Positions 1 through 64,000 of a stretch of 64,000 nt of DNA are shown piece by piece. Within the stretch, counting starts at the first letter, position 1; each line of letters begins with the position of its first letter. The DNA is from Imbricaverruca yamaguchii. Its lineage: Eukaryota > Arthropoda > Thecostraca > Neoverrucidae. A program made the translations under genes and the position numbers. The stretch covers positions 310,001 to 374,000 of the forward strand of contig JAOTOL010001310.1 in the NCBI GenBank assembly GCA_034440575.1. The letters are read 5' to 3'. The notes under the pieces are model-generated. The model saw only the letters and a list, made by a program, of their open reading frames with translations, had not been told where the DNA came from and ran no database searches.

Positions 1-1116
1 GACCATCCATCCGCTCTATGTTTCTTGTCCATCTTCTCGGTAATGATTCTAGTTGCCTTAAATCACTAATGTAACCTGTATTTCAAACACATGATGAAAA
101 CTACAAAAGTGGCCTGACATGAGTAATGCATAGTGTTTTCATAAATTCAGGAGAGTGACACAAAGTAGAACTTAGAGGTTGCATGCCAGACTCCCAGCCT
201 TTTGTACTATTCCAGCAATGTGTTGATGAATATGCAAGTTTGTATCTACTGTGATGCCTAAGGAAGTATGGACCTCAACAACGCTCACAAGAAATTCATC
301 CAGATAATAATTTGCATAAGGACCAAGATTTTTAGTCATATGAGCCACAGTGTGCTTTCAGAACTGCACATTTCTTGGCATTCATTGCTGGCCCCCATGA
401 CTTGGCAGTACTAACCAGAGTATCTATATCTTTTTGACCGTGTGAAATGCCAGCCAGCAGGTCTGAGACAGATTTGTACTTCAGTTTCATGTATATTTTT
501 AGGTCATCTGCAAAAACCTTAAATTGAGATTGAATATCATGAGGTACATAGTTCACATAGATCAAAAATAGCACAGGACCTAGCACAGAGCCCTGGGGGA
601 ACTCCACTCAGCACATCTCCTGGCTTGCTTTAAGAACCAGAGACAAGCACTTGCATTTCCCTCCCACAGATAAAATTTCTGATCCAGGTGAGGATTTACT
701 GAGATCCTTAAAGCTCTTAATTCTATTAGTAGCAGCAAATGATTAACATCAAATGCCTCTTAAAAATAAAAATAAATTACATTCATCATATAGCACTCAT
801 CTAGCCAGGTAGAGACAGTCTCATATGTTAGAAGTAGTTGATCCTCTACAGAATGTCCACGCCAGAAGCCAAATTGTCCTTGGTCCAGCTAATGATGGAC
901 CTGTAAATATTCTGTGAGCTTCTCAACAATTATACGTTGAAGAATATTGCATGGGACAGAAGTAAGACTCACCAGGCGATAATTTAGTGGATCATGCCTC
1001 AAACCCTTTTTAAAGATTGGGATTGCTTGTGAAGTTTTCCAACTGTCGGGAAAGCTTCCAGTGGAAAGGGATGCAGTGCTGGAAAAACTGACATTTGTTG
1101 GTGTCATGCATACCAA
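1..1116 (-). pseudogene. CR1-like LINE fragment, reverse transcriptase region
   Basis: This is the antisense remnant of a CR1-like non-LTR retrotransposon. On the minus strand 889-1116 translates to the RT segment with IPIFKKG and NYRLVSLTSVPC, and 332-607 to the palm segment with [16 protein letters not shown] and the catalytic FADD. The 3' part (1-330) matches 5125-5470 of the second copy. The pieces are in different frames and separated by stops, so no full RT can be made. The copy runs off the left edge. A better copy of the same family lies at 4787-8802, same strand. The family call rests on RT motif wording; assignment to CR1 rather than a close Jockey-group relative is moderately sure. 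Confidence 0.85.
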
Positions 1117-1482
1117 TCAGGGTGGGAATTAAGGCATTTCTTAAGAGATGTCACTTCTTAAAACATTTTTGCACTCAGGATTCATACTGGATAGAATGGG
1201 CTCCACATGTACTCCGACACAAACATGCAGAAGGAACAAAAACACCACTAAAAAACTAATACAAGTTTGAATAAAACATCCGCCAAACATGTTATTCTAC
1301 TTACGATTGCCAAATAAACTAGCCACTTTGTGTACCATAAAGCACACAGACAACAAACGAACACACACCACACTACACCACAATCACCGGAAATGCCGAC
1401 GACAATGCGCCAAACCTCGCGCCTGCGCACTGAACAGTGGCCTCCGGTCGCTACGAATTCGGCCGATGCGTCTCCAGAAACC
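1117..1482. other. Unassigned stretch
   Basis: I see no gene here. Short ORFs on both strands are low in information and overlap each other. The segment separates the CR1 fragment from a Harbinger-like repeat copy. Confidence 0.5.
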
Positions 1483-2118
1483 TATGGGATGAACCAAGCA
1501 ATCTCTCTTCCATCTCGGCTGAACACCAGGCATGGCCTCCCCAGCTTTGTGGTTGGTTACAGCCTACCTTCTTAATGTACATCATATAATCTGGTGTCTG
1601 GCTACCTGGGCCACGAGACGCTTTTCTGCCCGATGCTGGCTTTTCCCCATCTCAACTTTCTCAGCCTCGTCGATCTGCCTCGAGTGCAATCTTAGAACTG
1701 AGAAATAAGTTGCGGCACGGGGATTGTGGCGGATCCCGCCGGTAAAGTAACATGTTCCCCTTAGGACGAATGACATAGATCAAAGGTCACAAAAAGGATG
1801 TTATATGGTCTGCATCTATTACTTCGATTATTGGTCATAGTTGTAATTTCATATTTGCATTGCGAAGGATCATCCTGGTATTCAGTTGATACATGAGATG
1901 AGATTCAAATGACGAAGAACGCTGTTTACGTGCAAATATATGAAACAAGTGCGCCATGATTGAGCTCCACTGAAAAGTCACAATTGGACCCTGCTCCTCG
2001 GCTAGTGGAGCTTTTGCTCCACTGGTGGAGGTTGGTTGAGGAAAAATCTCCACCGGGTTGGCCACGGGAACGACCAGTGGAGGTTTGTGGACGTTGGTGG
2101 AGCCACGGGAACAGACAC
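1483..2118 (+). repeat. Harbinger-like MITE copy, left end missing
   Basis: This matches 25225-25860 in the same orientation over about 640 bp with few differences, ending in the same GGAGCCACGGGAACAGAC terminus. The complete copy (24917-25860) has perfect terminal inverted repeats; this copy lacks the left one. It contains the hairpin AGTGGAGC-TTTT-GCTCCACT near 2003-2022. Short ORFs on either strand are shadows of the repeat. Confidence 0.8.
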
Positions 2119-3158
2119 CTGCTTTCGAGCCACCCTATAGTGGAAAAAACTGACCGTTTTAAGGGACAACTTCCGGAGTCCCAGAGTCCGCCGATCGAAA
2201 CTTGCTTCGTTAGCACTTTCTGCTCTGAAAACTGTCTTTCAACCAATCAATGCAAGGTATTTTTTTAATGACGTCATAACCAGTAGCAACTTTGAACACA
2301 TGCTTCACAGTGGCATACCGCAAACACAAGACCTTGACTGATCCTTTGCGTTCCGACTGTCGCGTGCGAGGTGTTGGTGTCCGGTCCGTACCGCGCAGGG
2401 AGTTGGCTGCGTTCTGTTCTGCTCCGAAAACACACGGGAACACGGAGCAGCTACTCCAAGTTGCTGGGAGCAGCTTGGAGCAGTGTCAGGAACAGACCCT
2501 GAAGGGTACAACGGAACCTAGTAGGTTTTCTAGTTCCAGCCCAAGGGACGCAAGCAGAAATATGCTAGATTATGTGCCAGGATTTTGTAATATATGGTGA
2601 CATCACGTAAACATTCCATATCCTTTTAAAACCTGGCTAAGATTCAGCTGTGGCGCAGTGAAGACATGGTGAAGACATGAGTGTTGTAGCTTGGGATATG
2701 GTGCTTCTGATTGTTGGCGTGGGTATATGAGGTTGTGGGTATTGTTTGGGTTCATGGGGTATCAGTGTTGGAAAAGTGGCCCTCTTTTGGAACCTTTGCC
2801 ATCCAAAGAATTATACACTCCGAAAAAAAATACACTCCTTGCATTGCTGGATGAAGACATGCTTAATTAGCAAGACAGCTAGATGTCATTATACAATAGT
2901 GATAACTTGGGTGGAGAGGAAGATTCAGTCATACTGGGTCCCCTACCACATAAAGTTTCCAGTATAATTGAGGATAATACAACTTTGTTATTTCAGGTCA
3001 TCTGTAGGCACATTCCAAGAGGAGGCAGGAGTGGAGCCAAAAATGAGATGCCAGCCAGATTGGAAGAATATCAGCTTGCTAGCATGCACAAGTACAACAG
3101 ATGTCAACAGATGGCAAAATATGGATCACTGCAGTCTGAATATGATTGAACATTCCAT
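2119..3158. other. No recognisable gene
   Basis: There are only short ORFs with no recognisable domain. Around 2440-2490 a GGAGCAG-rich stretch ends in GGAACAGACCC, resembling the terminus of the Harbinger-like family, so a related diverged end may lie here. The rest holds nothing I can support. Confidence 0.4.
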
Positions 3159-3168
3159 ATTCCATTTG

Positions 3169-3499
3169 CCATATGGTAGCTCAGTTGGTTAGAGCGCCGG
3201 CCTGCACTGGTCTCCCCTGTGCTGGCAACACAGGGTTCGAGTCGCTTCGCGCGCTCGCATTTAACCCCTGGCCGGGAGTGTCAGTTGGCAGCTGACCCGA
3301 TAAGGCCGGGGACACGCTACCGGGAGGCCGTGTCGGTGTACGTTAAACTTTCGGTCTAAATTCGGCCGTTGAACTTGAGTTCATGAATCGGGTGGTGGGG
3401 CCAGGGTTCACGCAACAAGCTCTTCTTAGCAATAGAACCCTGGCTCCTCAAGCCACCCCAACAACTCGGATTATTTTTTTTTTATTTTTTATTCATAAC
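3169..3499 (+). mobile_element. tRNA-derived SINE with 10-bp target-site duplication
   Basis: The head resembles a tRNA with pol III boxes: box A TAGCTCAGTTGGTTAGAGC near 3178-3196 and box B GGTTCGAGTC near 3234-3243. A tRNA-unrelated body follows, then a T-rich tail. The body is flanked by ATTCCATTTG at 3159-3168 and 3500-3509, which fits target-primed retrotransposition. It is a SINE rather than a functional tRNA gene because it continues about 260 bp past the tRNA part and has duplications. Confidence 0.85.
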
Positions 3500-3509
3500 A
3501 TTCCATTTG

Positions 3510-4786
3510 TGCATGCGTGATTTCTGAAGTGACGGTGAATTAATAAACAGCCACCAATGCACTCATGTGATGTTCTCCATTTCTGTACAAACCTCAGAAC
3601 AGAGTCCAGATGTGCCCAGAAGAATGCATGGATGAACACCAAGAGCTATAGTGGCATCCACCCAACTTGTAAGCCACAAAGTGTAGCACTTTCCCCAAAT
3701 CCCCAAAATACTGGTGGATATGAGCCATGTTTTTCCACAGGATATACATCTTCATGGGCACTTACTTTTCCACACATAATTTACACACATTTTACCTCCA
3801 TGAAGCATACAAAGGTACTAGGTTTGGCTAAGTTATGCTAGATTAGTTTTTGTGTAAGTTAGCCATTTATCAAATTCCTTTGGGGATCACTCAGGATTAT
3901 AAGAAAGTTTTTGAATTAAAGAAACACTCAGGCTAGCATAGGCAGTTTGGTTAGAATAGGCCATGTACTTTTCATTTTTCTAAAGGAAAAAATTGCTTAG
4001 AAAATTTCCATTAAAAAAAGGCTTTCTGGCATCCAGCTAGGCTCCAGCTTTATTCTTCATTTTTAACATTACATTCCACAGTATATTTCCCAACCAAACC
4101 CGACTCACTTTTTTTGCTGTCATTTTCCTACCCAACTGCACTTGCCAAAAAAATTGTGGTCACATCATATAAGTACCTACATTATGAACACATTCATAAT
4201 CATTGCACAAAAAATACATTTCAAGAAATTAAATCACCTCAAACTGCCAATTTGTCCGTTCAGAAAGTCAGAGAACAGAAATGTTAAAAGTATAATATTA
4301 TTCAATGGGCAATGGGACAGGATGCACCTAACAATTCCCTGAACATTTCATGAATGCACAAATAATGCTTGAATGCATGCATGTCTATAATATCTGCAGT
4401 CAATGTGCTCTGAAGAGGCCCAGTCCCCATTATGAAAGAAAGACATTTACGCTTCAAAATGTGGTTCTCACCTGGTTCTCTCACCTGGTTGGCTCCCCAA
4501 ATTCTCAAGCATCGCTCACCAGGAGATGAGTTCCACGACCAATGTAGGGGAGCCCGTATCTGCAGGTATGCTGGTCCCCTAGACTAAAGAAAAGTATGGT
4601 TATCAGATAGACAGGGCAAGACACAGGAACTGGAAAGTGCACAGTAAGCAGAAATTGTATGCTTCGAGTAGCCACTTCTGCTAATATGTTGTAGTCAGAA
4701 AATATTTCTCACGGAGCTAAGAAAGATGAAGTATAGAGAAGTAAAGCTACTCTACAAGCTAGATTAGCATATTACCATAGTTAGTC
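3510..4786. other. No recognisable gene; AT-rich
   Basis: Only short ORFs without recognisable domains. The right part (about 4590-4786) may be the 3' UTR of the antisense LINE that begins at 4787, but I cannot align it to another copy. Confidence 0.4.
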
Positions 4787-5565
4787 CTATTCAATATATT
4801 CGTACAACAATGTGCAGAGATTTGCATGCAGTGCTGCTTTAAATGTCCCTAGGCCTCTTAAGATTACCACATCTTCAGGCAGGGAATTCCAGGTGGCAGA
4901 GCATCTGAGGCTAAAAAATATCTTCCTGCAATCTACTGATGCTCGCCTGCGTGCCAATTTCAGGGAGTGGCCACATGTGTTCACTGAAGGTGCCAGCACA
5001 AACATGTCAGTGATCTTAATGGCAGAATGGCCATGAAAAATCTTCCAGCATTTAATCATGTCTGCTCGAATTAATCTACCTTTAACTGAGTACAAATCTA
5101 GTTTCCGTAATCGGGCTCCATAATCCAGACCATTCATTCCCTCTATGTTTCTTGTCCACCTTCTCTGTATCGATTCTAGACGCTTTAAATCCCCAATGTA
5201 ACCTGTGTTCGAAACACATGATGAAAACTCCAAAAGTGGCCTGACATAAGTAATGTATAGTGTTTTCATAAATTCAGGTGAGCGGCATAAAGTAGAACTT
5301 AGCAGGTTGCTGGCCAGGCTCCCAGCTTTCTGTACTATTCTATCAACATGTTGATGAAATTGCAGGTTTGAATCAACTGTGATGCCCATGTCAGTATGGA
5401 CCTCAACAAAGCTCACATGAAAACCATCCAGATAATAATTTGTGTAAGGACCAAGATTTATAGTCATATCAGCCTTGGTGTACTTTCAGATTGATTGATT
5501 ATTTGGGCTTAAGGGTGCGCTGACTGCGAGGTCATTTAGTGCCCATTGGTGTACTTTCAGAACTG
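4787..5565 (-). pseudogene. CR1-like LINE copy 2, 3' part (RT thumb and C-terminus)
   Basis: Minus-strand 4787-5467 is open for 226 codons and encodes the C-terminal RT region: LGVTVDS-like start (MGITVDSNLQF), LYITYVRPLLEFSSCV, ESIQRRWTRNIEG, LDLYSVKGRLIRADMIK and WNSLPEDVV. This is the usual end of CR1-type ORF2 proteins. The copy continues upstream at 7574-8802, separated by a 2,000-bp hAT-type insertion. A 56-bp insertion (5490-5545) also interrupts it. The protein is incomplete and cannot be functional. Confidence 0.85.
5475..5560 (-). mobile_element. 56-bp retro-insertion flanked by 15-bp duplication
   Basis: The LINE sequence TTGGTGTACTTTCAG occurs at 5475-5489 and again at 5546-5560. 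Between them sit 56 bp (5490-5545) absent from the related copy at about 355-370. On the minus strand the insert ends in AATCAATCAAT, a short tandem tail. This is best read as a very short 5'-truncated LINE or SINE insertion with its target-site duplication. Confidence 0.75.
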
Positions 5566-5573
5566 CACGTCAT

Positions 5574-7573
5574 CAGTGTCTTAAAATTACTTTTTCAGTG
5601 CCTGTGCGGATGAAAAACAAAATGACTCTGAGATAGTGAAAGATGAAAAATGCTGAATAGATGCATCATGATGAAAACCCAGATTGCATCATCATACTAA
5701 TAAAATAAACACATGGCCAGAGTAGCAAGCATAATCATACAAATTTGGACAAATTGCATGTTGCATCCACTCTTCCTGAACAACATTGTTGAGGTCAGTA
5801 CCTTCACGTGCATCTCATTTTGCTTCTCCCTTTCTTTATTGAGTTCATGAATGTAGCGAGGTTCTTGAAATGAAACAGGTAATTCCATTGTTTGGTACTT
5901 CTTCACATTAATCTTGCCACACATTATTAGTGCCATTAATGCCACAATTAATCAGACCTCACTGACTGTTCCGTCCCTTGGAAAATATACATGTTGCACA
6001 ACAATGTGGATGCTGGCCTCACTCAAATGCCATGAGCTGCATGTGGGTGTATTTGATTGGTTGGCATTGTGTTGCAGGTACCATCTACCTTGGCCACTGC
6101 CTTGCTGACCAGTCCTCATCATGCACAACTGATCATGAAGCCTACATCCCTGAGTGGCATTGCTGACCTATGCAATCCAGATAACTGTCATACCTGTGAC
6201 CTGTCACGTCCCCAAATGCTGAACCAGTGCCCGCAGAACGACCATATCACCAGTTCAGTGTCTGTGTCTGAGAGCACTTTCAAATAATTTGTCTGGATAT
6301 TTCTACATCTGCTTTTCGGCTGTAACTGGAGAGTAACTACAGCAATGTCACTAATACTGACACTGCTTTTGTTTTACTTTTTGTGATGTGTTTATGTCCT
6401 TAGTCATTTGGTCTCAAGGGAGCATCATCTCTGGTGAAGGCCATGCCACAACTCGATCAAACAGCTGGACTTTGGAAATAAATAGTACAGCACACCAACA
6501 TTTAATACAAGCATGAAATGAGGCATCTGAACAGTCAGCAACGACGCCATCAATAGTTGCATTGAAAGAGAAGAAACAATTGGAATTTTATTTCTCTGTT
6601 TAGATCTGAAGAGAATCATATATTAATATCGGAACGTTTTATCAATTATATTTTTCTTCAAAATACATGCCTACAATTATGACGCACACAGGACTTCTAA
6701 AAACAAACCTGAGCCCTTGTAAGTCGCTGAATAGGATAAAGGTTTGGGTATTTCTGTATTTATTAGTGTATATTTGTATGCTTGCATTTTTGTCTGTAAT
6801 CAGTGTTCAGATTATTAGTCTAACTTCTCTGCCTGCACACTCAGTCATGATATACAATGCTGTTAATGGTTCAGCTTATGGGTCAATCAGCCAGCCTGTT
6901 GTCATTCAGCTTGGATTGTGTAAGATTTAATAACTCGCTGATGCAAAATGTAACCAAAACTGCTTTGTATGGTTTAGGTGCAAGCTCTAGTTGAAAACAA
7001 TACTTTTCTGCAAATAAAATGTGCCCTGCTTTTCTGAAGAGCTTGAGTAAAGGATAATTTTAGTTCGGATCAGGCTATCTATGCTGGTGATGCCCTTGTT
7101 CCAAATCCCTCCTGCATTAGCTGACAATTACTTGGGTTTGGCCAATGTCATGATTCAGCCCTTAAGTGTGTCAGCTCAGCTGAATTTCTGGTTATGCTAC
7201 AGCTTTACTTGTCTTTTTTAAAGATGCATGGTATGAGTTTGTATTTCATGGATTCATGCATACTCATAGATTGTTGCACTTATGTTCATGCTATATAGTC
7301 ATCTGTGTTGTGAGGATACACTGTGAACTTCATGGCTAGCTTCATGAAGACACATCTAGTTCATTATGCAACAATTTTCAGCCTGCCAGGAACACCTTCA
7401 CTGCATGTCCAAAGACAAGGATGAAAACATTGCAAACATGCACTTTATTTCCATCACAACAACCACCATCTGTGTTTGTAATATGTTTATGAAAAGATGA
7501 GTCATCACCAAGAATGAAAAAAAAAAACTTCCATTAACTGACTGCATGCAAAATGGCAAATTGTTTTTGACTG
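5574..7573 (-). mobile_element. 2,000-bp hAT-type internal-deletion derivative of the 33798-43369 transposon
   Basis: The element starts CAGTGTCTTAAAATTAC and ends ...TTTTTGACTG. Read on the minus strand, 7573 down to about 6570 matches 33798-34889, and about 6550 down to 5574 matches 42299-43369. The roughly 7.4 kb between those points in the large element, including its transposase gene, is missing. Flanks are CACGTCAT (5566-5573) and CACAGCAT (7574-7581), an 8-bp duplication with two mismatches, as expected for an old hAT insertion. The insertion splits CR1 copy 2. It would need transposase in trans. Confidence 0.88.
5697..5924 (-). CDS. Small ORF (75 aa) conserved between two copies of the hAT-type element
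   Basis: Starting at MCGKINVKKYQTMELP, this ORF has the same length, frame and stop as 43019-43246 in the large element; about 65 of 75 residues agree. It has a charged middle (HELNKEREKQNE) and a hydrophobic C-terminus (QICMIMLATLAMCLFY) that could be a tail anchor. An upstream in-frame ATG at 5945 would add seven residues not shared with the other copy. I recognise no family. It may be a real small protein, an exon, or chance openness in a conserved terminal region. Confidence 0.4.
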   Translation of the reverse strand: MCGKINVKKYQTMELPVSFQEPRYIHELNKEREKQNEMHVKVLTSTMLFRKSGCNMQFVQICMIMLATLAMCLFY

Positions 7574-8802
7574 CACAGCATTCATTGCTAGCCCCCATGA
7601 CTTGGCAGTACCAACCAGAGTATCTATATCTTTTTGACCCTGTAAAATGTTAGCCAGTAGGTCTGAGACAGATTTGTACTTCAGTTTCATGTATATCTTT
7701 ATGTCATCTGCAAAAACCTTGCATTGAGACTGAATATCATTATGTACATAGTTCACATAGATCAGAAATAACACAGGACCTAGCACAGAATCTTGAGGTA
7801 CTCCACTCAGAACATCCCTAGATTTGCTTGAAGGCCCAGAGACAAGCATTTGCATTTTCCTCCCACAGATAAAATTTCTAATCCAGGAGAGGATTGTCTC
7901 TAAGGTCCCTAAAGCTCTCAATTTTGTCAGTAGTAGGAAATGATTAACATCAAATGCCTTTGAAAAATTGAAGAAAATTACATCCACCATATATCCCTCA
8001 TCTAGCCAGGTAGAGACAGTCTCATATGTTAGAAGTAACTGATCCTTTATGGAATGTCCACTCCAGAAGTCAAATTGTCCTTCATCCAGCAAATGATGGA
8101 CCTCCAAATATTCTGTGAGCTTCTCAACAATTATACATTCAAGAAATTTGCATGGGACAGAAGTAAGACTCACCAGGCAATAATTTAGTGGACCATTCCT
8201 CAAGACCTTTTTAAAGATTGGGATTACTTGTGAAGTTTTCAAACTGTCAGGAAGACTTCCAGTAGAAAGGGATGCGCTAAAAATGCTGAACAATGGTCTT
8301 ACAAGCTCCTCATGACAGGATACAATTAATTGAGGGTGGACCCCATCAGAGCCCATGCTGGAGGACCCATCCACCTCACTCAAAATTTTGAGCACATCAA
8401 CTTTAGAAATATTGATGCTCTGCAGCACTGCTTCAGTGGTTTGGTGTGGAGTTGGGTTTGCTAGTTTACTTGTGCAATATACTGAGGAAAATGCCCTGCA
8501 AATATTTCAGCCATTTCCTGGCAGTCACTTGTGAATCCATATTTCCCCCTCAATGGGCCGAGGGATGTTTTGCAGATTTTCTGATGTATGTCAGAGTGAA
8601 ACTCCTTGGAAGATACTTAGTGAATTAATGACAATTCATACTTTATCTGGGAGTGAATACTAAAATTTATATACTGTTTACTTAAATCTTGGAAAGATCT
8701 CAGTGAACGATCTGCCTGTGCAGACCGTCTCCCAAATCGGTCTCTGCCCTGCTTGTACTTTGTCCATGCATCCTTTCTCCTGCGGCTGGGGGTATACACC
8801 AT
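7574..8802 (-). pseudogene. CR1-like LINE copy 2, 5' part (linker and RT)
   Basis: Minus-strand 7505-8428 is open for 307 codons (its last residues lie in the inserted element). It encodes the RT fingers and palm: [62 protein letters not shown] and catalytic FADD. The segment 8617-8802 adds the pre-RT linker (KDAWTKYKQGRDRFGRRSAQADRS) in another frame with a stop between. The endonuclease is missing, so the LINE is 5'-truncated near 8805. It joins the 4787-5565 segment once the 2-kb insertion is removed. Confidence 0.88.
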
Positions 8803-8963
8803 ACGTACTGCGCGTAACTCCCAGAGTTACACACCGTCAACACGGTGTGTAACCCCGCAGGTTATACACCGTCCACCGTCTGTATGGTGTGTAACCCCGC
8901 AGGTTATACACCATGCGCCGTCTGCACGGTGCGTAACTCCAGGGGTTACACACCGTCTACATC
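8789..8963. repeat. Array of nested hairpins, about 42-bp period
   Basis: The motif GTAACCCCGCAGGTTATACAC recurs at 42-bp spacing (AACCCC at 8851 and 8893, AACTCC at 8935), with a degenerate copy near 8816. Each unit is a dyad: GGTGTGTAACC pairs with GGTTATACACC across a 5-nt loop. The linkers hold a second dyad, ACACCGT with ACGGTGT. It abuts the 5' end of CR1 copy 2. A short ORF across it (8753-8974) only reflects 42 being a multiple of three. Confidence 0.75.
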
Positions 8964-9203
8964 CCAGAAGCTAGACACCGACCGTACTCAGCTGCGTCCG
9001 GAAGTCGTGTGTTGCTCACAAATGCTGTGCAGAAGCTTTTTTTAGTTCGGTTATCCAACGAGGAGCGAAACTATAATTCTGGAAGAGTGCAAGGACAAAG
9101 TAGATTCATTCGGCGATTTTACTGTTACGTTCACAGAATGACATCACTGGATAGACTGTTCACAGAATGACATCACTGTTGCGCTGTTTTATAATTTCGG
9201 AGA

Positions 9204-9735
9204 GGCGTGTGGCCCTTCAGTGTCAAATTTTGCCCATCAGATAGTGAATCTCCCCACATATGAAGTGGAAATGAGCATGCAGCAAAAAGCACAAAACTGT
9301 GGGCTAGAATCGGAGCGGGAGCGCCGATGGTCCGTCGATGGTCCCGTCGACAGCCCCAATAGTGGTCCCGCCGATAGTCCCGTTAATGTCCCTGGAACTA
9401 GTAACATCCGCTCGTTCACTGGTGGCCTGTGACTCAGGACGGTTTCCAGGCGACTGACACCCACAGTTAACATCGCGACTATACCATGTCGTGTGGCCAG
9501 TGTATTGATGTCCGAAGACTGCGCCGACTGGCACGGTCTGCGCTGTGGAGCATCCTGCTACCATTGCTGAAACCAGGCCTGAAGCCGATGCATCGAACAA
9601 TCCTTCAGCTGCGGTAGGCAGTTGATACAGAGGAGCTTCCTCTGATGGCAGCGATAATACTGCCCAAGCCTGCGGCAGCCGTTGGAGAAATAGTCTTCAA
9701 CAGCTCACGGACGTGTGGGGCATCCCGTGTGGTAC
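9204..9735 (+). repeat. Dispersed direct repeat A, copy 1
   Basis: This matches 15918-16459 in the same orientation, for example CTGTGGGCT, GACTCAGGACGGTTTCCAGGCG-type segments and ATACAGAGGAGCTTCCTCTG. Near 9325-9400 it contains degenerate 12-bp units of the form GATGGTCCCGCC. Both copies start near a CCCCC/CTCAATGTT-like motif typical of hAT MITE ends, so this may be a non-autonomous transposon; I could not find paired termini. Confidence 0.7.
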
Positions 9736-10189
9736 TTCCTTGCATGGAATAGGTATACTTACGCTGCAGACCAATGGTGCACCTATAATTTCTGTCGGGA
9801 ATGTGACGGATTTCGATGATGCACATGCTTGCTACGTTTCAGTGGCATATCAGGCATTGGTGCAGCCAGGGGTTTCTTAAGGGGGATTGTCGAACAAAAA
9901 TGTCATTACAGAGGCCGCTTAAAAAATACATGAAACAACACCCCTGTCCAGGGTTGCTGCCTGCACCCATGTACCCCGTATATGCTAGCAGGACAAGCAA
10001 TCTCAGCCGAAATTAGCCTCCAACAACTGATGAATATACAGGATGCCTGGTGGTCAGGGTGGGCTGGGATGATATTTGGTTTTGAAAGTGCCTTTAACGG
10101 AAGAACAATACCCGCCACCCCCACCCCAGAGCAAAAGTGAGCAAGTGACGGTTCATCTCAGATATGAAATTCCCCCGAGGTAAGAGTGC
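9736..10189. other. Unassigned
   Basis: No ORF with recognisable content and no repeat partner that I can see in the window. Confidence 0.4.
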
Positions 10190-10618
10190 TGGCTGACCCA
10201 TGAGGACGCCTGCATTCTCAACGCATCTAACCGCCTAGAAATACGCCTTCAATATTGGTAGAGGAGCATATATAGCCAATAATGTTCCGCATATTACCAA
10301 GAACGGCGCCCGAATGGCCCAGGAGGGTGCCTACATTCTCAAGAAACACAGCTGTCCGGAATAGCACCTGTATTGGCAAGATAGGCGCCTGACCTCACAG
10401 ACGGGTTCCATTGTCTTCCAGCTGCCTTATTATTTTGCTGGTTTTAGCTGGGTGGATGCCCTCAACCGATTGGGTTGAAGCTGGTTCTGTTGGAAGGGCA
10501 CTTGCGGACCCAGCTAACATGCTTCTCGCCAGGTCTTGCTCCCCTTGGCGATGACAGAAATCATGTCCTGGGCCAATAGCACGCCCATTGCCGAAGTCGC
10601 CATGTTGCACAGGACATG
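10190..10618 (+). repeat. Dispersed direct repeat B, copy 1
   Basis: This matches 14793-15206 in the same orientation, sharing CCTGCATTCTCAA, AGGGTGCCTACATT, ACACAGCTGTCCG and ATGTCCTGGG. Its left half is itself built of degenerate units of about 36-40 bp around GGCGCCTGCATTCTCAAG, alternating with spacers. Divergence between copies is high, so the duplication is old. Confidence 0.65.
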
Positions 10619-12271
10619 TGCTAGATAACCCGTCAGGTTGTAGTGCTTAGCATTGGAGACTTATTTTGTTTTTAGGGGCATGGTATCTTGGGACAGTACC
10701 TACACAGTATTAGTGAGCTTATCGAGGGGGTGCGACTCCACCCCCCACCCCCTACCCAACCCACACACACTGGCTCGCGCAAGGGGGAGGAAGCACCCCA
10801 GTGCCCCATACATTCCGCCGCCCATGCTGTGCACAGCTGGCAGTGGATAATTGCGATCTTTCTTGACTGATGCGTCCCATACTACGTTGCGCCGCAGGTG
10901 ACTCCATCATGTGTGTCTGTTAACGGGGAATGCATTATTCCCTCCAATTACTACCGTAAATGGCACATGTGAGTACCGACTGCATTTTCCAATGGAAACA
11001 TGCAAGGCAGTCGGTAGTCTGGCGGCCGGAACTGCTGAGCCGAGTAGCACTTTGTGGTAACCGTGTCCATGTCTGCACATATCGGTTAGTCTAGTGACTG
11101 TTGGATACAGTAGATACGAACATCTTCATATAATATCACCAATACTTGTCTATCAGACTCGAAAATCTAAAACATTGGCGTTACATATAACACCCTTCGA
11201 CTTAGTCAGTTCGTTTCAAAATCCTGCATATCTTCTGTATTTTCAGGCACGGTGCATTGGAAGGTCTGGAAATGCTCAAAGAGACGAAACGCATACTATT
11301 CGCGAACTGAGCAAGACTTAATGACGAATATGCTATTTTCAAAATATCTGAGAGCCGGTGCTCGAAAAAAAAGCACACTGTTGTTTGACTTTGCAAACGC
11401 ACGATCCATGACTTGGTACCCTTTCTTTCAGGTCACACAAAACTCGGATACCCCATGAATGTTGGGATGGAATGGGATGCTACACTACTGCTGGCCAGGT
11501 CCCCTTGTGCTGCACAGGATGATCTTTATACAACAAAACCATGAATCCTCTCCAATTACTGGGATGACATTTGCTTTGGGATGCCCAAACAACTGCTGGG
11601 TGCTTAAATCTCATGGGGTGACCCTACAACAGCTGAAGTACTCGCTCAGCAGGTTTCAGTGATGTCCTACAACGTGTAGGATGTCCCTATGCAGGCTCTT
11701 GCAGTGAATCGGGTGGCACTCTGCAGATTGGGGGCTGGCTGGCTGTATTTTGGCAGCATGGGCGACAGAAAATATGTGGCGCTGCGCCTTCCCTTGCGCA
11801 AGCAAAGGGGCATCGCACCCCCTTGTTGATTTGATTAAAACGGCTTACTCTTCCTAGATGCCAGGTTTCCTAAAATAAAACAAATCTTCAAAGGTAAGCA
11901 CGGCATCGTTACACTTAACTTATACAGGTATTTATAGAATACATATTCGTACTTTTTCTGGTCACTTCTCCAGAACGAATAACGCTTCAAAGATAATTAT
12001 TGCTCGGGTACACAGTACGCTTTGCTAGGCATGACTGCTGAAATTCACTTGTGATTTTGTTTGCGACATTTGAAGCGAAAACTGCAGTCACTTCACTCGG
12101 ATAGCTTTACCCAGCGGCAGATCCAGTGGAGCCTATGTTTACATGCTAACTGGGGACGAACATTTTGCTAACCATCTAAAAATTCAATAAATTAGGGTTA
12201 AATACACACATCCCGAACAAATTCCTCGTTTTCTGTACGTTTTGCCATCATCATTTCCCCTGTTCAAATGT
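10619..12271. other. No recognisable gene
   Basis: Contains a CA/C-rich stretch at 10736-10800 and scattered short ORFs, none with a recognisable domain or a second copy in the window. Confidence 0.4.
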
Positions 12272-12279
12272 ATTAAAGC

Positions 12280-13763
12280 CAGGGATGCGGAGCCGGACCC
12301 GGAGCCGCCGGAGCCGGAACATTTTGCCCGGAGCCGGAGCCGGAGCCGCCGGGATATTTTACTCGGAGCCGGAGTCGGAGCCGGAGCCGTCAAAAGCAGG
12401 GCGGCTCCGACTCCGAAAGACTTGTAGATGAAACAAAGTTAGCATACGTGAAATGAACACATTATACCTAGTATGGTATGGTATAGTATGAAAACGCATT
12501 TTTTAAGCCAAAATGTTTAAATACGAGCAACATGTGAAAATATCATCAAATACTGGTAGAATAACCAATAACCATATTCTAGCCTCAGTATTCGATGGAA
12601 TAGTTCCATGTTTAGTTTAGTTAAGTTCATTGTTTCCATCATCAACGGGTTGTTGTACTTTATTAGAGACAGGGACGAGTAGCCTAGGGGTAAGTAGCTC
12701 GTCTCACAATCGAAAGGTTGTGGGTTCGAGTCCCACCTGACGCTACTCTTCGCCCGCGACCAATCGGCGTGAGAGATTGGCGACGCTCCATGACTCAACG
12801 GTCGATGTGTCGTAAAACCAATTACCAACCAACAAACATTATTAGAGACGAGGTCAAACATTACGATTTACAACAATGGTGATCCTTGGACCGTTCACGG
12901 GATGGGGAGTGTTGTTGTTTCGAGTCTCCCCTCTTCTGATTTCCCCAATACGGCAGGAAGCGAGGGTCACTTTATGAGGGCATAACACCGAAAAGTGATT
13001 TGGGCTGGGGCAGGGGTTTATCTAAAGATAGATACAGGGTTTTATGGGAAAATTGCTTAAAATTGTCTGAAGTTTGCGCCTCTGAGTGGTCGCGACTAAC
13101 TTCTTTACATCCCCTAGCTCTTATTTAATCCGTCTCCCGTCTCGGGGGCGTCTTCAACTGCCCCCTCAGGTTTTTTTTCGGGGATAGCGGACGAACGGCG
13201 CGCGGCAGCGCGCCCAAATTTGGCATACATTTTCCCACATCAATTTGACATGCTGATTCAAAATTTTTAGGTCAGGTCATCTAGGATCAAGGAGTTAGTC
13301 AAGGACAAGTGAGGTCACCCACAAAAAAGTTCAACCAGTCGTCCCGCTTTAACGGATACAGATATTTTAATTAAATTTTCAGAGTTCGCTTATCTTTACG
13401 GATGCAGCAAAATTTGATTGAGCAAATTTTGCGGGATTTTTTTTAGGGTGGACCCGGAGCCTACTCGTCGAGCACTTTATGATGACACCTCTTTCGCTTT
13501 CGTGCGATGCTTAGTTTGGATTTTAGAAGGGCTCTTCAACCGCCCCCCCCCCCTCCCCCAGAGATGGGGGTGGGAGGATTTGTCCGGAAAGACGGTGCGG
13601 GTTAATGGATCGATCACGTATGGAATTTACTGAGCCGGAGCCAGAGCCGGAGCCGGTACATTTTGCCCGGAGCCGGAATCGGAGCCGGAGCCGCAGGGGT
13701 ATTTTACTCGGAGCCAGAACCGGAGCCGGAGCCGTCCAAAATTTTCCCGGCTCCGCATCCCTG
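12280..13763. mobile_element. hAT-type MITE, 1,484 bp, with perfect 8-bp TSD
   Basis: The termini are a perfect 17-bp inverted repeat CAGGGATGCGGAGCCGG at 12280-12296 and 13747-13763. Flanking ATTAAAGC occurs at 12272-12279 and 13764-13771, an exact 8-bp duplication diagnostic of hAT insertion. Both subterminal regions (12290-12410 and 13625-13745) are dense in GGAGCC hexamers and share the blocks CATTTTGCCCGGAGCC and TATTTTACTCGGAGCC. No transposase ORF is present. A SINE (12671-12838) inserted later. Confidence 0.93.
12671..12838 (+). mobile_element. tRNA-derived SINE, 168 bp, nested in the MITE
   Basis: Box A-like GTAGCCTAGGGGTAAGTAGC and box B GGTTCGAGTCC near 12721 mark a tRNA head. The body then reads CGCCCGCGACCAATCGGCGT and ends near CCAATTACCAACCAACAAA. 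It is flanked by TTATTAGAGAC at 12660-12670 and 12839-12849. A second copy lies at 41555-41719 on the other strand. It is a SINE, not a tRNA gene. Confidence 0.92.
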
Positions 13764-13771
13764 ATTAAAGC

Positions 13772-14792
13772 ATACCTTGGGATCTAGAGGTCACTTGCAC
13801 TAAGGGTACGTTCTTCCGAGGGCGTAGCCAAGAATTTCCTAGTGGAGGCTCGACAAAAAAAGATGTCAAGAAAGGGGAAGCGTTCGGCGAAACGAAAATT
13901 TATGGTTTGCGTTTTGAAAAATCACAAAATGTCTTTCTTGCTCTAGTGTATTTTGTTTGTTAAGGGAGAGGGCAGTGCCTAGCAAGCAAACAAGAGTGAT
14001 GTGAACAGTGAAAAAGATTTCAGCATGGATGCCTAGCAAACAAGATTACCCGTGGATGTGGTTCTGCGTCCTCCAGAATGGCGTTCCCACAGGAACGGTC
14101 GCTTACAGCTTATCTTCCTCTCTTCAGCTAAGGTAAATTTTAGGTAAATTTCGCTGGTAAATTTTAGCCTCTGTGAGATTTGAGCTCACCTGATATTTTT
14201 TTTCTCAATTGATGGTGCTCCCCCATGGAGATGGTGCCTGGTCCAGCAGACGAATGCTCTTAATTTAATTGCATTGGCATGCCATTGCGTCTGCCAATTA
14301 TCTAGTCATTTGCTTTTGCGAACATGCTTAGGATCGTAAAGCCTTGATCCTTGGAGTCATGATATGAAGATAATTCCCTTCCTCGTTGAAAATAATTCCC
14401 TTCGACAGTCGTCTTCTCGATCTGACTAGACGAGATAACTGCCTGGAAGCAATGATACGGCAAAGGTGTGTCGAGTATGAGAGACATGCCTTTTTGCGTT
14501 ATTCAGCTACACCAATGATTACTTTTGGCCAATGGCCACGCTAGGCTAGTCATTATACTGTGCTGCGGTGTGTGCCTAAATTTTCATGGTGGCGCTCGCT
14601 TGGCCCGGGAAGGCATTTACATTCTGGAGCGGCACCCAGAAGGGTGCCTGTACTAGTACTGTCAAGCAAGACGCCAGTGTTCTAGGAGGGCGCCCACATT
14701 TGCATCAAGGATGTTAACTGTCTGAAACGGCGCCTTCAATTTCAACAGAAGCATTACCTGACCCCTGTAAGCGTCTGACTGCAATAATACCG
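13772..14792. other. No gene; right part holds diverged units of repeat B
   Basis: 13772-14580 has no recognisable content. From about 14600 the sequence shows degenerate units like those of repeat B (GGTGCCTGTACT, GGGCGCCCACATTTGC, GGCGCCTTCAATTTC), suggesting an older extension of that array. Confidence 0.4.
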
Positions 14793-15206
14793 GTCGGCCC
14801 ATGCGAGTACCTGCATTCTCAAAGCATCCATCCGCCCAAAATGATGCCTTTCTTGTCGGGAGAGAAGCATATCATGTAGCCAATTATGGTCCTGATATTA
14901 CAAAGAGTTGTAACCACATCGCCCAGAAAGGTGCCTACATTTCCAAGGCACACAGCTGTCCGAAAAAAACCTGTATTAGGTGAGATGGGTGCCGGACGGC
15001 GACTGACGGATATCTTTTCCATCTTTCTTACTATTTTGCAGATTTTAGCTTGGTGGATCAACTCGATCGAATGCTGATTCGACTAGGACGCTTGCCTACC
15101 CACGTAACATGCTATCCGAGATTCCGCTCCCCTTGTCGATGGTTGAGTTGATGTCCTGGGTTAATAGTATGCTCATTGTCGAGGACGCCATGTCGCCCAT
15201 AACATG
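14793..15206 (+). repeat. Dispersed direct repeat B, copy 2
   Basis: Partner of 10190-10618 in the same orientation, sharing the GTACCTGCATTCTC start, ACACAGCTGTCCG and the GTCCTGGGTTAATAG end. Repeat order is A-B on the left and B-A on the right, although each pair is in direct orientation. Confidence 0.65.
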
Positions 15207-15917
15207 AATCTTGATGACGCGCCGACGGCCCGTTTATCGTCCTGTGGTGAGATGATAACCCTTCTAGTCAAGGTTAAAATTGCTATCGAGATGACTCCTG
15301 TGATTCGCTCACCTCGACGGTTTCTCCACGGTATCGAAGATCAATGACCTAGCTTGCCAGGTGACCTTTGTGGAGTTAGGAGTAATCTTATGAATATGCA
15401 CCTAAGACTGAACTAGGCGTCTAATCTTGCCCCTGGGCATTACAGAAAGAATGCCTTCTGCCACTATTAAAGAAGTGTCAAAATTATGTAAACCTCACCT
15501 AGCACCATAACTGTTCGTAGAAATTTGCAAATCACACATAACTAGTACCCGTGGTATTGAGAATTACTGGTGAACACATTCAGCGCGTACATCTACATCT
15601 AAGGCAAAAATTATATTCGTACGTCAGCCCACCTCCCCTCCCTTGTCCAACCCCTGAGTCGTAGCTGTGTGGAAGACGCTGGATAAAATATGGGCCTTAA
15701 TGACACGTGCATGGCTTGGATTGGATGCTGCATGCGGTGGCACGACAGTAAAGTCTGACCTCTCCGTGCTCGTGGTTGCTGCCATGGGTGTAATATCTGG
15801 GGGCTGGGGGAGGACATGTCCCTCCCAAGTTGTGAAAAGTGGCGATTTTCCACCTGAATTTATTTCGTGTCCCTCCAAAACCTACAAAGCCAGGGGTGTG
15901 GTGTTGTATACTTTTCG
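15207..15917. other. No recognisable gene; ends in a hAT-like terminus motif
   Basis: No coding domain is seen. At 15892 the sequence CAGGGGTGTGGTGTTGTATA, followed by GGGGCATGTGCCCC, resembles MITE ends also seen near 19028 and, reversed, near 30490 and 30832. I could not pair it with an opposite end. Confidence 0.4.
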
Positions 15918-16459
15918 AGGGGCATGTGCCCCCTCAATGTTCAATTTTGCTCCTTCAATAGTACAAATTCCCTTCAATATGAAGTGGAAATGGGCATGCA
16001 GCGAAAACAATAGAACTGTGGGCTGCGATCGGAGTGGGAGCGCGGACAGCTCAGGCGATGGTCCCATTGATGGCCCCTCCGATGGTCTCGCCGATGGCCC
16101 CACCGATGGCTCTGGAACTCGTGACATCCGTCGGTTCACTCCGGTGACCTGCCACTCAGGACGGTTTCCAGGCGACTGACCACCACCGACAACGTCGCGA
16201 TAAGACCACGTAGTTTGGATAGCGTACTGGTATCCGGAGACACTTCGCCGACTGGCACCGTCTGCGCTGCTGAGCATCCTGCCGCCATTTACACCAGACC
16301 TGAAACGAAGGATTGCAAGAATCTTCCAGCTGCGGTAGCCAGTTGATACAGAGGAGCTTCCTCTGACGGCAGCGATAATGCTGCCGAAGCCTGCGGCAGC
16401 CGTTGAATAAATAGTCGTTCATCAACTGACGGACGTGTGCGGCATCCCTTGTTGTGCCC
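15918..16459 (+). repeat. Dispersed direct repeat A, copy 2
   Basis: Partner of 9204-9735. It contains a clearer run of 12-bp units (GATGGTCCCATT, GATGGCCCCTCC, GATGGTCTCGCC, GATGGCCCCACC at about 16056-16110). These happen to translate as a DGPx tetrapeptide repeat in an ORF at 15667-16179; I treat that as repeat-driven, not as a gene. Confidence 0.7.
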
Positions 16460-16469
16460 AGTTGATAGC

Positions 16470-17690
16470 TCCAAAATGTCGGACCGGGCCCCTGAAAATA
16501 CCGTTGGGCCTCCAAAATTCGCGCCGGGACCCCGAGAGGTGGCGTCAGTTCCCCATGATATCACGCTAAGGTTTTACAAGGTCGGATCGAGCCCTTGTAA
16601 ACCACGCTGCGGGCCAAATAGTTTCTCCGGGAACCGGAATATGACACTGAGCCCAAAATAGACTGGCTGGACTTGAAAAAGACTGGCCGGGCCCTCAAAA
16701 TCACACTGGGTCCCAAGAGGTCGGGCCGGGGGCCCTGATAATCGCTCTGGGGGCGCAAAAAGTTGCACCCGGGCCCCCTGAAAACCACGCCGAGGGGAGA
16801 AAAAGTCATGCTGTGGTCCTCGAAAATCACGATGGGGCCGCAGAAAGAGGGACTGGGCCGCTGAAGATCACGGGCTGACTCAAAAGTTCGCGCCCGCGCC
16901 CAGAAAATCACGTTGGGGATCGAAAAAGTCGTACCGTGGTTCTTTAAAATCACGACGGGGACTAAAAACATTAGACCGTGGCCACTGAAAATAACGCTGA
17001 GCTTGAAGATACAAAAACAAAAAATAGTGCGAAAGTAGGAAAGATAAAAGTACAACTCGCTCCGATAATTAGCACTAAGTCCCCCCCCCCCCAAAAAAAA
17101 ACCGCCTTGGATCCAAAATTCCTGTCGGTATATATCCTGGTCGGGGCTTCAAAAATTAACCTCGGGGCTCCTAAAAATTGGCGTCGGCGGTCCCAGCTAA
17201 GCACAGCGCGGCCCCAAAATCGCATGGAAACCCGGCAAGGATCAAGCCAGAGCACTTAAAAATAGAAATTACGAAAAATAAATGCTCGAGCCAGGAAAAT
17301 CGTTCCTTAGCTCAAATATACCACCAGATCCCTTAACAAATCACATACGACACCTGAAAACGTACCGGAGCTCGAAATATCGCTGCGGGAGACGATACAA
17401 AAATGTCACTGGGGCCCGGAGAATCCGGCCGTGGTGGTTCGAACTTTACATAATTTAGATCAACCAAAAATTGCGTGGAGCCCAGAAAACTGGCGTCGGA
17501 TTCCCCGGAACCACGCGCCTGGGCTCGAAAAGTCGCGACAGGACCTCGATGAATTATACTGGAGCCCTCAATATCGTGCTGAGATCCCACAAATATGAGC
17601 GAGGAACCCAGAATAAACACAGGCGTATCCTAAGAGCACAACTGAAGAACGAAAATACGCGTGGTCCTCCAAAGCGCACCGACTGTGGTA
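16470..17690. repeat. Decayed tandem array with about 21-bp period
   Basis: A unit close to CTGGGGCCCTGAAAATCACG recurs through the segment. Successive AATCACG-type blocks end at 16831, 16872, 16912, 16954 and 16996, every 40-42 bp, with an alternate block AAAAAGTCG between them. So it is an alternating pair of roughly 21-bp half-units. Mutation has blurred the array. Because 21 is divisible by three, the minus strand stays open for 177 codons (16561-17094) with a heptad-like VIFxGPx pattern. I see no reason to call that a gene. Confidence 0.75.
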
Positions 17691-17699
17691 AAAAGCGGC

Positions 17700-20045
17700 A
17701 AGGCCATCAAAACCATACACATGTTTTTAAAAAAAAAATATACACGAACACCGTACAATTCTATCAGCATGCTACTCTCGATCTGCCACACACCAGATCA
17801 AATAATGTTCAATCGGCAATCATTCGTCCTTTCTGTTCCTCATCCATTTCAGCATCAATCATGAGACTTCTTTCGCCATGGACCAGCAAGTAAGCTACGT
17901 TCTTGCTTATACTTTCTCTTCATGAACATCGGTGACATTTACAACGGGAGACATCTTAGAGACGTATAGTACTATATCATGGAAACTAGATCATGCCAGA
18001 TACTCATTATTGAAGTTGTAATTAGCTTGTACCCCTCCCATACACACATGGCAGAAGTTGAAGACATTTTGTTTGAACAGTAATGGGTATTAATGGTTTC
18101 ACATGCACCAGGAAAATAAACCCATTATTGCAAAACAATCCATCAATCGTGCAAAAGTTACAAGTTCAGAGTGAAGTGTTACTTTGAAAGTACTTATACT
18201 GAGATAATAGTTATTTTTCAGTTCCACATGTTGCTCTCAGGCATGCTTGCTTGCTACTGTGTGCATGCCAAGGTCAGATATCAAGGTCCAAGGTTACATT
18301 TAAGTGTTTTGAAGTTCCCACGTTCCGTCGCTATGACATAAATTTGCATCAAGTTGGTTTCATTCCACGTAGTTTGTTGTGCGGAATGAGAAAGCTACGC
18401 AATCGAACTAATTTCGAAGGTCACAGATGAAGCCCAGTTCTTCTGTCACCACACGTTTTCTTTCTCGCCAAACCCCACTTAAATCTGATATCAAACAATG
18501 GCCCGTGGTTAGCCTGGAGTAGCATTCGAAACCAGCTATGTCAATGACAGTCTTGAAGGTAAAACGTCAGTTTGCATATTTCGCATTCATCGCGATTCCT
18601 TGCTATGACTTCAATTTAATAAGGAAGAAAAAAAAGTTAGTATCATTCTACGTGGCTTGTCGAATGGTATCAGAACGTTAAGAAATTCAAATACTTTTGA
18701 AGGTTTCGAATTTCCGGTGTGTGTACAATGCTCGAGTAATTTATAGCAGTAGGAGGAGCATGTCTCTTTGTTTTCAGCCATTGTGATAAGTCGCTTGACA
18801 AGGATTTCCCTAAGTTGGGGTCCGACCAATACAAATGTGATGAAAAGGGAGAACCTTCGACGAATCTCGCGCGTCGAAAATGTATGGTTTGCGTAGTGAC
18901 TTTCTCCCAAATTTCTAGTTTCATCCATTGTGTTTTTTTTGTAGAAGGGGACGGGAGGGGTGGGGAGCTCCTTGGTTGCGCCTTTGATTGTGATAACAAA
19001 CACTCATATCCTATTTGACTGGTAGCCAGCGTTTTTTTGTATACTATTGTGGGTGCGAGTGTCCCCTTAATGTTGACCTTGACCCCCAATAATTTCAACT
19101 TTTAACATGGAACTCCATGGAGTGTACCCCTCCGAATCAATTTTGATCCGTTCATTGCCGTCATGTAATGACGGTAACGAACAGATTCATTTTAAAGCCC
19201 GATTAATTTTAAATAATCGACACCCGTGCTAGTGGCTCCTCGAAGAAATGCGTGATAACCTACTTGGAGGACATTTCATTACTGACATTTAATTGGCATT
19301 GGGATATTGCTGTTCGGGACATTTCAATATTCCAACCTTTTTTTAAATCGTTCGCTTTTTTTCGCCGGATGGTTCAACGGTTGTAAAGTATACAAGAGAA
19401 GCTACACGTAAATGAAAACAATTTCTTAACCAGTCGGATTTCACAACCGCGAGATAACAATGTTGTAATCAGCGCTAGATCTAGGAATTGCCACTTGTCA
19501 GCATGGGGAGCAGCACTTGTCCATGGAAGAGCGCCATTTCTTCGGAAAGGAACACTGCGAAAGCGCCTCTGGCTGAAAAAAAAATGGATGGGGAGGAGGG
19601 GCCGGTGCACTATGCCAACCGGGAGGGTCGCCTTTCCTTTCAAAGGGGCGCCTCCAGTGGAAAACAAAATCATAGGGCTGTTCGAACAACTGGATTTTCT
19701 ATTACACGTTTAAACACGTTTAAAATTATTACAGGATTGCTCAATGGTGATTGTGAAATTGGGCCCAGCATATGCCGCACAAAGTTAGGTGCAGGGGAAT
19801 TGGATGTATGTTAAGCCTGTTTTCACCTAAGAGGGCCTGGAGCTCATAGGGTGAGACAGACTGATTACTTGTACACATATTCCGAATTGTCGATCTTTCG
19901 GGCACAATTCAATCGCGTCAGAATTTTTATCAGGTGAATTTAAATCATTGATATTTTGAGATGTTCTGACGAATCGCACCTGTCTCAAATTACCACAAGC
20001 GTGGGGTAAGTTGATCCTATTGGTGGAAAATGTTGATCAGAATCA

Positions 20046-20049
<4 letters not shown>
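17700..20049. other. No recognisable gene
   Basis: Long stretch with only short overlapping ORFs. At 19028 CAGCGTTTTTTTGTATAC followed by TGTCCCCTTAATGTTGACC resembles the terminus motif near 15892. TTGACCTTGACCC-like text follows. Nothing else is supportable. Confidence 0.4.
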
Positions 20050-20122
<73 letters not shown>

Positions 20123-20131
20123 CTGTAATGA
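20050..20131. repeat. (TA)n microsatellite
   Basis: About 80 bp of nearly pure TA dinucleotides with one TG interruption near 20114. Confidence 0.97.
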
Positions 20132-20344
20132 TTACTTGTGATTGCTACTTTTAGCGCTGCGGGCTTTTTTGTGATATTATGTTTTGTTACCTGATGTGTT
20201 CTGGTGGAAAAACAAAGAAGCGAGATGAAGAACTTTTTTTCAGCACATGCTGAAAATGTTGCTTTTCTTCTCGCTTTTCAATCGATCGAAGAATCGATCG
20301 AAATCAAAATAAATTTTCTTTAATTGAAGTTGTCATTTTTTGTG

Positions 20345-20845
20345 CTTTAACGCAGAGTTTGGACAAGGGTTGGGTCTGGTTAGGTTAGGTTTGTGAAGTG
20401 GAAAAATGTTTCAATTTTTTTTCTTTTTTTTCAAAATGAATTTGAAAACGAATTTCTCTCCAAAAGTAGCCTATATTTTTATAGGTTGGGTTAGGTTTTT
20501 TTACTTAGAATATTATCAGAACATAAATTGCTTTAGCTTCTCTAATATCATTTTTTCTCCAAATGTAGGTTAGACAAGGGTTGGTGTTTCGTTATGCTCC
20601 ATTTCTTTTAGTTTAAAGCATTCATTTTTATATTACCGAACTCAAAGCCATTTTTGGTGTTATTTTGCTCACTACCTGAAAAGCAAACATTTGAAGAGAA
20701 CATGAGTGGTCCCATCATCTTAGTAACATTCATAAACATTGCATTGGAATGCTAGAGTCCAATAATTCGTAAAGCATCTTAACACACACCTTTACCGGAT
20801 ATTGTTCTTCACAACTTCTACATGAGAATATCAATTTGTAGTGAA
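20345..20845 (+). repeat. GGTTAGG-bearing dispersed repeat, copy 1
   Basis: Begins with GGTTAGGTTAGGTTTG near 20379 and ends near TTAACACACACCTTTACC. It shares the block with AAAGCCATTTTTGGTG, GCTCACTACCTGAAAAG, AGTGGTCC and ATTCATAAACATTGCATTG with 26850-27056, 54370-54550 and, inverted, 26267-26400 and 56050-56220. The GGTTAGG motif is telomere-like in many arthropods but here is part of an interspersed repeat. Confidence 0.65.
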
Positions 20846-21431
20846 TATTGTGCACTTCCTCACCGACCAATTTATTGTCAGACATCCATTCACTGCCAGT
20901 GAACATCAAACGGAGAAGAAAGATAAAAAATTATGGAGGATAATCTTGAATGCTAAATGTACATGAAGATCCTCTTTCCAAACCTGGTCCTATGGCCACT
21001 AAAAGTTATGCCCAATATCATTAAATTAAATGAATGAAAATGTCTTGGACATTTCCCTCTAACATCTGACATATTTAATCAGTGGCATAACTAACAAACC
21101 TCAAATCGATGACCGACTGCGCCAAAAGTAACCGTCCTTCCATGTCTTGCGAAAAGGCGCCTTTTTAGCGTTCATGGCTCGCAACGATTCAAACTCAATG
21201 GGTTGAGACTACTATAATGCCATAGCGCCAATCAGCAATGGAGGGAAGACAGTCTCGCACGGCCACAGAGTGCGTCCACAGTTTTCGTAAAGGTATTTTT
21301 TATAAATGCTTCATGCGTTGCACATTGTGTCACCCAGGCATTGCCACAATACGCATGCAGCACGCGCTGAGCTCATTGCGTGGCACGGTTCACAGCGCGT
21401 TGTGTTACGGAGCTGGGCCCTGACTGGGCCT
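20846..21431. other. Unassigned; small repeat shared with 26030-26095
   Basis: The block ACAGTCTCGCACGGCCACA ... GTGCGTCCACAGTTT at 21248-21284 recurs at about 26048-26093. Otherwise there is nothing recognisable. Confidence 0.4.
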
Positions 21432-21460
21432 CGACTGAGCGCCAGCTGGGCGCTCAGTCG
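21432..21460. other. Perfect 12-bp-stem hairpin
   Basis: CGACTGAGCGCC (21432-21443) and GGCGCTCAGTCG (21449-21460) are exact reverse complements around a 5-nt loop AGCTG. It sits in a GGGCC-rich segment (21410-21610) with degenerate TTGGGCCCC units. Role unknown. Confidence 0.8.
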
Positions 21461-21913
21461 GGTATCGCAGATTGGTATCGCAGCGAAATACGAGGTCGAT
21501 ATAAGCGCGCGATGATGGATTAGGGCCGCGTTGGGCCCCGGTTGGGCTGCCGATTACGCCAGCGTCCCATGTTTTATCGGCGGGGGCCGTGCTGGGCCCC
21601 TGCCGGTGTCCCCAGTCGCGTACTGTACCCGGTAAATGTTTGCCAAGCATTGACGTTTAAAGCTACCTAAGTATCACCCATTGACTCAAGATACAAAAAT
21701 GCCACACCATTCGCGAGATTTCATGACGTGCAATACGCTTGTTTTTGTTACATGTCGTTAATTCTCCATTTTGAAATGCTAAGGAGGCCTTAGCAACCCC
21801 AGCCCACTTGTACACTGATGAGGGTGGCAAGGTACCGTGAGCATGGGAGGATTGAGGAGGCAGAATATTCCCCATAGACATGTAATTAGAAACGAGCCAA
21901 CCAATTTAAGGCT

Positions 21914-22265
21914 CAAACATGTGCTCGACTCGATTTGAATCGAGAATCGACTGATGAATCAATCGTTTTTGGATGAGCCGCGAGTTGAATCGATTATTTT
22001 CCCCAACATATATCTTGAGTTGTGAGTTGGATCACATCTTTCTAATAAGTAAAAAAAATGAGTCGAATCATGAGTCACTCATTCCAATATCGTGTGAGGG
22101 CAGTGCACACTGAATCATATGGCTCATGAGTATAATACCACTGAGTCGGATCTGAATCGATTCAAATTTCTGTCAGTTTATTTGGGTCGCGAGTCGAATC
22201 AGATCTGAAGATCTATGAGTCATATGTTAGTCGACTCAAACAATTTCGAGTCGCGTACAAGTCTG
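21914..22265. mobile_element. Small hAT-type MITE, 352 bp
   Basis: Left end CAAACATGTGCTCGACTCGA and right end (reverse complement) CAGACTTGTACGCGACTCGA agree at 16 of 20 positions. Flanks TTAAGGCT (21906-21913) and TTAAGGGT (22266-22273) match at 7 of 8, fitting a hAT duplication. The interior is filled with degenerate GAGTCGAATC and GAATCGATTC motifs in both orientations. No ORF of note. Confidence 0.72.
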
Positions 22266-22654
22266 TTAAGGGTACACGATGAGGAACTTAGCCACATCGG
22301 ACTCACCTATGCTCTCCTTAAATTCAGAGCTGAGAATACATAATGCGTGGCTGTCTGTCTGTAACTGGTCCAGGAATTGTAATCGTAGGGAGGGGGCACT
22401 TGTCTGGGAGGCGCGAATTCTTCGGAAGGCTACTGTTGCGAAAGTACTGGCTGGATGACAAATTCGAAGGGGCGCACACGAACTTTCTCGGAGGAAGACT
22501 TTTTTCCGGCTGGAGGGACGCCAGCTTCCGTGGCCAGGGGAGGTAGGAGCTCATATCCAAGTCCCTCTCCATTCTCCAGATCTGCCACTGTAATTGGTGA
22601 TCACATCAAACCTTCGAGACAGGCCTGAATAAACATTTATAATTTCGTCCAGGG
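22266..22654. other. Unassigned
   Basis: Short overlapping ORFs only; nothing recognisable. Confidence 0.4.
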
Positions 22655-24080
22655 CAGTCATGCATGCGATAATAATCCTGCAGGACAGTCCTGCATGACA
22701 TTACAATCCTGTAGGACAGTTATCCATCTTTTATCAAATCCGGCAGGATTGTCCTGCAGGATCGCGTGTCTGTGCAGGAGTGTATGAGAAATTCTGCAGG
22801 ATTCTGTAGAATTGTAGGAATTTTGTGCGGATCCTGCAGGTCTTTTTTACTAGGGATATGTGCCTAGCAAATATGGATTGAAATTTGAATATGAGCCTGT
22901 AGGCCAATACTCACCAAAAATAACCTTCCGAATGGTTTCGTCCATCAAAGAGGGGAGAAAAGGCAAGCGCTGGAGCGCGCCCGGAATGGCGAGGTCGCCA
23001 CCCCTTCCAAATCCCCTCACTCGGCAGCAGTAAATGGGGGAATACCGCAGTACGGCGGCATGGTGCTTTGTGTGTGCGGCTTCGGCTAGACCGCAGGTCT
23101 CCCCACCCGTTCCATCCCATCCACCATGCCAGACGAATTTGCAGGACAATGCGCGAAAATGCTTGGAATGTTCTGTTGTAGACGGTAGAGGTGGCATTCC
23201 ATGGTCCTGAAATATGTTTTGCACTGGTCACGAGACTAATTCAGTTGGCTCTTTGCGAATCATCCCTAGTGGAAAAATCTCAGGGATACTGCAGGATTCT
23301 GTGTGAGAAATTGATACAAAGATACTGCAGGATCCTGTGCATAAACCCTACAGGGTCCTGCATATAATCCTGCAGGGTCCTGCGGGATCCTTCACATAGA
23401 TCCTGACGGATGCAGAACTGTCCTGCATGATCCTTGACCTAAACTCTGTAGGATCCAGGGCTTTCCTGCAGGATCGTGCGCATAAGTCCTGCAAAATCCT
23501 TCACATAAATCTTGTTGCATCCAGGGCTACCTGTATGATCCTTTACATCAATCCCGTTGTTGGATTCAGGTCTGTCATGCAGGGTCCGGCATGGAAATTG
23601 AATGGGAGCCTGCATGATGCTGTGGTGTCCTACATATAGGTCATACAGGGTCCTCCACTTAGATTTTGCTGGATCTTGCAGGTGAACACAGCATCCGACA
23701 CCTGAAATGAACAAGACATTCATGGTTTTGCGAAGGATATTGCATGATTATCGTCAGAATTCTGAACAGTATGATCATGTACAGTAAACCTGCAGGATCA
23801 TGCACATAAATTCTGCAAATTTTGACGCAGGTATTGTACGGTATCCTGCATAATAATCCTGCAAGATCCTGCACAGTAATACAACAGGATTATGCAGCGC
23901 TACATGTAGAGTAAACATGCAGGACAGGACTAGAGTAAACATGCAGCACAATAATTTTACATGATTACTGTGCATACACCTCTACATACCCCCATGTACA
24001 CAATTCGTATCAGCAGGATTATTCACAATAATACTGCAACACGCAGATAATTCAGAATCATGTAGGATTTTATGCAGAAA
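22655..24080. repeat. Degenerate CTGCAG/GGATCC palindromic array
   Basis: The words CCTGCAGGA, GGATCCTGCA, GTCCTGCATG and ATCCTGCA recur every 15-30 bp over 22655-22848 and 23275-24080, with ACATAAAT-type spacers. The core is near-palindromic, so it reads alike on both strands. An unrelated 422-bp block (22849-23270) interrupts it. Confidence 0.75.
22849..23270. mobile_element. Possible 422-bp insertion bounded by ACTAGGGAT inverted repeats
   Basis: The block interrupting the CTGCAG array starts ACTAGGGAT (22849) and ends ATCCCTAGT (23270), preceded by T and followed by GGAAAAA. It lacks the array motif. I found no clear target-site duplication, so the transposon reading is tentative. ORFs inside are short and unrecognised. 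Confidence 0.45.
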
Positions 24081-24916
24081 CAATGCATCATGTGTGACAC
24101 CATACTTATAATTTCCAAGCTGAATTCTTTCAGCATGGAAATTCTACAAATAGTGTCGCACAAACCCGGTATCTTCCCCTAGACATTATATACATATTAT
24201 GTACATATTATGCCTTGCAAGAAGTGTACATGACTCAGAATTACCGGGAAATAAGTCAGTTTGTCAGGAATCCTGGGAGAACAAATTGTTCCACAATTGG
24301 CATGGTTCAGTATGTTAGATCATCAAAGCTCAAGAGCCATCAAATTAACACACCACAAAATGTAGGTATCCCTGTACTGTAAGTCCTCAGAACATATCAC
24401 ACAAATGTTCTGGTGCCGTGATTGTATTACATCATATGGTCTCCACAGTTCGAGCAGTCGGGGCGGCAGACTTTTTAGTCGGCAGTTTAAATAATGCAAA
24501 CAAATAGCTTGGAGTTTCGCAATATAGCACACATTTTCATTTAGAGCATTACAACCTAACATAGGCCAACCTTCCATGGAACAAACAATTATCAACAAAG
24601 GCATGGAAGACTAATTTTAAAATTGTGGTTTCAGAATTTGTCAAATGCATTGAACTAAGCTGTTTTTGTGTTTTATGTCAGCTGTTTTTTAGCACAAAAA
24701 AATGGGGCGTTTAAAAAATAGAAATATAAAACCTAACCTAACCCGACCACATCATACCGCACATGTTCGCTCTCTTCACGGAAGTAAAACGTGTGCAAAA
24801 CTTGTCTCAGGAATATGCTACAAAAACAAAAACAATACTGATTAGATTTGATGGTGTTAGATTTCTCACAAAAGAAGTTTTCCACATGTTACCTCCACCT
24901 AGGGATCTGATACCAA
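24081..24916. other. No recognisable gene
   Basis: Contains CCTAACCTAACCCGACC near 24729 (GGTTAGG family, inverted) and short ORFs. No domain is recognised. Confidence 0.4.
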
Positions 24917-25860
24917 GGGTCTGTTCCCGTGGCTCCACCAGAAGGAACTCAGTGGAGGTTAGTTGAGGATAATTGAGACCTGCCCACGGGAACGACCAGT
25001 GGAGAAATCAGCTGACAGCGGTCTGAATTCTGCGACAAAAAGGAAATGTTTGGCGCGGTATCTGGCGCTATTGATCAAATTGCTCCTCAAATGTTTGTCC
25101 AGATGATCACACAATGAATATAGTATGACTTATAATACGAGTCCCAAAATTGTCTATTTATTTCTAGCGATGTAGGGGCCCTCAGGAACCGTAGGGAGAA
25201 CATATGTTCCTTTTGCTTATGGGATGAGCCAAGCAATGTTTCTTCCATCTCGGTTGAGCACCAGGAGTCGTCTCCTCAGTTTTGTGGTTGGTTACAGCCT
25301 ACCTTCTTAATTTACAGCATATAATCTGGTGTCTGGCTACCTGTGACCCGAGACGCTTTTCTACCCGATGCTGGCTTTTCCACATCCCAACTTTCTCGAC
25401 CTCCTCGATCGGGCTTGAGTGCAATCTTAGTTGGCGCCGCATTGCGGCAGTTGCGGCTCGGGGATTGCGGCGGATCCCGCCGGTAAAGTAACATCTTGTC
25501 CTTAGGACGAATGACGTATATCAAAGGCCACAAAAAGGATGCTTTGTGGTCTGCATCTGCTACTTCGATTATTGTTCATAGTTGTAATTTCATATTTGCA
25601 TTGCGAAGGATGATCCTGGTATTCAGTTGACGCATGAAGATGAGATTCATATTACGAAGGACGTTGTTTACGTGCAAATATATGAAACTAGTGCGCCATG
25701 ATTGAGCTCCACTGAAAAATCACAATTGGACCCTGCTCCTCGGCTGGTGGAGCTTTTGCTCCACTGGTGGAGGTTGGTGGAGGAAAAATCTCCACTGGGT
25801 TGGCCACGGGAACGACCAGTGGAGGTTTGTGGAGGTTAGTGGAGCCACGGGAACAGACCC
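24917..25860. mobile_element. PIF/Harbinger-like MITE, 944 bp, complete
   Basis: Perfect inverted repeats of 22 bp, beginning GGGTCTGTTCCCGTGG, bound the element at 24917 and 25860. CAA flanks both sides (24914-24916, 25861-25863), a 3-bp duplication as in PIF/Harbinger, although that superfamily usually uses TWA. A second motif CCACGGGAACGACCAGTGGAG occurs near both ends (about 24979 and 25803), and the right half holds the hairpin GTGGAGC-TTTT-GCTCCAC. No transposase is encoded. Partial copies are at 1483-2118 and 51605-51780. Confidence 0.85.
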
Positions 25861-25865
25861 CAAGG

Positions 25866-25909
25866 CTTCCCGGTTATAGGTTACCAAAGGGTAACCTATA
25901 ACCGGGAAG
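25866..25909. other. Perfect 20-bp-stem inverted repeat with 4-nt loop
   Basis: CTTCCCGGTTATAGGTTACC (25866-25885) and its exact reverse complement (25890-25909) surround AAAG. It begins two bases after the MITE's CAA duplication. A partial echo, GGTTATAGGTTAC, is found near 57703. Confidence 0.85.
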
Positions 25910-26266
25910 GTTTTTATGTAAGGTTAGGATTTGTTTGTTTTTTTCAAGTTGTAAAAGTTGCTAGATTACATTAAAAAAATCATAAAAACATGTTGTCGTA
26001 GGCTGGGCCAGGTTACGTTTTTTCCGTTGCACAGTTGGGAGAAAACAGTCTCAAACGGCCACATAACATGAGTCAGGAGTGCATCCACAGTTTAATTGAG
26101 AATTTGAATGAAAAGGAATTCATTGCTTGTATGGAAAGTAGGGCCAGATTATGTAAGGTTGTCTTACATGTTTCTTGAACTTTGTTTTATGCTACATTAC
26201 CTAATTCCACATCCTTTTGGGTGTTACATTTGCTCCCAATTAATATGTATGTATTTATAGAGGGAA
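25910..26266. other. Unassigned, GGTTAGG-family fragments
   Basis: Includes a block shared with 21236-21290 (ACAGTCTC...GGCCACA...GTGCATCCACAGTTT). No gene. Confidence 0.4.
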
Positions 26267-27056
26267 GGATGGTAAATTTGTGCTTTTAGGTTTATGAATG
26301 TTTGGAATTTCTATTTCAAATACAATGTTTATGGATGTGACTAAGATGAGACCACTCATTTTCTGTGTAAATGGGTTTTGAGGTTGGTAACATTACATTC
26401 AAATCAATTTATTAAAAATACAACATAACCTAACCTAACATAGCCTACCCTGATATTCGAGAAACAAATTGTAAAAACTAAATTGTGAGGAATATCAGGC
26501 GATATATTCAATTTTCTTGAAATTTTACAAGTGAAAACCTCACTCAACCTAATCTAATAGGATTGTTGTGCATTTAGGTGGTAACAGGACAAGTTTGTAC
26601 CAACATTTGCCTCTGTAAAAGAAACAAATTGGCTGGGTTTGGCTATGTTAGGTTAGTTTAGGTGTTTTAAAGGGGGATTTTTCGCAAAGCTTCCGAAATT
26701 AAAAAGAAAATGGAAGTTTTATTAAGCTGCTATGTTGCTCCGGTTAGGTTCGGTTAGGTTTAAAAAAAACTAAAGAAGAAAACATACTGCTTTACATTTT
26801 TCAAATGCATGTGTTGGTTTTCTTTTTCCAAATGGAGGTTAGGTTAGTGCTATGTTTCATTTTTTTGGGGTAAATTTATTTTCCTATGCCGTCTAATTCA
26901 AAGCCATTTTTGGTGATCTTTTGCTCACCACCTGAAAAGTAGGCATTTGTACACAAAATGAGTGGTCCATCATCTTATTCACATTCATAAACATTGCATT
27001 GAAATGATAAATTACAAGAATTCATAAAACCCCTTAAAACACAAATTTACCAAAAG
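26267..27056. repeat. Fold-back element of the GGTTAGG family
   Basis: The left arm (from GGTAAATTTGTGCTTTTAGG at 26270) and the right arm (ending AAAACACAAATTTACC near 27053) are imperfect reverse complements over about 200 bp. They share AATGTTTATGAATGTGA and CACTCATTTT with its complement. The middle has CCTAACCTAACATAGCC and GGTTAGGTTCGGTTAGG. This suggests long-terminal-inverted-repeat MITE architecture; I could not define a target-site duplication. Confidence 0.6.
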
Positions 27057-27127
27057 GAGTGCTCACAGCAAGTTCTTCACACTTCTAAACATTGTATCTA
27101 AAAAAGTCGGAGAAATCAGAAATTACC

Positions 27128-27675
27128 TTAACACGCGCCCTGGAGGGGGGGGGGGGACGAAATCCGCTCACCCCTCCGGTTTTTCCGTAGATAACTCCAG
27201 ATTTTACTGGCCGATATACGCCATTGTTTATGTATCTGCTGAGAAATGAACGGCACGTTGGTTAAAGAAAGAAAACTAAAATCGACTGAATATTCTTCGA
27301 GTTAGGGGTAGGTAAAGTTAAAAATGATCAGCGCCAGACCACAAATATCGGCGCTCATGCGCTTCCCGTATATTGCAAAAAGGAAGTGTTCATGGGAACA
27401 CTATCGACTTGTTTGATGTATATTGTTGCTTTAGTCATTTCAGGTCACCGCGGTCAAGTCAGGTCAAGTTCATGACAGGCTAACACACACCCTGGAGAGG
27501 TGGAGTGGGAAATCCGCCCACGCCTCCGATTTTTCGTACACAACTCTACATTGTACCGGCCAATATACGCCATTTTTTCCGTACCTGCTTAGAAATGACC
27601 AGCACATTGTTTAAAGCAAGAAAAATGAAAATCGGCCGACACGTTTTTATCTTACGGCCCGTTACATTTTTTTAA
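27128..27675 (+). mobile_element. TTAA-flanked element, tandem-unit copy, truncated
   Basis: Starts TTAACACGCGCCCTGGAGG at 27128 and matches the terminal region of the elements at 44701-46012 (inverted), 54818-55783 and 56265-57214 (inverted). A second copy of the same terminus (TAACACACACCCTGGAGAGG) follows at 27481, making two tandem terminal units. The second breaks off at the CR1 copy near 27680. No ORF. Confidence 0.8.
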
Positions 27676-27679
27676 ATCA

Positions 27680-30075
27680 CTCAATTGTGAGGAAATCAGG
27701 AGAAACTTTCAGAGGAAGTGCCTTATTCTTGGTTACTTTCATCTAAAAGGAGATGAAAATGTTGATGTTGGCTCCCATCATGCAAAATGTTTAGGAAATG
27801 CCTTGTAGAGGAACTCTTCTTACACCAGTTTGTATCGGAACCTACCAGGGATGTCTCATTCTTGGATCTTGTATTCTCAGATTTAAGTGACTTGGTTCAA
27901 GAATTGACTGTAGGAGAAACTCTTGGAAGAAGTGACCATAACATAGTTAGATTCAAGGCACATGTGGGGGAGATTATCAAGGATAATTTGGTAAAGGTTC
28001 AAAATTTCAACAGAGCAGACTGACTGCAGGAGAGCAGCTTTAAGTGCCATCAGATGGGAAGAAGAATTCTCCAATTTAAATGCCTGTGAAATGTGGGAAA
28101 AGTTCAATCAATCTTACTCAAAGGAAATTCAGATTAGACCTGTCCCCCAAAAGCAAAGATGCAAAAGAAGGGTAGGAAATCCAGCATGGCTTATAACAGA
28201 CTTGATAAAAGCAATTAAGACTAAGAAAATTGAATTTAGAGTCTTTAAAGAAGCTTCAAATGTCATTAATATAAAGGAGTATTGAAAAGCTAGATGCTGT
28301 GAAGCAAGAAACCAGAGCAGTAATGCGAGCAAAAGAGCTGGATCTAGCTAGAAATTGTAATGGGGACAGTAAAAAGTTCTTCAGTTTCTACAAGCTGAGT
28401 AAAGTTTCTAGCACAATTGGTCCACTGGAAGAAATGGGACTACATTTGGTGAGGATAGTAAGATGTGTTTAGATTGGAAGATATAACCAATCTGCTGACC
28501 ATACACCATAGTTCAGTGACATGTGATGTGATAACTGATGTTGTTTACAATCATATCAGGAAAATAAAGCCAAACAAGTCTGCAGGACCTGATGAAATTT
28601 ATGCTAGGATATTGCAGGAAGCTGAAAAGGATCTGGTATTTCCACTTAGTATAATATTTTGTAGATCAGTTTCACAAAATGAACTTCCAACCAATTGGAA
28701 AAGAGCAAATGTAGTTCCTATTTTCAAGAAAGGAGAAAGAGGGAAATTTGAAAACTATAGGCCAGTAAGTCTCACACCCCTAGTCTGCAAGATACTGGAA
28801 TGGATTATCAAGGATATAATAGTTAGTTATCTGGAAGGTAACAGATTGGTTCAAAATACTCAACATGGGTTTAGAAGAGGACGATCACATCTCACAAATC
28901 TCTTGGACTTTTTGAACTTTGCCACAGAACAATTTGGTCAGAGAAATCAGGTTGATGTAGCATATCTTGACTTTAGGAAGCCCTTTGACAAGGTACCGCA
29001 TAATCTGTTAATGCTACAGCTTCAGGCCCATGGTATTGTAGGTAGCCTCTTAAAATGGATAGAGTGATGGTTTTCAGATAGACAGCAAAGAGTGATGCTA
29101 AATGGTAAAAGTCATCCTGGCAAAATGTTCTTAGTGTAGTCTCCCAGAGGTCAGTACTGGGCCACTACTGTTCATTATATTTGTAAATAAGATTGAAAGT
29201 GGCTTAAGCAGTAAAGTTTTGATATTTGCAGATGATTTGAAGGTCTTTAGGGCAATGACAGGTCAAGATGAAGATATCTTGCTGCAAAAAGACTTAGACG
29301 AACTTGTGAAGTGGTCCGAATAATGGCAAATTTAATTTAATTTTGTTAAGTGCAAAATCATGCATGTAGGCAAGCAGCATATGAAGGTTCCATACGTGAT
29401 GGGTGGCCAAGTGACCCAACAGGAGAAGGATTTAGGTGTTATTCTAAACACAAAATTGGGGGCATCAAAACAGATCAAGGAAGCCAGGAAGAAGGCACTG
29501 ATAATGTTTTGGGCAATAAATAGGAATGTATCATACGGAAGTGAGGAAGTGATCAGGAAGCTTTACTGTGCATATGTCACATTTGGAATACTGCATCCAA
29601 GCTTGGTCTCCTAGCTATGAAAAAGATTGTTGGCTTTTAGAGAGAGTACAAAAGATGGCTACAAACATGGTTAATGGTATAAGCAACCTGGCATGTGAGG
29701 AACGATTAAAGAAATTGAATGTTTTTACTTAGATATAGAAGGCTGAGTGGAGATCTCATCAAAGTCTTTAAATTTGTCCATGGTCTGGAGAAGTTAACTG
29801 TAGCAGAACAAGGTTAAAACAGACTTTCTTCATCAACAGGGTAGTAGAACACTGGAACCAGCTGCCAGAAAACATTGTCAGTAGCAGAACATTGAACATC
29901 TTTAAAAACAGCATAGACAATCATGATAAGAATAGAGGGCTTGCTTTTCAGTATTATAGGGAGGGCTGATTGACAGATTTGGTGGGCAACTGGTTCAGTG
30001 TGCAGAGTGCAACCAAGAAGGGCCCTTGCAGCTCATAGTTGCACTAATATTTTATGTCTGTCTTTATGAAGATAA
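27680..30075 (+). pseudogene. CR1-like LINE copy 3, endonuclease to 3' end
   Basis: 27787-28023 encodes the C-terminal endonuclease (LHQFVSEPTRDVSFLDLVF and LGRSDHNIVRFK). 28465-29067 encodes RT (NKSAGPDEIYARIL, NWKRANVVPIFKKGERG, NYRPVSLTPLVCKILE, NTQHGFRRGRSHLTNLL, LDFRKPFDKVPHNLL). The catalytic FADD is at about 29225-29236. 29360-29614 and 29730-29960 carry the C-terminal region. Stops and frameshifts separate these pieces. The 3' end reads TTTATGTCTGTCTTTATG, the CR1-type short repeat tail, and is repeated at 33435-33540. It is a different CR1 subfamily from copies 1 and 2. Confidence 0.9.
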
Positions 30076-30099
30076 ATATAGTCTGTATATCCTCTATCT

Positions 30100-30832
30100 C
30101 AATGATAACTGATTGTTGTTGATAACTGGATTATGTGCATGTTTGACACATTTTATGATGGAATCTGTGCTTGCAAAGTGGAAGGAAATCTTGTTGTTGT
30201 TTTTGGAAAAAAGGAAAACTTGTTTGTTTTTTGACACAATGTTAAATTTTGCAGCAAGAAATGGATAGTCAGTCCACTATCCAATCCAAATTTGTTCCAT
30301 TTCATTACAAAGTGGGTTGGTTTGCATCAACTAAGTATGCTAAGTAGCATGGTGCTTTTAGTTTTCCATTTACCTTTCTTATTACCATAAATATAGCAGT
30401 GGTTATTGGGGGACCAAAATCAACATTGAGGGGGCCAAGATCAACATTGGTGGGGCTATGGCCCCCACAGAAGGATACAAATTGACGCCCCTGAATCCAT
30501 CAGCATCTGCTAATCACAGCATTTTATGAAGCAAGTAGTACTTTCACAGTGGAGGGAAATCCAGTTATTTTGTTGTTTTTTTTGCATAATTTTCAATTTT
30601 GCAGCAAAATGTGGAGAGTCACGCTACCATCTAAACCTAATCTGTTTCTTTACAGTACGAAATACTCTGGTTAACATTGACTAAGTATTCTTTACAGCAT
30701 AATGTTTTCTCCCTTTTTATCTTGTTTTTCCTTTAGCTTTCTTAAGAAGAGAAAAACAGCATGGCTTATTGGGGGGAAATCAACATTGGGGGGCCATGGC
30801 CCCCACAAAAGGATACAAATCGACGCCCCTGC
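30100..30832. repeat. Tandem duplication of a roughly 340-390-bp unit ending CGCCCCTG
   Basis: 30100-30493 and 30494-30832 share TTTTGCAGCAA, the AACATTGACTAAGTAT-like block, AAATCAACATTGGGGGG and the end GGATACAAATCGACGCCCCTG. The end of each unit has a palindrome around GGGGGCCATGGCCCCC. The CAGGGGCG terminus (reversed) resembles hAT MITE ends; no left terminus was found. Confidence 0.65.
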
Positions 30833-31879
30833 GTGTGCCATTTCTTTGTTGCTCATGAGGCCTATGATCATTGATTTGGAAGAGCGATATGCAAAGTCTC
30901 TTTGCTCCACGAACTTCGATTGTGATCCTTTATTCACGCTCTGAATCGGAAGTGGCACATAAGCCGACTAGGTCGACTACGCGGACGTGTAGGAGAGTTT
31001 TGAATAATCCAGATCTAGTTCCGAACGCATTGTTAGGGAATGCCGCCAATATATGCCGACCGCTTTTAGCATCCCATGTCTGACTGCTTTCCAGTCCATC
31101 CGCTGAATGTAACCTCCGAACTAGAGTGAAATTGTACATACTTTTTGGATGGGTCGACCCCCGCTTACGTCTGGCGTGAGCTCCCCCAATCCATATTTTA
31201 ACGTGTGGCGCTAATGGGGCCTCTCGACTGGAGGCCTTCCTGTTGCCTCCAGGCATTACGTCCCCCAAATCGTTTTCTGGAATTTCCACCCATGTTGCTA
31301 CGGAGGTTCACAGATGCCCATCAAAAGAATGTCTGCCTCTCACGTGCTCCCTATGGTCCTGTCAACCTTAAAGAAAGAAACGGTTGTCCCCTTCCTTGCC
31401 TCCTATATCAGGGGCACTGCCTCATATAGAGGGGTTAAAAGGCCTTTTGTTCAATTCATTTTGGCATGCAGGACCATAAGCCAAACGCTAAATTTGATGT
31501 ACATTGAGGGACTCGACCCCGCACCCGATTTCATCATGGCGACAACCACACTTCAGATACGTCCTTATTGCATTTCGCCGAGGTAAAATGCTAATTATCT
31601 GCCATATTTACCCCTACCTCGCTTTGTACGTTCTTCCGGGTATAATAGGTGTATAAAAGGTATTGTAGATCCCTTCCGGGACTATGACGCTCTAAGTTTT
31701 GCAACTGCACCTCTTAAATCCTCATTTTATCCCGTACTATGCATACGCTGCGTATATTCGACAGCATGTTAGTGGCTTGGCCCATATTAAGTGGATACCC
31801 CTGATACTTTTCTTTTTGTAACATATCTTAGTTTTTTTCTCATTTTCCTGGGTTTGTTCATTTTTCTCTTTCGTTTTTT
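30833..31879. other. No recognisable gene
   Basis: Short ORFs on both strands, none recognisable. 31800-31915 is T-rich and is probably the poly(A) or 3' UTR of the antisense LINE that follows. Confidence 0.4.
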
Positions 31880-33434
31880 TAACATCTTCCTTTTTTATTT
31901 TTTCCCTTTTTTCACAATTGTTCCATAATGCGTGTAGTCTTGAGAAAGTGGAAGAGGTGTTCGTGTTATGCTGGATGGTCGTCGTTGAGGAGCGTGGTGA
32001 GGTTCAGTGGGATGTTGTTCGTCGTGCAGTAGTTTGTGATATGTTGTCTTTGGTTGTTGTATTTGGTGCAGTATATGAGCATGTGTTTGACTGTGAGGGT
32101 GTGGCGGCAGGTAGTGCATTGTGGCCGTGGTTAATTGCGTGGGAGGTATGATTGTGTGAGTGCTGTGTGTCCTACGCGTAGTCGTGTTAGTGTCCGTTCT
32201 CTGAGTCTGGTGTTTTGGTTGATGATTGTATTCGTGTTTGGGGTGTATTGCGTGTAGCTGTGTTGTTACTGTATCCCATGTTTGTTGTATGTGTTTGTTG
32301 ATGGCCTGTCGTATTGTGGGGCAGTAATCAGATTGTGAGTAGGGGCATTGTGTGATTTGTTGTAGTGTTGTGGATATGTTTGCTTCCGTGTCTGCGTGTT
32401 CGTTGTCGTGTATGTTTGTGTGACTTGGGATCCAGAGAAGTGTTGGCCGTCGTGGTATAGTAAGTTGTTTGTGGATGTGTAGTATTTTTGGTATGAGGGG
32501 GTGTTTGTATTTGGTGTGGAGTGTTATGCTCTGTAATGCTGATTTTGCGTGTGTGCCTATGATGTTGTGTTCAATTTTGGTGTTGTAGATGGTACAGTAT
32601 GCCGAGAAAGTTGCGAATAATTCTGCTGTGCATGTGGATGCTGTGTCGTGCAGACGGGCACGTAGGATGACTCGCGGCGGTGCTGCGTTGGGGTACAGCA
32701 CCACCGCTGTGCCCGTCTGCTGTGTATGTGATTTATAGCCGTCTGTATATATGTTGTTGTAGTTGGCGTACTGGGCTGTGAATTGTAGGAATAGTTGTTG
32801 TATTTCTGCGTGTATGTATGTGTTTTTCGGTTTGTCAATCAGGAAGTGTGTGTTGGATGTCGGCTGTTTCCACCATGCGAAGGGTTGTGGGAGTGGTGTT
32901 GTCGTTGCGAGTGTTATATCTAGTGTGTTAGCGTGTCTTTGTATGCGGCAGCCTATTGTGGTCTGTAGTCGTGAGGAATTCATGAGTTGGTGTCTGCGTG
33001 TTGTGCGTAGTTTTAGTGCCTGTGTGCATGGGTGTTGTTTCGTGAGTTGTGTTTTGTAGTGGTATCTAAGTAGTGTCTCTGTACGTCTGTGCTATAGTTC
33101 TGGGATGTGGTTGTATATGTGAAGAGCGTGAGAAGGTGAGGTGGTGTAAGCTCCTGTGACTATTTGTAGACATTGTCGTTGAATAGAATCTAGAATTGTG
33201 AGGTTTGGTTTAGCTGCGTTTTCGAAGAGTGGGGTAGTTTTCCATAATTGGCCGAATTAGTGATTTGTAAAGGGTTAGAAGTGTGTTTCGGTCGGATCCC
33301 CAGTGTGTGCCAGAAAGTGCTCGTAGTATGTTGATTCTTTTTGAGGCGCGTTTTTGTATGTTTAGTAGGTGTGACTGAAAGCTTAGTTGTTGGTCTAATG
33401 TGATACCTAGAACTTTTGTTGTGGTGACTGCTGC
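31880..33434 (-). pseudogene. I-like LINE 3' fragment: RT end and RNase H
   Basis: Minus-strand 31895-32983 is open for 362 codons. It contains a recognisable RNase H domain: YTDGYKSHTQQTGTAVVLY (first Asp), CTAELFATFSAY (Glu), and LWIPSHTNIHDNEHADTEA (His and the last Asp). Upstream, about 33210-33430 encodes the RT C-terminus (TTKVLGITLDQQLSF, SGTHWGSDRNTLLTLYKSLIRP) in another frame. RT followed by RNase H fits the I group of LINEs. The coding strand is extremely A+C rich. The fragment is cut at its 5' side where a CR1 tail begins. Confidence 0.85.
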
Positions 33435-33540
33435 TTGACTGATTTGGTGGGCAACTGGTTCAGTGTACAGAGTGCAACCAAGTAGGCCCCTTGTGGCCCA
33501 TAGTTGCACTAATCTTTTATGTCTTTATGTCTTTATGATC
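33435..33540 (+). mobile_element. CR1 3'-tail insertion
   Basis: Matches 29968-30070 (GATTTGGTGGGCAACTGG, AGAGTGCAACCAAG, CATAGTTGCACTAAT) and ends in TTTATGTC repeats, the typical CR1 3' microsatellite. It is a severely 5'-truncated copy abutting the RNase H LINE. On the minus strand it contributes the false N-terminus of an ORF at 33210-33509. Confidence 0.82.
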
Positions 33541-34889
33541 AACCTACATTTTGAAGGACCTTAATAGCTCAATACTGCTACATTTGTATTGTATTTATTT
33601 GTATACGTGGTGGGAGCCAAACGTCCCACTCTGCCATTCAGCATGACATTAACTGTGAGGTGCTTCAATAGACACGTTTGTATCTTCGGAGATCAACTGC
33701 TGAAATTTGACCTGGTGTGGATAATTTGATTTGATATGTGGATTGGATGGTTGGAATCATTCCCGACTGACGGATTGCCAGCCGGTCTTTCTGGAGACAG
33801 TGAAAAAAATACACCATTTTGCATGGAAAGTCACAGTTAATGGAAGTTTTACGTTTTCATCCTTGGTAATGACTTTCATCTTTTCATAAACATATTACAA
33901 ACACAGATGGTGGTTGTTGTGATGGAAATAAAGTGCATGTTTGCAATGTTTTTAACCCTGTCTTGTTTTTTTTCCAGCAGGTATCAATAGTCTCACTCTA
34001 AGGTGAATATAGAATGGGCTTTGAGAAAATGCATATCATCAGAAAACCTAATGGACCTGTGGTGAAGATGTTCCTGGCATGCTGACAATTATTGTATAAT
34101 GAACTAGATGTGTATCTCCCTGAAGCTAGGCATGATGTTCACAGTGTATCATCACAATGCAGAGGATTATGTAGCATGAACATAAGTGCAGCAATCTATG
34201 AATATGCATGAATTCATGAAATACAAACTCATACCATGCATCTTTTAAAAAACATGTGAAGCTGTAGCACAACCAGAAATTTGGCTGAGCTGACACACTT
34301 AAGGGCTGAATCATGACATTGGCCAAACCCAAGTAATTGTCAGCTAATGCAGGAGGGATATGGAGCAAGGGGATGGGGCATCACCAGCATAGATAGCTTG
34401 ATTTGAACTAAAATTATCCTTTACTCAAGCTCTTCAGAAAAACAGGGAACATTTTATTTGAAGAAAAAGTATTGTTTTCAACTATAGCTTGCACCTAAAC
34501 CATACAAATCAGGTATTTTGCGTCAGCGATTTATTACATTTTACACAATCCAAGCTGAATGACAACGGACTGGCTGGATCAACCCATGAGCTGAACCCCG
34601 TTGAATATCATGACTGAGTCTACAGGCGAAGAATGCAGATTAATCATCTCAGCACTGATTACAGGCAAAGAATGCAGGCATACAAATCTACATTAATAAA
34701 TACAGAAATACCCAAACCTCGATCCTATTCAGCGACTTACGAGGGCTCAGGTTTGTATTTCTAAGTCTTGTGTGCGTCACAATTGTAGGCATGTATTTTG
34801 AAGAAAAATATAATTTATAAAATGTTCCGATATTAATATATGATTCTTTTAAGATCTAAACAGGAAAATAAAGTTCGAATTGTTTCTTC

Positions 34890-36839
34890 ATTTGTCTTAA
34901 CCTTGCTTTAATAAATTTCACAAATACTGCAAATATTAGCAAACATTGTTTATCAAGAACATGGGATGAAAAATTTCATCCTAGGGCTGGCACATTCCAG
35001 GAGGATGAAAAACACATGAAAATACAGGTGAATTTGTGGATGAATACTGGCGAGCATGATGGATAAATCAAAGATCAAAGCAAATATTTGAACGTCTCAT
35101 CATCTTCTACACCTTATAAACGGACAATAGTGCTCTGCCGCGCTCGGTACAAGGAATTATTCATATGTTCATCTGTGGGCTTTTTCGGCCAGTCTGAAGG
35201 ATGAAAAATCCAGGTAAACGCGGGGATTGATATGCGGAAGTGCTACGAATAAATAGCACAACAACTGGGATTTTCCAACTCTCCGTTCATTTTAGTACGT
35301 GAAAATTAGCACAAAACCACTTCCGAAGGTTTTCCTTACATGCTATATTTTTTACAACGCAAGAGCTCCTGACGTGTGGATGCTTGGAAAGTATGCTGCA
35401 AACGAAGACCAGTTCCTTGGTGATATGGCAAGGGAATACTATAAGTGAACAAGAATATAATTATTTCAAGTTCATTTTCTGATTTGAGCACAAAAAATAC
35501 TCGACATGTGCACATTTAAGTGAAAATTATGGTGTTTTTAAATTGCCATTTGTCGATAGCTCACTGGCTTTTTCCTTCGTCACAGGTAACAGCCTGAATG
35601 CCATAATTCTCCCTCGCAATGGAAATATTTGTTCCTATTTTTTTTCATGGCATTCTTTATATTGTTCGAAGTCCTTTCCAGTATAATAGCCTGCCAGCCG
35701 TGCAGGTTACATATACTTTAAAAAATTGCGAAATGTGGATGGTGTCCTGTGGCACTATAGTTTGTCACGAAAGCGCAAAACATCGTTGCGCTGAATTTTG
35801 TTTACATTCAATTGTTTTCATAGCCTTGCATTTGGCATACACGTGCGCACAGTGCAGTGTGAGCTCTATGTGTACTATCTTGAGCGGAGTTAACCAACCT
35901 TAAACCACCTCGGCCTACGTTGCACAGATGTGTGGTACAATGTAGATAATAAATATCTCAATTTACATTGGTGATATATTAGTGGCAGATCTGCGTGTGC
36001 TGTTCGAAGGAAAGCATATGATCAAGGTAGGGCGAGTGGATTCTAAGGTTGTTCTGCTTTGTTGGGAGGGGGAAAATTCAGAGCTGAATTAGGCTGAAAT
36101 AGATGGGAGAGGCGGTATTAGGTATATAGATCTGCAGGGGAGAGGCGGTATTAGGTCTATGGAGGCCGAATGGGCCGCCGGCCATGCCCAAAAGGGAACC
36201 CCACCTCATCTGCTGGAATACATACCCCTCTGGCCTCCTTTCCATCCCCTACTGTTGAAGCGCCACCCATTCGGGAGGTCGGAGTCCGCCCCTCCCCTTT
36301 GGTCCCTGCTTCCTAGGAAGGCAAGTTAGTGCCACCCCGGCACATCTTTACCCTCCACCAGCCCCACAGCTCAGCCACACGCTCTGTAAATTCTTGTATC
36401 CGACCCTATTTGAGACTGAATAATGTGATGCTGAATATCGCTACAGGAAAGGAGCCTTAACATGTTGCAAGGTGTGGACTGGGCTGGAATTATGGATCCA
36501 GCACCCAATTATATTGGCATGAGGACAAGTTTAAAAGAAACTATGAATTTACCAAAGAAGTAGCTAAAATAAGTAGCTAAAGAAACATGAAAGATAATGC
36601 AACTATGAGCCACAGGGGCCAATGGCATAGGAACAGGGCAGTGCCCCCCCACACACTTTGAAGCTCGTGGGCAATATCTGGCATCTTTTCATCTCCCCAG
36701 TAGAAAACATTCCAGTCTCATGGCATATCCTGCTGCCTCCCCCCCCACATAAAAAATATTCCTTATGGCCCTGACAGGTGCCATCTTGGTTACACTTTGT
36801 GGACATTAAGAACTAGTTGTCCACAAAATTTGTTGATTA
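34890..36839. other. Interior of the large transposon, no recognisable gene
   Basis: This segment is absent from the 2-kb derivative. Short ORFs only. 36160-36370 is GC-rich with CCCCTCC runs and may be an older insertion. Confidence 0.45.
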
Positions 36840-37690
36840 GTTATCCATGAAATAATTTTTGTAAAAAATTATTTTCTCCTTTTAATACTAGTATGCTATT
36901 TTTTAGACTGCTCTGTATACTGACCATGCCAATTCTGAGTGATAGCTGGTTCTTATGTTAACTACCTTGCTAGTAGAGAAAGACTGTCTTGTCTTTATCC
37001 TGATATCATTAACTTTGATTTTTAATTGGTGATCTAATAGCTAATTACATAATTTGTATTATCCTAGACATGTATCTGTTGCTGACCATGCATACATTTA
37101 AATACCTTGATGAGACCTCCCCTTATTTTTCTGTATCTAAGTGTACACACATTCATATCTTTATTAATCTTGTCTCATATGCTAGGTTGCTCAAATTACT
37201 AATCCTCTTTTGCACTCTTTAAATATTACCAACTTTTCCATAGCTATAGGGGATCAAGCTCCACAATTTAAAATGTGGCCTAAAATTGTGTTATTGCTTC
37301 TGTTGTATGTTGTAAGAGCATCTTGTCATGAAATCTTCATGCCACCTAGCACCAACCTGCTGTCTATCTGAAAGCCATAGCTCATACTGATTTTCCTATC
37401 AGGATTAAATCAATATGATGTCTTATCCACTTGTCTGTAGCAAAATAAAAATGTTAACGATATTTTTCAGCGAGACCAACCTTTTCCTAACACATGCTGG
37501 GTGTCTTGAATCAATATGTTCCCTTCCAGAAAAGCAACCGTTATGTGATTACTAATTTTTTAAAACATCGTATAGCCTAAGGATGTGGTCTTGCTGGTCT
37601 ATCATTTTTAACTTTCCCCTGTTCGCCTTACTTGAAAATAAGAACTGCATTTGCCAGTTTCCAATCTCCTGAAATTTCAGTACGAAATAT
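36840..37690 (-). pseudogene. Heavily decayed CR1-like LINE fragment
   Basis: On the minus strand, broken frames still read GDWKLANAVLIFK near 37650, a LxxRVQ-like DPL-LWKSW stretch near 37250, and CTLRYRKIRGGLIKVFKCMHG near 37100. The last is the CR1 C-terminal signature also seen in copy 3. Between the first and second blocks most of the palm, including FADD, is missing. Many stops. It lies inside the hAT-type transposon, so it inserted into it or was carried by it. Confidence 0.75.
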
Positions 37691-38007
37691 GATACAAAGT
37701 GAAATCGCTGGCTCTTTCACATTGCAGTCATGGCCATGGCCTGAAATCGCAAGTCACGGCTTAGTCACGACACATCATTTAGCAGATCTGGCATGGTAGC
37801 AGCTTCAAGCTATTTATATTATAGAAATGCAGCTGTTTGCATTACATAATCTTATTCAAAATAGTGTGGTCCCCGCATTGTCCCGACTAGACGCTGCCTC
37901 AATCACAATAGAGGTCGCGGCGCCTTGCCGGCGGTATTAACTGCAAATAATATGTCGCACCTCTACCACTGACCCACACTAATCTGTATCCGTTCTTTGA
38001 CAGTAAC

Positions 38008-38247
38008 ACCGCTGCTGCCTCAATCCTGTGTGCCGGTATCCTGCCACCCTGGTTTGGTTTGGCCGCATCGTCCGCCCAGCACCTACACCGCTGCTGCCTC
38101 AATCCTGTGTGCCGGTATCCTGCCACCCTGGTTTGGTTTGGCCGCATCGTCCGCCCAGCACCTACACCGCTGCTGCCTGAATCCTGTGTGCCGGGATCCT
38201 GCCACCCTGGTTTGGTTTGGCCGCATCGTCTGCCCAACACCTGCATC
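38008..38247 (+). repeat. Three tandem copies of a 79-bp unit
   Basis: GCTGCTGCCT starts at 38011, 38090 and 38169, and each unit carries CCTGCCACCCTGGTTTGG and GGCCGCATCGTC. Copies differ by only a few bases. A short echo (CGCTGCCTCAATC) occurs at about 37891. The array ends about 125 bp before the first ATG of ORF A, so it may act in the 5' UTR or promoter, or as binding sites for the transposase; that is inference. Confidence 0.9.
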
Positions 38248-38374
38248 GGACCTTCCCGTCATCATTCTGAGGTAGCTTTTTCACCTACCATTTTCTTGTT
38301 TTTGTCCTGTGTTCTTACGTCGTTGTCTTGCTGCTTGGATACGTGTGTATCAGGCATGGTGAAAATTAAATCTG

Positions 38375-39199
38375 ATGAAGCTGTGGTATGCTATATATAT
38401 CTTAGAAATATCAGAAAAAGTAATGCTAAGCGACATGCGCAAAACGTGCACAGGGTGTGAAAAACTTAAGGATTTTAGCAAGGCATGTGAGAGAGAGACA
38501 ATGCGACGGAAGAGGCGGGATCGAGATGTCCGTCCAGACCAGATTCGATGTAGCACTGCTGTGGGGACGTCTGGAGACGATGCCACGCCAACTGCACCAG
38601 CAGCAACCACTGACTCTGCCTCCCTCGACTCTGACAGTGATGTAGACGACCCCAGCCCAGCTACTGTCGAGCCGGAAATGTATGACGAGCCCAACAGTGA
38701 CCCCATGGACGAGACGAGACCGACAAGGACAGTGGTCATGAACCCAGACGATGTACCGCCGACAGACGGACACGAGACTGGACGCAGACCTGACGAGCGT
38801 ATGGACAGTATTTCAGTCGGCCACCCTGCCAACGTGGACTGGAACAGACTAAAATGTATTTCGGAAAGATTGGATAAAATCAATGCCGATGTTGATCTCC
38901 TCGCCCGGGAATTTGTGGTTCTTCGCCACAATTTGAGTGCAAACAACCCTGGCCGGCAAATCAGTGCACTAAAAGAATCAATCGACAATCTGAAGGAAGC
39001 CGTGCAGTCAGTGCTGATGGATAGGCGTGCTGCTGGAGGTGGACAGGGAGACGCCGGGATGGACACGGACACTGACACACCAACTGACGTTTTCCATTGG
39101 CTCGTGATGGACCACACAGGCCAGGGTGACTGTGCTCGGTGTAGCACCTGCACACAATTCGGCTCGAGGGGTGGGGGAAAAAAGCTGAGCTCTGGGTAA
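38375..39199 (+). CDS. ORF A of the hAT-type transposon: acidic, coiled-coil protein
   Basis: 274 codons; in-frame ATGs at 38375, 38423 and 38435 leave the start uncertain. A TATATATAT run at 38392-38400 would favour one of the later ones if it is a TATA box. Residues 25-50 hold a CxxC and a strongly basic MRRKRRDRD stretch (possible DNA binding or nuclear localisation). Residues 85-145 are acidic and disordered, 155-215 look like a coiled coil, and 253-259 hold CARCSTC. I recognise no family. Codons 269-270 are AAA AAG within the heptamer A AAA AAG (39178-39184). A -1 shift there enters ORF B's frame, open from 39145, giving a fusion of about 988 residues. Confidence 0.65.
   Translation: MKLWYAIYILEISEKVMLSDMRKTCTGCEKLKDFSKACERETMRRKRRDRDVRPDQIRCSTAVGTSGDDATPTAPAATTDSASLDSDSDVDDPSPATVEPEMYDEPNSDPMDETRPTRTVVMNPDDVPPTDGHETGRRPDERMDSISVGHPANVDWNRLKCISERLDKINADVDLLAREFVVLRHNLSANNPGRQISALKESIDNLKEAVQSVLMDRRAAGGGQGDAGMDTDTDTPTDVFHWLVMDHTGQGDCARCSTCTQFGSRGGGKKLSSG
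39178..39184 (+). promoter_or_regulatory. Candidate -1 ribosomal frameshift site A AAA AAG
   Basis: The heptamer lies in the correct register (zero-frame codons AAA AAG) inside the 55-bp ORF A/ORF B overlap, 15 nt before ORF A's stop at 39197-39199. ORF B is in the -1 frame. No strong downstream hairpin is obvious by eye within 40 nt. The alternative is a one-base indel in the A run of a once continuous ORF. Confidence 0.5.
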
Positions 39200-39240
39200 C
39201 TAAACCTGTCCATCTAGGCCGATACAAAAAGCAAAGGCTA

Positions 39241-41340
39241 ATGACCCACCAGAGCTCCGACCGACATCAACGCGCAACTGAAGTCATGAACGCGACCAAA
39301 CAGGTACCTACAGTAGGTGACCTGACAGCTGGGATGATATCTAAAGCCAAGGAAATGACGTTAAAAAATATGACGACAATCTACAACGGTGTCCTAAGGG
39401 GACACTCGTACGAGGATCATGCTCACGAACATTTACTGCTCAACACTCTTGGCTTTGACGTCGGAAACCAGCATCAGACCGGACCAGCCGCTGCCCAGGC
39501 TGTGGACGTCATCTATGACGTGTTTACCGACGAGGTATCGCGGCACCTGAAGACGCCGAACCCCGCGACTGGCCGCCCCCGACACATGCACTTGACAATG
39601 GACAAATTCACTGAGGCCCATAACCAGTGGCAGGCAGTGAATGTGCGAACTCTGGACAGCGACGGCTCCCCGGTGGTCGTGCACTGCACGACTGCTGTAC
39701 TGCGGAACTACACTGACCCAGTTCCGGACTACACGGCGACACAAACACCGACCAGCTCTGGGACACGGGACCGACATGAGGCCGACGGACGGGGGGTGAC
39801 GAGTCACGTCGTCGATTGTCTCAGACATGACTTCGGACTTACTGACGAGGACATCAGCATTGAGGTCACCTCTTCCTCGTCTGACTGTGAGGCAGTCTAT
39901 TCTGGCAGTAAAAATGGTTTCCGCCGGATATGGAAGGAACAATTTAACAGAAGTCATGTTCATCTAGATGACCGTGACCACCGCCTCGAGACTTTATTGT
40001 CGAAAGTGACGAACGAGGAAGAAGCGACCTGGATGGTGGAGTACATGGACAGCCTGCACCAGGTGATCAGCCTATTTCAGGGGTCAGGACTCCTGAAACG
40101 ACAGCTGCGGAGGGCATCCGCCCAGCTGGATGTGATTAGCCTGTCTTTGCAGCGGCTGATCGAAACCCGCTTCGTGGAGTACTTAGTCATGGCAGTGACC
40201 AAAGTCCTCCACAACCGAGCTGCCATGATCAATGTTCTCCAAAACATGATCGCTCAGGGGTCGCTTTTTACTGGGTCGGCCCAGCGGGTTCTCCGGACGC
40301 TGGAGAGCCGGGAGTTTGTGATGGCGTCGCTGATCATCATCGATGTGATGACGCCCGCTATGGCACTGGGTAAGGCTGGCCAGTCAGCGCTCTACTCGGT
40401 GTTTCGGGACCGCCAGGAAGTGGACAAGTATCTGTCCACCCTGAACAGAATTGCAGTGGGTGCATTCTCTGGCCAGCTGGAGAGGGAGGGGCCGGCGGTG
40501 GCTGACGGCACCGGTTTCCGAGGCGCCGAGGTCGGAGTGACCGAGCAGCACCGGCTGCGGCGTAGTGACATAGAACGCGACGCGACTGACATGACACAGG
40601 CGACTCGGCGACGAACTGACCTGGTGGCGGCGATCCTGCGACTTAGTCCAACGTGTCTTGACCTGACTGACATTGAACGACTCATAATTCACACATTCAA
40701 CATGGACAGGATCGCCTCAACCAGCGCCGACTCCGACTATGGTGAGGCGGCGTTTTCGAACCTGGCCGAGCGGCTGAGTCTGGGGAGTGTGAAGCTGCCA
40801 GGCCATCCGTGCAGCGACAGCTGCTCAGGGACCAAATGTGTGTGCCTCGTCTCCCAGTATCGCGTTTTCAAAGAGCGCGTGAGAGACAGACACAGTGACT
40901 TCGCGGAGTGGCTGCCAACTGACCAGTCCAGCGGTGTAAAAAGTTGGTGTCCCGAGAACGTCCTGCGCACCTTCCAGGACGTGCAGACTGGTCTGCACAG
41001 GGACATCCCTGATATGGTCGAGGTGGCAGAGATATGCCTGATCATGTCTCGAAGCCAGTCAGATACAGAACGGGTTGGAAAAACTGCAAAGCATGTAAGT
41101 GAGGGTCGCTTCGAGGGAAAATTTGATGAAACAAAAGAGGAAAACAAAGATAGGGCAAAGAAAGAAGTGTTCATCATCGAGAATAAGGTGCCTTTGAGAT
41201 TCTTTCCTGCGGCCGCCGTCACTGACAGATGGCTCAGAGATCACCGCCCAGCACTAAAGCGTACCGTGACTGACAGACAGTCCCTCACAGTTAAAAAACT
41301 GAACCGAGTACCGAGGCGCCTGAAATTTATGTTTTGTTAA
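39241..41340 (+). CDS. ORF B: hAT transposase-like protein, 699 aa, intact
   Basis: First ATG is at 39241, but the frame is open from 39145 and may be entered by -1 frameshifting. Features in order, compared with hAT and KIAA1586-like proteins as I know them: HLTMDKFTEA (Asp121, candidate first catalytic Asp), SSDCEAVYSGSKNG (Asp215, candidate second), DDRDHRLETLL (247-250, like the HRLEL of the family), ETRFVEYL (309-311, like the DTRW segment), a Cys cluster at 524-535, and a C-terminus with SDTERVGKTAK, VPLRFF and AVTDRWL (650-665) resembling the hAT dimerisation domain (ERGFS...NPAVxxWL). It is GC-rich with no internal stop, unlike all LINE ORFs here. AATAAA follows 33 nt after the stop. 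Similarity is judged by eye. Confidence 0.7.
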   Translation: MTHQSSDRHQRATEVMNATKQVPTVGDLTAGMISKAKEMTLKNMTTIYNGVLRGHSYEDHAHEHLLLNTLGFDVGNQHQTGPAAAQAVDVIYDVFTDEVSRHLKTPNPATGRPRHMHLTMDKFTEAHNQWQAVNVRTLDSDGSPVVVHCTTAVLRNYTDPVPDYTATQTPTSSGTRDRHEADGRGVTSHVVDCLRHDFGLTDEDISIEVTSSSSDCEAVYSGSKNGFRRIWKEQFNRSHVHLDDRDHRLETLLSKVTNEEEATWMVEYMDSLHQVISLFQGSGLLKRQLRRASAQLDVISLSLQRLIETRFVEYLVMAVTKVLHNRAAMINVLQNMIAQGSLFTGSAQRVLRTLESREFVMASLIIIDVMTPAMALGKAGQSALYSVFRDRQEVDKYLSTLNRIAVGAFSGQLEREGPAVADGTGFRGAEVGVTEQHRLRRSDIERDATDMTQATRRRTDLVAAILRLSPTCLDLTDIERLIIHTFNMDRIASTSADSDYGEAAFSNLAERLSLGSVKLPGHPCSDSCSGTKCVCLVSQYRVFKERVRDRHSDFAEWLPTDQSSGVKSWCPENVLRTFQDVQTGLHRDIPDMVEVAEICLIMSRSQSDTERVGKTAKHVSEGRFEGKFDETKEENKDRAKKEVFIIENKVPLRFFPAAAVTDRWLRDHRPALKRTVTDRQSLTVKKLNRVPRRLKFMFC

Positions 41341-41372
41341 ACATGAAAAGAGCTCTGCCAGTAAGAGATAGG

Positions 41373-41378
41373 AATAAA
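41373..41378 (+). promoter_or_regulatory. Possible polyadenylation signal AATAAA
   Basis: AATAAA 32 nt past the ORF B stop codon. A second AATAAA occurs at 42087-42092. Either could end the transposase transcript. Confidence 0.4.
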
Positions 41379-41554
41379 TGTGTTGCAATATGTCCTGACA
41401 TGCTTATCATTGTATGTGCGATGTCGATGAGATGGAGGAGAGGGAGAGCGGTATCCATTATTTCACAATATGTCTGGTCTGTTCATCTGTTCATGATCTG
41501 TTTCACGATATTACCGATGTATGCACATCGGTACAGCGAGTGCTCATATGAGCA

Positions 41555-41719
41555 AGGATGGTTGGTTATTGGCTTAACAACACGTCGACCGTTGAGTCAT
41601 GTAACATCGCCAATCTCTCACGCCGATTGGTCGCGGGCGAAGAGTAGCGACAGGTGAGACTAGAGCCCACAACCTTTCGATTGTGACACGAGCAGCTTAT
41701 CCCTAGACCGCTCGTCCCA
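41555..41719 (-). mobile_element. tRNA-derived SINE, second copy
   Basis: The reverse complement matches the SINE at 12671-12838: tRNA-like head with CTAGGGATAAGCTGC, box B-like GGGCTCTAGTC, the CCGCGACCAATCGGCGTGAG body, and a CCAATAACCAACC end. CATATGAGCA flanks it at 41545-41554 and 41720-41729. It inserted into the hAT-type transposon downstream of ORF B. Confidence 0.9.
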
Positions 41720-41924
41720 CATATGAGCAGGGAAGCTAGGTTGCTGAAATGTTAGTGTGGAAAAGTGTGTTCTAATTAGCATTTTGCTGTGAGACACCGA
41801 TCTGCACATGCATATGTAGAAAAAGAACACTGTCCTGAGTATGTTGTAAATGAGTGTGTGCCCCTTCAAGCAGACCAGTTTAATTGTTTTCTCATGTATT
41901 CATTCATGCTAAAGCGCGTGTGCC

Positions 41925-41945
41925 GGCGTGTCAAGCCGGCGCTTT
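41925..41945. other. GCCGGC stem-loop
   Basis: AAAGCGC, GCCGGC, a 7-nt loop GTGTCAA, then GCCGGCGCTTT form an imperfect stem around 41911-41944. It lies 3' of ORF B in the transposon. Function unknown. Confidence 0.45.
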
Positions 41946-43018
41946 CTGTCCTTGCGTTAATACTAGGAGAGCGCGAGAAGGTATGTTTGCATGATGGGGC
42001 GTTTTACCGAGCTTCCCCTAATGCGTGGTATTATAGTTTTTAAGCGATTATATCACTCAGACTTTAACGGTTATGGTTGTTGATGCAATAAAGCTCATAT
42101 TTTATGTTCCGAGTGTGCACTACATCATTGGCGTTGAAAGAACGTGGAACGATGGACAAACACAAGAGAAGCTGTTGCTTTCGCTGTTGACTGGTATTCG
42201 TAGAAACTATCCACATTTCCAGTCACACTCGCGATCATATCGATTTGAAGTGCAACCATGCACAATTAAAAGTTGTTATTGGCTTGGTTAGTGCTTCCGT
42301 TGACGGCGTCGGTGCTTACTGTTCAGATGCCTCATTTCACTCGTATATTAAATGTTGATGGTGTGCTGTATTATCTATTTACAAAGTCAAACTGTTTGAT
42401 CGAGTTGCGGCATGGCCTTCACCAGAGATGATGCTCCCTTGAGACCAAAATACTAAGGACATCAACACATCACAAAAAGCAAAACAAAAGCAGTGTCAAT
42501 AATAGTGACATTGCCGTAGTTACGCTCCAGTTACAGCCGAAAAGCAGACGTAGAAATATGCCGGCAGATTATTCGAAAGTGCTGTCAGACACAGACACTG
42601 AACCGGTGATACGGTCGTTCTGCGGGCGCTGGTTCAGCATTTGAGGACGTGACAGGTCACAGGTATGATTGACGAGGACTGGTCAGCGAGGCAGTGGCCA
42701 AGGTAGATGGTACCTGTAACACAATGCCAACCAATCAAATATACCCACATGGCATTTGGGTGAGGCCAGCATCCACGTTGTACATGCAGGTTTAAGTGGC
42801 AGGTCCTAGATGCGCTACATTTATCTTCTCCAAGGGACGGAACAGTCAATTGCTTCGCATTTACCTTTGTACCTTTGCACGCATCACGGTCTGCCATCAT
42901 ACACATTGAGGAGAACCACAGCCATCAAGCACCCTGCATGCACAGGTGAAACAAACACGTCCAAGTATAACATGCAATGTAGGTTTTTGATAGGACGGTG
43001 CACAGGTGTTCTTCCGCC

Positions 43019-43246
43019 ATGTGTGGCAAGATTAATGTGAAGAAGTACCAAACAATGGAATTACCTGTTTCATTTCACGCACCGTGCTACATTCATGAAC
43101 TCAATAAAGAAAGGGAGAAGCAAAATGAGAAGCATGTGAAGGTGCTGACCTCAACAACGTGGTTCAGGAAGAGTGGACACAACATACAATTTGTCCAAAT
43201 TTGTATGATTATGTTTGCTACTCTGGCCATTTGTTTATTTTATTAG
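43019..43246 (+). CDS. Small ORF (75 aa) at the right end of the hAT-type transposon
   Basis: Starts MCGKINVKKYQTM and ends with ICMIMFATLAICLFY, a possible membrane anchor. Length, frame and stop are shared with 5697-5924 in the deletion derivative, and about 65 of 75 residues are identical. A longer reading from 42998 adds seven residues that are not conserved. No family is recognised. It lies about 120 bp inside the element's right terminus. Confidence 0.42.
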   Translation: MCGKINVKKYQTMELPVSFHAPCYIHELNKEREKQNEKHVKVLTSTTWFRKSGHNIQFVQICMIMFATLAICLFY

Positions 43247-43377
43247 TATGATGATGCAATCTGGGTTTTCATCATGATGCATCTATTCAGCATTTTTCAT
43301 CTTTCACTATCTCAGAGTGATTTTATTTTTCATCCTCACAGGTTGTGAAAAAGTAATTTTAAGACACTGTCTGGAGA

Positions 43378-43784
43378 TGTGCGGGTGTTCCATCGGGTGT
43401 CCGTCGCTGAGGAGGCAAATAGACCGAGACTGGAACAGGAACAGAGCGTTAACATTTAGTTACTAAAAAGTTATCTACCGAGATGGTTAATATACCATTT
43501 GATAAACTGTGCACATATTTTTTTAGGCCATCTCTGTTGGTTATTACGGGAGGAAAAGCTATGATTTAGAATCAAATTAATTGGTGTGACCGTGATAGTT
43601 ACTACTTTTTGGAATGTACACATATGTTTTGTTCCCTAAAGCTACACCACAAATCATTGATTTACCTCTCAAATCGTGTGTACATTGAACATTCAGTTGC
43701 CAAGTCTATGGGCGCTGTATGACCGAAGCAGTCGAAGCGCCCCTGAGCCCAAAAAACCAACCAGTTGCCAAGTCTACCACCCGA
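43378..43784. other. Unassigned flank
   Basis: Sequence between the transposon's TSD and the LINE 5' UTR; nothing recognisable. Confidence 0.4.
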
Positions 43785-44428
43785 CGAGGCACCACCTTTC
43801 CGTGGTGGGGGGTGGGGGGGCCCCAAAGACCTGGCGACCATCATACCGGCGAGGGGTGTGACCAGGAGTGCCTCACTCGTCCTTCCGTCCATACGCTCCC
43901 ATTCCAATCCCAATGTCATTCCAACGTCTATGTCCTTCACCTGGCCCTGTAACACTATTCCTACTATGAGCAGGCAGGGTCTTCCCCGGTCCTGCCCACC
44001 AGCTCAGCTTTATCGGAGTAGCCACACCCCTCGGCCCGTCCCCCCGGGGTTGACGGAGTCCTGGAGGTTGAGGTCCCCCGTCGCACGGTGCTAGTTGTGA
44101 CGGGGGACCAACACACCTCTTTGGTCTTGATATCCCGGAGGGGCGGGTGGGTCCGTGGGGCCTCACACGGACCAAGTGGCTGGTCGCCTCGGGCTGGGGG
44201 CCTGGGATTCTTCCCAGTGTCTGCCGGCCCGGCCGACCGGGGTCAAGGGGTGGGCGGCGCTGGATCCTGGTCGGGGTGGTGAGTCTCTCTCCCGGCCGGG
44301 CGAAGGCGCCGCCTGCCCCGTATAGCTCCTCGGGCGCCTGGCGACCTCCCGTCCGCGGGACCCAGGCGTTCCCCGGTAGGGCCCCTATGGGGTGGGGTGC
44401 CCGAGGAGCCGAAACAAACACACAACAT
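43785..44428 (+). promoter_or_regulatory. GC-rich LINE 5' UTR
   Basis: Blocks such as GGGGTTGACGGAGTCCTGG, ACGGGGGACCAACACACCTC, ATATCCCGGAGGGG and GTGGGCGGCGCTGGATCCTG are shared with 59560-59800 ahead of ORF1 of copy 2. As LINE promoters are internal, this segment probably holds it. ORFs across it on both strands are not conserved in frame between copies. Confidence 0.7.
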
Positions 44429-44710
44429 ATGGCATCCAGACCAACTAAAAACACCCCTGGTCCCTCTCGTCAGGGCCAGACCAACCCATACTTTCGCCGA
44501 GATCGGCACACCTCTACGGAGGGTACCCCGGTGCCTCGTGTGCTTGTGTTCCGAGGGAGGAACAAAAACCTCGCGTCCCTATCCCCCGTTTCAGAAGAGA
44601 GACGGCTGCGACAGGTTCGGAAACATTCTAAGATGTGATAAACTGAAAGACGGAGCACTGGAGGTGAAATTCGTGGAAACAGAACAGGCAGCTAGGGCGC
44701 TTAACACGCG
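44429..44710 (+). pseudogene. LINE copy 1 ORF1, N-terminal part
   Basis: The start ATG at 44429 (MASRPTKNTPGPSRQ) aligns with 59951 of copy 2 (MAITQNKNTPGPSRR). After a frameshift near 44600 the ORF continues as CDKLKDGALEVKFVETEQAARAL, matching YEKLKGGALEVEF in copy 2. It is interrupted at the codon pair CTT-AA(G) by the TTAA element at 44701. Confidence 0.75.
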
Positions 44711-46012
44711 CCCTGGAGGGCCCCTGAAAATAACGCCCACTGGAGGGGGCGCATCTCAGCTCCTATGAAGGTTATAGCAACGAAATTCACAGGATGGATG
44801 GGCACCATAGTGAACTATATTGTGTGCAAAGTTCGTGACCTTAGGTCAATATCTTCAAGGTCAAATGAGGTCAAATAAAAAAAAATCCGGTTTTGGGTGG
44901 CTTGGCTTGTCATTGTTATGGATCGCTGTGGTTGTGTTTAAATGCTCCAAAATTGGCATTAATGATGTATTGGACATTACTAATGATGCAACACAGATGT
45001 CAGATCCGCCATTTGATCTCAGGTCACCTATATATGAGCACTTTATTAGGACATTACCTGCTCCAGTTACCGTAACCGGGCTCCCATCCCGACTGCTCCG
45101 TTGGGCGGCTCGGCACAATCGGCTTCGCAAAGAAAGGAGTGAAATACATGAATAAAGTATGGAAACGCTTGGACACACAATGACAAACAGTAGATTTCGG
45201 GATGTATAGGGAGGAACATGTAAAGTAACATCAATCGCATGCCAGTCATTTGCATTTATGACACATTCCAGTTGACCGAGTTTGGTTCCATTAGCCTTTC
45301 ATGAACTTGACCGCACTTGACCTCGGCGACCTAACATGACTTTTAAATTATATAGAATAACAATATGCATCAAACAAGTCGCTATTGTTGTCAAGAACAC
45401 TTCCCTATTGTCAATATACGGGAAGCGCATCAGCGCCGATTTTTGTGGTCTGGCGCTGCGAATTATTTTTACTTTAACGGCCCTTAACTTGAAAACTTCT
45501 CGGCCGATTTTCATTTTTCTTGCTTTAACCAACGCGCCGGTCATTTCTAAGCAGGTACGCAAAAAACGTGGCGTATATCGGCCGGTACAATATGGAGTTA
45601 TGTATGAAAAATCGGAAGGATTGGCGGATTTCGCCATACGCCCTCTAGGGCGTGTGTTAACCTGTTATGAACTTGACCTGACTTGACCTCGGTGACTTGA
45701 CATGACTCTGGAACAATGTAGCATGACAATGTACATTAAACAAGTCGCTAGTTTTGCCAAGAACACTTCCATTTTGCTAATATGCGGCGATTTTTGTGAT
45801 CTGGCGCCGATAAAATTTTTTGACTAGCGACCCCTAACTCGCACAAATTTTCAATTGATTTTCATTTTTCTTACTTCAAACAACGCGCCGGTCGTTTATA
45901 GGCACGTACACAAACAATGGCGTATACCGGCCAGTAAAGTCTGGAGTTATCTACGAAAAACCGGAAGGGTGAGCGGATTTCGCCCCACACCCCCCTCCAG
46001 TGCGCGTGTTAA
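44701..46012 (-). mobile_element. TTAA-flanked element, tandem-unit copy inside LINE ORF1
   Basis: TTAA at 44701-44704 and 46009-46012 flank 1,304 bp bounded by inverted repeats (CACGCGCCCTGGAGGG at the left, CCCTCCAGTGCGCGTG at the right). An internal TTAA with the same terminus at 45657-45660 divides it into a complete unit (44705-45656) and a second terminal unit (45661-46008). Removing it with one TTAA rejoins GCG CTT AAG TCA in frame with LINE ORF1. TTAA targeting is typical of piggyBac and Kolobok; no transposase is present, so the superfamily is open. Confidence 0.9.
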
Positions 46013-47526
46013 GTCATCTCAGTTTGAGTACGGTGTGCGGAGGGACGGGAAAAAGAGAATGAAACAGTAACAATCACAGTACAACCTCATAAAACAAAGA
46101 GCACGTCGCGGGGAGTTATAAACTGTTTCGATCTGCGGGAAGTATCTGAGGACGATATCGTTGATGGACTGACAAATTTCGGAGTCATCGCAGCCAGAAA
46201 AATGAAAGTGAAGAGAGTTTCCAACCAACAACATAATTTTGACATTTAATAGCACAGACATACCTCCCTAGATCCGAGTTGGCTACCTACGAGTAAAAAT
46301 AAGACAGTTCCCAAATCCCAAATCCAATGCGCTGCTTCAAAGGTCAAAAATTCGGACACACTACCCAGTATCGCCGAAACCGCCCAGCTTGCAGCAAGTG
46401 TGCCTCCCATGAAAATCCTTTTGAGAATTGCGATTCAGAAAGCCCATTTTGTGCCGACTACGGTGATGGGCAGGTACCCCATACGGCGTTTGATCGTGCG
46501 TGCCCAAATTGCATTAGAGAAAAAGAAATTATTTCACTGAAGCACATCAACAAATTAACATTTAAAGAAGCTAGAGAGCTATGTGAGAGGTCGCATCCCA
46601 GACAATCTTACGCATCAAAGGCCAAGAACACCATGTTACCCCCACAAAACATACAGCCCAATAGGGCCGCCGAGCTGATCACCCAGCTCACAGCCCTTCT
46701 CCGAGCATTTGGAGTGCCTCTGGCGACACCAGAGAGGCAGGCGCAGCCCCTCCCACTAAACACCAAAACCACCGAGGTCTCACTCCCACATGACACCGAT
46801 GATCAATCCCAGGCGTCATCTCGATCGGCCTCTGTGGGCGGGGATTGGACGCTGGTCACCCGGTCTAAGAGGCCTGCTCGTTCCCCCTACCCAAGCCCAG
46901 CCCCTCCCCCTTCTACCACACCATCTGCCTTGAAATCCCCACCTCTTACATCCCGTTCCCTTCCAGCCCGTCCCCTTTCAGCCCCCCCTCCCCTCCCTCG
47001 CGCCCCACCACCACGCATAAATAAATCCTCTCCACCTCCTCCCTCCCTGAATCCTCCCCCTTCCCGAGAGCCGGGCCTCGCCATCGCCCTCGCCCTCAAC
47101 ATCTACAACCGCGCCTGCATCGCCATCCAAAAACGCGCACCGACAAATCAAAATTCCAGACATAAGCTTGCAAATTCAGGGAGCCGAAAGGCGTGCCCGC
47201 GAAGCCAAACGAGCTCGGCACGCTCCAATGGAAAAGGCCCGTGTCAAGGGCCGCCAAGGTACAGACATCGCGCCTCCCCAAACTCAGCCTCCCCGTCGCC
47301 GCGACGGCGAGTGGAGGGACCGGGGGGAACGTCTGAAATGGGTCCTCCGCCTCCGCCGCAGCCGAGTGTCCCCCCAGAAACGGGGCTTCCTCCGTCCGAA
47401 TCCCCGCCGAGGGTTAGCTCACAGAGGTCCCGCCCAAGGACAAATTCACTCGGGCCCGATCGGAGCTACCTCCCTGAGTCCTCGAAAGACACTCCTTCAA
47501 GACACTACACCGGAACTCAATTTTAA
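46013..47526 (+). pseudogene. LINE copy 1 ORF1, RNA-binding and zinc-knuckle part
   Basis: 46013-46070 continues the frame with KSSQFEYGVRRDG and stops; 46065-46260 reads INCFDLREVSEDDIVDGL in another frame. 46327-47526 (399 codons) starts at the knuckle region: CFKGQKFGHTTQYRRN has lost two Cys of the CCHC knuckle seen intact in copy 2, CSKCASHENPFENC lacks its His, and the third FCADYGDGQVPHTAFDRAC lacks a Cys. A Pro-rich tail follows, as in copy 2. It is a gag-like nucleic-acid-binding ORF1, now inactive. Confidence 0.78.
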
Positions 47527-47699
47527 AACCGCATCCGACTTTTTCTACCAACAATGACGTACACACGTGACTATCTGGTTTATGTTTTTCTTTTCTTATT
47601 AACTCACCAAGCCGTCGCTGGGTTTGTGATGTCCACTATCCATTGTGTATAACAATATCTTTTGACCACGCTCATGTTTTACTGTATTAACTTACTGAT

Positions 47700-48889
47700 A
47701 TCGTAGTTTTTCAGTGGAACTGTGGGGGAATCAAATCCAGCTTCAATGACCTTCAGCATCTCTGAAGTTCCCGCACGCCGTTAGTTGTATGCATTCAGGA
47801 AACGAAACTGGCTCCAGGTGCTCCATTTCAACTTAAAAATTACACTATTTTACGAAAAGATGTGCTTTCTAGCACTGCGTCACATGGCGGTGTACTCCTT
47901 GCTGTGCGCAACTCTGTCCCATTCACACATGTACCTCTCTCTTCAAATATTCAGTGTATTGCTGCTCGTGTAGTAATAAACCATCGTACTGTTTCCATAT
48001 GCAGCATATACCTATCACTGGGCAGACTGTTTTCACTTTCCGATCTTTTTCAAACTGTGGCTCAACTCGCACCTCCGGTGATGGTGTGTGGCGATTTTGA
48101 TGTGTGTTTAATATGTTTTAATATCTTGAATTTCCGCACCACTTTCTTTGGGGCTTAGCCAGAATTACTAGCCGTGGACGTGCAATGGGACGTTTTACAA
48201 GCGATTTCCCTTTATGCATACTTAGCACGGGAACACCAACACATATTACATTACCGACCGGACAGACGTCCGTGCTGGACCTCACTCTCTGTAGTCCAGA
48301 AATTGCACCTGTCTTGGAATGGTCGGTGGATAGTGATCCGTATAACAGCGACCATTTTCCTGTTTACTCTCATTTCGTTAATCGAGGTACGGTTGCCCGA
48401 CGACCTTCAAAGTGGCTGTTTTACCGAGCTGACTGGGAAGCTTTCCAAACTGACCTTGAAAGCATCCTCCGCGGCCACTCCGATGAATTAGCCATCTCCG
48501 TGGAGCCATCCACTTCTGCAACTGTGCAAAGTGCCCAGCGGCACATCCCCCGGTCATCTGGAACGTCAATTCGAGTACCAGTCCCATGGTGGTCCGATAA
48601 GTGTATGGAGGCTATCCGTTCTAGGAAGAAGGCATTCCGTATATTTAATAACAATAGCTGCACCTACAATTTAATAGCTTTTTGCAAAGCACGAGCGTTC
48701 CCCCCGACGTATTATTGCCGAGGCGAAGCGAGACTCGTGGAAATCGTACGTATGCACTTTAAATCGTACCACGTCACTATCTACTGTATGGTCCCGCCTA
48801 AAGCGTTTCTCTGGAAAACACGCCCCAGTTCCTCTCCCGGTCTTGCACATGGCAGGACAGGACATCATCGACCCGGAAGAAGTTGCTGA
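47700..48889 (+). pseudogene. LINE copy 1 ORF2: endonuclease and linker
   Basis: 47703-48110 encodes an APE-type endonuclease in broken frames: QWNCGGIKSSF, CIQETKLAPG (metal-binding Glu), GGVLLAVRNSVP, ICSIYLS and VCGDFD. 48185-48889 (234 codons) carries the domain end (TGTPTHITLPTGQTSVLDLT, YNSDHFPV with the catalytic SDH) and the linker (VPWWSDKCMEAIRSRKKAFRIFN). Aligns well with 61851-62588 of copy 2. Confidence 0.8.
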
Positions 48890-50088
48890 GAAGATAGGAT
48901 GTGCTTGGTCCGCACCCTCGGAAAACACATATAGCGAATAATTTGTTTAGACAAGGATCGGTGCGAGGCACGTCCTCTTGATTTTTCCACCACAGACGTC
49001 CTCCAGTACAACATACCATTCTCTGAATTAACCGCAGCAATCAGCACACTCAAGAGCGTTGCAGAGGGTCCCGACATTATGCATAATAATATTATAAAAC
49101 GTTTACCAGCTGCTGTTTTAGACACGCTTTTTGAAGCCCTAAATGTAATGTGGGCATCGGGCACCTTTCCACCTTCATGGCGGGAGGAAATTATAGTCCC
49201 CATACGTAAACTAAATTAATCTGGCACGGATCCATTACATTCCCGTCCCATCTCACTGACCTGCTCCCTGTGTAAACTGTTTGAAAAAAAGATGAATGTA
49301 TGATTGATGTGGTTTTTAGAACATAACAATCTCCTTACTGTGTTGCAGAATTGGTTCCGAAAACACCGTAGCACACTTGACCACATTTTAACATTCGACT
49401 CAGTTGTGCACTCTGGTTTCATGAAACGCCACCACACAGCAGTAATATTTTTTTTTTTAATTGACGGCGCATATGTAACGGCATGGCATCACGGTATCCT
49501 GATGAAGTTGCGCAATATGGGAATCAAGGTCCTACGGGTGTCTTCTTGTCCAATTTTCTGTCTTCCAGAACGTTTCGCGTTAGAATATGAAACTCCCTAT
49601 CTGGCACCTTTTCACAAGTTAACGGAGTCCCGCAGGGGAGCGTACTGAGCGTTGCATTGTTTGCTATTTCAATTAATGACGTAGGTACATCGCTGCCAAC
49701 TTCCGTAGGGAGAGCGCTTTCCGTCGACGATTTCGCCATATGGTCCTCTTCACGCTCTGTGCATACGGTTGAGAGACAACTCCAGATGGCTGTTCGAAAG
49801 GTGCAGGATTGGTGCACAAAACCGGTTTCGTTATGTCCTCATCGAAAAAACACCGCTATCCACTTCTGTCGCAAACGCTCTTGCACTGACCCCGTGATCA
49901 TTCTCATTGGACGCCTTATACCATTCAAACCAGCTGCCAAGTTTCTGGGTGTGTGGATGGATCGTCGACTGACATACACCACTCACATCAACGATCTGGC
50001 ACAGAAATGTGCAAAGCGACTACAGGTAATGCGTACAGTTTCTAGATGCTCGTATGGAGCAGACAGATCTATCCTGCTTCTGATGTGA
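48890..50088 (+). pseudogene. LINE copy 1 ORF2: reverse transcriptase, decayed
   Basis: Blocks recognisable in shifting frames include IDGAYVTAWHHGIL (the first RT Asp), NGVPQGSV-like text near 49625, VDDFAIWSSS (catalytic YxDD equivalent) near 49722, and KFLGVWMDRRLTYTTHINDLAQKCAKRLQVMRTVSRCSYGADRSILLL at the end of ORF 49657-50088. Numerous stops. It ends abruptly at the CR1 fragment. Confidence 0.8.
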
Positions 50089-50089
50089 G

Positions 50090-50225
50090 AGGAGATCTCA
50101 TGGAGGTTTTTAAATTTGTCCATGGTCTGGAGAGGGGATATCTTGGGGAAATGTTTGAATTGAACAGAAATGATGGAAATAGAGGTCATAAATCCAAAAT
50201 TAAAGTTAACCACAGCAGTGTTTAA
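50090..50225 (+). mobile_element. CR1 fragment fused to the LINE RT
   Basis: RGDLMEVFKFVHGLERGYLGEMFELNRNDGNRGHKSKIK-type text, the CR1 C-terminal signature, matches 29742-29800. It directly follows the I-like LINE RT at 50088 with no spacer. Confidence 0.75.
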
Positions 50226-50991
50226 TACAACGAAGAATGCCTCTTAAGTGCTCTTGGGTTTTAGACATTGCGTGAGACGAAATGTACGACCCTCAATATA
50301 CCAGGAGGTGCTGAGTTTACATCAAAAGTAGCGTTAGGGATTATGCTATATTACGCAACTTTTCGGCCAGGGGCCATCGTCAGAAGTGATATAAAAAATG
50401 GCAGGGTTATCTATTGAAAAAAAAACGCGGGGAAAAAAGCGTGCAAAAATACACGGGAATCACAGAAAAAACATCCTCATTGATGCAGACACTTCAAGAA
50501 ACTCCAAACCATAAATCAACTATGTCAAGATAGAATCTTGACCTAGTTGATTTCTGTTATGGGCGCAAAATGACCATAAATGTTGACGCGCCCCTAAACT
50601 CCAATCCAATCCAATTCAGTTGCTAAGTATAGTGCCATCTAGGACAGTTTAGGCAAGTATTGCCATCACGTAAATGTCCTGATTTCAGAAGCTGATGAGG
50701 GACGTCGAGGTGGCATTCACTGCCCGGCAACCAGGGAAAGCGCTCCGGAATTTGCCGAAATCTTCCAGGAACTAACCAAGACAACATTGACAATTGAAAG
50801 AACCGTTTCTGCTGGTCCTTTCCAGTCGCACTTCAACATCACTTGATATCTATGTATGGAGATCAGTTCTGAATTTATTTGCGTTACTGATAACAAATCC
50901 TGAACATCATATATAGCACCAAACGAATTATAATCGTGTATTTCAGAACGTTTCTATGGATGCTACGTATATTATTGCATTTTCGATGGTT
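50226..50991. other. No recognisable gene
   Basis: Contains an approximate inverted repeat CTATGTCAAGATAGAATCTTGACCTAG near 50520-50548 and short ORFs. Nothing else is supportable. Confidence 0.4.
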
Positions 50992-51005
50992 GTATGCATG
51001 GATAT

Positions 51006-51188
51006 TGTTTTTGTTTTTATTGGTTGGTTCACGACACACTTTATGCACATTCACGGCTAATGGCGCCGCCCACGCTGTTTCGCCGGTGGGCCGCGGGATT
51101 GGGAAATGTCCTGAGTGGCGCTAGAGTCGAACCCGGGACCTTTGGTACCCATAGCCCGACACCTTAACCACTCGGCCATCCCCGCCCC
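51006..51188 (-). mobile_element. tRNA-Ser/Leu-like SINE, 183 bp
   Basis: The reverse complement begins GGGGCGGGGATGGCCGAGTG (box A region) with box B GGGTTCGACTC, then a body and an A-rich tail. GTATGCATGGATAT flanks it at 50992-51005 and 51189-51202, a perfect 14-bp duplication. The head differs from the other two SINE families here, so it is a third family. Confidence 0.9.
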
Positions 51189-51509
51189 GTATGCATGGAT
51201 ATCTTGCATCTGAAATTATAGGGCTGTCGTACCTTGCAACATGTGCTATTACTTTCTATTATATTTCAGAACTGAAATATTGGTATTAGTGGTTTCAACA
51301 TATGCTTTTAATGCATATGCTTTGCAACATCGCAACTAAATTCAAGCCTAATTCGTAAATCCGAGTTCTGCGTAGCGACGTATACGTATGGTAATTTTTG
51401 TTCGCATATCGTTTAGTTTTCCTGAAGTAGATCGACGTGCCGACGGTTGGTGCCTAGAGGATCCGTAGGACCACCGAGGGGTGGCATGACAAACAGTAAA
51501 GTTCAACTC

Positions 51510-52150
51510 TTCACTACCATACTAAGCAATATCGGCTCTGCCGCGCCCAAATGGTGTAGGAGAAATGCACGATTGTAGATGCATTCTTTCCATTCAACGC
51601 CCACCTGGCAATGCAGGTGCCCTCAGGGACTGCGGGGAGAACAGATGCTCTTTGCGCCCATGGGATGAACCGGTCAATCTCTCTTCCCCCTCGGTTGAGT
51701 ACTAGGCATCGTCTACCCCGTTTTGCGGTTGGTTACAGCCTGCCTTCTTAATGTACAGCATATAATCTGGTGTCATTAGGCGTCATTGGTGGACATAACA
51801 CCGGTGGCGCCGATCTGGTGGCGGGTTTGTGAGCGAACGCCACAAGAGTGGGCTTACTCTGAGTAATGCTATATTATGGTTTCTAGAAAAGTGCAAATAA
51901 TTTCAAATGGTCATATTTGAGCAACGTTGAAGCAAGGTTTCTTATGATGTGTAGTACGCTATATTATCAAATATTCACCCTGTTACTTCGCCATTAAAGT
52001 GAAGTGGGAGCAATTGGCCACGCACCATCCTGTGATAAAAGCGCGTAAGGTTCCACCCTTCAGCAATACTAAGCAAAATCGGCTCTGCCGCGCCAAAATG
52101 GCGTGGGAGAAATTCACGGCTGAAGATGCATTCTCTCCATTTAACGGCCA
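51510..52150 (+). repeat. Short direct repeat pair plus third Harbinger-like fragment
   Basis: 51520-51600 and 52060-52140 share ACTAAGCAA, TCGGCTCTGCCGCGCC, AAATGG and GATGCATTCT. Between them, 51605-51780 matches 25170-25335 of the Harbinger-like MITE (GGGATGA, GGTTGGTTACAGCCT, CAGCATATAATCTGGTGTC). Confidence 0.65.
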
Positions 52151-52750
52151 TAGCGTAATGCTATACGATATCGAGAAAACCTGTCGGCCTCAACTACAAT
52201 GGTGGCGTAACTCATCCCAGGCACATCATGACGGGCGTGGTTGAAAACGGAAAAAATGGGAGGCAACCTAAGAAACCGGTTTGCGTTGGACCTTGGCTGT
52301 TAAAGTGCGAGACCTATGTAGTTCCTCCCAGCGTGTTCAGTGCAGGCAAAAGCTTATGTGGTAATTGATTCGAACGATGGTAAACCCGTTGCTGAATCCC
52401 AATGTCAACACATATACCCCTCTGGAAAACTCGAACGAATACGACGCTACTAAATTTCGCATTCGTAAATTATCAGCGTCGTATATGGCAAATTCGTACG
52501 AATACGGGAGTGCAACATCATACCTATAAATCCGTGCGATAATGCAAATTTGTTGCCTAGCAGAGCGAAATTTTCCACCCAAGCGAAAGCAGAACATAGC
52601 CAAGGTTCATTTTATTCACGAATGGGCTGGAAGTAGAAATTTCTCACGCGTGCTGATTAACCATTCTTTCATTTTTTAATGACAGATAATGTGCGGAGCT
52701 CGTTGATGGAGTAGAACGGCTTTTAGCATTTTTGGTAACTCCCAAGTATT

Positions 52751-52918
<168 letters not shown>

Positions 52919-52962
52919 TATGCATCTATATATATACATACATACACATGCATACATACATT

Positions 52963-54134
52963 GGCGGATCCAACGGGGGCCATTCTGGCCATGGTCACCC
53001 CGAAGCGCCTCAAAGGGGGGGGGGTCATCGCGTCTTTTGGCTCTCCCCGAAACCAACAGAAGTAAACTAAATTGAAATACGGTAACTTTGAAAATAGCGC
53101 CCCCGCTGAAAGAACCTCCAAGTATAAAGGTATTTTCATAATTGTTTGGGGGCCCAGGATGGAAGCATATTAGATTCTGGCGACTATCGAGGGTTCTATG
53201 CTGTTTAAGTTCTGCTTAAAGCAAACTCCAATCCACCACCATCTGCTTAAAGCAAGAGTTGACAAAATTAGCAGTTTCATTATTCCGTAGTCGGATAGCT
53301 TCATGAATTTAGTTTAACCAGTAACGGGCAAGCATACCCAGTGAGCCAGATTTCGAAAGGGAAATTTGAACAGGTTGTTTTGTGCGTGAATCCACTTAAG
53401 CCCAGTTGAGCAGCATGCTTCGTATGACGATGTTGTGGGTCGCTAGGATGAAGAGACAGGCTGCGTTGGGTGATTTTTTTTTCTCAGGAAGAATATCAAG
53501 AGGAGGTTTGTAGGTATTTAGATCCTGAATAAGAGATATCTGGTGGGTTCCCAGGTTAGAGAGATTCAGGTGGTAGGACCGGGCTATGAAGCTTTAAGGG
53601 TTTTATTGCAGTTTAAGGCAGTGATAAATTGTTAGTGAAATAGGGTGAAATGTACCACCTATTGAACAATGAGAAGACATCCTTCCCAAATAACTATCGA
53701 CATCTTGCTTCTTGATGTGTTTGCGAAGTCTTTATGTCTCGTTTTTGACCGTGGTGTGTGTAAGTATAATGTTTATGCTTACCATTATAGATTGGGATAT
53801 ATCTTGTACCGAACGCAATTTCAAGAAGAGATTACTCATGATATGGTCTACTGTTCAAGATAATTTGCTGATAGGATGCCATTCGCATTGATCATTGTCA
53901 TTAACATAAGTATCCATATAATAGGTGTCTCCCAAAATAAACGAAACCGATGCGCATATACAGGCTATTGGCTCAAAATTGAGTTCGAAAGACATACACG
54001 ATATTGTAAACGACATCACTTCCATGGGCAAGATCGACATCTTCGTGGACTCCTTTCAACATCTCACACCTAACTAAAAAACAATATTTTAATGCTGGTT
54101 TAATGTAGGCATGTATGGGACACGTTCTGCACTT
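52963..54134. other. No recognisable gene
   Basis: Short ORFs only; a G9 run near 53016. Confidence 0.4.
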
Positions 54135-54560
54135 ATACCCTCATGAAGGAAACGGATAGGTTAGGTTCGGTTAGGTTGGGTTTGGCTAGACTTCTGTTTT
54201 AAGTTAGAAAAAGGTAGAAAAAAAAAAACATTTAAAAAAACAATTTTGAGGCATATTTTTTCAAGAAATTGATGGAATTGGAATTGGAGTTTTCATGCAT
54301 GGAAGGTTAGGCTAGGCTAGGTTAAGTTAGACTACATTTTTTGTTACTTTAAACATCACTTTTAATGTTATCTTAATGTTATCCCAAATCAAAGCCCTTT
54401 TTTGTGTTACTTTGCCCCCCAACTAAAAAAGTATGGACTTCCAGAGGAAATTGGTGGTTGCATCATATCGATAATATTTATGAGCATTGCATCAGAAAAG
54501 AAATTCCAAGAACTCAGAAATTGCCTTACACTGCAAGCTTACCACTATGGTATTACCACT
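54135..54560 (+). repeat. GGTTAGG-bearing repeat, copy
   Basis: Starts with GGTTAGGTTCGGTTAGG near 54158 and ends near CACTGCAAGCTTACC. Shares AATCAAAGCCCTTTTTTGTG and GAGCATTGCATCAGAAA-like blocks with 20345-20845 and 26850-27056. Confidence 0.6.
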
Positions 54561-54817
54561 GTACATTTGGGTGGTGATTTGGATGACCATGCTCAACAAA
54601 GAAATACTCCGATAATAGGTCAGTCTTTTCTTTGAAGTCTTTTGGATGAAGACTGTATTGGCCTTTGGTAAGCTTCATCACCTCTTGTTCTGAAATGTTT
54701 CGAATCTGATAACACTAGACAAGCTTTGCCTATTACTTAGTACATACCTAGGTAGGTACACAGGTGCCGTCCTAGAATCTTGTGATTATTGCCTTATGTT
54801 TTGTGTATTATTGCACT

Positions 54818-55783
54818 TTAAGACGAGCCTTGGAGGGGTAGGGTGGGGGCGGTTTATCGTACATAAGTCCAGATTTTCAGGCCGATATACGCTATTGCTT
54901 GCGTGCCTGCTTAAAAATGACCGGGGCGTTGTTTAAAGCACGGAAAACGGAAATCTGCCGAACATTTTTCGAGTTAAGGGCCGCTAAAGTACGAAAAATT
55001 ATCAGTACCAGACTACAAAAATCGGCGCTGATGTGCTTCCGTATATTTGCAAAAGGGAAGTGTTCTTGGGAACACTAGCGGCTTGTTTGCTGTATATGGT
55101 TATGCTATTTAGTTTCAGAGTTATGTTAGGTCACCAAGGTCAAGTCAGGTCATGTTCATGACAGGTTAATGGAACCATACTTGGTCAACCGGAATCTTGT
55201 CATAAATGCAAATGACTGTCATGCGATTGATGTCACTTTGCATGTTACTCCCTACACATCCTGAAAACTGCTGTTTGTCATTGTGTACCTAAACGATTCC
55301 ATACCGTATTCATGCACTTCAGTTATTTTTTGCGAAGCCGATTGCGCCGAGCCGCCCAACGGAGCAGTCGGACGGGCGGCCCGGTTCCGATAACTGGATC
55401 AGGTAATGGCCTAATAAAGTGCTGCTATATAGGCGATTTAAGGTCAGATTCCAGGTTTAGCATCTGTATTACATCATTAGTAATGTCCAAAACATCACTG
55501 ATCCCAATTTCGGAGCATTTAAACACAAGCACAGCGATCCAGAACAATGACAAGCCAACCCACGCAACACCAGAAAATGTGAATTGTTGACTTCATTTGA
55601 CCTTGAATATATTGGTCTAACGTCATGGAATTTGTGCACAATAGAGTTCACGACCGTACCAATCCACTCTGTGAATTTCGCTGCTCCAGCTTTAATAGGA
55701 GCCGAGAACTTCGGGGGATGGGGCGGGATCAGCCCCCCCTCCAGTGCGCGTAATCTTCAGAGGTCCTCCAGAGCACGTGTTAG
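54818..55783 (+). mobile_element. TTAA-flanked element, single-unit copy
   Basis: Begins TTAAGACGAGCCTTGGAGG and ends CCTCCAGAGCACGTGTTAG. The interior matches 45656-44705 reversed, including AAGTGTTCTTGGGAACACTAGCG, CGAGCCGCCCAACGGAGCAG-type and CAATTTCGGAGCATTTAAAC blocks. Terminal TTAA has decayed on the right (TTAG). Non-coding. Confidence 0.85.
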
Positions 55784-55814
55784 GGCATCTACAAAACAAG
55801 TTTTACACATTTTA

Positions 55815-56262
55815 CCTCCATGAAGCAAGTGTAAGCAAGGGTTAGGTTTGGTTCAGCTTTGTTAGATTAAGTTAGGTGAGGTTTTTCTTCTTAGTTGGAA
55901 AGGGTTCAAAAACGTTTTTAAATACATTTTCCCAATAACTTTATTTTCTGCAAGAACATATTAGGTTTCGCTAGGTTTTGTTCAATTTTGTATGTGCTTT
56001 TTGAGATTAAAACAAAAAAGAAATCCTTTGAACAAATTCTTACATGAAAGGTTCAGGTAGTAAATTCATGCTTGAAGGCGTTTTAGGAATCCTTGGAATA
56101 TACCTTTCCAATGCAATGTTTATGAATGTGACTGACATCAATTAGGACCACTCATTTTCTGTGGAATTGTTTACTTTTGAGTTTGTCAGCAAAGTAACAC
56201 CAAAAAGACGCCTTGAATTTGATAAAAAGCAATGTTTAAAAATAAAATAAAAAAGCAACAGA
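55815..56262 (-). repeat. GGTTAGG-family repeat, inverted copy
   Basis: The reverse complement carries AGTGGTCC, CATTCATAAACATTGCATTG and TTTAGG... blocks of the family. It ends where the next TTAA element begins. Confidence 0.55.
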
Positions 56263-56264
56263 AC

Positions 56265-57214
56265 CTAACACGCGCCCTGGAGGGCCTCTGAAAATTACGT
56301 TCACTGAAGGGGGCGGATTCCTCCCCTAAGACCTCGGCTCCTATTAAGGTTGGAGCAACGAAATTGGCAGGCTGGATGGATACGGTAGTGAACCCTATTG
56401 TGTGCAAATTTCATGACCTTGGGTCAATACCTTCAAGGTCAAATGAGGTAAGAATTTCATAATTTTCTGGTTTTGCGTGGATTGGCTTTTCATTGCTATG
56501 GATCCCTGTGATTGTGCTTAAATGCTCCAAAATGGGCATCAATTATGTTTTGGACATTTCTAATGATGCAATATAGATGCTAGACCAGGCATTTAACCTC
56601 GTCACCTATATAGCAGCATTTTATCAGGTCCTTACTTGCTCCAATTATCGGAACCGGGCCGCCTGTCCGACTGCTCCGTTGGGCGGCTCGGCGCAATCGG
56701 CTTCGCAAAGAAAGGAATCAGGTACATGAATACAGTTTGGAAACGCTTAGGCACACAATGACAAGCAGTAGTTTCAAAGATGTAGGGAGCAACATGCAAA
56801 GTGACATCAATCGCATGACGGTCATTTTCATTTATGATAACATTCCAGTTGACCAAGTTTAGTTCCATTAACCTGTCATGGGCTTGACCTGGCTTGACCT
56901 CGGTGACCAAACATCACTTCGAAACTATATAGCAGCATAGCAGTACAGATAAAATGAATCGCTAGTGTCGCCAAGAACACTTCCCGTTTGCCAATATACG
57001 GGAAGTGCATCAGCGCCGATTTTTGTTGCTTGGCGCTGCGAATTTTTTATAAAAAACTTTAACGGCCTCTAACTCGAAAAAATTTCCACGCGCCTGTTAT
57101 TTCTAAGCAGGTACGCAAGGAATGCCGTAAATCGACCGGTAAAATATGGAGTTGTGTGTGAAAAACCGGAGGGGTGGCGGATTTCGCCCCCCCGCCCTCC
57201 AGGGCGCATGTTAT
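56265..57214 (-). mobile_element. TTAA-flanked element, single-unit inverted copy
   Basis: Bounded by TAACACGCGCCCTGGAGGGC and GCCCTCCAGGGCGCATGTTA, with CTAA and TTAT at the edges (decayed TTAA). The interior is collinear with 44705-45656. No ORF. It inserted into or beside the GGTTAGG-family repeat. Confidence 0.85.
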
Positions 57215-58010
57215 CCTAGCCTAACCTCCCATTCGAGATAAAATCATGGATTGATAATCAAATGGGGTATTTTGATAGATGGAAAACTTGGTTGTTCTTG
57301 TGGCAAGAGAATTGTCTAACCTAAGATGTCTATGAATAAAATGTTGTGAAATCAAAGGTGCATATTGAAGTATATGTCTGTCCTTATTTTCAGTTTGGAT
57401 TCTCCATCTCAGCCTTCTCCTGAAGGGGTAGCTTCTACCTCCAACCTGTCCTGTCTCGATCTTCCGCCTGCACCAAAAGTCGGCCGCAGTCCAGCCTCTG
57501 ACTGCTGAGATCCAGAGTTGCACCACCCTAACGAGACTGAGATCAGCTTGCTTGCTGTTACTCCAAGTAATAAAAGAACATTAACAATTTCCTCAATAAT
57601 GATTATGTTGGAGACAGCTGCTAATGTGGTCAAGTAAACAGCAGGCCAGGGTTTTTGGACTGTGGAAGGAGTGGGAATACAAGAAATAGGCAACCGGTTT
57701 AATGGTTATAGGTTACGATGCTAAATATCGATAACTTTTAGATACTTTTCTTCAATTTTTTCCTTCCACAAAGGTAAGCCTGTTGTTAATGCCAAAATAA
57801 TTTGACATAAGCCATTGTGAGTGTATACTACAATACATTTGCCGACATTGCTATTAAACCAAACATAATAGCAGGCTGAGCATCCTCAAAATCCATCCCA
57901 ACCCTCCCATGCAAACCCTAGGCACGCTATTTTGGGGGAGGGAGGGGCGGGGCTGACGCCAAAATCCGAAAGTTCGCCCCACCAAAAACTGGTGGGCTAG
58001 ATCCACCAGA
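57215..58010. other. No recognisable gene
   Basis: Short ORFs only. Contains GGTTATAGGTTAC at about 57703, shared with the 25866 inverted repeat. Confidence 0.4.
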
Positions 58011-58011
58011 T

Positions 58012-58190
<179 letters not shown>

Positions 58191-59214
58191 TCTGTATGTG
58201 TTGTCACTTTATGAATGATCCAAAATAAGTTTGCTGCGATGATTCTCCGGTAACTGATGGTTGGAAGGGGGCAAGGCAAAAATTGAGGGGGACAAAGCGG
58301 CACTTTTCCGAAATGGGTAGGGCCATGTCCCCCTAGCCCTCCAGTTGTCACACCCATGCGTACATGCGTATAGTACTACCATTTACACCGCTCAAACCGT
58401 TCAGAGTCAGAAAAATACCCATTGCACAAAATGGCAGTATATATTTTCTTAAGTCGCAGCACATCAACCACATAAGACAGACGGGGATTAACGTCCCTGA
58501 TTAGCGACTGACGCACAGCACAGGCCATCAGCGCCGACGTCAGCACGCGGCCGTCTTTCATCCTCGGTACGGCAGCCCGATCACCAACATCCGGTGATCT
58601 AATGAAGACGGTCGCCAGCAGCAGCAGAAGTATATAGCCTATGAAGAAGAGGTACGGATATCACATGCTGCTAATAAAGGTATAGTAACACAATGGTCCG
58701 AATATCACTGAAGCCATCCCAACGCCAGATTTAGCGATGGTAATCTGACATTTTAGCACGCATATTAAGCCACTCACTCGGTTTCGACAGTCATCTTCTA
58801 CTTGCACATATACGAGATGGTGTGACTGGTTAGTATTTACAGTTATCCGTTTTCGCTTCAGAGAACATTAACATCCACGTCTTTTTGGAAGTGACCAAAA
58901 GCATCCAACTAATCAGCACGGGACTAGCACTGAGAAGCCTAGCTCGTATAGATAGACGACAATCGTTGGTACGAGCATTGGAATCCCAGGCTTAGGAGAC
59001 ATTTGCTATTCCATGGTTGTCCTGAATAACTTCGAAATTAATACAGAAGGAAGGCTGAAACGTCGCAAAACCATACATGAATATGGAAGTTACCTGAACA
59101 GAAAATTAGGTTCATTTATGGTTATATGACTGTTCGTTTGTTAATGCAATTTCGGCTGGCGATTCGGCGAGGGGCCCTTGCTTAAGTAGTTCACGCGTAC
59201 ATTCAGCCCGTGGG
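58191..59214. other. No recognisable gene
   Basis: 58262-58345 carries GGGGGACAAAG and GGGCCATGTCCCCCTAGCCC, resembling the palindromic ends near 30450. Otherwise nothing recognisable. Confidence 0.4.
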
Positions 59215-59308
59215 ACGTACACACATACACACATGCACATGTACACATACATTTGTATACATGCTTACATATACATACATACATACATATACACACGTAA
59301 ATGTATAT
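59215..59308. repeat. CA/TACA microsatellite
   Basis: Runs of CACATACA, TACATACATACATACA and ATACACACG directly upstream of LINE copy 2. Confidence 0.9.
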
Positions 59309-59950
59309 ATGGCGCTCCTTCGGGGTAACACAGCCGCCCCGATAAGGGGTGTGGAAACACGGAGGTGTTTCCGAGGACTGGTATAGTCCCCATCGTCCAT
59401 CCCTCTCTTCAAATTCCCGTATCCACCCCGTGCCAACGAACTTTTGTATGTCTTTCATCCAACCCTGCGACACCACCCCTCCCCTGTCACGAGCAGGTAG
59501 GCAAACTGCCCCTGGTCTACCCGTCCACTCAGTTTTACCGTGGTAGCCGCGCCCCCTCGGCCGGTCCCCCGGGGTTGACGGAGTCCTGGGGGTTGAGGAC
59601 CCCCGTCGTACGGTGCTTTAAGTGACGGGGGACCAACACACCTCTGGTCCCGATATCCCGGAGGGGTGGGCGCGCCCGTGGGGCCTCACGAGGGTCAAGC
59701 GGCAGGTCGCCTCGGGCTGGGGGTCTGGGTTTCCCAGTACCTGCCGGCCCAGCCGGTCGGGGCCAAGGGGTGGGCGGCGCTGGATCCTGGTCGGGTTGGT
59801 GAGTCTCTCTCTCCCGGCCGGTTGAAGGCGTCGCCTGCCCCGTATAGTTCCGTGGACGTCTGGCGTCCTCCCGTTATCGGGACAAAGGCGTCCCCCCGGT
59901 AGGGCCCCAGCGTGGTGGGGCGTCCGCAGAGCCGAAGGAAAACGCACTAT

Positions 59951-61490
59951 ATGGCAATCACACAAAACAAAAATACCCCTGGTCCCTCTCGTAGGGACCA
60001 GGCCAATATGTCTTCGGTCCCTTGTTTTTTTTCGTATTGCAGGGTAGTTCTAGAAGTATAGCCTCTCTATCGCCCTTCCAAAGGCGAGACGGCTACGATA
60101 GATTCGGGAAGATTGTACGATATGAGAAACTGAAGGGCGGCGCCCTGGAGGTGGAATTTGCACTAGCAGGTGAGGCGGAAAACGCCCTGAAAATGTATGA
60201 GTTTGTTTACAGTGTCCGGAAAGGTCAGATAAAAATCGATGAAAGGATGCAAATTACCATGGAACCCCGCAAGACGAAAAACATGTCGCGAGGACTCAAA
60301 CTGCTACGATCTGAGAGATGTGCCGGAGGAGGAAATTGTGGATGGCCTGTCCGAGTTTGGGACGACGGAGGCGAGGAAAATGAAGGTGAGGAAAGGGTCG
60401 GAAATGGTTCTAACGAACAACATAATTTTAACTTTCAACACTACAGATCTTCCGTCTGAAATCCGTGTGGGCTACATACGTGTGAAAGTTCGAGTTTTTA
60501 TTCCAAATCCCATGAAATGTTTTAAGTGTCAACGATATGGACATTCCAACTATTTCTGTCGAAATCGCGCTGTGTGTGACAGGTGCGCATCGGATGAGCA
60601 CACAAGCAAGTCATGTACGTCTGAGATATATCAATGCGCGAACTGCGGTACAGAACAGGACCCTCACACATCCTATGACCGGACATGCCCAATTTACACA
60701 AAAGAGAAGGAGATAATGTCAATTATGTACACGCAAAAAGTCACGTTTCGTGAGGCAAGTCATTTATGACAAACTCACCCAAGAATATCATACGCGTCCA
60801 AGGCTAGAAATTCCATGCTGATTTCACAGAACACACAATCTGACAGGTCCACTGAGCTGATCGCAAAGTTGTCGGCCCTTCTGCGAGCCTTTGGAGCGCC
60901 TCTCGGGGCGTCAGCGGGGCAAGAATGGCCAGCCCAGGAGAACACAGTCGCAACAGAGGTCCCACCTACGAGTGGACGCGCCGTACGCCCGCAGGCCTCC
61001 CGGCCAACGTTAGAGGGTGGGGAATGGACTCTCGTCCAACAGTCTAAGAGACCTCCTCGGTCCTTTCCATCAAATCCCAGGCCATACCTATCTTCCCCAT
61101 CACCCACCTCGAAATTCCCACCTACCACTTCACATCGCCCCCCCCCCCAACCCACCTTCACCTCCCACACGCCCAATCACCACCTCCAAATCTACCCTGT
61201 CCACCTCCTCCCTGCATGATCCTTCCCCCCTTCCGGCCAGGCAGACCTCGCCCCTACCCTCAACTCCAACCTCTGCACCCACATCACCATCCAGATCCAC
61301 CAGAGCCATCCAAATTCCCGATGTCAACCTGCAATTCCAGGAGGCTGAGAGGCGGGCCCGCGAGGCGAAGCGGGCGCGCCTGGCGCAAATGGAGAAGGCT
61401 CGGGAGACGAGGCGCCATGCCCCTGATAGGGCACCCCCTCAAGGCCGGCTACCCCCTCGCCGCGCAGGCGAATTGAGGGACCGGCGGTAG
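59951..61490 (+). pseudogene. LINE copy 2 ORF1, zinc-knuckle gag-like protein (frameshifted)
   Basis: Starts MAITQNKNTPGPSRR at 59951, shifts frame near 60030, reads SLSPFQRRDGYDRFGKIVRYEKLKGGALEVEF, then shifts again near 60290 to DLRDVPEEEIVDGLSEFG, NNIILTFNTTDLPSEIRVGYIRV. Three knuckles follow: CFKCQRYGHSNYFC and CDRCASDEHTSKSC (CX2CX4HX4C), and CANCGTEQDPHTSYDRTC. A TGA at 60767 and further shifts precede the Pro-rich tail (60815-61490). It would bind the LINE RNA in the ribonucleoprotein; as read here it is not functional. Confidence 0.8.
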
Positions 61491-61579
61491 CCCAGTCATT
61501 TTACGAGATGTGCCCTCCCCCACCTCCTTCCCGGCTGGGTCCCCAGAAACGAGGGCCGCCGCCTTCAGACTCTCCACCG

Positions 61580-62588
61580 GGTCATGAATCGCCGAGTTCC
61601 CGGATATTCCATATTCCGCAAAGATGTGGGCGGGACCGACGCCATGGCACACACTATGTTGGTGGTGCATCACAGCATACTAGCGCAGCAGGTCCCATTG
61701 TCAACTTCGCTACAGGCAGTTGCGGCACGTGTGGCCGTTCCCCGCAGTGAAATGACGGGGATATATGTTCCGTAAACCTACCGCCTGGAGGTCCTCTTCC
61801 TGGTGCTGAGCTAAGACGGCTAATGGCAGAACTCCCCCACCGGTCCTTTTGTGGGCGATTTTAATTGTCATCACACTGCCTGGGGATGTAATTCCGTTAA
61901 CGCTCGCGGGAGACACTTGGAACTTTTTATTCACGAAGAGTCCCTCTTTCTTTTGAATACCGGCTCACCTACCCACATCACTCTGCCTTCTGGTAGTACA
62001 TCGGTTTTAGACCTGAGCTTCTGTAGCCCACTCTTAGCTCAAAGTTTGGAATGGTCCGTGGAGACTGACCCACTTGGGAGTGATCACGTACCGGTATGGT
62101 TGGAATACAAGGATGGGGCTGTTCTTGGCCAGAGACCTCGGCGGTGGAACCTACGTAAGGCCAACTGGATGGAATTTGATGCCCAATTTATGGCGAAATT
62201 CACATTAGACGAGCATCCACCGTCAGTAGCAGACATTACGCAGCGACTCATTGACACTGCCACTTCATGTATCCCGCTGACAACGGGAGCAACCCGTCGC
62301 ACTCCGGTGCCGTGGTGGACCATAGAGTGCCGGAACTCCATTCTGGCCCGTAAACGGGCTTTTCGAGCTTTTAACCGACAGAGTGCAATGGCTAACTTGA
62401 TTACCTTCAGAAAAGCCAGAGCCTTTGCGCGTAGGACTGTTCTGGAGGCCAAGCGGGCGTCCTGGCGCAATTATATCAGAGGCATCAGCTCATCCACACC
62501 CTCGGCCGAGGTGTGGGCTCGTATGAAAAACAATCGGCGACAGATTCTCTCCCATCCCGTCGCCCGTCTTACGGCCGGACGGTCGTGA
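61580..62588 (+). pseudogene. LINE copy 2 ORF2: endonuclease (deleted N-terminus) and linker
   Basis: Residual endonuclease text (VPLSTSLQAVAARVAVPRSEM) follows ORF1 directly; the N-terminal endonuclease seen in copy 1 (QWNCGG to GGVLLAV) is gone. 61851-62588 (245 codons) begins with GDFNCHHTAWGC and holds SPTHITLPSGSTSVLDLSF, GSDHVPVWLEY and PVPWWTIECRNSILARKRAFRAFN. A frameshift near 62575 separates it from RT. Confidence 0.82.
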
Positions 62589-63909
62589 CGTATTTCAACC
62601 ATCTGAGGTTGCGAACGAGATAGGCCGAGCTTTCTCGCAACGGTGCCTTGCTGGCAACGTGGATCCAGATTTTCTGCGGTATTGCTCTCGGAGTGAGAGA
62701 GTTAGAATCAATTTTACGACACGAGAAAGATTGGCTTACAACGAGCCCTTCTCCAGGACCAAGCTTTCTTCCGCACTGCATGGCCTGCGAAACGTGTCCG
62801 AAGGCCCTGACAGAATCCACAATGAAATGCTACATCTGCCGCCATTTGTACAGGACGTGTTATTAACTACCTTCAACTGTAGGTGGGGAGAAGGTCCAGA
62901 AGCCTGGCGCGAGGCTACAATTATACCGCTGTTAAAGCCTGGAAAAAGTGGACACGATCCACTACACTACCGCCCAATCTCTCTGACGTCCTGTCCCTGT
63001 AAGTTGCTGGAAAGAATGGTGACCACCCGCTTCGGATGATATCTGGAAGACAGGAACATTTTAACAGATTCTCGGTGCAGTTTTAGGAAAAATCGCTGCA
63101 CCGTAGACCATCTTTTATCACTTGACACTGACATTCGTTCTGCTTTTGCGAAGAGACGACACCTCGGTGAAGTATTCTTTGATATAGAGGGCGCCTTTGA
63201 CACAACGTGGCGACACGGAATCCTTTTACAAGTGCATGAATGCGGCCTCCGCGGTCCAATGGCCATGTTCATCCAAAACTTTTTAGCAGATCGCCGGTTC
63301 CGTGTTCGCATCGGTAACCAGTTTTCCAGCTGGTTTTCGCAAGCAAACGGAGTCCCACAGGGCAGCGTGCTTAGTGTACCGCTGTTTGTTTTAATGATTA
63401 ACGACATTACCTGTGGATTACGGCCTACTATCTATCACTCACTCTTTGTAGATGATATAGCAATTTGGACTACGAGTACATCTGCACCGGCACTGCAGAG
63501 ACAGCTGCAGCTTGTCTTACGCCTGGAGCGATGGGGAAACAAGAATGACTTCCGGTTCTCACCAAGTAAAACTGTTGCCATGCACTTCTGCCGGCGTCAG
63601 AGATGTGGAAACACGGAAATATACATGTACAAGTCACTAATCCCAACAAAGCCTGCGACCAAATTTCCCGGCGTTGTATTCGACAGTCGTTTGACCTACA
63701 GGAACCACATTAAGATGCTCCGCGACAAATGTTTTAACACGCTGAACGTTCTTAAAGTGGTGTCACGGACGTCGTATGGCGCTCATAGGCGAACTTTGCT
63801 TCTCCTGTATAGGTCAACGATCCGGCCGAAATTGGACTACGCGTGTTTTGTGTACGATGGAGCTTGTACGACAGCGAAACGAACACTAGACACCACACTT
63901 CTCTACTAA
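62581..63909 (+). pseudogene. LINE copy 2 ORF2: reverse transcriptase, nearly intact
   Basis: One frame is open from 62581 to 63909 apart from a single TGA at 63037-63039 (probably a former TGG between RFG and YLED). Motifs in order: LLKPGKSGHDPLHYRPISLTS, CSFRKNRCTVDHLL, EVFFDIEGAFDTTW (first Asp), NGVPQGSVLSVPLFVLMIND, SLFVDDIAIW (catalytic DD near 63450), KFPGVVFDSRLTY and SYGAHRRTLLLLYRSTIRPKLDYACFVY. A TAA at 63907 follows, and the next frame continues ATGAFRTSPVAS. The DD pair is intact. Confidence 0.88.
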
Positions 63910-64000
63910 TTGCTACTGGCGCTTTTCGCACTTCTCCGGTTGCCAGTATTTTGGCAGATGCAAACGAACCATGCCTTGCTTTACGGCGTGAATTACTCGG

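Follow-up and report, generated by a model that had tools for sequence, protein, structure and literature searches.

Within the window, a 64,000-nucleotide stretch of DNA from Imbricaverruca yamaguchii, the block at 33798-43369 is best explained as a DNA transposon that moves by cut and paste and belongs to a hAT-like family of unusual size and divergence (probability about 0.85). Its assignment to hAT rests on ends, target-site duplications (TSDs), motifs and fold ranking, not on a sequence-profile match.

Ends and layout of the element

A preliminary description had placed the ends at CAGTG and CACTG, with an exact 8-bp duplication outside them, and both were confirmed. The element and its parts are:

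33798..43369, plus strand: complete element, 9572 bp, from window BLAST and the same ends in other genomic copies
33790..33797, no strand: left TSD TCTGGAGA, read from the window sequence
43370..43377, no strand: right TSD TCTGGAGA, read from the window sequence
33798..33802, plus strand: left terminus CAGTG, fitting the hAT pattern (T/C)A(A/G)NG
43365..43369, minus strand: right terminus CACTG, the reverse complement of CAGTG; only 5 bp of the inverted repeat pair perfectly
33854..33861, minus strand: GATGAAAA motif, left subterminal region
43266..43334, minus strand: three GATGAAAA motifs (43266, 43294, 43327), right subterminal region
33798..34889, plus strand: left arm, retained with small indels in a 2-kb derivative
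42300..43369, plus strand: right arm, retained with small indels in the derivative
34890..42299, plus strand: interior absent from the derivative, breakpoint placed by eye
38006..38242, plus strand: 79-bp tandem repeat, three copies, immediately upstream of the transposase gene; present in other copies too
41559..41718, no strand: SINE-like insert inside the element; second copy at 12672-12831 in opposite orientation

CAGTG at both ends fits the hAT terminus pattern given in the available part of PMC6027215. Beyond these 5 bp the inverted repeat is poor, with no clear pairing. The window contains the 8-mer TCTGGAGA 8 times against 1.83 expected, and only 2 of these occurrences adjoin the independently defined repeat edges; since 64 of 2,000,000 random 8-mer pairs from the window were identical, the probability that the flanking 8-mers match by chance is small. 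All three right-end GATGAAAA motifs lay within 2 bp of the same places in 9 of the 12 other copies checked, and further left-side motifs were found at 34965, 35004 and 35200, within the part that the derivative has lost.

Copies in the genome and the 2-kb derivative

We searched the window's own assembly (767 Mb) and found that other copies end at the same points as the 33798 copy, with 8-bp duplications at differing targets; copies ending elsewhere, the outcome that was to refute the proposal, did not appear. The complete copies of about 9 kb that had been anticipated were recovered, with the same order of parts and exact TSDs, at L012 (9220 bp, about 98% identity), L014 (11136 bp) and L016 (8558 bp). 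Long copies with exact TSDs, the 33798 copy aside, ranged from 8558 to 13222 bp, the longest holding a 3.57-kb nested element. Family copies overall measured about 1 to 11 kb, or more with nested insertions, and fell into several deletion classes, including a short one of 1.15 kb (L025).

The 8-bp flanks agreed at 7 or more of 8 positions in 14 of 18 scored two-ended copies, the 33798 copy included, and were exact in 9 of 18; these 8-mers were transcribed by hand. Two loci were excluded from the 18: L013, where an exact TAATGGAA appears only if the left end lacks CA, and L056, where TATATATA lies within a TA repeat. The 39 left-end hits besides the window were retrieved as stretches of 10 kb (20 hits, 6 of them extended) or about 2.4-2.6 kb (19 hits). 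None of the 19 shorter stretches contained a right end, and two of these hits (C1064 and C1426) were later paired with right-end hits. Among the 20 longer stretches, L011 (C915) and L020 (C993), copies of 21 and 23 kb, were likewise paired later, and no right end was seen in the retrieved sequence of L017, L019, L023, L026, L029 and L030. C1280 and C726 have right ends, but their retrieved stretches showed no recognisable left end. Most remaining right-end hits were left unpaired. Buster-group hAT elements prefer the target nnnTAnnn, and TA at positions 4-5 was found in 0 of 14 target 8-mers. Ac-group hAT elements prefer nTnnnnAn, according to the part of the source available; of the same 14 8-mers, 7 had T at position 2 and 6 had A at position 7, giving a joint p of about 0.025 under an assumed background of 0.275.

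The shortened copy in the same window lies within another repeat:

5574..7573, minus strand: 2000-bp deletion derivative, flanks CACGTCAT / CACAGCAT, 6/8 agreement
5128..8275, minus strand: LINE-like repeat split by the derivative (LINE reading by eye); insert-free copy at 1-1074

The two repeat blocks had been described as halves of this 2,000-bp element, and the alignments bear this out. BLAST of 5574-7573 (with 100-bp flanks) against the window gave matches in inverse orientation at 87-94% identity, on the left at 33798-33964 and 34052-34889 and on the right at 42300-42668, 42670-42781, 42811-42848 and 43019-43369. Gapped alignment with the 9.6-kb element gave 90.8% identity for the left arm (996 aligned columns) and 92.5% for the right arm (916 columns). 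By eye, the right breakpoint of the interior could be as much as about 14 bp to the left of the position listed above, together with a few filler bases. One end of the derivative reads CAGTC, not CAGTG. The derivative is an internal-deletion form of the element's family, as had been proposed, but it did not descend straight from the 33798 copy: their sequences are 7.5-9.2% different, and the derivative's junction recurs at a minimum of two other loci. This junction was spanned by 3 of 40 scored genomic hits, the derivative itself among them.

The insert-free LINE-like copy at 1-1074 is a paralogue of the repeat that holds the derivative and stands at a different locus. Instead of the single 8-bp target expected there, it has about 15 bp. 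We considered an excision footprint; by eye, the copy keeps an RT-like frame across the site and therefore looks like unoccupied sequence. The difference between 15 and 8 bp may be an ordinary indel.

A single transposase gene in three frames

The block had been thought to hold a pair of transposase-like genes. That reading was rejected: the protein P0001 (1003 aa) is single-frame, and the matches in the window run in frames 1, 2 and 1. From these matches the window copy carries one transposase gene, about 990 codons long, which two frame changes have split among three frames:

38356..38457, plus strand: piece 1, holding the start and, by eye, a zinc-finger-like stretch at the N-terminus; 53% in tblastn with P0008 (frame 1)
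38459..39184, plus strand: piece 2, linker and start of a zf-C17orf113-like stretch; tblastn with P0001 24% and P0008 32%, frame 2
39169..41340, plus strand: piece 3, catalytic part and C-terminus; ORF from 39241, 699 aa
39601..39603, plus strand: proposed first catalytic Asp, D121 (TMDKFTE); Asp in 12 of 13 covering sequences, Asn in P0013 (by eye)
39883..39885, plus strand: proposed second catalytic Asp, D215 in SSSSDCEAVY; all 12 covering sequences have Asp (by eye)
40168..40173, plus strand: candidate equivalent of the hAT RW motif, assigned by motif; the residues are RF, against RL in the sister protein L068
41068..41070, plus strand: proposed catalytic Glu, E610 in SQSDTERVG, matched by motif to Hermes E572 (SAASERTFS)

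The 699-aa ORF is 62% identical to P0001 over its full length. Elsewhere in the genome, residues 10-1002 of P0001 in L013 and 44-1002 in L014 are matched in one frame each, with 2 stops and 1 stop, respectively. The 33798 copy has two frame changes in its gene and therefore is not autonomous as it stands; it is a decaying family member with a broken gene. The earlier notion of an autonomous-type element thus fits the family layout but not this copy. The A-rich junction near 39175-39184 resembles a -1 slip site. Programmed frameshifting there is nevertheless less likely than a lesion or assembly error, because relatives and genomic copies are single-frame.

The catalytic residues of Hermes are D180, D248 and E572, and its RW pair is R318-W319. 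D121, D215 and E610 are conserved in the present family; in the Hermes sequence only E572 was located, and the fold superposition is unreliable. Glu occupies E610 in all four sequences with a homologous C-terminus, and P0006 and P0012 align there without Glu, their tails looking unrelated. The zf-C17orf113 domain (PF25431) was found ahead of the catalytic part in 5 of 8 relatives scanned, in all of them below the Pfam cut-off (best two scores 28.9 and 29.3 against 29.5), and a protein database annotates P0001 and P0007 with it; the window copy differs from zf-C17orf113 proteins in having its own finger divided by the frame change. P0012, the hypothetical protein FJT64_016985 of Amphibalanus amphitrite, gives a relative in a named animal through a partial match (71% identity over 14% of the query). 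A candidate relic transposase lies at 17510-17632: when 15 queries were run against 7 kb, the matches overlapping it had E values of 0.001-0.07, and shuffled proteins reach 0.097 across the whole window.

Relation to hAT and significance

No family protein tested in the Pfam searches matched PF05699, the hAT C-terminal dimerisation domain, so hAT membership is not established by sequence. By eye, 150 scored PF05699 loci (of 618 candidates) in the window's own genome showed no overlap with the 79 transposase matches among the matches listed. Two fold searches and VIA-align put Hermes first, from low-confidence models. The earlier hAT-type label is therefore kept in part, given the termini, the TSDs, the motifs and the ranking of folds, but without a Pfam hAT match; hAT is the right mechanism, and descent from hAT is probable.

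With the hAT superfamily (Hermes, Ac, hobo; PF05699) the family shares the 8-bp duplication, terminus pattern, SxxER-type motif, internal-deletion derivatives and candidate subterminal repeats. In the available text of PMC3942097, hAT inverted repeats are about 10-25 bp and lengths 2.5-5 kb, the latter descriptive rather than a strict criterion; the present element, with a perfect repeat of 5 bp and a length of 9572 bp, falls outside both, and long family copies without nested inserts span about 8.6-11 kb. The family further differs in its transposase of about 990 codons, its lack of a PF05699 match and its RF/RL for RW. As the accessible parts of PMC3260210 and PMC3942097 describe them, Ac/Ds and BuT2-type deletion derivatives have been shortened internally but still have their ends; the 2-kb class here retains arms of about 1 kb each.

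These differences in profile, size, inverted repeat and RW motif, together with a sister family in the same genome at 31-33% identity (11 of 12 scored loci stop-free), would also suit a new superfamily-level lineage sister to hAT that recognises its ends mainly via subterminal rather than inverted repeats. We consider this unlikely, as Hermes-first folds, hAT-type termini and the 8-bp TSD point to the wider hAT group; it overlaps with the main explanation, from which it differs in rank, not in mechanism, so the two probabilities are not mutually exclusive. Less probable again is another superfamily resembling hAT only at its ends. P, Merlin and Kyakuja-Dileera-Zisupton elements also give duplications of about 8 bp, and the unmatched hAT profile and very short inverted repeat would agree with such an origin; against it, the CAGTG terminus and SDTER motif agree with hAT, Hermes tops both fold searches, and none of the three was among the Pfam matches of 12 members (E<=10), an absence that is no exclusion. 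That the block is two independent repeats, or a tandem or segmental arrangement around a gene, could be imagined from arms of 1.1 kb each that are directly joined in the derivative, but is refuted by L012, L014 and L016, which keep the same order with exact TSDs at other loci.

Returning to the hAT-like transposon, its transposase would combine N-terminal zinc-finger domains with an RNase-H-like catalytic core (D121, D215, E610) into which a helical segment is inserted. Its binding sites would be subterminal repeats of the GGATGAAAA type, its cuts would fall at CAGTG, and integration would leave an 8-bp stagger; shortened copies such as 5574-7573, retaining both ends, would be moved by transposase from elsewhere. 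More tentatively, at rather less than even odds, the family may be a separate, deeply diverged lineage of large hAT-related elements measuring about 9-11 kb, whose zinc-finger transposase has about 1000 residues, whose inverted repeats are down to 5 bp and whose ends are specified by GGATGAAAA subterminal repeats, missed by the standard hAT profile; its sister family, mostly open, may be active.

Profile-based annotation could call such a family unclassified repeats or host genes, the Pfam hAT dimerisation model being blind to the members tested. The family lends itself naturally to testing how a hAT-type transposase can locate its ends with the inverted repeat nearly lost, and its size range and common deletion junctions offer a record of how non-autonomous copies originate.

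Ends and target duplications of the long element

We aligned the long element with the 2-kb derivative by BLAST and gapped alignment and found that its two arms matched the derivative inversely at 87-94% identity with small gaps. The outer edges of the long element are CAGTG and CACTG, and TCTGGAGA lies immediately outside each; the preliminary description of the repeat blocks and edges holds. Of 2,000,000 8-mer pairs drawn at random from the window, 64 were identical. Only the outermost 5 bp form a perfect inverted repeat.

Features in the window (forward-strand coordinates)
33798-43369: long element, 9572 bp
33798-34889 and 42300-43369: its arms
5574-7573: 2-kb derivative, inverse orientation
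38356-38457 (frame 1), 38459-39184 (frame 2), 39169-41340 (frame 1): transposase matches
17510-17632: weak transposase match, perhaps what is left of an old, related element
41559-41718 and 12672-12831: two copies of a SINE-like repeat, 88% identity; the first is carried inside the long element, in a part that also aligns with other copies (e.g. L012)
43981-48889 and 59506-63909: ORFs resembling those of LINEs (zinc-knuckle and reverse-transcriptase-like as judged by eye); the segments 43981-44484 and 59506-60006 are related to each other
52747-52944 and 58010-58189: long arrays of AT-rich simple repeats, strongly self-complementary

Copies across the genome and the 2-kb derivative

The assembly (767,457,503 bp, 1430 contigs) was searched with the left 166 bp of the element (40 scored matches of 230 candidates) and its right 170 bp (40 of 129). 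Both ends were located in 18 scored copies, whose flanks agreed at 7 or more of 8 positions in 14 and exactly in nine. Long copies with 8-bp duplications and further short copies were recovered. The earlier observation is confirmed and now reaches beyond the window into the genome; the fixed ends, the duplicated target sites and the existence of deletion derivatives are shown.

Agreement of 8-bp flanks in copies with both ends located (lengths are between ends; NR, interior not read through)
Exact: window copy; L012, 9220 bp; L014, 11136 bp; L015, 10451 bp; L016, 8558 bp; L018, 13222 bp; L025, 1151 bp; C993, 23,407 bp (NR); C1426, ~11.7 kb (NR)
7/8: L022, 7704 bp; L027, 4486 bp; C915, 21,594 bp (NR); C1064, 9510 bp; C1345, ~13.2 kb (NR)
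Below 7/8: 2-kb derivative, 6/8; L024, 5/8; L028, 1/8 (6 bp agree with a 2-bp offset); L021, 1/8 (right end GACACCA)

Inserts or duplications inflate the lengths of L018, L015, L013 and L014: L018 includes a nested 3.57-kb element, L015 carries an insert of ~0.8 kb, and L013 and L014 a tandem duplication of ~1.4 kb. This duplication, also present in L023 (~1.2-1.4 kb in the three copies), takes in the 79-bp repeats as well as the gene's 5' part. Long copies that were read through measured ~8.6-11 kb, nested inserts excluded. The nested element in L018 (contig C1408, ~2589-6163 in element orientation) is, as read by eye, another hAT element, of conventional appearance, flanked on each side by AGCGCCAC and with 15-bp inverted repeats (13/15 matching); a match to the hAT dimerisation domain PF05699 (C1408:1469227-1469415) falls inside it. 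At least three deletion classes exist besides that of the derivative, namely 3511/8378 (L024, L027, L028), 4085/7880 (L022, L047) and 192/8675 (L025), in element coordinates.

The derivative is flanked by CACGTCAT and CACAGCAT and has CAGTC at one end. It sits inside a LINE-like repeat, with 5128-5490 and 7578-8275 matching 1-362 and 378-1074; because the LINE-like copy at 1-1074 lacks the insert, the ends of the derivative are independently supported. The flanking alignment also revealed a 56-bp insert within this repeat, just left of the derivative, with a copy of the 15-bp repeat TTGGTGTACTTTCAG on either side (5475-5560, counted from the alignment). The derivative differs from the long element by 7.5-9.2%, and its deletion junction contains a few filler bp; it therefore descends from a related copy, not directly from the window copy. 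The junction was spanned by 3 of 40 scored matches (196 candidates): the derivative itself, C1350 and C676. The C1350 copy (L056, 2127 bp) has TATATATA on both sides, but its location within a TA repeat makes these flanks uninformative; the C676 match (L057) is partial, and no ends were found.

The transposase gene

Using the relative proteins P0008 and P0001 as tblastn queries, we found matches in three frame segments (1, 2, 1). The two reported ORFs and the stretch upstream are a single gene, not the gene pair previously described. P0001 (1003 residues) showed 62% identity across the entire 699-residue ORF. The gene of the window copy is broken in its 5' part, and residues 1-699 are stop-free only in this copy among the matches scored. 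That protein search of the genome gave 79 matches, with 64 of 243 candidates scored; the remainder may differ. The transposase match keeps to one frame in L013 (2 stops) and in L014 (1 stop). None of the 20 loci fetched at length, eight of which had a transposase match, showed a complete gene free of interruptions. Among the copies seen, the close family looks mostly decayed.

A sister family in the same genome (12 scored loci, e.g. L068 at C1304:1503824-1505773) matches at 31-33% identity. These loci have open frames of 953-1480 residues, and 11 of the 12 are stop-free; judged from such frames, the family is possibly young, active or domesticated.

Subterminal repeats and classification

GATGAAAA occurs seven times in 33798-35397 plus 42270-43369, compared with at most 5 for any 8-mer in 300 shuffles; the word and regions were chosen after inspection, and the test uses the maximum over all words. 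An 8-mer also reached at least seven occurrences in 4 of 23 other 2.7-kb window segments, some within tandem repeats. Three of the seven copies fall in the part absent from the derivative. Of 12 other copies checked, 9 kept all three right-end motifs, displaced by 1-2 bp in L022, L024 and L027; common descent explains part of this conservation. The N-terminal zinc finger of Hermes binds subterminal repeats (PMC10368747). By this analogy, the GATGAAAA motifs are suggested as candidate repeats that the transposase may recognise.

The most likely mechanism is cut-and-paste transposition, in which a zinc-finger transposase would recognise the subterminal repeats and cut with an 8-bp stagger; we infer this chemistry and binding. 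The outline of the preliminary interpretation held, apart from the gene pair and a hAT assignment stated too firmly: the element is a large, diverged hAT-like family.
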